DNA of 64,000 bases from Brachycybe producta. Its lineage: Eukaryota > Arthropoda > Diplopoda > Playtdesmida > Andrognathidae. Of the stretch, positions 1-64,000 are shown piece by piece (within the stretch, counting starts at the first letter, position 1; the number at the start of each line of letters is the position of its first letter). The position numbers were made by a program, and so were the translations under genes. The DNA is taken from NCBI GenBank assembly GCA_036925085.1, contig JAUPFP010000132.1, positions 1 to 64,000 on the forward strand, read 5' to 3'. The notes below the pieces were generated by a model. The model made no database searches. It was given only the letters and a program-made list of their open reading frames with translations, and had not been told where the DNA came from.

Positions 1-794
1 GGACGGAAGGACGAAAGAAAGGACGAAAGGACAAAAGGAAGGACGAAAGGACAAAAGGACGGACCGAAGGACGAAAGGACAGAAGAACGAAAGGACGAAC
101 CGAAGGACAAAAGGACAGACCGAAGGACGAAAGGACGGACCGAAGGACCAAAGGACTGAAGGACCAACAGCCCAAAGGACCGAAGGACCAAAGGACCAAA
201 GGACCAAAAGACCAAAGGACCGAAGGACCAAAGGACCAAAAGACCAAAGGACGAAAGGATGGATGAAAGGAAAGGATGAAAGAATGAAAGGATGGATGAA
301 AGAATGAAAGGGTGAAAGGATGGATGAAAGGATGGATGAAAGGATGAAAGGATGGATGAAAGGATAGATGAAAGGGTGAAAAGACGAAAGGATGGACGAA
401 AGGACGAAAAGACGAAAGGATGGACGAAAGGACGAAAGGATGGATGAAAGGACGAAAGGATGGACGAAAGGATGGATGAAAGGACGGAAGGATGGAGGAA
501 AGGACGAAAGGATAGATGAAAGGACGAAAGGATGGAGGAAAGGACGAAAGGATGGAGGAAAGGAAGGACGAAAGGAAGAAAGGACGAAAGGAACGACGAA
601 AAGAGGAAGGGACAAAAGGAAGGACAAAAGGACGAAGCGACGAAAGGAAGGACGAAGGGACGAAAGGAAGGACGAAGGGACGAAAGGAAGGACGAAGAGA
701 CGAAAGGAAGGACGAAGGGACGAAAGGAAGGACGAAAGGAAGGACAAAAGGTAGGACGAAAGGAAGGACGAAAGGACAAAAGGAAGGACGAAAG
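1..794. repeat. Purine-rich decamer satellite (GGACGAAAGG family), left block
   Basis: The block is a continuous array of degenerate 9-11 bp units of the form ggacgaaagg, ggatgaaagg and ggaccaaagg, almost pure purine on this strand. Long reading frames full of Lys, Arg, Asp and Glu exist only because the unit lacks stop codons, so I call no gene. The same satellite resumes at 13359, immediately after the LTR element, so the retrotransposon inserted into this array. Confidence 0.95.
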
Positions 795-1096
795 TGTGGG
801 CAACCTGGTCTGCTCAATTTTTAAATTGATTGAGCAGATGAATTTCCCTATGGTGGTCTACCTGACAGCTACAGTAGGCTGTTGGGATGGACGCCATTTT
901 GGTGCCAGCAGACCTCTCACCATGAAGTCTATGGGTGAGAGGTCAGAAGTGACCTCTGTCCCCTCCAGGTGGAGTTGCCTGGAGGTTTCCTGTGGCCTAG
1001 TCAACCACAGGATCTGGGCAGTTGGTTGTAGGCTTTGAGACTGGATAGACCTGTGGGTGGAGGTCAAGGTAGACCTCTTGGCCATTAGGCCTTTGT

Positions 1097-1110
1097 GTAT
1101 ATATTTATGG
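1097..1110 (+). promoter_or_regulatory. Probable TATA box of the 5' LTR
   Basis: The AT-rich stretch gtatatatttatgg lies about 90 bp upstream of the AATAAA at 1192. The same stretch is present in the 3' LTR near 12919-12932. Position and sequence fit a U3 promoter; the start site itself cannot be fixed by eye. Confidence 0.5.
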
Positions 1111-1191
1111 GGGCTTGCTGGTAGAAGTTTACCAGCCAAGTTGTGTAAATATTATTACTGCCATCATTTTCATCTTAATACGTCGTAAGTG

Positions 1192-1197
1192 AATAAA
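1192..1197 (+). promoter_or_regulatory. Polyadenylation signal AATAAA in the LTR
   Basis: AATAAA lies downstream of the TATA-like box, in the order expected for LTR transcription and termination. The 3' LTR copy is at 13016-13021 and would be the one used for RNA 3' ends. Confidence 0.55.
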
Positions 1198-1488
1198 TCA
1201 CTTTATATCATCTTACCTCGTGTGTCTGTGTCTTTTCTTGGGGAGTACCGCGAGGGGGGGTGGGTTTCTGGTTGGGGAAACTCCACCGTCCTACTTCCGA
1301 CTTGTTTCGGCCGGTCCTCGTGTCGGCTCGCGGTAGAACCGGTGTTCTACCGCGATATTCTCGGCGTGGCGGCGTGGTCTTTCATCGTGTCCGTCGGGCG
1401 TGGCTCCTGGAGCCGACACAACTCAAGGAGCACCGTGCGGGAGACGGCTACGGGTACGGTCCCGTCCCCGTGAGGAGCCGGTTGAGCG

Positions 1489-1494
1489 GTAAGT
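1489..1494 (+). promoter_or_regulatory. Candidate splice donor GTAAGT near the end of the 5' LTR
   Basis: The hexamer gtaagt after gcg is a near-consensus 5' splice site placed downstream of the presumed transcription start. Together with the acceptor at 9590-9591 it could create a subgenomic RNA for the 3' ORF. This is an inference from consensus and position only. Confidence 0.35.
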
Positions 1495-1556
1495 TTTACT
1501 CCGTTTTTGGGTTGAACTTACTGGGGTATTGTGACGGTCCGGCGGGACATTACAAT

Positions 1557-1574
1557 TGGTGGAGGCGCCGGGTA
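1557..1574 (+). promoter_or_regulatory. Primer-binding site
   Basis: Two bases after the 5' LTR the sequence reads TGGTGGAGGCGCCGGGTA. It begins with TGG, complementary to the CCA end of a tRNA, at the standard location for minus-strand priming. I could not assign the tRNA species from memory. Confidence 0.75.
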
Positions 1575-2185
1575 CCTGTACCCCGCCTCTCGCACAGTGA
1601 TTTACCGTGTATTCGACCATTAAGTCGGTCGTTTCACCGTGCGGTGAGAGTACGTCACTGGGCGCGGACTTTGGTCCGTGGGACAGCGGCGGAAACCACC
1701 GTTTCACCGTTAATTTACCGTTGTATACCGTGGGGGACGGACTCTGGTCCGTTTGTACCGTGGTTAACGGTAAATTTACCGTCGGTTACCATATTGGTAC
1801 CGTTGAATTACCGTGGGGCACGGACTACGGTCCGTGGTACCGTGGTTTTCGGTGGTGTACGGTATTTTACCGCAAGTACACCGTGGTGTACGGACTTTTG
1901 TCCGTTGATCCGCGGTAGAAAGTGGTAAAAGGTCGTTTACCGTGAAGTACACCGTGGGAAACGAACTTTTGTCCGTTATACCGCGGTAGAAACCGGTAAA
2001 GTTAAACTCTGACCGTTCTTGACCGTGGGACACGGACTTTTGTCCGTGATACCACGGTTTCGCACGGTTCCATCCGTTTGCTACGGTATTTTGCGGACTT
2101 TTGTCCGTGAGATTACCGTTTTCGACGGTGGAAACCCGAGATCTGGTGGCTTTGTCCAGATTTTACCGTTCGTTTACGGTAAAAA
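1575..2185 (+). repeat. gypsy leader with a roughly 71-bp array of hairpins
   Basis: Between the primer-binding site and gag, a palindromic module of the type acggac-tttt-gtccgt recurs at about 1664, 1736, 1819, 1890, 1961, 2031 and 2093. Spacings are 62-83 bp, mostly 70-72. The intervening DNA is rich in accgt/acggt and ttaccg/cggtaaa words that can pair with each other. No convincing coding frame was seen. The array would make a strongly folded RNA leader. Confidence 0.8.
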
Positions 2186-3961
2186 ATGGAGCCAGCCCCA
2201 AAAGTACCGACGGGAGGTCGGGAACTTGGAGTAGATGCGGGTTTAGAGTTACGCGGCCGCATAGTCGACCGTCTCCTTTCGGGGGGCGGAAGGCGGGGAT
2301 CCTCTGGAAACGGAGGGGCCCAGCGGTAGCGTAGGCGGGGATCTCCCGGAGGAATGGGTCACGGTGCGGAAACGCCGCCGTGACATCCATCCGGGAGAAT
2401 ACCCGTTAGAAGACAGTGGGTCCGACGGTGATCTCACCGGGGCGGACGAGCAGCCACGGCCGCTTGTCCAAGTTTCCACCGTCGCCCGTCTGGTTGGACG
2501 TGGCGATCAGCCCCGTAGGGACATGGTGAAAATCCCGGACGAGACTGCACGTGAGGGCCGGGCCTTTTTGGCGGGCTATCCGAGCAGCAACTCGTTGAGA
2601 TTGCTTATGGGATAGATGTCCTTCGGTTGGAAGGACGACTGTCCCGGTCATCGGTTGAGCCGAGGGTGGCACCTCGGTTCTCACTGTTGCCCGTGCGTGA
2701 AGGCGCACGGGGGGAGGAACCACCGGTACTTCCCCGGTTGGTGCCTCCGCAAGTAGCACCCAGGCTGTCTCCTTGGGGACTTGGCCGGGGAGCTCCTGCT
2801 GTACCCGGACAGCAGCTGAGGGTTCAGATGATGATTCCCTCGGAAGCTGAGTCCGTGTCTGACGTTTCGGGGAACCGGAGCAGGCCGCCTTGCAGGGTTA
2901 GCGCCGCTGCTTGGACGCCCGCTCCAGCGGTTCCAGCGGAGGTTCAGGCGTTCGGGTTCTTTAACCCGGTCCACTCTTTTGCTCGTTACGATGGCAGAGA
3001 GGACTTGATGCCTTTTCTCTGCAAGTTCGAAGCGAAAGCCCGGGCTCAGCGCTGGACGGACGAGTCCCGATGCAGTTTCTTTACGTTTCTGCTGGACGGT
3101 CCGGCGGAAGAGTATTACGCCACGTTGGTGGAAACTCTTCCAGACCTGACCTGGACTGAGCTGAAGGATGCTATGCGTAGCCGCTTCAGCATGAGCAACC
3201 AGGCTCGCCTCTGTTTCGGTGAATTTGAGTCCATGAAACAGGGGGCTACCGAGTCTGTTCAGGCATTCTACAGGCGGTTCTTGGAACTGTCCGACCGATT
3301 GTCTCCGGGCGAAGACGAGAGCTGTCGGCTCATTCGCTTCAAACGGAAACTCCAGACGGCCATCACTGATCAGTTGATCAGTTGCAAGGCCAGTACGGTA
3401 GAAGCATATGCCCGAAAGGCACGGCTGGTAGAGGCCGATTTGCTTCTAGTAGGTAAATTACCTACCCGTACAAGAGGGGTTCCTCAGGACAGGGCTAACG
3501 CTCCGTCCTCCGGAACCACGGCTAGCTCTGGGAGCGCTGCCAAGGCATCATCTTCAAGCCAAACAGGTGCGAAGGCTGCTGCACCGTCCAAGTCGGACAA
3601 AGCAGGAGCCAAGACCGGAGGCAAGAAGAAGAAGCAGGCAGGCTCTGGTGGAGGTCAGCCGGCGGCAACGCCTCGTGGTACGGACCGTACGGGAGATTCA
3701 CTCCGGCGACTAGGTCCTTGTTTCGGGTGTAACCAAATGGGTCACCTGAGGAAGGATTGTCCGAAGGCTGCGGCCAAAGGGCAAGTTGCTAGAGTGGTGC
3801 CTGACGAAAGTCAGAGCCTCCAGCCAACCGCTGGCGTTGCGCCAGTTTGGCTGGAGGGTCGGAAGTACCTGGCCACCGTTCACGATGGCCAGTTCTACTA
3901 TCGACTCGTGGAGGACGAGGAGAGATCCTCGTTAAACCGCCGCCGGTCGCCACCGAACTGA
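2186..3961 (+). CDS. gag: Gag polyprotein (capsid and CCHC nucleocapsid), N-terminal third frameshifted
   Basis: The open part, 2627-3961, runs 444 codons without interruption. Its middle (about 2950-3450) reads as a retrotransposon capsid, with aromatic-rich segments and a long helical, charged region. A basic Lys/Ala/Gly-rich linker (about 3500-3690) follows, then a zinc knuckle C-X2-C-X4-H-X4-C at 3719-3760. The first ATG in a good context is at 2186 in the same frame, but coding texture moves to another frame near 2290-2310 and back near 2570-2590. I infer two compensating indels in the N-terminal part. The stop (TGA, 3959-3961) lies inside the loop of the frameshift hairpin. Gag would form the particle that packages the element RNA. 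Start uncertain. Confidence 0.85.
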
Positions 3962-3976
3962 GTGGTGTGCGACCGG
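3931..3976 (+). promoter_or_regulatory. -1 programmed ribosomal frameshift signal between gag and pol
   Basis: The heptamer G TTA AAC (3931-3937) lies in the gag frame exactly as X XXY YYZ-type sites require, 21 bases before the gag stop codon. After a 5-nt spacer, 3943-3950 pairs perfectly with 3969-3976 (8 bp), and 3951-3954 pairs with 3964-3967 (4 bp). One base is bulged and the loop has 9 nt. Slipping back one base moves translation into the pol frame, which is open on the far side. GUUAAAC is a known slippery site in some RNA viruses; its use here is inference. Confidence 0.8.
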
Positions 3977-6900
3977 TAAAGCTTCAAAGCTCAGGTGCCT
4001 GTCACGGCCTGAGCTCTGAACGAGGGACGTACCTCCGGGCGGTCTCCAAATATGTGGATGTCCTGCGGAAGGCAGGGGTGCCTCTGGCGAGGTCTGCAGA
4101 CCCGGAAATTACCCAGTGGGTATTTCCATCGCCATGCTCCACATTGGAGGCCGTGTGTAGCCTAATGGATCGCTGGTTTGCCCCCTCACCCTACATGCCT
4201 AGTGGTGAGGTGCTGGATCGTGCGCTCATCGAGCAGGCGGGAGGAGTTGGTGTGCCCATACCTCCTGTTGTGCCTGGGGAGTCTCTGGTTTGTGAGACTG
4301 TGCCCTAGTCTTCTGCACGTCTGGGATTACCGTCCGGTGTGGACGGTAAGGTGGACGGGAAGCAGAAGATCGATGGTGGGAGCCCGCAGGTTCCCATCCC
4401 TGAGCTTCAGAGCCGGGCCTACGACGTAGGTTCACCAAGGGTGTGGGTGTCGATAGGCGATCGTCTGATGGAGATGATCGTAGACACCGGGGCCGACGTG
4501 TCGGTCCTAAGCATTACGACGGCACGAGTGATGGAGTTGCCTATAGAGGAATTGGCGGTTCCTTCATTCCTTCTTGGAATGGGGGGCACTCCATCGAGGT
4601 AGTAGGGGTCACTAATGTGGAATTGACCATCCACAAGAAAATCATCAAGGTGCCTCTCCTTTTGGTGAAAGTGAGGGCGAAGCGTTGTTGGGCATTGATC
4701 CACGCCTCACGCTTCGGCTTGATGGTTGATATCGTGCACCGGAAGGTTTACTTCCGGGAGGATGTCTGGACTGCACATCCAGACGCCCTCCAAGCTGCAT
4801 TCACCGATCGAGCGCTTGCAGAACCTAGGGAGGTGGAAGCAATTCCGATACCAATACCCGATACCAGAGGCTTTGCCTCAGGGACGGCAACTCCCAGTGG
4901 ATCCGCCTGCACTCGAGCAGGTTGACGGGTGGGTGAACATTGTTTCACCAGAGCTGCCCGAGACCAGAACCTCTATCGGGCGCGGAGAAGTTTGTTCTCT
5001 GCGACTGAGGGAGATTGTCTGGCTACCAGCCCACGTACGATGTGTCGTATCCGTGACGTTGGTAGAGCATGCCGGCCCTGGCCAGCTGCTTCTCGTGGAG
5101 CCACACCGGAAAGTCTTAGGTGGACGTGGTGTGTTGGTCGTAGCAGGTATTGCTGCAGCTAACCGGCTTGGCACGTACGATATATGGCTTGAAAACGTGG
5201 GGAATGCACCCATTGCCCTGGAAACAGGAGAGGGTGTAGCCACGGCTCAAGCTGTGGAGGCTGCCATTGTGGTAGGGCTGGAAGAGCTGTCTAAGTTGAG
5301 AGGGGGAGACCCCACTCAGAGGACGGTTCGACCAGGGAAGTCCTCGTCTAAGTTGAGAGGAGCGTCCGGAAACGGACGCCAAGTGCTCAACGTGGCGACG
5401 GCTCCCACTCTCGAAGAGTGTCTTAAGATTGGTCCCAATCTGAAGCCTGAAGAGGCGAGACGGCTTCGAGAGTTCCTGCTGGCACGCCGGGATCATTTCG
5501 CGTTCGACTTCACAGAGTTGGGTGAAACCTCTCTGGTCGAACATACGATTGACACCGGTGGGCAACCTCCGGTGCGTGAAGGATTGCGTCGAACCGCTCC
5601 AGCGGCCAGAGCAGTCGAGAGAGAAGAGGTGGCGAAGATGTTGGATGCAGGGGTTATCCAACCTTCGCGTAGTCCCTACGCGAGCCCTATCTTGCTTGTC
5701 TGCAAGAAGGATGGTGGCTTCCGTTTTTGCGTGGACTACCGGAAACTGAATGCCCAGACGAAGCTGGATCAGTATCCGTTGCCTCGCATCGATGATGCGC
5801 TCGACTCATTGGCCGGTGCGAAGTTCTTCGCTACCTTGGACCTGGCTAGTGGTTACTGGCAGGTTTGGATGGCTGAGCCAGACGTTGAGAAGACGGCATT
5901 CATTTGCTCTCAAGTCTGTTTGAGTTCCGGAAAATGCCTTTCGGACTATAATGCTCCAGCCACCATGCAAAGAGCGCTGGACCTCTTATTGGCAGGACAT
6001 AAGTGGGAGACTTGTTTGGTGTACCTGGACGATATTATCGTCTTTGGGAACACTTTCGAGCAGTTTCTCGAGAGACTCTCCACTGTCCTTGGACTGTTAC
6101 GAGGGGCGGAGCTGAAACTCCAGCCGAAGAAATGTTTCTTCGGCTTTAACAAAGTGCGTTATCTCGGTCACGTAGTAAGTGCCGAGGGAGTTGCTCCGGA
6201 CCCGGATCTTGTGCGGGCAGTCCAGGAGTTTGATGTCCCGACGATGGTGACAGGCGTCCGCAGTTTTCTCGGACTTGCCGGTTACTATCGAAGGTTCATC
6301 AAGGACTTCGCCAAGGTGGCAAGGCCTTTGCACGATCTGATGAAGAAGGATGCGTCCTTCGAGTGGTCGGATCAGTGCAAACTAGCGTTTGCTCGGTTAA
6401 AGGCATTTTTAACCGAAGCGCCGGTACTCACCATGTACGATCCGCGTGGTGAGGTAATTATCCATACCGACGCTAGTGGGTACGGCTTGGGAGTCGTAGT
6501 CTACCAGAAGTTACCGGAGGACAGTGTCCCCCGTGTTCTGGCCTACGCAAGCCGACTCATGAAAGGAGCGGAAACACGGTATTCGGTCACCGAGCAGGAG
6601 TGCTTGGCGGTCATGTTTGCCGTGGGTAAATTCCGTCCTTACCTCTTTAACCGGGAGTTTGTGATCGTACCTGATCACCACGCTCTTTGCTATCTGCAGA
6701 CAGCCAAAAACCTGCAAGGCAGGTTGGGGCGTTGGCAGATGCAGCTTCAAGAGTACCGGTTTAAGGTTCAGTATAGGAAGGGAACACTGCACGTGGATGC
6801 CGACGCTTTGAGTCGGTATCCTGTCCGTGATGTGGCGGACCTTTCCTTACCTGAATACGTCGAAGCCGACGTAGGTGAGGTTATTTACCACGTCCGTTCC

Positions 6901-8325
6901 GAGGTGGATTGGGTCAAGGAGCAAGAGGCCGATGGCTGGTACTCGAAAGTGAAGAGTGAAATCTTCCGTGACCCCAACTCGAACCTCCGGTTCAAGTTTG
7001 TGGTGGCAGATGACTTGTTGTTAGCTATCAGGTCCATCCAGGATCGGTTGAAAACTGTTCTGGTAGTTCCGAAGTCATGCAGGGCTTTCTGTCTAAGGAA
7101 GCTACATGACATTCCCGAAGCTGGTCACTTCGGGATGTTTAAGACCTACCAGAGACTGCGCTCACGCTTCTACTGGATCGGTATGAAGCGGGACACTGCC
7201 GAATATGTTAAGTCATGTTTGGTGTGTCAGAGAGCGCGACAGTTCGCTCGAAGTCAGGGATTTCTCCAACCGATTGTGCCGGAGTACCCAGTTGATACCT
7301 GGGGAATGGACTTCGTTGGACCGTTTCCTGCCTCCGTGGGTGGAGTCACCTATGTACTAATCATGGTTGACTATTTCACCCGGTACGGTGTGGCAAGGGT
7401 GGTACGAAGGGCCACGGCCGCCTGTGTTGTGAAATTCCTGAAGGACGAGATCCTTTCGGTGTATGGTACACCGAAAGCTCTTGTCTCGGATCGTGGGTCC
7501 CAGTTCTCCAGCAAAGTCCTGCTGAAGTTCCGGGAGCGCTATAATATAGCGCATCACTTCACGACGGCGTACCATCCGCAAGCTAATGGGCTTACGGAGC
7601 GTACGAATAAGACCGTAATGGAAACCATCAAGCGGTACCTTGATCCCCTCAAGGAACAGCGTGATTGGTGGGATAAATTACGGCCCGCCGTGTGGGCTTA
7701 TAACACAGCTGTCCAGGAGAGTACGCAAGTCTCTCCGTATCAGTTGTTGTTCGGCCGTGAGCCTCGGATGGAGATTGATAACCTCCTTCCGAACGGTCCC
7801 GTCCGCGACTTGCCCGACCAGCAAACCGTGGAGGAGCAGGCTCGTCAACGTTTGACGGCTGCTCAAAGAAGGCAGAAAGAGCGGTATGACGCTGGCCGTG
7901 TGGAGCCTCCTCTTTATCAGCCTGGTGATCAGGTGTGGATAAGAGATCAGGCTGGGAAGCTCGGTCAGGCGAAGAAATGGAGCTTGGCCTATAAAGCTGA
8001 GAGGGGTACGGTGGTCCTGCAGTATTCCGACCTGATCTACGAAATAGAGTTCGTAGATGGGTATGGTCGGAAGGTGCGGGACCGGTTTCATGTAGATAAC
8101 CTTAAGCCGTATGTACTCACCTGTACCGTGAGGGAGGAAGATGGACTTGGGGTCTCTGACACCTCCTCCGGTACAGACAGCGATGCCACGGAGGCTTCGG
8201 CGCGGAGTAGATTGACTCCGGCGCTAAAGCCACCGTCCGTTCCTTCGCCAGAGTCTACCGACTCTGAGGCAGATAACCCCCTCCACCTCGTACAATCTCC
8301 GTCCGCGGAGACCGAGGGTGTATGA
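3937..8325 (+). pseudogene. pol: Pol polyprotein: protease, reverse transcriptase, RNase H, integrase (inactivated)
   Basis: Domains occur in Ty3/gypsy order. The protease active site DTGA is at about 4480-4500. RT begins near 5590 and has the catalytic YLDD at 6022-6033. RNase H covers about 6440-6800. The integrase HHCC finger is near 7105-7240, and the DD35E core residues are at 7309, 7489 and 7597. A basic C-terminal integrase domain of the GPY/F kind ends at 8325; no chromodomain was seen. Lesions visible: a TAG at 4306-4308; a one-base frame change at the G run near 4579-4584; a return shift between about 4850 and 4900; and paired shifts at about 5905-5955 that replace the conserved RT segment before the NAPATMQ motif. 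From 5955 to the stop the frame is open for nearly 800 codons. This copy cannot make active enzyme unaided. Confidence 0.93.
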
Positions 8326-9177
8326 GGTGAGTGGGTTTGATGCTCGCATTGGAAGCCCCCCAGGGAGGCCCCTGCTGTGGGGTACTCTTTGGGAGTCCTT
8401 CCCGTGGTGGGAGAGAGCCGGCAGTCCGCTAATATGGGCGGACAGCTGGGAGAGGAGGCGGCCGGACGTTGCGGTGTTTGGGGCCCGCCACGGTTTCGGT
8501 AGAAACCAAGGGCGGCCCATCACCAGGTGTCCAGCCAAAGGCCCGACAAAATCGGTCCGTGGGCGGAGAAATCCGTCCGTAAAATCCTCCGTGCAATCTC
8601 CAATTACCGTCAATATAAGAGAATTGACGGTAAATGTCTCTACCCACCAGGTCCAGTCTTGGTGTAGGAGAATTCACCGTGTGTCTGCCCCTAAAAAGGC
8701 AGACGACGGTGAAATCTCCATGGTGACCATGCATGAGGCGGCTGATGATGGTTTAGCCGCTACTGCACGGCCATTGGCCGCTAAGACGGTGAATTTGGCG
8801 GCTAGGCGCCATATTGTTTGCAAATTTAACAAACAAAAAACGCCGGCACCACGTGGATTAAAAAAACCACAAATTCACCATCAAAAGCGTGTGCCAAGAC
8901 TGGAAAAAGAGGGCGAAATTAAAAAAGTAAGTCCCTCTAAGGGTATTTCCTTCTCCTGCCTGTTGGCAGTTCTCTTTTATATGTTAACGGTGTGTTTTAC
9001 GGTCATTGACCGTATACACACGTGGTGGGTGTGGTTTTGCCGCCATGAATGTTGTCATGGTGGCCAAGCCACTATGGAAAGCACTTTTCCGGCGGGTTCA
9101 GCCCGTCTGAGCGCCGTTTCGCTTGGGAAGGCCCAAGTTCGACGGTGTTTGGACGGTAGAAGCCCGCCAGGGAGTGG

Positions 9178-9560
9178 TTTTCACCGATCGAAGGCGGTGA
9201 AACACGGTTTTGACCGTGAATTGCCGACTTTGGATGGTGAAAACGGCATTTTGCACGGTAGAAGTCCGTGCAATGCCCTTTCCAACCGTCGGAACTCGGT
9301 GAAAGGGTGTCTTCACCGTCCGAAGGTGGTTAGCCATGGTTTTTACCGTGGTTTACCGACTTTGGACGGTGGAAACCGCGATTCGCATGGTGAAAACCCG
9401 TGGAATACTCTTTCTACCGGTTCCGAAAGGGGGAAAAGATGTTTTCACCGTACGAAGGCGGTAAGACACGGTTTTGACCGTGAATTACCGACTTTGGACG
9501 GTGAAAACGAGAGTTCTCACGGTAAAAGTCCGTGGAATTCGCTTTTCCACGGTAAAAACT
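9178..9560 (+). repeat. Three diverged tandem copies of a roughly 132-bp unit
   Basis: The words ccgactttggacggt or close variants recur at about 9222, 9354 and 9487, each preceded by an accg...gaaggcggt segment and followed by a cacggta-type segment. The spacing is a multiple of three, and one frame repeats a 44-residue peptide with a Leu-Pro-Thr-Leu-Asp-Gly core. The accgt/acggt vocabulary is the same as in the 5' leader. Confidence 0.75.
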
Positions 9561-9570
9561 TGTTTTTAAC

Positions 9571-9591
9571 GGTTTTGTCCCTTTTTCGCAG
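9571..9591 (+). promoter_or_regulatory. Candidate splice acceptor before the 3' ORF
   Basis: A pyrimidine-rich stretch, ttttgtccctttttcgcag, ends in AG at 9590-9591. Just downstream the reading frame becomes typical of the acidic and Pro/Ser-rich start of the extra ORF. Consensus quality is good; use is not proven. Confidence 0.4.
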
Positions 9592-12530
9592 GCTCACCAC
9601 GGAGAAGGAGAAGGAGGAAGGCGACGGGAGTGGCCAACGGTCCCCCTCCCTCAGCCCGCTGCATCCGGGGGATGCAAGGCTGTTGGAGTCGGGATCGGAG
9701 GGCTCCCCATCATCTGGCGGACCGGAAACGGCTGACGCCACCGTGGGGTCTGTTGATTCCCCGGCGGCAGAGGCTGTGGAAGGTCCGGGATCTGCCCCGT
9801 CGACTCCGACCGGTGTCGGAGCCTTCTGGGGCAGGTACCTGCAGTCGTGGGGACCAGGGATACGGCTGCTACCACCGTTCAGTCGGTGGCAGCGGTAGAT
9901 TCCCCGGTTGGCAAGCCTGCAGAAGCGGGTGTTGATGGTGGGAAAGCGGCTACCGGTGTGGTAACCGCTAGTACCCCGGAACCCGGGTCTCCATCTGTTC
10001 GGGACCTCCTAGATTGGTCTAGGGTGGTCGAGGACAGTGAGGACGTCTCCTTGGGAGCGTCCTTAGTCATTGACACGGAGATGGAGGTCGAAACCACCGT
10101 TGATTCGGTGGTGGACGCCTCAAGGCAGTGGCGGAGCCGCAACGCCTCTTCAGAGGGCTCTTCGAAGTCTGACGGGAGTAGTTCGGCCTCCGAGGGTAAA
10201 CCGTCTGGGACGGGATCCCCCGGAGTTCTTCCCGCCGATCTAATGTCTTTGGAGGCCGTGGCTGTGTCCTTGGCCGAAGAGGAAGACTGCTTGGATCGGT
10301 TGGATGAAGCTAGACGGGACATGGTCCAGGAAGGTGGCTTCCTGGTCGGGGACCATCGATGCTTCGTCGGGGAGTTTCCAACCGTGCAGGTGAGGAAGGA
10401 CGGTGCAAAGAAGTGCAAGAAAAAGTCCGGAGCCGCACGGATCACTGCCAGAGCCAAGGCTCTCGCAGAGAGAGAGGCGATGCTCGAAGCCAAGGAGGAG
10501 GCATTGAAGAAGTTCACGCCTGCTGTGGGGCTTCGAGCAGAGACTCTCGCCCGCCCTGAAGGTTGTCCAGGGGCTGCTTGGCCAGAGAAGCCGGCTGCTG
10601 GATCGGGTCCGCCCGAGGCAGTAGCTGGCCCCTCCGGCTGGTGGTCGGACAACCGGGGTCGGACCGGCGAGCGGAGAAGAAGGCTACTCAGCCTCCAGTA
10701 CCCGCTCCCGGTAAAACGGGGAAATCTGTGAGTGGTGGTGGTGGTAAGGAACAAAAGAGGTCCCGCCCTCACACCCCACCAGTGGCTGAACGCTCTCGAG
10801 GCAAGAAGGCCAGGTCCTCCGGTCGAGGAAAGGCCTCCGAACCTCGGAAGCCCGAGAGCTTAGAGGATAAGCTCAAACGGCTTCAAGCTCAAGCAGCGAG
10901 CCTGCACCGATAGATCGCTTGTGCGGTCGGTGCAGGAGAGCGGCAGGAGTTTGAGCGCCGGGCTGCGGAGTTCCCTCCCCTGCAGGGAATGCCCGCCCGG
11001 AGCCCGCTCAAAACAGGGGAACCTCCTGTCGGTCGTGGCGTCCCGCCGATTGCGAGTGCCACGACCATCGCTGGCCAGAAGCGAATCGCCGAGAGGGAGG
11101 CGATGCAGGCTTCCAGTGCACCAGCCCATGGTGCGGAAGCCAAAGCGACTGGTGGCAAGAGTCAGCCGACTCTTGCACCGAAGGAGAAGTCTCTCCTTCG
11201 GGATGGTCGAGGAAGATTTGTTTCCGGACAGTCCTCCTCGACTGTCACTTCGGCTAAGGGCACTTCTACGAAGAAGAGTACGGCTCCGGCCGGAAAACCT
11301 TCGAAGAAGGAGTCCGAGAAGGCGAAGGGGGCTAACCACCCGCCTAAGCCTGATCGGCCCAGTAAGTCGTCGGGGTCAGTTAGGTCTGACCCGACGCATG
11401 GTCAACCTTCCTCTCACGGGAAGAAAAAGAAAAAGAAGAAGGACCATAAAAGGTCCAAGCGTGAGAGGAAGGGGAGTCCGACACCCTCCAGTAGTAGGCG
11501 CCAGGGAGCCGAAACTGGAGGCGTCGTGGCGGAAAAGGAGGAGTCCCGGCGCGCTCAGGCAAGCACGCCGGCCGGGAGTCAACCGGTCCATACCCGTCCC
11601 GTTGAGGCGGTGCGGATGGATGGTAGGTCGATGCGCGACGTTTTGGTCGGCACGCCTCCATCCTCCCCGAAGGTTGATGCGGTCTCGAGCCTGCGGGTTC
11701 GAGCAGTGGGAACCCTGCACCGTGTGACTTTGCCCTCACCTAAGGGCGAAGGAACCTCGGTTGCAGGAGTTAGTGTTCCCACTAAACGTGGCCCCGTGAC
11801 CCCCAGTGGGGGTACATCCTTCTCTCCGGTCCATGGCGGCGGGGTATTCGATACCCTAGGACCTGAAACGTCAACCTCCCCTAGGCCTGAGGCTGAGGGA
11901 CGGCGTATTGGCGCATTGCCCCCGTATTCAGATGCAGAGGTGTATCTGAATAACCGGCTTGGTCTCTGGCAGGACCAGCCGGGAATGGAGGGTTGCCAAT
12001 ACCACGGCTACTATCGTCTGGATAAGCCACTTCCAGAGCCATGGGTAGCAAAGCTACCGCCGTACAACATGCGCCATGTGGTGGCGTTTGGTTGTGGAGG
12101 TTTTCCGGTTGTTATGGTCGTGAATCCGGTCCAGCAAACGTTTGCTATTTTGGATGTGGTGGGAATAGATGCCGGGATAGTTCGTCTAGCCCGGCGTGCA
12201 GCCCCATTCATCCAACGTTTGCTGGGATGCGACCTAGGAGGTATGGCGGGACAGTTTATAACTGAGCCTCTACCAGGGTGCGAGACCGAGCCCGCGGTCG
12301 CCCTGGTGGACCTCCTAACAAGTCGGACGCTTCACACGCATCCGCAACTCCAGGATATTCCTTTCGAGGAATTCCGAGCCCTGGAGGAAAGCCGTCTTAG
12401 GGGGACGGTCTTCGATACTGGTTTTGGGTGGCGTAACACCCAGATGTGCTTGTGGTGGGCACGTCGGTGGGCTGCGGAGTGGATGGGCTCCACTTTCGCG
12501 ACACCGCCAGAGAAGCCGTCCGGTACCTAA
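9592..12530 (+). pseudogene. Extra 3' ORF of the gypsy element, function unknown (frameshifted copy)
   Basis: Coding texture runs in three successive frames: one to about 9860, the next from 9847 to about 10660, and the third from about 10640 to the TAA at 12528-12530, with a single TAG at 10911-10913. It therefore looks like one protein of roughly 980 codons broken by two frameshifts and one stop. The N-terminal part is Ser/Pro/acidic. A short charged coiled-coil-like helix (repeats of AEREAM, about 10440-10510) follows, then Lys-rich clusters with KKKKKK near 11425, resembling nuclear localisation signals. From about 11910 there is a compact C-terminal domain of some 200 residues rich in Trp, Pro and Gly (motifs NNRLGLWQDQPG, HVVAFGCGGFP). 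I see no signal peptide or membrane anchor in this part, so it does not look like an envelope. I do not recognise the family. Confidence 0.75.
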
Positions 12531-12588
12531 GAAGGTCAGGTTCGGGGAGCAATCCTGGCTGGCTTGACTGACCTGTTCCCGAGACGGA

Positions 12589-12607
12589 ACAGGGAAGTTG
12601 AGAGGAT
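12589..12607 (+). promoter_or_regulatory. Polypurine tract before the 3' LTR
   Basis: The purine-rich stretch acagggaagttgagaggat sits directly against the 3' LTR start, the usual plus-strand primer position. It is interrupted by TT, so it is a weak example. Confidence 0.55.
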
Positions 12608-13358
12608 TGTGGCAACCTGGTCTGCTCAATTTTTAAATTTGATTGAGCAGACGAATTTCCCTATGGTGGTCTGCCTGACAGCTACAGTAGGCTGTTGGGA
12701 CGGACGCCATTTTGGTGCCAGCAGACCTCTCACCATGAAGTCTATGGGTGAGAGGTCAGAAGTGACCTCTGTCCCCTCCAGGTGGAGTTGCCTGGAGGTT
12801 TCCTGTGGCCTAGTCAACCACAGGATCTGGGCAGTTGGTTGTAGGCTTTGGTCAAGGTAGACCTCCACTGGCCAGCTTCTGGTTCTTCTTTGTTTACCTC
12901 TTGGCCATTAGGCCTTTGTGTATATATTTATGGGGGCTTGGCTGGTAGAAGTTTACCAGCCAAGTTGTGTAAATATTATTACTGCCATCATTTTCATCTT
13001 AATACGTCGTAAGTGAATAAATCACTTTATATCATCTTACCTCATGTGTCTGTGTCTTTTCTTGGGGAGTACCGCGAGGGGGGGTGGGTTTCTGGTTGGG
13101 GAAACTCCACCGTCCTACTTCCGACTTGTTTCGGCCGGTCCTCGTGTCGGCTCGCGGTAGATTCTCGGCGTGGCGGCGTGGTCTTTCGTCGTGTCCGTCG
13201 GGCGTGGCTCCTGGAGCCGACACAACTCAAGGAGCACCGTGCAGGAGACGGCTACGGGTACGGTCCCGTCCCCGTGAGGAGCCGGTTGAGCGGTAAGTTT
13301 TACTCCGTTTTTGGGTTGAACTTACTGGGGTATTGTGACGGTCCGGCGGGACGTTACA
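12608..13358 (+). repeat. 3' LTR of the gypsy element (751 bp)
   Basis: It matches the 5' LTR from TGTGGCAACC to GACGTTACA. Compared with the 5' copy it carries a different segment near 12852-12895 and lacks about 25 bp after 13158. Its AATAAA is at 13016-13021. It is followed directly by satellite beginning AAAG. Confidence 0.95.
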
Positions 13359-14625
13359 AAAGGAAGGACGAAAAGAAGGACGAAAGGACGAAAGGAAGGA
13401 CGAAAGGAAGGACGAAAGGACGAAAGAAAGGACGAAAGGAAGGACGGAAGGACGAAAGGAAGGACGGAAGGACGAAAGGAAGGACGGAAGGACGGAAGGA
13501 CGAAAGGAAGGACGGAAGGACGAAAGGAAGGACGGAAGGAAGGAAGGAAGGACGGAAGGACCGAAGGAAGGACGGAAGGACGGAAGGACGGAAGGACGAA
13601 AGGACGAAAAGAAGGACGAAATGACGAAAGGATCAAAGGACCAAAGGAAGAAAGGATCAAAGGAAGAAAGGATCAAAGGAAGAAAGGATCAAAGGAAGAA
13701 AGGATCAAAGGAAGAAAGGATCAAAGGAAGAAACGATCAAAGGAAGAAAGAATCAAAGGAAGAAAGGAAGAAAGGATCAAAGGATCAAAGGATGAAAGAT
13801 GAAAGAATGAAAAAGGATGAAGGATGAAATGATGAAAAGATGAAGGATGAAAGATGAAAAGATGAAGGATGAAAAAATCAAAGGATGAAAGAATGAAGGA
13901 AGGATGAAAGATGAAAAGATGAAAAAATGAAAAGATGAAAGGATAAAAGATGAGGAATGAATGGAAAAAATGAAAGTTGAAAAGATGAAAAGATGAAAGA
14001 ATGAAGGATGAAAGGATGAAAAGATGAAGGTTGAAAAGATGAAAGTTGAGAATATGAAAAGATGAAGGTTGAAAAGATGAAAGGATGAAAGGATGAAAAG
14101 ATAAAATAATGAAGGATGAAAGAATGAAAGGATGAAAGGATGAAAAATGAAAGGATGATAGAATGAAGGATGAAGGGTGAATGATGAAGAATGAAAGGAT
14201 GAAGGATAAAAGGATGAAAAGATGAAGGATGAAAAGATGAAAGGATGAAAAGATGAAAGGATGAAAAGATGAAAAGATGAAAGGATTAAAGGATGAAAAG
14301 ATGAGAAAGGATGAAAGGATGAAGGATAAAAAGATGTAGGATGATAAGATGAATGGATGAATGGATGAAAAATGAAAACATAAAAAGATGAAGGATTGAT
14401 GATAAACAATGAAAAAATGAAGGATGAAAATATGAAAGGATGAAGGATGAAGGATTGACGATAAAGGATGAAAGGATGAAGAATGAAGGCTGAAAGGATG
14501 AAGGCTGAAAGGATGAAGGCTGAAAAGATGAAGAATAAAAAGATAAAAGGATGAATGGATGAAGAATGAAAGGATGAAAAGATGAAAGGGTGAAAAAATG
14601 AAAGGATGAAAGGATAAATAACCTT
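13359..14625. repeat. Purine-rich satellite, right block, grading from decamers to looser GATGAAAG units
   Basis: The first 250 bp are clean ggacgaaagg-type units like 1-794. From about 13630 the units become gatcaaaggaagaaag, and from about 13790 gatgaaaagatgaagg, increasingly AT-rich. This looks like progressive decay or a second subfamily of the array. No gene is called. Confidence 0.93.
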
Positions 14626-14626
14626 G

Positions 14627-14628
<2 letters not shown>

Positions 14629-14658
<30 letters not shown>

Positions 14659-14662
14659 TATA
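14629..14662. repeat. (TA)n microsatellite
   Basis: An almost uninterrupted run of TA dinucleotides marks the junction between the purine satellite and the next inverted array. Confidence 0.9.
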
Positions 14663-14671
14663 TTTTTTATA

Positions 14672-15178
14672 AATGACCTTGAGTTGACCTTAAGTCACCT
14701 TAAAATGACATTGAAAATTTTTTCTTCAAAAATGACCTTGAAATGATCTTGAGTGACATTGAAACGACCTTGAAAAAATATTTTTTTCAGAAATGACATT
14801 GAGTGACCTTGAAATGACCTATAAAAATATATTTTTTTCAAAAATGACTGAATTTGTTCAAAAATGTTAAATGATCTTGAATGACCTTGAAAAATATTTT
14901 TTTCAAAAATGAACTTGAGTTTTTCAATGTCATTTTTTTAAAAAAACCCTATTTTCAAGGTCACTCAAGGTAATTTATGAAAAAAATCCGTCATTTTTTT
15001 TAAAAAAAATAAAAGGGTCATTTTAAGGTCATTTTTTGAAAAAAAAATATTTTTCAGTCACTTAAGGTCATTTTTCCAAAAAAAATTCAAGATCATTTCA
15101 AGGAGACTCAAGGTCATTTTTGAAAAAAAAATGCAAGGTCATTTCAAGGTAACTCAAAATCATTTCAAGGTATGGGTG
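14672..15178. repeat. Head-to-head arrays of a tgaccttga motif
   Basis: From 14672 to about 14920 the sequence repeats aatgaccttga with T-rich linkers. From about 14925 to 15178 the same motif appears in reverse complement (tcaaggtcatt). The two half-arrays form a degenerate inverted repeat of about 250 bp per arm. No gene is visible. Confidence 0.75.
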
Positions 15179-15216
15179 GTGGCATTGTTAAGGGCCTCCA
15201 GAATGCCATGCCAAGT

Positions 15217-15310
15217 AGTGAGGTCGTCCATCTTCCAAGTTGATTTGGGGGTTTGGTTGATTTCGGTCAACCAAATCCCCAAATCAACTTGGGAGATGGA
15301 CGACCTCACT
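15217..15310. repeat. Palindrome with arms of about 43 bp
   Basis: The segment starting agtgaggtcgtccatc at 15217 is matched by its reverse complement ending at 15310, with a short spacer around 15255-15270 and one or two mismatches. It is a strong potential hairpin in otherwise ordinary sequence. Confidence 0.85.
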
Positions 15311-16494
15311 GTCGTGATTGGTATTTACAGCAGGTGGCTCCGAACCGGGGGCATTAGTGCCAAGGCCCGTGTCAGAGGCCTCCCTTGTGAGATCGTAAGT
15401 CGGGTACGCGTGCTGGTGTTCTACATGCTCATAGTTTCTATAGCGCGGTACATAGTACTCATGCTCTTCAGGTCAAACGTATTGACCTGATGCATGTCGT
15501 CTGTAGGATAGATCGTAGTGCAGCTCGTACTGCTCTCGGTAACCAACCGAGTGCGGCAAAGAGCTGTCCGATTTGCTACAATATCTGATGTCATGGTTGT
15601 TGAAGTGTTGTAGTACATGGAGTTGGTAGTGGTAGCACAGACGGTGAATTGGTGATATTGTGGTTGGCCACAAGGTGGGCAACTTGTATTTTCAACTGGT
15701 TAAGTTGTTGCATGATTGTATTTAATTTGCAGCCATCACATGGCTGCGATAGTGCGACGTAGTGTAATGGCTGGGATCGTTGGAATTGGTATTGCTGAAG
15801 GTATGATGGGTAGTATACCAGCAGTGGTAACTGCTATAGAGTGATTGTATAAGGTGTGGGCCATGCACTGTGAAGTTGGTTGGTGCACATCATCACTAAT
15901 AGTGGCACCAAGTTGTGAGGTCCACGAGGTGCCTGGCAGAGTAGTCAGGTCCATGGCAGGTCCATTTGGGACAGCCATGTGTGATGATTAGGGCTAGGAT
16001 GTTGATGATATTTCATCTTTTTTCTGAAAGGTCTGACGCAATGCTAAATAACACACAAATATGATTCTTTTCATACAGATTCCAAAAATGTAATTTTTGT
16101 TTTGCATTTTTTTGCATTTTTTGGGTTTTGAGAAATTGTTTGCATTTTTTAGGCATTTTTTCTATTTTTAGGACATTTTTTAAATTTTAGGTTTTCTCCT
16201 CCTCTCCATTAAATATCAGACATTTCAAAACAGATAGGGTTAAAATGGATGAATAACTCCATTGAACAATATTATAAAACTAGTTTCTTTTAGGTGAAAT
16301 AGATGGCATTATGGTCACAGTCAAAGTACAAAGAACATCTTCCATATATGGTAAAAAGGTGTGATAGTATTGAACTGATTTTAATTACATTCTTAGCTTT
16401 TGGGAACATTTTTATCTGCATTTGCTTGGCAATTCTCTTTAACCTTGATAAAATGCCGAAATCAAAACCATCTACAGCAGGACACTTAAGCCTA
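15311..16494. other. No gene recognised; moderately AT-rich spacer
   Basis: Only short reading frames occur on both strands, without recognisable motifs. Some words recur loosely near 15470-15980. T-rich runs (ttttttgcatttttt) lie at 16085-16200. The last 200 bp lead directly into the outer end of the foldback element. Confidence 0.5.
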
Positions 16495-16654
16495 GTACAC
16501 ACAGGAATTCTTTGTTGCGATACATTGTTGCGGGACTGCTCCGATTCAATGTTGCAGGGCAGAATCTCAACTGACGCAATTCAGACCCGCAACATTGTTC
16601 CGTGTCCACACCTACACTCAGTGTTTCTTTCTCCTTCTTGCTTTCACCATGTAA

Positions 16655-16831
16655 ATATCACCAGCGGAAGTGGCCCTTGCAATATGGGCCTACACGATGA
16701 TTTATAAAGAGGGGCAAATAAAGCAGAAATGGTGGTGGGCACACAAGCTCTTCTCAGCTGAGAGCACATTTGGTTTAAACCTTTTGGACAACCTGAAACA
16801 CAGTTACACAATTTATGCAAAATTTGTTTAA
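16655..16831 (+). pseudogene. Harbinger (HARBI1-like) transposase N-terminal remnant
   Basis: A 58-codon frame ending in TAA reads through AEVALAIWAY, a Lys-rich stretch, KWWWAHKL, and a Phe-Gly-Leu-Asn-Leu-Leu-Asp-Asn-Leu segment. Harbinger/HARBI1-type nucleases commonly start with a helix followed by an R-R-W-W-V-H/R-P motif and a G-x-(F/Y)-x-x-L-x-x-(E/D)-L helix. The resemblance is by eye and short. No catalytic core was found nearby, so this is at most a dead fragment. Confidence 0.4.
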
Positions 16832-16840
16832 CAGTATTTT

Positions 16841-16911
16841 CAGTGGTCCGCATCTTTTTTTAAGTCTGGTACTATAGTCTATAGACTTAAAAAAAGATGT
16901 GGACCACTGAG
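16841..16911. repeat. Palindrome, arms of about 28 bp
   Basis: cagtggtccgcatcttttttt (first arm, from 16841) pairs with its near-perfect reverse complement ending at 16911 around a spacer of about 15 bp. It is immediately followed by the next palindrome. Confidence 0.85.
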
Positions 16912-16921
16912 AAAGACTCAA

Positions 16922-16980
16922 AAAGCTCAGTTTGCTTTTAATTATTAAAGACGTCTTTAATAATTAAAAGCAAACTGAGC
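16922..16980. repeat. Near-perfect spacerless palindrome centred on GACGTC
   Basis: The 29-bp arm beginning gctcagtttgctttt runs into its exact reverse complement at the centre, gac|gtc, with no spacer. Spacerless palindromes of this length are usually unstable in DNA, so it may be young or an assembly-sensitive spot. Confidence 0.85.
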
Positions 16981-18479
16981 CATTTGAGTCTTTGTTTATA
17001 TTTCAAAAGATGTCAATACCATGAAATGTCCCGCAACAATGTTGAAATGTTTCCCATTTCGATGGGGCTCAAAAAACATGAATCTGAGCGGGTCAGACTA
17101 AAACACGGAAACGGATGGAAACTGACGGAAATGCGCGGAAAAATAAATATTAGGCCACTATAGGCAATACAAGGCACGGGAAAGCAAGGAAAACACATAC
17201 AAACACACAGAAAACACATTCAAACACACGGAAAAGCACGGAAACACATACAAACACACGGAAAAGCGCGGAAAACAATTACAAACACACGGAAAACACA
17301 TACAAACACACGGAAAACACATACAAACACACGGAAAACACATTCAAACACACGGAAAAGCGCGGAAAACAATACCAAACACACGGAAAAGCACGGAAAA
17401 CAATACCAAACACACGGAAAAGTGCGGAAAACAATTACAAACACACGGAAAAGCGCGGAAAACAATTACAAACACGAAAAAGCGCGTAAAACACATACAA
17501 ACACGGAAAAGCACGGGAAAAATTACAAACACACGGAAAAGCACGGAAAACACATACAAACACACGGAAAAGCACGGAAAACGATTACAAACACACGGAA
17601 AAGCACGGAAAACGATTACAAACACACGGAAAAGCGCGGAAAACAATTACAAACACACGAAAAAGCGCGTAAAACACATACAAACACGGAAAAGGCACGG
17701 GAAAAATTACAAACACACGGAAAAGCACGGAAAACACATACAAACACACGGAAAAGCACGGGAAAACGATTACAAACACACGGAAAAGCACGGAAAACGA
17801 TTACAAACACACGGAAAAGTGCGGAAAACAATTACAAACACGGAAAAGCACGGAAAACAATTACAAACATGGAAAACTGCAGAAAACACATAAAACGGAA
17901 AACAATTAAAACACACGGAAAAGCGCGGAAAACAATTACAAACACACGGAAAAGCACGGAAAACGATTACAAACACACGGAAAAGCACGGGAAAAATTAC
18001 AAACACACGGAAAAGCACGGAAAACACATACAAACACACGAAAAAGCACGGAAAACGATTACAAACACACGAAAAAGCACGGAAAACGATTACAAACACA
18101 CGAAAAAGCACGGAAAACGATTACAAACACACGGAAAAGCGCAGAAAACAATTACAAACACGGAAAAGCACGGAAAACAATTACAAACACGGAAAAGCAC
18201 GGAAAACAATTACAAACACGGAAAACTGCGAAAACACATAAAACGGAAAACAATTAAAACACACGGAAAAGCGCGGAAAACAATTACAAACACACGGAAA
18301 AGCACGGAAAACAATTACAAACACGGAAAAGCGCAGAAAACAATTACAAACACACGGAAAAGCGTGGAAAACAATTACAAACACACGGAAAAGCACGGAA
18401 AACAATTACAAACACACGGAAAAGCGCGGAAAAAAAATACAAACACACGAAAAAAGCGCGGAAAAAAATTACAAACACA

Positions 18480-19420
18480 CGGAAAACACATACAAACACT
18501 TGGAAAAGCGCGTAAAACACATACAAACGTACGGAAAAGCGCGGGAAAAATTACAAACACACGGAAAAGCACGGAAAACACATACAAACACACGGAAAAG
18601 CACGGAAGACGATTACAAACACACAGAAAAGCGCGGAAAACAATTACAAATACGGAAAAGCACGGAAAACAATTACTAACACACGGAAAACAATTACAAA
18701 CACGGAAAAGTGCGGAAAACACATACAAATGTGCGGAAAACAATTAAAAACACATGGAAAAGCACGGAAAACACATACAAACACACGGAAAAGTGCGGAA
18801 AACACATACAAATGCACGGAAAACAATTAAAAACACATGGAAAAGCACAGAAAACAATTACAAACACACGGAAAAGCGTGGAAAACAATTACAAACACAC
18901 GAAAAAGCGCGGAAAAAAATTACAAACACACGGAAAACACATACAAACACACGGAAAACACATACAAACACTTGGAAAAGCGCGTAAAACACATACAAAC
19001 GTACGGAAAAGCGCGGGAAAAATTACAAACACACGGAAAAGCACGGAAAACACATACAAACACACGGAAAAGCACGGAAGACGATTACAAACACACAGAA
19101 AAGCGCGGAAAACAATTACAAATACGGAAAAGCACGGAAAACAATTACTAACACACGGAAAACAATTACAAACACGGAAAAGTGCGGAAAACACATACAA
19201 ATGTGCGGAAAACAATTAAAAACACATGGAAAAGCACGGAAAACACATACAAACACACGGAAAAGTGCGGAAAACACATACAAATGCACGGAAAACAATT
19301 AAAAACACATGGAAAAGCACAGAAAACAATTACAAACACACGGAAAAGCGTGGAAAACAATTACAAACACACGGAAAAGCGTGGAAAACAATTACAAACA
19401 CACGGAAAAGCGCGGAAAAC
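18480..19420. repeat. 472-bp higher-order duplication inside the left arm
   Basis: A block of about 15 minisatellite units, including its private variants (lone acacttgg unit, aatacgg unit, actaacac unit), recurs 472 bp later. For example, the segment at 18644-18826 is repeated at 19116-19298. It shows recent unequal exchange or replication slippage of multi-unit blocks. Confidence 0.85.
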
Positions 19421-22400
19421 AATTACAAACACATGGAGAAACGCAGAAAACAATTACAAACACGGAAAAGCGCGGAAAACAATTACAAACACGGAAAAGC
19501 GCGGAAAACAATTACAAACACGGAAAAGTGCGGAAAACAATTACAAACACGGAAAAGCGCGGAAAACTCATACAAAAACACGGAAAAGTGCGGAAAACAC
19601 ATACAAACACACAAAAAAGCCCGGAAAACAAATACAAACACAAGGAAAACACATACAAACACACGGAAAACACATACAAACACATGGAAAAGCGCATAAA
19701 ACACATACAAACGTACGGAAAAGTGCGGAAAACACATACAAACAAACCGAAAAGCGCGGAAAACAAATACAAACACAAGGAAAAGCATGGAAAACAATTA
19801 CAAATACACGGAAAAGCGCGGAAAACAATTACAAACACACGGAAAAGCGCGGAAAACAATTACAAACACACAGAAAAGCGCGGAAAACAATTACAAACAC
19901 ACGGAAAAGTGCGGAAAACAATTACAAACACACAGAAAAGCGTGGAAAACAATTACAAACACGCGGAAATCAATTACAAACACACGGAAAAGCGTGGAAA
20001 ACGATTACAAACACGCGGAAAACAATTACAAACACACGGAAAACAATTACAAACACACGGAAAACACATACAAATGCACAAAAAAGCACAGAAAACGATT
20101 ACAAACGCACGGAAAAGTGCGGAAAACAATTACAAACACACGGAAAAGCACGGAAAACGATTACTAACACACAGAAAACAATTACAAACACACCGAAAAG
20201 TGCGGGAAACAATTACAAACACGGAAAAGCACGGAAAAAATTACAAACACACGGAAAAGTGCGGAAAACACATACAAATGTGCGGAAAACAATTAAAAAC
20301 ACATGGAAAAGCACGGAAAACAATTACAAACACACGGAAAAGCGTGGAAAACAATTACAAACACACGGAAAAGCGTGGAAAACAATTACAAACACACGGA
20401 AAAGCGTGGAAAACAATTACAAACACGCGGAAAACAATTACAAACACGTGGAAAACAATTACAAACAAACGGAAAAGCACGGAAACACATACAAACACAC
20501 GGAAAACGCATACAAACACACGGAAAACGCATACAAGCACACGGAAAAGCGCGGAAAACACATACAAACACACGGAAAGCACATACAAACACACGGAAAA
20601 GCGCGGAAAACAATTACAAACACATGGAGAAACGCAGAAAACTACAAAATTACAAACAAATGAAAATTACAAACACGGAAAAGCGCGGAAAACATTTACA
20701 AACACGGAAAAGCGCGGAAAACAATTACAAACACGGAAAAGCGTGGAAAACAATTACAAACACGGAAAAGCGCGGAAAACACATACAAAAACACAGAAAA
20801 GTGCGGAAAACACATACAAACACACGGAAAAGCACGGAAAACGATTACAAACACACGGAAAAGCACGGAAAACGATTACAAACACACGGAAAAGTGCGGA
20901 AAACAATTGCAAACATGGAAAAGCACGAAAAACAATTACAAACATGGAAAACTGCGGAAAACACATAAAACGGAAAACAATTAAAACACACGGAAAAGCG
21001 CGGAAAACAATTACAAACACATGGAAAAGCGCGGAAAACAATTACAAACACACGAAAAAGCGCGGAAAACAATTACAAACACACGAAAAAGCGCGGAAAA
21101 CAATTACAAACACACGGAAAAGCACGTAAAACACATACAAACACGGAAAAGCACGGGAAAAATTACAAACACACGGAAAAGCACGGAAAACACATACAAA
21201 CACACGAAAAAGCACGGAAAACGATTACAAACACACGAAAAAGCACGGAAAACGATTACAAACACACGGAAAAGCGCGGAAAACAATTACAAACACGGAA
21301 AAGCGCGGAAAACAATTACAAACACGGAAAAGTGCGGAAAACAATTACAAACACGGAAAAGCGCGGAAAACAATGACAAACACGGAAAAGCGCGGAAAAC
21401 AATTACAAACACGGAAAAGCGCGGAAAACAATTACAAACACGGAAAAGCACGGAAAACAATTACAAACACGGAAAACTGCGGAAAACACATAAAACGGAA
21501 AACAATTAAAACACACGGAAAAGCGCGGAAAACAATTACAAACACACGGAAAAGCGCGGAAACAATTACAAACACGGAAAAGCGCGGAAAACAATTACAA
21601 ACACGGAAAAGCACGGAAAACAATTACAAACACTGAAAAGCACGGAAAACACATACAAACACACGGAAAACGCATACAAACACACGGAAAACGCATACAA
21701 ACACATGGAGAAACGCAGAAAACAATTACAAACACGGAAAAGCGCGGAAAACATTTACAAACACGGAAAAGCGCGGAAAACAATTACAAACACGCGGAAA
21801 ACAATTACAAACACGTGGAAAACAATTACAAACAAACGGAAAAGCACGGAAACAATTACAAACACACGGAAAAGCACGGAAACAATTACAAACACGGAAA
21901 AGCGTGGAAAACAATTACAAACACTGAAAAGCACGGAAAACACATACAAACACACGGAAAACGCATACAAACACACGGAAAACGCATACAAGCACACGGA
22001 AAAGCGCGGAAAACACATACAAACACACGGAAAGCACATACAAACACACGGAAAGCACATACAAACACACGGAAAGCACATACAAACACACGGAAAAGCG
22101 CGGAAAACAATTACAAACACATGGAGAAACGCAGAAAACTACAAAATTACAAACAAATGAAAATTACAAACACGGAAAAGCGCGGAAAACATTTACAAAC
22201 ACGGAAAAGCGCGGAAAACAATTACAAACACGGAAAAGCGTGGAAAACAATTACAAACACGGAAAAGCGCGAAAAACACATACAAAAACACAGAAAAGTG
22301 CGGAAAACACATACAAACACACGGAAAAGCACGGAAAACGATTACAAACACACGGAAAAGCACGGAAAACGATTACAAACACACGGAAAAGTGCGGAAAA

Positions 22401-24759
22401 CAATTACAAACACGGAAAAGCACGAAAAAAATTACAAACACACGGAAAAGCACGGAAAAAATTACAAACACACGGAATAGCACGGGAAAAATTACAAACA
22501 CACGGAAAAGCACGGAAAACACATACAAACACACGGAAAAGCACGGAAGACGATTCCAAACACACAGAAAAGTGCGGAAAACAATTACAAACACGGAAAA
22601 GCATGGAAAACAATTACTAACACACGGAAAACAATTACAAACACATGGAAAAGTGCGGAAAACACATACAAATGCGCGGAAAACAATTAAAAACACATGG
22701 AAAAGCACGGAAAACACATACAAACACACGGAAAAGTGCGGAAAACACATACAAATGCGCGGAAAACAATTAAAAACACATGGAAAAGCACGGAAAACAA
22801 TTACAAACACACGGAAAAGCGTGGAAAACAATTACAAACACACGGAAAAGCGTGGAAAACAATTACAAACACGCGGAAAACAATTACAAACAAACGGAAA
22901 AGCACGGAAACAATTACAAACACACGGAAAAGCACGGAAACAATTACAAACACGGAAAAGCGCGGAAAACAATTACAAACACTGAAAAGCACGGAAAACA
23001 CATACAAACACACGGAAAACGCATACAAACACACGGAAAACGCATAATAAACACACGGAAAAGCGCGGAAAACACATACAAACACACGGAAAGCACATAC
23101 AAACACACGGAAAGCACATACAAACACACGGAAAGCACATACAAACACACGGAAAAGCGCGGAAAACAATTACAAACACATGGAGAAACGCAGAAAACTA
23201 CAAAATTACAAACAAACGAAAATTACAAACACGGAAAAGCGCGGAAAACATTTACAAACACGGAAAAGCGCGGAAAACAATTACAAACACGGAAAAGCGC
23301 GGAAAACACATACAAAAACACGGAAAAGTGCGGAAAACACATACAAAAACATGGAAAAGCACGGAAAACGATTACAAACACACGGAAAAGCACGGAAAAC
23401 GATTACAAACACACGGAAAAGTGCGGAAAACAATTACAAACACGGAAAAGCACGAAAAACAATTACAAACATGTAAAACTGCGGAAAACACGTAAAACGG
23501 AAAACAATTAAAACACACAGAAAAGCGCGGAAAACAATTACAAACACATGGAAAAGCGCGGAAAACAATTACAAACACACGGAAAAGCGTGGAAAACAAT
23601 TACAAACACACGGAAAAGCGCGGAAAACAATTACAAACACACGGAAAAGCGCGGAAAAAAATTACAAACACACGAAAAAGCGCGGAAAAAAATTACAAAC
23701 ACACGGAAAACACATACAAACATACGGAAAACACATACAAACACTTGGAAAAGCGCGTAAAACACATACAAACGTACGGAAAAGCGCGGGAAAAATTACA
23801 AACACACGGAAAAGCACGGAAAACACATACAAACACACGGAAAAGCACGGAAGACGATTACAAACACACAGAAAAGCGCGGAAAACAATTACAAACACGG
23901 AAAAGCACGGAAAACAATTACTAACACACGGAAAAGTGCGGAAAACAATTACAAACACACAGAAAAGCGTGGAAAACAATTACAAACACGCAGAAAACAA
24001 TTACAAACACACGGAAAAGCGTGGAAAACAATTACAAACACTGAAAAGCACGGAAAACACATACAAACACACGGAAAAGTGCGGAAAACAATTACAAACA
24101 CGGAAAAGCACGGAAAACAATTACAAACACGGAAAAGCATGGAAAACACATACAAATACACGGAAAAGACCGGAAAACACATACAAACACACGGAAAAGC
24201 GCGGAAAACACATACAAACGTGCGGAAAACACATACAAACACACGGAAAGCACATACAAACACACGGAAAAGCATGGAAAACACATACAAACACATGGAA
24301 AAGCACGGGAAAAAATTACAAACACGAAAAAGCATGGAAAACACATACAAATACACAAAAAAGCGCGGAAAACACATACAAACACGGAAAAACGCGGAAA
24401 CAACTACAAACACGGAAAAGTGCGGAAAACAATTACAAACACGGAAAAGCACAGAAAACACATACAAACACGGAAAAGCGCAGAAAACAATTACAAACAT
24501 GGAAAAGCGCGGAAAGCACATATAAACACGAAAAAGCGCAGAAAACAATTACAAACATGGAAAAGTGCGGAAAACACATACAAACACACAGAAAAGGGCA
24601 GAAAATGTTTAAAAACACACGGAAGAGTGCAGAAAACATTTTCAAACACAGAAAAGCATGGAAAACACAAACACATAGCAATGCACTGAAAACATTTGCA
24701 AAAAATGGAAAGATGGAAAAATGGCAAAAGTAAAAATGCAAAAATAAAACAAACATGAT

Positions 24760-25385
24760 AATTTTAAAATATTTTTATTGTAACTTGAGAACAATGGAAA
24801 AATTCTTTCCAACTGGCTAAAACATGTATTCTAAAAAAGTTTGTAACTTGAAGATGTTGGTTAATTTTTATAAAATGTAAATTACAAAATAAAACATGTT
24901 TAACAGAAAGATGAATGTATACACATATATTAAAACAATTTCACATCAGATTTTTATGAAGTGACTTTCTTTAAAATGTTTTTTATTATAACATGAGAAC
25001 AGTAAAAAATGAATTCTTGCCAACTGGCTAATACATGTATTAAAGTATTCTTAAAAAGTTTACTACTTGAACATGTTGGTTGTTGTTTAAAAAAATGTAA
25101 ATTAGAAAATAACTCAATGGGAAGATGAATAAATACAAAAATATTAAAACAATTTAGCATGAGATTTTTACCAAGTGTTTTTTTTTATATCATAACTTGA
25201 GAACAATAAAAATGTGTTGCGAACTGGCTAAAACATGTATAAAAGTAGTCTCAAAAAGTTTACATCTTAACAATTTTGGATTGTTTAAAAAATGTAAAAT
25301 TCAAAATAAAACATGTTCAACCCGAAGTTGAAAAAGTAAATAGAAAAATATTAACACAATTTCATATCACATTTTTATGAAGAAA
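24760..25385. repeat. Three diverged tandem copies of a roughly 205-bp AT-rich unit
   Basis: The words taacttgagaacaa, ccaactggctaaaacatgta, aaaaagtt and aacaatttcacatca recur in order at about 24775, 24985 and 25195. Only the outermost copy is part of the inverted arm; the other two lie in the loop just 3' of the Ulp1 ORF. They may hold the transcription end signals of the ORFs. Confidence 0.8.
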
Positions 25386-25395
25386 ATTATGAAAC

Positions 25396-26232
25396 TCATA
25401 TGAAACATTCAGAACAAATAAAATACGGCTCGAATCTGTTTTCTTTGTTTTCATGGAGGCACTGTTTGTGGTACCACTCTCTACATGAAACACACATAAT
25501 CCACTTTACATGCAATGAACCATCTTGCATTGCAATTTCATTTGCATTGCAGTGGTCCAGACCTACAGCACAGATAGATGGGTCAGAATGATGCAATAGT
25601 TGTACTTCAGTAAAGTACTTGAAAACAGTATCTTCTTTTGCATTGACCTTAATATGAGTTTTTTCGATTGCATTTAAAACTACCTTTAGTTGTTCATCTG
25701 TCAACTTTTTTTTGTTGACATCTCTAGTAGAGAATTTAGAATTTTTTACAATATGAACAACCCATGCCCTTCCCTGTTCTGATGTTTCTGGGATTTGAAA
25801 TTTGTCTTTAGTTAAAAAACTATACAAATGCAGGATGCTGTGAACTCCGCAGTCATCAAAATTGCATTGACGTGGTGCATCTGTAGATAAAATGCACTCC
25901 ATGTCATTAGGTGGGAAAAATCCAGCTGTTATATATGCAATCTTGTATATAGTAAGAAGGGCTTCAAACTTGTCATTGTAGTTGTTCAGATGGCCTTTAA
26001 GAGAGTCACAAATAATTACTTTTCGTGCTTTAAGAAGAATGAATCCAGTTAAAAAGTGCGAACAACTTCGTTCATGTAAATCAATTGATGGCTTACTTGC
26101 CATGTCTACAACTATGGCATCATAATTCAATGCTGCTAACTTATGAAAATACTTTACAGTTGGAACATAAATTCTATGGAAAACTACAGCATAATCACAG
26201 TTTGATAGGTAAAACGGACAATTCATATCCAT
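25396..26232 (-). CDS. Ulp1-like SUMO/ubiquitin-type cysteine protease with PHD-like C-terminus (foldback element)
   Basis: The 278-codon ORF starts at ATG 26230-26232. A Ulp1 (C48) catalytic set can be read in order: His59 in SHFLTGF, Asp76 in ICDSL, Gln122 and Cys128 in the NFDDCGVHS segment. Such proteases remove SUMO-like modifiers. The C-terminus (about residues 220-278) has Cys/His spaced like a PHD finger: MCVSC, WYHKQC, FICSEC. The helix that normally opens the Ulp1 fold (a WL-x-x-x-I/V-x-x-x-F pattern) is not in this ORF but at the end of the upstream transposase ORF. The two overlap by 38 bp in different frames. I infer an original fusion protein now separated by a frameshift, or joined by splicing or recoding. 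The ATG may therefore not be the true start. Confidence 0.8.
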   Translation of the reverse strand: MDMNCPFYLSNCDYAVVFHRIYVPTVKYFHKLAALNYDAIVVDMASKPSIDLHERSCSHFLTGFILLKARKVIICDSLKGHLNNYNDKFEALLTIYKIAYITAGFFPPNDMECILSTDAPRQCNFDDCGVHSILHLYSFLTKDKFQIPETSEQGRAWVVHIVKNSKFSTRDVNKKKLTDEQLKVVLNAIEKTHIKVNAKEDTVFKYFTEVQLLHHSDPSICAVGLDHCNANEIAMQDGSLHVKWIMCVSCREWYHKQCLHENKENRFEPYFICSECFI

Positions 26233-28600
26233 AGTTGTGAATTAAGCTTTTAAAAGCTTCATCGACGATAAAATTTGACAGCCATTCACCAACATTACAT
26301 TCTGGGTACTGTTTGATATCTGCCTCCAGTAATGACGAATGAGCTTTTAATGAAAAATCTTCATTTGCTGTGTCATTGGCAGTGATAACTTCAGCAGATG
26401 GTGTTTCAAATGAAACAACATTATCTGTTTTGTCAGTATCAGTGTCAATAATGACAATTGGCTCTAGTACATCTGCATTGTACTTTGTTATAGGCGTAGA
26501 ATGGCAAAACTCTGAGTGGAACGTTTCAATGGGACTGCCTAAATCAAGAGATCGATCATCTTCGTCTCCTGTGTCCATGTAAAGATCTACAAACAAATGA
26601 TTTTTTGCTTGCAAAGAATCATCTGCCTCCTTATAGTTGAGATCAAGATCTTTTGTGCGTGGACATTTTCGGCCACTTCTGCCCTCTTTGTTGCGTGTTT
26701 TTTTTCGTAACACTGATAATTTGTATGTCCGGTCGTCTCGAGTGGGAATGGCTACATTTGTAGCAAAACAAACAGCTAGCATGTGACTACATACACCAGA
26801 AGTACCACAGGAACACTGCATAACATTGTTGTCATCATTCCATACAGTGTTGCAAGTAGGTTTGTATGGGGAACGAACCAGAAACCTTCTTGAAACTGAG
26901 TCCAAAGAAACAAGATTGTTAATTGCACATAACAATGCCAAGCTTTTATTAGTCATTCTATAATTTGGCAGTTTTTCCGTATTTTCTTTTGGGTGAGGTA
27001 GATCACCTTTGATATGTTTTACGATGTCATCTACCTTTTTACACGTGTCAACAAACCCTAACTCAAAAGTAAATGTTGTTTGCTTTCTCATGTATGTTTT
27101 TTTAATTGTATATTCACCCAAGTTTTTAAATGCTCTGCTGAATTCCCCCAAAAAGTGTCTTTGTAGCTGGAACAAAGCTAAAACCAATGCATCGATTGGC
27201 AATTCTTGTCTATTTAATTCTAGTTTAAACAGATTGTGTAAGCTTTCGCATGTGTTTATTGTTGGTCTTTTTTTCTTGAAAGCTGCAAATGCCTTAAAAA
27301 CATATGCTACACAATGATTTTGCATGTCTTCTTTAATGTGGTTGTCAAAGTATTTTAAAAAGCATTCACTCCATGTTACACGATACTTCTCCTTCTCGTA
27401 AAGCTCAGAAAATATTTCAGATGACTCACCGTCAATTAAATTTATCATGTGAGTACTCAATACTTTTAAATCGTCATGTGTTTTCCCCTTGGCTTTTTGA
27501 ATCCACAGTTGTACATCTCTACGTAGGTGATTACTGCAAATCAGCAATGGAATGCTTGGAATGTTTTTCCAAACCGCATTGCGAATTGCTGCCTCCCGAT
27601 CTGTGATGAGTGGAATCTTTTGACAGTTTTTATTTAATAGCAGTTTGGACTCAACAATTTCCATAAATCTCTCATGGATTACACCAAGCTTTTTGTCGTG
27701 TAACATAAACAAAACTGGGAAAATTGGATAATTCTCACATAAAACATTTTTCATCACCAGTGTCGATACGTATATGTCCCCTAGTTCAAACGTTGTGTCG
27801 TAACTAATTTGTTGCTCTAAAGTCAATTCTGTATTTGATTCTTTCAATATCTTTTTTGAAAACTGAATCATAATGTCATCACCAATTATCAGGACCAAAT
27901 TTGGACACATTTCAAAATGATGAATGACATCACCCAGTTCTTTAGTTTTGCTCATTTCGTAAATGCTAAATATTTCATCATTTCGAAGCTTAGTTTTGTT
28001 TCTTTCAAAACTTCGAGCATTTTTTACTTGTTTAATGTCCTTAGGAGCATACACTGATTCGTGAACTTTACCACAGTCACTTTTCTTATAATCATCTACT
28101 CCTTCATTGTATATTTTTCTTGGGTTGAGGTCCCATTCTGTTGCTTTTTTGTGTATTGCATCACGGACAGTTTTTGTTGTTCGTGTGTATGGCCTTTCTC
28201 TAGATGGTAATGAATTACCATGTGGCTTTACATGTTTGTCATCAATTGTACCTTTGTACTGCATAAGCACAAAAGTTCTCGGTGGCTGTGCCATCTTGTA
28301 AATTACTTTTTTGAAATTTGTCATAAATTTGTGCCTGTAATAGGTTTTTACTACTTGGCCAGATTGTTTGGAACTATTATTAACCCAAACGCCCCACTGA
28401 TCACAAAGATAATCATAATCATCATCACTCTTTACTCTCATAACATATGATGAGCCACCATCAGGCTTAACAGGTGGGAGAGGAGTAATGACATCATCAA
28501 GTAAACCTAGTTGTGCCCTTTGCAGGATTTGAAAAGCCTCACTGGTAGTATAGAACTTACCAAAAGAACCACTTTGGAAAATAACAACTTGATCTGACAT
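26195..28600 (-). CDS. MULE-like transposase with SWIM zinc finger (foldback element)
   Basis: The frame opens at 28621, but the first ATG is 28598-28600, giving 801 residues. Numbering from that ATG, an N-terminal Lys/Arg-rich region (about 1-200) probably binds DNA. The catalytic core has D268 in YDTTF, D334 in ITDREAA and E452 in TINTCES, the DDE pattern of Mutator-like transposases. A SWIM finger C-x-C-x5-C-x-H lies at 596-606 (QCSCG...CSHM). A basic patch and an acidic Thr/Asp-rich linker follow. The last 30 residues contain WLSNFIVDEAF, which matches the first helix of a Ulp1 domain and points to fusion with the next ORF. The core is uninterrupted and all three acids are present, so the enzyme may be functional. 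KDZ-type transposases are the main alternative family. Confidence 0.85.
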   Translation of the reverse strand: MSDQVVIFQSGSFGKFYTTSEAFQILQRAQLGLLDDVITPLPPVKPDGGSSYVMRVKSDDDYDYLCDQWGVWVNNSSKQSGQVVKTYYRHKFMTNFKKVIYKMAQPPRTFVLMQYKGTIDDKHVKPHGNSLPSRERPYTRTTKTVRDAIHKKATEWDLNPRKIYNEGVDDYKKSDCGKVHESVYAPKDIKQVKNARSFERNKTKLRNDEIFSIYEMSKTKELGDVIHHFEMCPNLVLIIGDDIMIQFSKKILKESNTELTLEQQISYDTTFELGDIYVSTLVMKNVLCENYPIFPVLFMLHDKKLGVIHERFMEIVESKLLLNKNCQKIPLITDREAAIRNAVWKNIPSIPLLICSNHLRRDVQLWIQKAKGKTHDDLKVLSTHMINLIDGESSEIFSELYEKEKYRVTWSECFLKYFDNHIKEDMQNHCVAYVFKAFAAFKKKRPTINTCESLHNLFKLELNRQELPIDALVLALFQLQRHFLGEFSRAFKNLGEYTIKKTYMRKQTTFTFELGFVDTCKKVDDIVKHIKGDLPHPKENTEKLPNYRMTNKSLALLCAINNLVSLDSVSRRFLVRSPYKPTCNTVWNDDNNVMQCSCGTSGVCSHMLAVCFATNVAIPTRDDRTYKLSVLRKKTRNKEGRSGRKCPRTKDLDLNYKEADDSLQAKNHLFVDLYMDTGDEDDRSLDLGSPIETFHSEFCHSTPITKYNADVLEPIVIIDTDTDKTDNVVSFETPSAEVITANDTANEDFSLKAHSSLLEADIKQYPECNVGEWLSNFIVDEAFKSLIHNYGYELSVLPIKL

Positions 28601-28660
28601 TGCACTATGGTAGCACACCACTAGTAACTTTTTAACACTTTGATAATAATCACTGCTAAA

Positions 28661-28947
28661 ATATGACCTTCATAAGCAACACTAGCTGTTAAAACTCAAA
28701 TCATGACTCAAATAATTAACAACAAAACTTTACCTCACATGAAGCCTTAATTCATGACCATACCTTTCAATGTAGAGTTCAGATAACTTCTTTGTCTGGA
28801 AACAGTGTTGCCAATTCCTCTGAAAGAAGTTATCTGAACTGCATGGAAGGTATGGTCATTAACTAAGGCTTCATGTAAGGAGAGTTTTGTTGATTATTGG
28901 AGTCATGATTTGAGTTTTAACAACTAGTGTTGGTTATGAAGGTATTT
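28661..28947. repeat. Imperfect palindrome just upstream of the transposase
   Basis: Segments such as gaccttcataa, tgttaaaactcaaatcatgac, catgaagcctta, gaccatacctt and agttcagataacttctt in the left half reappear as reverse complements in the right half. The arms are about 120 bp around a spacer near 28795-28820. It ends about 60 bp before the transposase ATG, so it may be the promoter/5' UTR region or a nested MITE. Confidence 0.8.
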
Positions 28948-29058
28948 TAAAAAGAAATTTTCCACTATATTTTTGACTATAATTTGATTGAAGTATATTT
29001 TGAGGGCAATTTCGTTATTACTTAGTGTTTATGTTTGCTATTCGTTTCGGTTATTCGG

Positions 29059-32000
29059 TTAAAGAAAGTCACTTCATAAAAATCTGCAGTGAAATTGTTT
29101 TAATATATGTGTATACATTCATCTTTCTGTTAAACATGTTTTATTTTGTAATTTACATTTTATAAAAATTAACCAACATCTTCAAGTTACAAACTTTTTT
29201 AGAATACATGTTTTAGCCAGTTGGAAAGAATTTTTCAATTGTTCTCAAGTTACAATAAAAATATTTTAAAATTATCATGTTTGTTTTATTTTTGCATTTT
29301 TACTTTTGCCATTTTTCCATCTTTCCATTTTTTGCAAAAGTTTTCAGTGCATTGCTATGTGTTTGTGTTTTCCATGCTTTTCTGTGTTTGAAAATGTTTT
29401 CTGCACTCTTCCGTGTGTTTTTAAACATTTTCTGCCCTTTTCTGTTTGTATGTGTTTTCCGCGCTTTTCCATGTTTGTAATTGTTTTCTGCGCTTTTCCG
29501 TGTTTATATGTGCTTTCCGCGCTTTTCCATGTTTGTAATTGTTTTCTGCGCTTTTCCGTGTTTGTATGTGTTTTCTGTGCTTTTCCGTGTTTGTAATTGT
29601 TTTCCGCACTTTTCCGTGTTTGTAGTTGTTTCCGCGTTTTTCTGTGTTTGTATGTGTTTTCCGCGCTTTTTTGTGTATTTGTATGTGTTTTCCATGCTTT
29701 TTCGTGTTTGTAATTTTTTCCCGTGCTTTTCCATGTGTTTGTATGTGTTTTCAATGCTTTTCCGTGTGTTTGTATGTGCTTTCCGTGTGTTTATGTGTTT
29801 TCCGCGCGTTTGTATGTGTTTTCCGCGCTTTTCCGTGTGTTTGTATGTGTTTTCCGGTCTTTTCCGTGTATTTGTATGTGTTTTCCATGCTTTTCCGTGT
29901 TTGTAATTGTTTTCCGTGCTTTTCCGTGTTTGTAATTGTTTTCCGCACTTTTCCGTGTGTTTGTATGTGTTTTCCGTGCTTTTCCGTGTGTTTGTGATTT
30001 TTCCCGTGCTTTTCCGTGTTTGTATGTGTTTTACGCGCTTTTCCGTGTGTTTGTAATTGTTTTCCACGCTTTTCCGTGTGTTTGTAATTGTTTTCCACAC
30101 TTTTCCGTGTGTTTGTAATTGTTTTCCGTGCTTTTCCATGTGTTTTTAATTGTTTTCCGCGCATTTGTATGTGTTTCCGCACTTTTCCGTGTGTTTGTAT
30201 GTGCTTTCCGTGTGTTTGTATGTGTTTTTCGCGCTTTTCCGTGTTTGTAATTGTCTTCCGCGCTTTTCCGTGTTTGTAAATGTTTTCTGCGCTTTTCCGT
30301 GTTTGTAATTGTTTTCTGCGTTTCTCCATGTGTTTGTAATTGTTTTCCGCGCTTTTCCGTGTGTTTGTATGTGTCTTCCGCGCTTTTCCGTGTGTTTGTA
30401 TGCGTTTTCCGTGTGTTTGTATGCGTTTTCCGTGTGTTTGTATGCGTTTTCCGTGTGTTTGTATGCGTTTTCCGTGTGTTTGTATGTGTTTTCCGCACTT
30501 TTCCGTGTGTTTGTAATCGTTTTCCGTGCTTTTCCGTGTGTTTGTATGTGTTTTCCGTGCTTTTCCGTGTGTTTGTAATTTTTCCCGTGCTTTTCCGTGT
30601 TTGTATGTGTTTTACGCGCTTTTTCGTGTGTTTGTAATTGTTTTCCGCATGTTTGTAATTGTTTTCCACGCTTTTCCGTGTGTTTGTAATTGTTTTCCGC
30701 GCTTTTCCGTGTGTTTGTAATTGTTTCCGTGCTTTTCTGTGTGTTTGTAATTGTTTCCGTGCTTTTCCGTTTGTTTGTAATTGTTTTCCGCGTGTTTGTA
30801 ATTGTTTTCCACGCTTTTCCGTGTGTTTGTAATTGTTTTCCACGCTTTTCCGCGTGTTTGTAATTGTTTTCCGTGCTTTTCCATGTGTTTTTAATTGTTT
30901 TCCGCGCATTTGTATGTGTTTTCCGCACTGTTCCGTGTGTTTGTATGTGTTTTCCGTGCTTTTCCATGTGTTTTTAATTGTTTTCCGCGCATTTGTATGT
31001 GTTTTCCGCACTTTTCCATGTGTTTGTAATTGTTTTCCGTGTGTTAGTAATTGTTTTCCTTGCTTTTCTGTGTTTGTAATTGTTTTCCGCACTTTTCTGT
31101 GTGTTTGTAATCGTCTTCCGTGCTTTTCCGTGTGTTTGTATGTGTTTTCCGTGCTTTTCCGTGTGTTTGTAATTTTTCCCGTGTGTTTGTAATTTTTTAT
31201 GTGCTTTTCCGTGTGTTTGTAATTTTTTCCGCTTTTCCGTACGTTTGTATGTGTTTTACGCGCTTTTCCATGTGTTTGTATGTGTTTTCCGTGTGTTTGT
31301 ATGTGTTTTCCGTGTGTTTGTAATTTTTTTCCGCGCTTTTTTGTGTTTGTAATTTTTTTCCGTGCTTTTCTGTGTGTTTGTAATTGTTTTCCGCGCTTTT
31401 CCGTGTGTTTGTAATTGTTTTCCGCGCTTTTCCTTGTGTTTTAATTGTTTTCCGTTTTATGTGTTTTCCGCAGTTTTCCGTGTTTGTAATTGTTTTCCGT
31501 GCTTTTCTGTGTTTGTAATTGTTTTCCGCACTTTTCCGTGTGTTTGTAATCGTTTTCCGTGCTTTTTCGTGTGTTTGTAATCGTTTTCCGTGCTTTTCCG
31601 TGTGTTTGTAATTGTTTTCCACGCTTTTCCGTGTGTTTGTAATTGTTTTCCGTGCTTTTCCGTGTTTGTAATTGTTTTCCGCACTTTTCCGTGTTTGTAA
31701 TCGTTTTCCGTGCTTTTCCGTGTGTTTGTATGTGTTTTCCGTGCTTTTCCGTGTGTTTGTAATTTTTCCCGTGCTTTTCCGTGTTTGTATGTGTTTTACG
31801 CGCTTTTTCGTGTATTTGTAATTGTTTTCCGCGTGTTTGTAATTGTTTTCCACGCTTTTCCGTGTGTTTGTAATTGTTTTCCGCGCTTTTCCGTGTGTTT
31901 GTAATTGTTTTCCGCGCTTTTCCGTGTGTTTGGTATTGTTTTCCGCGCTTTTCCGTGTGTTTGGTATTGTTTTCCGCGCTTTTCCGTGTGTTTGAATGTG

Positions 32001-35000
32001 TTTTCCGTGTGTTTTTATGTGTTTTCCGTGTGTTTGTATGTGTTTTCCGTGCTTTTCCGTGTGTTTGTATGTGTTTTCCGTGCTTTTCCGTGTGTTTGTA
32101 ATTGTTTTCCGCGCTTTTCCGTGTGTTTGTATGTGTTTCCGCGCTTTTCCGTGTTTTAATTGTTTTCCGTTTTATGTGTTTTCCGCAGTTTTCCGTGTTT
32201 GTAATTGTTTTCCGTGCTTTTCCGTGTTTGTAATTGTTTTCCGCACTTTTCCGTGTGTTTGTAATCGTTTTCCGTGCTTTTTTGTGTGTTTGTAATTGTT
32301 TTCCGTGCTTTTTCGTGTGTTTGTATGTGTTTTCCGTGCTTTTCCGTGTGTTTGTAATTTTTCCCGTGCTTTTCCATGTTTGTATGTGTTTTACGTGCTT
32401 TTCCGTGTGTTTGTAACTGTTTTCCGCGCTTTTCCGTGTGTTTGTAATTGTTTTCCGTGCTTTTCCATGTGTTTGTAATTGTTTTCCGCGCTTTTCCGTG
32501 TGTTTTAATTGTTTTCCGTTTTATGTGTTTTCCACAGTTTTCCATGTTTGTAATTGTTTTCCGTGCTTTTCCGTGTTTGTAATTGTTTTCCGTGCTTTTC
32601 CGTGTGTTTGTAATCGTTTTCCGTGCTTTTCCGTGTGTTTGTAATCGTTTTCCGTGCTTTTCCGTGTGTTTGTAATTTTTCCCGTGCTTTTCCGTGTTTG
32701 TATGTGTTTTACGCGCTTTTTTCGTGTTTGTAATTGTTTTCCGCGTATTTGTAATTGTTTTCCACGCTTTTCCGTGTGTTTGTAATTGTTTTCCACGCTT
32801 TTCCGTGTGTTTGTAATTGTTTTCCGTGCTTTTCCATGTGTTTTTAATTGTTTTCCGCGCATTTGTATGTGTTTTCCGCACTTTTCCATGTGTTTGTAAT
32901 TGTTTTCCGCGCATTTGTATGTGTTTTCCGCACTTTTCCATGTGTTTGTAATTGTTTTCCGTGTGTTAGTAATTGTTTTCCGTGTTTGTAATTGTTTTCC
33001 GTGCTTTTCCATGTGTTTTTAATTGTTTTCCGCGCATTTGTATGTGTTTTCCGCACTTTTCCGTGTGTTTGTATGTGTTTTCCGTGCTTTTCCATGTGTT
33101 TTTAATTGTTTTCAGCGCATTTGTATGTGTTTTCCGCACTTTTCCATGTGTTTGTAATTGTTTTCCGTGTGTTAGTAATTGTTTTCCGTGCTTTTCCGTG
33201 TTTGTAATTGTTTTCCACGCTTTTCCGTGTGTTTGTAACTGTTTTCCGTGCTTTTCCATGTGTTTTTAATTGTTTTCCGTGCTTTTCCATGTGTTTTTAA
33301 TTGTTTTCCGCGCATTTGTATGTGTTTTCCGCACTTTTCCGTGTGTTTGTATGTGTTTTCCGCACTTTTCCATGTGTTTGTAATTGTTTTCCGCGCATTT
33401 GTATGTGTTTTCCGCACTTTTCCATGTGTTTGTAATTGTTTTCCACGCTTTTCCGTGTGTTTGTAATTGTTTTCCGTGCTTTTCCATGTGTTTTTAATTG
33501 TTTTCCGCGCATTTGTATGTGTTTTCCGCACTTTTCCGTGTGTTTGTATGTGTTTTCCGTGCTTTTCCATGTGTTTTTAATTGTTTTCCGCGCATTTGTA
33601 TGTGTTTTCCGCACTTTTCCATGTGTTTGTAATTGTTTTCCGTGTGTTAGTAATTGTTTTCCGTGCTTTTCCGTGTTTGTAATTGTTTTCCGCACTTTTC
33701 TGTGTGTTTGTAATCGTCTTCCGTGCTTTTCCGTGTGTTTGTATGTGTTTTCCGTGCTTTTCCGTGTGTTTGTAATTTTTCCCGTGCTTTTCCGTGTGTT
33801 TGTAATTTTTTATGTGCTTTTCCGTGTGTTTGTAATTTTTTCCGCGCTTTTCCGTACGTTTGTATGTGTTTTACGCGCTTTTCCATGTGTTTGTATGTGT
33901 TTTCCGTGTGTTTGTATGTGTTTTCCGTGTGTTTGTAATTTTTTTCCGCGCTTTTTCGTGTGTTTGTAATTTTTTTCCGTGCTTTTCCGTGTGTTTGTAA
34001 TTGTTTTCCGCGCTTTTCCGTGTGTTTGTAATTGTTTTTCCGCACTTTTCCGTGTGTTTGTAATTGTTTTCCGCGCTTTTCCTTGTGTTTTAATTGTTTT
34101 CCGTTTTATGTGTTTTCCGCAGTTTTCCGTGTTTGTAATTGTTTTCCGTGCTTTTCCGTGTTTGTAATTGTTTTCCACGCTTTTCCGTGTGTTTGTAACT
34201 GTTTTCCGTGCTTTTCCATGTGTTTTTAATTGTTTTCCGTGCTTTTCCATGTGTTTTTAATTGTTTTCCGCGCATTTGTATGTGTTTTCCGCACTTTTCC
34301 GTGTGTTTGTATGTGTTTTCCGCACTTTTCCATGTGTTTCTAATTGTTTTCCGCGCATTTGTATGTGTTTTCCGCACTTTTCCATGTGTTTGTAATTGTT
34401 TTCCATGTGTTAGTAATTGTTTTCCGTGCTTTTCCGTGTTTGTAATTGTTTTCCACGCTTTTCCGTGTGTTTGTAATTGTTTTCCGTGCTTTTCCATGTG
34501 TTTTTAATTGTTTTCCGCGCATTTGTATGTGTTTTCCGCACTTTTCCGTGTGTTTGTATGTGTTTTCCGTGCTTTTCCATGTGTTTTTAATTGTTTTCCG
34601 CGCATTTGTATGTGTTTTCCGCACTTTTCCATGTGTTTGTAATTGTTTTCTGTGTTAGTAATTGTTTTCCGTGCTTTTCCGTGTTTGTAATTGTTTTCCG
34701 CACTTTTCTGTGTGTTTGTAATCGTCTTCCGTGCTTTTCCGTGTGTTTGTATGTGTTTTCCGTGCTTTTCCGTGTGTTTGTAATTTTTCCCGTGCTTTTC
34801 CGTGTGTTTGTAATTTTTTATGTGCTTTTCCGTGTGTTTGTAATTTTTTCCGCGCTTTTCCGTACGTTTGTATGTGTTTTACGCGCTTTTCCATGTGTTT
34901 GTATGTGTTTTCCGTGTGTTTGTATGTGTTTTCCGTGTGTTTGTAATTTTTTTCTGCGCTTTTTCGTGTGTTTGTAATTTTTTTCCGTGCTTTTCCGTGT

Positions 35001-37238
35001 GTTTGTAATTGTTTTCCGCGCTTTTCCGTGTGTTTGTAATTGTTTTCCGCACTTTTCCGTGTGTTTGTAATTGTTTTCCGCGCTTTTCCTTGTGTTTTAA
35101 TTGTTTTCCGTTTTATGTGTTTTCCGCAGTTTTCCGTGTTTGTAATTGTTTTCCGTGCTTTTCCGTGTTTGTAATTGTTTTCCGCACTTTTCCGTGTGTT
35201 TGTAATCGTTTTCCGTGCTTTTTCGTGTGTTTGTATGTGTTTTCCGTGCTTTTCCGTGTGTTTGTAATTTTTCCCGTGCTTTTCTGTGTTTGTATGTGTT
35301 TTACGTGCTTTTCCGTGTGTTTGTAATTGTTTTCCACGCTTTTCCGTGTGTTTGTAATTGTTTTCCACGCTTTTCCGTGTGTTTGTAATTGTTTTCCGTG
35401 CTTTTCCGTGTTTGTAATTGTTTTCCGCACTTTTCTGTGTGTTTGTAATCGTCTTCCGTGCTTTTCCGTGTGTTTGTATGTGTTTTCCGTGCTTTTCCGT
35501 GTGTTTGTAATTTTTCCCGTGCTTTTCCGTGTGTTTGTAATTTTTTATGTGCTTTTCCGTGTGTTTGTAATTTTTTCCGCGCTTTTCCGTACGTTTGTAT
35601 GTGTTTTACGCGCTTTTCCATGTGTTTGTATGTGTTTTCCGTGTGTTTGTATGTGTTTTCCGTGTGTTTGTAATTTTTTTCCGCACTTTTTCGTGTGTTT
35701 GTAATTTTTTTCCGTGCTTTTCCGTGTGTTTGTAATTGTTTTCCGCGCTTTTCCGTGTGTTTGTAATTGTTTTCCGCGCTTTTCCGTGTGTTTGTAATTG
35801 TTTTCCGCGCTTTTCCTTGTGTTTTAATTGTTTTCCGTTTTATGTGTTTTCCGCAGTTTTCCGTGTTTGTAATTGTTTTCCGTGCTTTTCCGTGTTTGTA
35901 ATTGTTTTCCGCACTTTTCCGTGTGTTTGTAATTGTTTTCCGTGCTTTTCCGTGTTTGTAATTGTTTTCCGCACTTTTCCGTGTGTTTGTAATCGTTTTC
36001 CGTGCTTTTTCGTGTGTTTGTAATCGTTTTCCGTGCTTTTTCGTGTGTTTGTATGTGTTTTCCGTGCTTTTCCGTGTGTTTGTAATTTTTCCCGTGCTTT
36101 TCCGTGTTTGTATGTGTTTTACGTGCTTTTCCGTGTGTTTGTAATTGTTTTCCACGCTTTTCCGTGTGTTTGTAATTGTTTTCCGCGCTTTTCCGTGTTT
36201 GTAATTGTTTTCCGCACTTTTCCGTGTGTTTGTAATCGTTTTCCGTGCTTTTCCGTGTGTTTGTATGTGTTTTCCGTGCTTTTCCGTATGTTTGTAATTT
36301 TTCCCGTGCTTTTCCGTGTTTGTATGTGTTTTACGCGCTTTTTCGTGTGTTTGTAATTGTTTTCCGCGTGTTTGTAATTGTTTTCCACGCTTTTCCGTGT
36401 TTGTAATTGTTTTCCGCGCTTTTCCGTGTGTTTGTAATTGTTTTCCACGCTTTTCCGTGTTTGGTATTGTTTTCCACGCTTTTCCGTGTGTTTGGTATTG
36501 TTTTCCCGCGCTTTTCCGTGTGTTTGAATGTGTTTTCCGTGTGTTTGTATGTGTTTTCCGTGTGTTTGTATGTGTTTTCCGTGTGTTTGTATGTGTTTTC
36601 CGTGCTTTTCCGTGTGTTTGTAATTTTTCCCGTGCTTTTCCGTGTTTGTATGTGTTTTACGCGCTTTTTCGTGTGTTTGTAATTGTTTTCCGCGTGTTTG
36701 TAATTGTTTTCCACGCTTTTCCGTGTGTTTGTAATTGTTTTCCCGCGCTTTTCCGTGTGTTTGTAATTGTTTTCCGCGCTTTTCCGTGTGTTTGGTATTG
36801 TTTTCCGCGCTTTTCCCGTGTGTTTGGTATTGTTTTCCGCGCTTTTTCCGTGTGTTTGGTATTGTTTTCCGCACTTTTCCGTGTGTTTGAATGTGTTTTC
36901 CGTGTGTTTGTATGTGTTTTCCGTGTGTTTGTAATTGTTTTCCGCGCTTTTCCGTGTGTTTGTATGTGTTTCCGTGCTTTTCCGTGTGTTTGAATGTGTT
37001 TTCTGTGTGTTTGTATGTGTTTTCCTTGCTTTCCCGTGCCTTGTATTGCCTATAGTGGCCTAATATTTATTTTTCCGCGCGTTTCCGTCAGTTTCCATCC
37101 GTTTCCGTGTTTTAGTCTGACCCAATCTGAGCTGCTGAGATTCAGCCCCGTAACATTTCAACATTGTTGCGGGACAGAATCGCAACAGACGAGATTCAGC
37201 CGCGATTCCGCCCCGCAACAAAGATTCCCGGTGTGTAC
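29059..37238 (-). repeat. Right arm of the giant inverted repeat
   Basis: It is the reverse-orientation counterpart of the left arm: unique end 29059-29287, then the 31-bp minisatellite (read as gtgtgtttgtaattgttttccgcgcttttcc) to about 37070, then an outer unique end. It has its own higher-order blocks: a segment at 33723-33938 recurs at 34731-34946 and 35458-35673. Variants such as tttggtattgttttcc cluster near 31930 and 36460-36860, and the left arm has the complementary variant near 17370-17410. The outer 60 bp before 37130 match 17080-17160 inverted almost exactly. Confidence 0.95.
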
Positions 37239-37724
37239 TATCTTTTATGACAACGTGTTGCTGAGTTTAGTGAAAATATATTTTCCACATTGTGTGAAAC
37301 AAAAGTACCTCAGAATGCACTTAGTTGTTCAGTGCAATTCTGAATAGGTACAGGGTGAATTAAGTTAAGTTAGGAGTTAATGAGTTAAGTTAGGTCATTT
37401 TCCCAATTTTTAAGGTCATTTTTTTTACTTTTTAAAGGGCATTTTATATGGTCATTTTTTCCATTTTTTAGGTCATCAACATCCGAGCCCTAGTGATGAT
37501 GCAGCATATATAGTGTGGGTGCCATTTGTCTGTGGTAATGAGTGAGTCCTCCATAGTTCTGATTGATGCCCGCCACCCCCAGAGTTCAGAAGAACCCTCC
37601 AAGCGGCCCAGTTGATCATGGGCGGGCATCCATTGTTTTTTTTATTTTTGGATAGCTTTCTCCCTTTCTTCCGTTGAACTAGAACAAGAAGCTCGAGGAC
37701 ACGCTTCCCTCTAGTTAGGGGGAA
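37239..37724. other. Spacer and probable 3' internal remnant of an LTR element
   Basis: No gene. After the foldback end there are ttaagttaggt-rich and ggtcatttttt-rich stretches (37360-37490). The last roughly 230 bp end in a purine tract, ttaggggggaa-like, directly before the LTR at 37725. This suggests they are internal sequence of that retrotransposon. Confidence 0.45.
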
Positions 37725-38289
37725 TGTGACGAACCAGTCATTACCTACTTGTATCGTCAGGGGTTATTTGTTTTTATCATTTTGAGACACCTTGTACTCG
37801 TTGCAGATGAGCACCTTCGCTCATCTCCCACTCTTTCTTCTCTCTTCTGCATCTGTGTGGGAGGAAGTGCTGTGCCAGTTCCGAGAGATTCGAATGTTCT
37901 AGATCATTCGGCCTTGGAAGCGTCCCCGTAGAAGGGGGCATAGCCAAGGCCGAGGATATAAAAGGAGCAACATTTGAATCTCGCGGTTCTTCTCTCACGT
38001 ATTTTCTCTCATAACAGACGCTCTCTATAAGCTGTCTGCACTTCTCGAAGTATTTTCGGGATCCGAAAATACGTGAAGGGCCACTCTTATTCTATTTAAT
38101 CTTTTCTAAAGTGTATTGTAAATATTATTCATCGTATTGTTTTGTTTAGCTTCAAGAGAAATTTATTTATTCATTTGTTTGTTTGTAGAATAAACTATTT
38201 CTGTTTATTCCACATTAAGCCTCTTATACTTTATTTTCTTTGAACAACATCATGGATACGGCGGTTACTCTCTGCTCTTTCATGTGACA
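37725..38289 (+). mobile_element. Lone LTR of a second LTR retrotransposon
   Basis: The 565-bp segment begins TGTGACG after a purine-rich tract (gttagggggaa) and ends TGTGACA. It contains a TATA box (gatataaaagg near 37957), followed 235 bp later by AATAAA near 38191 and a T-rich end, the layout of U3-R-U5. No second LTR is in the window. The preceding purine tract implies a 3' LTR with a scrap of internal region rather than a clean solo LTR. Confidence 0.65.
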
Positions 38290-38304
38290 CTCATCTGAGC
38301 GCCA

Positions 38305-38555
38305 AATTCAAAACCCCGGGGGCCCCGTTCCAAAGTTGCGAAAGGCCCTCGGCAGCCCCGTTTTGAAGTTGCGAGGGGCCCCATTTTGAAGTTGCAACGG
38401 GCCCCGGTGCCCGTTCCAAAATTGTGAGGGCCTCTGGTGGCCATGTTCTGAAGTTGCAAAGGGCCCCTAAAAGGCCCCATTCCAAAGTTGCGAGGGGCGA
38501 CTGGGGGCCACTTTCTGAAGTTGCGAGGGGCCCCGTTCCGAAGTTGCGAGGGTCA
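38305..38555. repeat. GC-rich minisatellite (gttgcgaggggccccgttc units)
   Basis: About eight imperfect units of 30-36 bp share the core ccccgttccgaagttgcgaggggc. It abuts the lone LTR and contrasts strongly with the AT-rich DNA that follows. Confidence 0.85.
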
Positions 38556-39627
38556 ACTCGAGTAGTCAACTCATTTGTCATACATAGATCTTTATCCATA
38601 TTACATCATGGGCGCACCTTTAATCAAACACATTCATTCTTGTATGTTTTTATGTTTCTGCCACAAGAATGAATACAAATGTTTACAATCGGAAGCTATG
38701 TGATCTCTTGTTTGGTAACTAACCTTCTCTGAACAAGTCGGAGACACCATAGGGCAAGGGGACTATCGAACCCTTTTTGAGCATCGGCCGACGAGGGACT
38801 TCACCCTTACTCAAGAGGACGTCTACCATCCGCCACGTAGCCTCATTCCAAACTTTTTTTTCTGGCTACCACGTGATAGAAGAAGAAACGAACTACGAAA
38901 ATAAGAGTCAAGAATCGTCTCTGCTCACATTTATTTATTTTTTAATTCTTGAAACCTTTTAATGCAGTTTTAATACCTGGCTTTATTAATCAATCAAGTT
39001 ATACAATAAAATGTTTTGCCAATGCTAAGCAAAGGAAACAGTTGCCGAATTATTTTTTTGTTTTGTTTTTCTTTGTTAAAACTTAATCCACACATTTACA
39101 AGTGGATTTAGTCTGCATCTGAATAATTATAATGGCTAATTTTAAAGTCTAAAATTTGAGCACAGTGGCTATAATCAATTTTAACATCAGTTTGTTGTGT
39201 CAAATTTAAAAAAAAAATATATATATATATATAGATATATGGAATGTAATTAAAAAGTAATTAGTCATCAAACATAAAGTAATAAAAATTCAAAACTTTG
39301 TTGCACAAATAAACTCAATTGTTCCCAGTTTTTTTTCCAAAAAACAACAAAAAAAAAAGAACTGTGAAATATTTATAATATAAATCATTTTCAATCGTTG
39401 TGTTTTACAATTCTTTTTAAAAAAAATTTAAGTACAAAGTAATAACTCATCTTCTAATATTGCAACATCAAAATAAACCTAAATTACGAATTCCTTTAAA
39501 AAAAACCTACAAAAAGTACACCTGCGGCTTTACAGTTTTTTTTTAAAATGCTAATTCACATTTTTATATAACTTAGTTCCCCCTCTCAAATTGCATCAAA
39601 CTAAAATGCAGTGAAAACCGTTTAAGG
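38556..39627. other. AT-rich spacer, no gene recognised
   Basis: Short frames only. There is a small TA run near 39214-39240 and many A/T homopolymers. The stretch 38700-38850 is GC-richer and could be an old repeat, but I see no coding or transposon motif. Confidence 0.5.
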
Positions 39628-39750
39628 TGGCTGAATAGATAATTTATTTGGTTTTCGTTCCCCCTCTGGATGGCGCTAATGCAATGGCCATTGGAGGAGG
39701 TCTCGCTCCTCCAACCCACAGTTTTGAAGAAGAAAAAAAAATCTTTAAAG

Positions 39751-40182
39751 CAGGGATGGGACATTCGAATCCTCGAATCGCGCGAATCTTGAAAAATATT
39801 CGAGATTCGAAAACTCGAATCTTTGCCGCTTTTTTTCGTCTTTCGAATCTTTCGAATTCTAACCTTTAAAAAAACCTGTTAAAAACTTTGGTAAAATTAG
39901 TTTTTAACCAATAAAAGTCGTTCACTAACAAGAAAAAAACGGCGATTGTTGCAACTTCGGTGGTATCCGGATCACCAATATTACCTAGTGGAGACCCTGA
40001 CTGCCACACTTGTTTTGTTATTTTTAATAAATTAATATTGAATGTTATTTCATTTATTTGTATCTTTCTTAATGAATAATATATGATTCTTATATGAAGG
40101 ATTCGAGAAATTCGAGATTTGGGAGATTCGAGAACCTTTTAGGATTCGGATTCAAGAAAATTTAGGATTCATCCCACCTCTA
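39751..40182 (+). mobile_element. hAT-like MITE (family B), copy 1
   Basis: It starts cagggatgggacattcgaat and ends aggattcatcccacctcta (imperfect inverted termini). It is flanked by ctttaaag (39743-39750) and ctttagag (40183-40190), an 8-bp duplication with one mismatch. The body repeats gattcgaa/ttcgaat words. An 8-bp duplication with YAGRGATGGG-type ends fits hAT. Confidence 0.75.
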
Positions 40183-40375
40183 CTTTAGAGGAAACGTTTT
40201 TTCAGGACAAACATGAAAAAAAAAATTGTTTTAGAAACTAGAATAGTAGGTGATAAACGTTAAAAAAAATGTTTTCTGAAACTTCTTTGAAAAAAGCGAA
40301 AATACTTTTTCATGAAATGCTAATGAAATTTTCAAAAAGTTCAAATTTTCACCCCAATGGAAACAAGGCTTTATT

Positions 40376-40555
40376 GCCCTGTTTCCACTGGGTCGAAACT
40401 TTCAACTTTTTTGACAATTCAACTGGTGAAAAATGGAAGACACGTGGCCCGCGCCCATTCACTATCATAGGCAAAGGCCACGCGTCTTCTTCCATTTTTC
40501 ACCAGTTGAATTGTCAAAAAAGTTGAAAGTTTCGACCCAGTGGAAACAAGGCCTT
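40376..40555. mobile_element. Palindromic MITE with cagtggaaacaagg ends (family D)
   Basis: Arms of about 73 bp (cctgtttccactgggtcg... and its complement ...cgacccagtggaaacaagg) surround a spacer of about 25 bp. They match with very few differences. The same terminal words occur at 50029 and 51001, so it is a family. Confidence 0.8.
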
Positions 40556-41248
40556 ACGCATAAAAATTCTTTCTGTTAACACGAAAAAAAAACATTCCAT
40601 TTTCTTCATGTTATATTATCGTGTTAAACGGTTTACACCGTATATTTTCCGAAATGGCATTAGTAAAGTTTTATGAACACCTAAATACAATCTTGTATAA
40701 TAGGGATTACGCTCTTCTGAGTTTCAAGTTTAATAAAATACCTTCTTTTTTTCACTTAAGGTGGGCAGAATAGATATCTGTTTCTATTTTGTCCCGCAGG
40801 GCGGCGCAACTATAGCAGCCAATGCTATGCTTTATAGACGCTTTTGTAAGAAATAACATTACGAAAAAAAAAAACTTCAAATTGTTTTCAAAACTAGAAT
40901 GGTAAAATATTACGCTAAGTTTTTTTATGGCCAATATCTAAAAAAAATAAACAATTTTATAGTTCACTTTGAAAATAACCCATTTTTGGGGTTTTTCCAT
41001 TTGACATTTCATGAAAAACTATTTTCGCCTTTTTTCAAACTGTCATAAAAATGTTTTTTTTTTAGCATTATCACCACCAACAATTCTAGTTTCTAAAACA
41101 CTTTGAATTTTTTTTCGTAAACGTTAGCTTGAAAATCGTAAATTTTCACCAAACCGCAAGTGTGTGTGGGGGGGGGGGGAGGAAGAGACTTAATGTAGAA
41201 CATAATCAACTGCAGTGACGAACACAAAATAAATATCTATTCAGCCAC

Positions 41249-42682
41249 CGTAAATCAAATTTTAGCTTGGTTGGTTAACTAAAATAAATGTGCCTAATTT
41301 CAAATGCATTAAAAACTGCAACTACAATATTCAAAATAAAATAATTATGCTTGGAACCCTCTTCTCTTTTCTGTCTTAGAAAAAACTAGTGTTGTTAAAA
41401 AAAAAAACGTTTTTTTTTTTTCTTGATGTTTTTTTTTTAAAAACCGTTTTTTTTATTTTTCTTATTTTCCATTTCCCAACCCTACAAAGTGTTGAAAATG
41501 AACGTGTTTTTTTTACTATTATGTTTTTTAAGTTTTAATTTTAAAAAGTGTTTGTTCAGATTTCCTATCGTATATAGTGATGGTAATTAAAATGACTTAA
41601 TTCACGGATCTGACATAATTTATATTCTTAATTCATTAATTTGCATTTTACTGCTTAATGTAAACTTTGTATTTTTCCCTATCGTAGAACTGAAACCAAT
41701 CAGGATTCACCACCAACATATACCTAAAGAAAGGCTTTTTTTCGCATTTTTCTCCCCCCCCCCCCCCGGGGCAGCTTTTTGTTTTAAATAAAACATGATT
41801 TTATTAAAAAAAACGAACACTTTTTTTTTTAATTTATACACCGTCACCGTTTTTTTTAAAACACGTTTTTTAAAAAAAAAAACGAACACGTTTTTTTTTT
41901 TAATTTACGACACTAGAAGAAAAAAAACGAAACAAAAAAGCAGGAAACAAAACAAAAACTGACGCAGCAGCAAAGACTAGAAATTTATTAGTAACAATTA
42001 AGCTACAGCAACCCGCTAAAACCACCACCATATTATTATTATTACCGAGAAACAATTACATTTAAACTAATAATTAAACTTCACCACAGGAAAGAAAAAA
42101 ATATATAAATAAGGAATGTAAGAAGATAATTAACTGATTTACAAGTTTAAAATTTAAACTAGAAAAATCAAAAAAAAAAAAACATTTCAAAGAATAATAA
42201 AAATAAAGTTATTCAGCTAAACTGAAAAAAAAAATAAATCCCTTAACTGTTATAAGTACTGTAAAGTGGAGTGAGCAGTTTAACTGACTAGACTAATGGC
42301 AAAAACTGATTCGTAACCGCATTGGGAATCATTAAATCTCATCTTTTTCTTCTTTTAAAAAAAAACCAATCACCCGCAACAAAATTATGCAGCAGTCAAA
42401 CAAAACAAAACAAATAAGTGCTGATAATAATTAAGGCAAAACAAAAAAAATAATTATGATTTTTGCAATCAAAAAAAAAAGGCTGAAAAGAGAGTGGGGC
42501 TCGAATTCTACTAGCATCAAAATATGGCTAAATTATTAGTTGTAAGACCAACGTGGGACACGGGAGCGGTACTGGGTAAGTCGCGAGACAATCAACACCC
42601 ATCGTCGGCGGGTGGTCGCCCATTGTCCGCCATATGTTGGATGTCCCACGACCTTCCCACTACTGCTACCATGTCACGCCTG
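41249..42682. other. AT-rich spacer with long A/T homopolymers, no gene
   Basis: Runs such as aaaaaaacgtttttttttt recur at 41396-41460 and 41770-41920, giving local self-complementarity. A C run lies at 41753-41767. The GC-richer part at 42530-42710 has one short forward frame without recognisable motifs. Confidence 0.5.
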
Positions 42683-43413
42683 AAAATTACTTCGATAAAT
42701 CTACGCAAAGAGCGCTAGCATCGTTATTCTATTAAGCCCATAGACCCAATGTTAATTTTTAAAATACACAGCAGTCGCGGCATTATGTTTATTTTTCATA
42801 TTTAAAGTTGCCCAATTTTGATAGTTCAAAGTGCAATGTGCATACATGTGCAATACATGTGCAATGTGCATACATGTATATGTTGATCTCGTGATATATC
42901 GTCAAAAAATTGGTAAATGTTTTTCTATTTTTAAAAAAAATATTTCAATATGTTAAACTCTATTGAGTACGTGCGCTCGTAAGAATACAACAACCATTAA
43001 AATGTTCATAAAATACCTAAAAAATGTTTTTAAAAAAAAAAAAACCGACAAAATATAGCACGTGCGCCAATGTCTTGGCCTCACTGTGATTTACTTGTGG
43101 TTTTTTAAAATTATTTTTAGGTATTTTTTACGAACATTTTAACATTAAAGTTAACAAATTCGCGATTTTGAAATATCTTTTTAAAAAATAGACAAACACT
43201 TTCCAATTTTTTGTCATTCTATTTAAAGTGCATATTGCACGTTGAAAACTTAATATTGGACAACTTTAAATATAAAAAATAAACATATTGCCACAAGTGT
43301 GTATTTTAAAAACTAACGTTTCTTCTTTAACATTCGGTCTATGGGCTCATTATAAAAACGATGCTAGCACTCTTTGTGGAGATTTTTCGAAGTAATTTTT
43401 ACGATGCAGCTTC
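42683..43413. mobile_element. TTAA-flanked long-inverted-repeat MITE (family A), copy 1, left end eroded
   Basis: The left arm is recognisable from aaaattacttcg through gagcgctagcatcg. The right arm ends in the complementary gctagcactctttg...gcagcttc before TTAA (43414-43417). The left terminal 16 bp are missing or rearranged. The two halves are reverse complements over most of about 340 bp each. Confidence 0.75.
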
Positions 43414-44125
43414 TTAACTCTGAGCCTCTAACCAACCTCTTTGATTGCAAAAAAAATGCATTATTTATTTTGCCTTACTGATGATGATAATCATTATATT
43501 ATGCATGGTGGAATACTCCTATTATACATGTATATTTTTGAAGAATTTTTGTTTTGTAATCCCTTTCTAAAACTTCTTCTAAATTTAATATTGTGGCCCA
43601 AAGAAATATATCGGATTGGCGCAAATTACACACTAACAATTACACGCACGCATGCACGCACGCACACACACACACACACACACAAAACAAACACTATGAA
43701 TTTTTTTTTTTTCGTTAAAAAAACAACCCAAACTTGCAAAATAGGGTTTACACAAAATCTTGTGTAAATATATTTGGACATTAATTATAGGCACGTACTT
43801 TTTCTTCAGCCGAACTTTTCTTTTAAGACTCTTTTCGAAACCAACACAAACGCACAGAACGGACAACAAAGCAACCCAACTTTCGTTTAAAATACACTCT
43901 TTCATTTAAGAAATTAAACAGCAAAAATACTATCACACACATATTATATACTGAATTGCCGACAGTTTAACGAATCTACTTGTCACTTGGGAGCTTAGAC
44001 TCTTCAGATGGGCAATCGGCAGCATTTTTTACTATATCCGCCGCCACTTAGTTTAAGGAACAGACTTTTCTACTTCGTTGTAAATATCACCAATTTTAAT
44101 TATTAAAATGAAACAATATTATGCT
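43414..44125. other. AT-rich spacer with (CA)n microsatellite, no gene
   Basis: A cacacaca run of about 27 bp lies at 43658-43684. Short frames only on both strands. It is bracketed by two family A MITEs. Confidence 0.55.
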
Positions 44126-44129
44126 TTAA

Positions 44130-44897
44130 GAGGCTACATCACTGAATTACTTCGAAAAATCTCCGCAAAACGTTGCTAGAATTTTTTTCTATTGAGCCCA
44201 TAGACCGAATGTTGAAGAAGAAACGTTAGTTTTTAAAATACAGTCACGCCGCAAAATGTTTATTTTTCATTTTTAAAGTTGTCCAATATTAAGTTTTCAA
44301 AGTGGAACGCGCACCTTAAATATATGCTGATCGAATGATAGAATGACGAAAAATTGGTAAGTGCGGTAAGATTTTTAAAAAACTATTTCAAAATCGCGAA
44401 TTTCTGATTCTTATGTTAAACTTCATTGAGTACACGCCCGTAAGCAAAAAACATCCATTGAAATGCTTGTAAAAATACCTAAAAATAATTTTTTTAAAAA
44501 ACCACAATTAAACCACAGTGAAGCCAACACATTGGTGCACGTGCTGATTTTTTTCTGGTTTTTTAAAATTATTTTTACGTATTTTAATGAATGTTTTTTT
44601 TTGCTTATGGAGTTTAACATAAGAGTTAGAAATTCGTGATTTCGAAATATTTTTTTTAAAAATAGAACCGCACTTACCAATTTTTTGTCATTCTATCACT
44701 CTATCAGCATATATTTAAGGTGCACATTGCACTTTGAACCATCAAAATTGGCCAACTTTAAATATGAAAAATAAACATATTGTGTATTTTAAAAATTAAC
44801 GTTTTTTCTTTAACATCGGGTATAGACCCGATGTTAAAGAAAAACGCTAGCGTTCTTTGCGGAGATTTCTCGAAGTAATTTTGTGATGTAGCCTCTT
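44130..44897. mobile_element. Family A MITE, copy 2, complete
   Basis: GAGGCTACATC...GATGTAGCCTC is flanked by TTAA on both sides (44126-44129 and 44898-44901). It is nearly a full palindrome, with a short central asymmetric part containing ccacaattaaaccacagtg. Confidence 0.85.
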
Positions 44898-44901
44898 AAA
44901 C

Positions 44902-45638
44902 CACAAGTGTCGAACAACTCTTTTTTTGTCAGTGGTGATCAAGGCCATTCCATTGTTTTCATTAGTGGTCCGTACGATGCATACCGCATTCACCACAGTG
45001 TGGTGACAGAAAGTGGCGACACAGAACGTCCCGTGTGATGGCAGTCTTTAGTTCTGATTTCAGAGTCCCAGAAACAATACTCTAAACTAAAATAGGTCAG
45101 TTGCATGGTATGGTAACTCTAGCCTCGAAACAGTCTTTTTGATTGCAATTTATTCCTATGCAATATACAGGGTGTCTCATAACTCCGGCATCAATCACAC
45201 GCATCCGTCAACAATGCAGTTTCGCAACACCCGTGCCGTACACTCGTACGAATTATGAGACACTCTGTATAAAACATTCTTATCATTAAACTAAGTGGCC
45301 CATTGAATAAAGACATCTGAAACGCTTTCAGCCCCATAAAAGAAAATGACAAACTGAAGGGAAAACAGTTTTCTGATTTGAAAAAAAAAAATAGCTACCA
45401 TTTTTCTTTAGAGCGAAGTTTTTTTTTTAAAAAAAATCCCCGATAACATAAGAATACAAACCCCTGCTGTAAAATCTGACAATCTATCCGTACACGAAAC
45501 CTTAACCTTTTTTTTTTGAGCACGCTGCAATGTATTTAGCATCTTTAAGAAAATCTTATTTGATTTGTGTTACCTACAGCAGATCACACTTTTTTTTTTT
45601 AGAAAAAAAGCTCAATCAAACCATATGCAGCAGTGTTA
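44902..45638. other. Region downstream of the neurobeachin-family stop codon (3' UTR and beyond)
   Basis: On the minus strand this follows the stop at 45639-45641. The nearest AATAAA on that strand is the complement of 45149-45154, which would give a 3' UTR of about 490 bp; that is uncertain. Besides a short palindromic MITE I see no gene. Confidence 0.4.
45166..45270. mobile_element. 105-bp MITE with tacagggtgtctcataa ends
   Basis: The left end tacagggtgtctcataa pairs with ttatgagacactctgta on the right with one mismatch. TA lies at both boundaries, as in Tc1/mariner-type insertions. The interior has no coding capacity. Confidence 0.7.
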
Positions 45639-62838
<17,200 letters not shown>

Positions 62839-62890
62839 CTAAACCCAAGTCTATATAAGACAACAACTTTAAGGTTCACAATTTTTTTAA

Positions 62891-63203
62891 GAGGCTACAC
62901 ATCGCAAAATTACTTTGGAAAATCTCCACGAAGAGCGCTAGCATCGGTTTTTCTATGGAGCCCACAGACCCAATGTTAAAGAAAAAAATGTTAATTCTTA
63001 AAATACACAGCAGTCGCGGCAATATGTTTATTTTTCATATTTAAAGTTGTCCAATTTTTATAGTTCAAAGTGCAATGTGCCCATTTTAAATATATGCTGA
63101 TATTGTGATAGAATGACAAAAAAATGGTAAGTGTCCTTCTATTTTAAAAAAAATATATATTTCAAAATCGCGAATTTCTAACTCTTATGTTAAACTCCAT
63201 TGT
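62891..63203. mobile_element. Family A MITE, copy 6, left half only
   Basis: It starts after TTAA (62887-62890) with gaggctacacatcgc and follows the family up to gttaaactccattg. There it is cut by the foldback sequence that runs to the window end. The other half may lie beyond the edge. Confidence 0.75.
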
Positions 63204-64000
63204 ACGGAGCCCTGTTGAGGACATTGAAATAAATAAATTAGACTCGGACTCTTTCAAAATCTCGACTTACTATGTCGAGATCTCGACTTACTATCTCGAG
63301 ATCTCGACTTACTATCTCGAGATCTCGACTTACTATCTCGAGATCTCGACTTACTATGTCGAGATCTCGACTTACTATGTCGAGATCTCGACTTACTATG
63401 TCGAGATCTCGACTTACTATGTCGAGATCTTGACTTACTATCTCGAGATCTCGACTTACTATCTCGAGATCTCGACTTACTATCTCGAGATCTCGACTTA
63501 TATTCTAGACTTACGCTTCAAATCACTGTATACATCTGCAGAAGTTAAGTACTGTTAGGTTAGGTTAGGTACTTAACTTCTGCAGATGTATACAGTGATT
63601 TGAAGCGTAAGTCTAGAATATAAGTCGAGATCTCGACTTACTATCTCGAGATCTCGACATACTATCTCGAGATCTCGACATACTACCTCGAGATCTCGAC
63701 ATACTACCTCGAGATCTCGACATACTATCTCGAGATCTCGACATACTACCTCGAGATCTCGACATACTATCTCGAGATCTCGACATACTATCTCGAGATC
63801 TCGACATACTATCTCGAGATCTCGACTTACTGTCAAGTCGAGATCTCGAGATAGTAAGTCGAGATCTCGAGATAGTAAGTCGAGATCTCGACATAGTAAG
63901 TCGAGATCTCGACATAGTAAGTCGAGATCTCGACATAGTAAGTCGAGATCTCGACATAGTAAGTCGAGATCTCGAGATAGTAAGTCGAGATTTTGAAAGA
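63204..64000. mobile_element. Foldback element built on a 21-bp self-complementary repeat (open at window edge)
   Basis: The left flank ends ctctttcaaaatctcgactt, and the window ends with its inverted form ...aagtcgagattttgaaaga, so the window stops inside the right arm. Between them are arrays of 21-bp units (tcgacttactatctcgagatc). Each contains the palindrome tcgagatctcga, and orientation changes at 63836. Open frames here are repeat artefacts. Confidence 0.85.
63493..63631. repeat. Perfect palindrome with a TTAGG x3 loop
   Basis: A 59-bp arm (cgacttatattctagacttac... to ...gaagttaagtac) is repeated exactly in inverse after a 16-bp spacer, tgttaggttaggttag. The spacer carries three copies of the arthropod telomere word TTAGG. 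Confidence 0.9.

Follow-up and report, generated by a model that had tools for sequence, protein, structure and literature searches.

The window, meaning the whole 64-kb stretch of DNA analysed here, contains a foldback element of 20,034 bp at 17090–37123, with long inverted arms that consist largely of short tandem repeats, the mark of the foldback class. The original prediction of a foldback transposon, with arms built from a minisatellite and with MULE and Ulp1 coding sequence between them, was borne out. Coordinates of the features, and of related insertions elsewhere, are collected in Table 1; C1, C2, C3, C5, C6, C8, C15, C38, and C89, here and below, are labels for contigs of the same genome as the window.

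Table 1. Features of the foldback element and its insertion site in the window, and other insertions of the family.
Feature	Position	Strand	Remarks
Host repeat, left half (not part of the element)	16495..17080	.	Insertion site; tested from 16900 on
Left target site duplication, 9 bp, AATCTGAGC	17081..17089	+	Single copy in uninterrupted host repeat
Left inverted arm	17090..24974	+	Terminus starting GGGTCAGACTAAAACACGG, ~31-bp array, unique inner end
~200-bp tandem repeat, 2.3 copies	24826..25309	+	Straddles inner end of left arm, downstream of gene
Loop, about 4.1 kb	24975..29058	.	Limits from arm alignment
Gene, 3′ part: Ulp1 (Peptidase_C48) and PHD	25396..26238	-	Domain matches
Gene, 5′ part: MULE transposase domain and SWIM zinc finger	26195..28669	-	Frame broken where 3′ part begins
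Inner hairpin, 5′ end of gene	28657..28949	.	Arms 28657-28793 / 28823-28949
Palindrome-centre remnant in window	28821..29051	.	Separates head-to-head genes in C2, C5, C38
Right inverted arm	29059..37123	-	Mirror of left arm
Right target site duplication, 9 bp	37124..37132	+	Matches AATCTGAGC duplication
Host repeat, right half (not part of the element)	37133..37238	.	Same dispersed repeat as left half
Full-length insertion, window	17090-37123		20.0 kb
Full-length insertion	C2:4229405-4243488		14.1 kb
Full-length insertion	C5:5398643-5412657		14.0 kb
Full-length insertion	C38:889843-903077		13.2 kb
Full-length insertion	C89:389017-400285		11.3 kb
Further foldback	C1		4.3 kb; ends read
Gene-less foldback	C8		2.8 kb

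Tandem Repeats Finder places arrays with a unit of about 31 bp at 17201–24243 and 29360–36902, with sub-periods of 10 and 21 bp, and the autocorrelation peak is strongest at 31 in both arms; together with alignment, these confirm the predicted pair of inverted ~31-bp repeat arms around a loop of about 4.1 kb. Over the inner 0.97 kb of the arms (24002–24974 vs. 29059–30024) 950 of 964 aligned sites match, and near the outer ends 190 bp are exact between them (17133–17322 vs. 36891–37080). The whole arms (7,885 and 8,065 bp) are identical at 6861 of 7440 sites, in 167 blocks, and for two controls, made by shuffling the right arm in 31-bp blocks, the figures are 6115/7079 and 6142/7035. Much of the raw identity between the arms is thus that of the repeat unit itself, and the arms are collinear at both ends and rearranged in between, forming no perfect hairpin. 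The private array units common to both arms (1101 of 3185 and of 2720) may reflect old common descent.

The element had been predicted to extend from 16495 to 37238, which is wrong at both ends: 16495–17089 and 37124–37238 are halves of a dispersed host repeat. When the flanks were joined with one copy of the target site duplication (TSD), 29 of 29 fetched copies of this repeat (L010–L038) aligned across the junction and so show the site uninterrupted; the shortest alignment begins 120 bases ahead of it and ends 108 beyond it, and the best is gap-free there. These 29 copies are empty sites, such as would precede an insertion, and they show that the window element inserted as one unit, with a 9-bp duplication, into the host repeat. 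Used as a genome query, the outermost 197 bp of the right end gave two kinds of match, the outer 115 bp being an abundant dispersed repeat (705 candidates, 40 scored) and the inner 84 bp matching a C38 locus where MULE domains were also found. Of the unique matching segments predicted for the arms, the inner ones stand; the outer ones lie outside the element, and resemble each other because the host repeat contains inverted sequence. Hairpins were read by eye near 16840–16905 and 16905–17010 in the host repeat (16495–17089 plus 37124–37330).

The coding content predicted for the loop (MULE, SWIM, Ulp1, and PHD) is present, in one gene and not in the predicted pair. In the window, MULE (25.3 bits, cut-off 27.6) and SWIM (18.7, cut-off 19.6) share one frame, and Ulp1 (21.9, cut-off 20.7) and PHD (23.2, cut-off 24) are in another, so that Ulp1 is the only domain above its curated cut-off; the break is near 26.2 kb. 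In relatives all domains lie in a single frame of 1088 codons, giving 1065 aa from the first Met, and two separate genes can be ruled out. This frame is intact in four of the eight gene copies of the five full-length insertions (both in C2, the right one in C5, the left one in C38). The intact C2 protein has MULE at 29.0 bits, above the cut-off, with SWIM, PHD, and Ulp1 (17.3) below theirs. The gene is thus a predicted MULE-SWIM-Ulp1-PHD fusion whose minor domains have near-threshold scores, and the window copy is to all appearances an older, degenerate derivative, disabled by a broken gene. Candidate D-D-E positions in the transposase were picked by eye, with the catalytic motif as guide. At the 5′ end of the gene, the arms of the inner hairpin match at 118 of 127 sites by one alignment, and at 82% by blastn.

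Between the window and C2 genes dN/dS is 0.36. The Ulp1-PHD part has 11 synonymous differences in 174 sites and 8 nonsynonymous in 702 (Fisher p = 2.4e-4), and since nonsynonymous changes are the rarer per site, the protease and PHD part seems to have been kept by selection and not as passive cargo. For the MULE-SWIM part dN/dS is 0.64 on 23 differences, a weak constraint, and in six stretches of decayed, more distant gene copies it ranges from 0.29 to 0.66. Modelled with AlphaFold in single-sequence mode, the C-terminal 317 aa have a mean pLDDT of 32.5, and a PDB sequence search with the protein gave one match, to the PHD-bearing KDM5B (E 0.092).

A 124-bp terminus query gave at least 49 matches (40 of 259 candidates scored); with the loop query, for which 39 of 123 candidates were scored, this sets a lower bound on family size. 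A check proposed with the original prediction, for other copies with matching termini and target duplications, yielded four further full-length insertions with the same termini and arrays and their own 8–9-bp TSDs. Loop genes with unrelated short ends, named as the contrary case, were found in none of the four. The termini are inverted at both ends and 98–100% identical to the query in all five full-length copies. Short members are also present, the five measured being 277–394 bp. In a survey of TSDs, 19 candidate insertions were examined, and seven were dropped because a recognisable terminal motif was absent from at least one side. Exact 8- or 9-bp duplications flank nine of the 12 with both termini, the remaining three being imperfect (C89 8/9, C6 7/9, C15 5/9). 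Those of C38 and C5 are A-rich.

Five more diverged remnants of the loop gene, all partial fragments, have 80–91% identity. Two of these (C5:1701-1708 kb and C3:10344 kb) adjoin array or terminus matches, and for three (C1:6571 kb, C3:7138 kb, and C3:8324 kb) there is no array or terminus match within the 7–9 kb examined. Other strong MULE genes of the genome were rejected as family members, with no terminus match at the eight loci L001–L008 (3.2–3.3 kb each). When L001, L003, L005, and L008 were compared with the family protein, L005 alone matched (E 0.001, 24–30% identity over parts). A different MULE gene (G000:C1:4996294-4997964, L067) lies less than about 1 kb from an 87% identical terminus and array, with no significant match to the family protein over the 241 aa read; going by this proximity, one terminus family may serve two transposases. 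Separately, G000:C1:21881807-21895050 contains three MULE-domain frames (719–723 aa) about 6.5 kb apart in one orientation, perhaps a tandem array.

Three of the full-length insertions, those in C2, C5, and C38, are near-complete palindromes, arranged array-gene-centre-gene-array with the genes head to head. C2 and C5 have two full copies of the gene region each, though the left frame of C5 is only 1003 codons long; in C38 the left copy is full and the right one lacks its 5′ part. Both genes are in unbroken frame in C2 only. The centre, of about 240–250 bp, is the same in all three, and most of it, including the inner hairpin, is kept in the window, where it sits upstream of the single gene and is followed by the right arm. 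In C89 one gene survives, and what is left of the other half differs from the remnant in the window. The window copy and C89 are probably separate deletion derivatives, each minus one gene, so that the window copy would once have had a second gene. Of the diverged remnants, those at C5:1701-1708 kb (88–90% identity) and C3:7138-7140 kb (80–82%) are head to head and suggest that this arrangement is old, although they are no proof of it, since different gene parts survive on their two sides; those at C1:6571 kb, C3:8324 kb, and C3:10344 kb are in a single orientation only. As the two genes are oriented away from the centre and would yield products of the same sense, long double-stranded RNA could form only if transcription ran through the centre.

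Another history, possible but doubtful, is that the one-gene form seen in the window is ancestral and that the palindrome is a single, recent product of a template switch or gap repair that lengthened the right arm inward with a copy of the left arm and gene; it would then have spread with little or no later conversion beyond exchange between insertions. The junction in the window (29051/29059) lies no more than about 10 bp from the edge of the palindrome, as could be expected from a one-gene ancestor, whereas a simple deletion would have ended there by chance. Among the three palindromes, gene copies also differ by no more than 0.25%, and the window copy is 1.6–1.8% from the rest. On the other hand C89, 0.2–0.4% from the palindromes, lost a gene at different break points, so that loss does occur; the head-to-head remnants at 80–90% identity exist; and five changes common to both arms of one lineage are left needing explanation.

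These five are among 22 variable columns in the seven gene copies outside the window. Eleven columns are private to one copy, and six distinguish one half from the other in C2 and C5, a point against conversion. At the remaining five, taking the window and C89 as outgroups, the derived state is found in the two halves of a single lineage and nowhere else: 25078, 26832, and 27685 in all four C2/C5 copies, and 24686 and 26047 in both copies of C38. Given a single origin of the palindrome, as the shared centre indicates, these changes must have been copied from half to half or have come from another insertion. From them we infer arm-to-arm gene conversion between the halves, a case of five sites in three palindromes that exchange between insertions or two independent palindrome formations could mimic. 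In C38 the halves differ at none of 3361 gene sites and at 5 of 1397 aligned array sites, and the best alignment of its short arm makes this a truncated form of the long arm of the same element. Of the C89 arrays, the ends were read.

The relation between C2 and C5 is different inside and outside. Their arms are in the same order (short left arm, 1344 of 1344 sites identical; long right arm, 3876 of 3884), and their interiors (8729 and 8727 bp) match at 8724 of 8727 sites with one gap when one is reversed, vs. 8549 of 8584 with 13 gaps when aligned directly. The centre is likewise in opposite orientation. At the level of base matches, this shows that the interior has been inverted relative to the arms, and it points to a crossover between the inverted arms, which would give such a flip.

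Homogeneity of the halves might instead come from frequent ectopic recombination or conversion among different insertions, and not between the arms of one. The C2 and C5 arrays are nearly identical at different sites, and each C2 gene is nearer to one C5 gene (1–2 differences) than to its own partner (7), which close kinship of the two insertions explains as well. That the C38 halves are closer to each other than to any other insertion, and that the C2/C5 flip is most simply a within-element event, make such exchange an improbable source. Long inverted repeats are difficult to assemble, but it is very hard to credit that the inverted arms or two-gene palindromes are hairpin-read or collapse errors when five insertions with their own flanks and duplications lie on contigs of 0.19 to 14 Mb, and when C2 and C5 have arms of unequal length and halves distinguished by single-base markers.

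The reading that we favour, and consider likely, is of a foldback MULE family that moves by cut-and-paste with its own transposase and undergoes arm-to-arm conversion and crossover, with the window copy a disabled insertion. Judging from its sequence, the 1065-aa MULE-SWIM-Ulp1-PHD transposase would cut and join the termini, and the array units probably supply it with many binding sites, by analogy with Galileo. The arms of a single insertion would pair with each other; a broken arm would be repaired with the opposite half of that insertion as template, so that the two genes stay alike; crossovers between the arms would flip the interior; and incomplete copying or deletion would give one-gene copies such as the window and C89. 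A further step can be proposed only tentatively, and we think it rather unlikely: that the palindrome is a maintenance device, its two transposase genes serving as mutual repair templates and arm-to-arm conversion preserving function between jumps. Just as speculative is its corollary that decay follows once an insertion, such as the window copy, has lost one half.

It has long been asked why foldback elements bear inverted arms of such length, and in some copies here the arms extend over the transposase gene itself. The marked differences between halves make conversion and inversion within a single transposon directly countable, and the C2/C5 pair is a base-level example of inversion inside a foldback element of a family other than FB. 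If palindromy does preserve the gene, this would be self-repair by a selfish element, and if it serves as a maintenance device the palindrome would be a mobile analogue of the sex-chromosome palindromes that conserve genes.

Several features place the family in the Mutator (MULE) superfamily: the PF10551 match of the intact C2 protein (29.0 vs. 27.6 bits, the window copy at 25.3 being below), the 124-bp inverted repeats at both ends, and exact TSDs of 8 or 9 bp in nine of the 12 insertions with both termini. Mutator target site duplications are 8–11 bp. Ginger1 elements combine a Gypsy-integrase-type transposase (rve, H2C2) with Ulp1 or OTU; membership there was rejected, as the 1072-aa frame matched neither rve nor H2C2 at E up to 0.1, and so was membership in Tm1/Phantom, as neither the window frames nor the intact frame matched FLYWCH at that E limit. 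FB-NOF has a coding loop of about 4 kb, akin to that in the window, and NOF is reportedly not a transposase, a finding ascribed to Badal in 2013. FARE2 of Arabidopsis is said to be a large foldback element with a MULE-type coding region; it is a plant family, unlike this one.

The combination looked undescribed in the original prediction, but it has more precedent than that. Mutator/foldback elements with 9-bp TSDs and Mutator transposases with Ulp1 and PHD are in print, while the two-gene palindrome is unreported in the literature searched: at the level of title and abstract, the open-licence papers listed gave no description of two-gene or palindromic transposons, and none of a foldback element with MULE and Ulp1 or of MULE and Ulp1 with SWIM and PHD. 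The two-gene palindrome is the unusual form, foldback MULEs and Ulp1/PHD in animal Mutator transposases being already known. Drosophila FB (PMC7642927) resembles the family in its arthropod host, repeat-built inverted arms, 9-bp TSDs, and variable array length; cuticle-protein genes, with 33 domain matches in the genome analysed here, mark the host of this family as an arthropod. FB copies described in the available part of that paper have tandem short repeats of 27–31 bp and conserved ends of 467–479 bp, the two insertions each totalling 2.4–2.6 kb without NOF; no two-gene palindrome appears in that part, in contrast to the family here, and inversion inside FB elements mediated by their repeats is called “conceivable.” Tm1 of root-knot nematodes (PMC3169594) shares a MULE transposase within foldback-type, repeat-built ends, 9-bp TSDs, and MITE-like short members, but it is 2.6 kb, with ~14-bp repeats and one gene, a Phantom-type FLYWCH-MULE of 496 aa with introns; a MULE transposase in FARE is also stated there. 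Mutator transposases with Ulp1 are reported from plants and also from hydra and lancelet, with PHD in a figure of aligned proteins (PMC2836005); their domains are alike, but in the accessible text they are described without foldback or palindromic arms. Galileo (PMC3688188) and Tetris (PMC4079207) share long, internally repeated inverted arms and structural variants. The Galileo arms have multiple footprinted transposase binding sites (PMC3688188), and Tetris has 8–9-bp duplications (PMC4079207). Unlike the MULE here, the Galileo transposase is of P type (P superfamily), and for Tetris the excerpts give no known transposase; two inverted genes, present in C2, C5, and C38, are not described in the same excerpts for either (PMC3688188, PMC4079207).

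Elsewhere in the window, a Ty3/Gypsy-type LTR retroelement occupies 795–13359, its direct repeats (795–1555 and about 12608–13359) 92.9% identical and matches to gag, reverse transcriptase, RNase H, and integrase between them. Long GAAAGGAC/GGATGA-type short tandem repeats lie directly outside both LTRs (1–794, 13359–14615), which suggests that the retroelement may have inserted into a short-tandem-repeat array. Inside it is a 132-bp tandem repeat of 2.8 copies (9177–9545), and the long open frames beside this repeat (8228–9898 and 10914–12530) have no Pfam match. The G+C content is 54% in 1–14700 vs. 34% in 38001–64000, and short, G+C-rich tandem repeats of about 23 bp are found in the right flank of the element, at 38355–38552.
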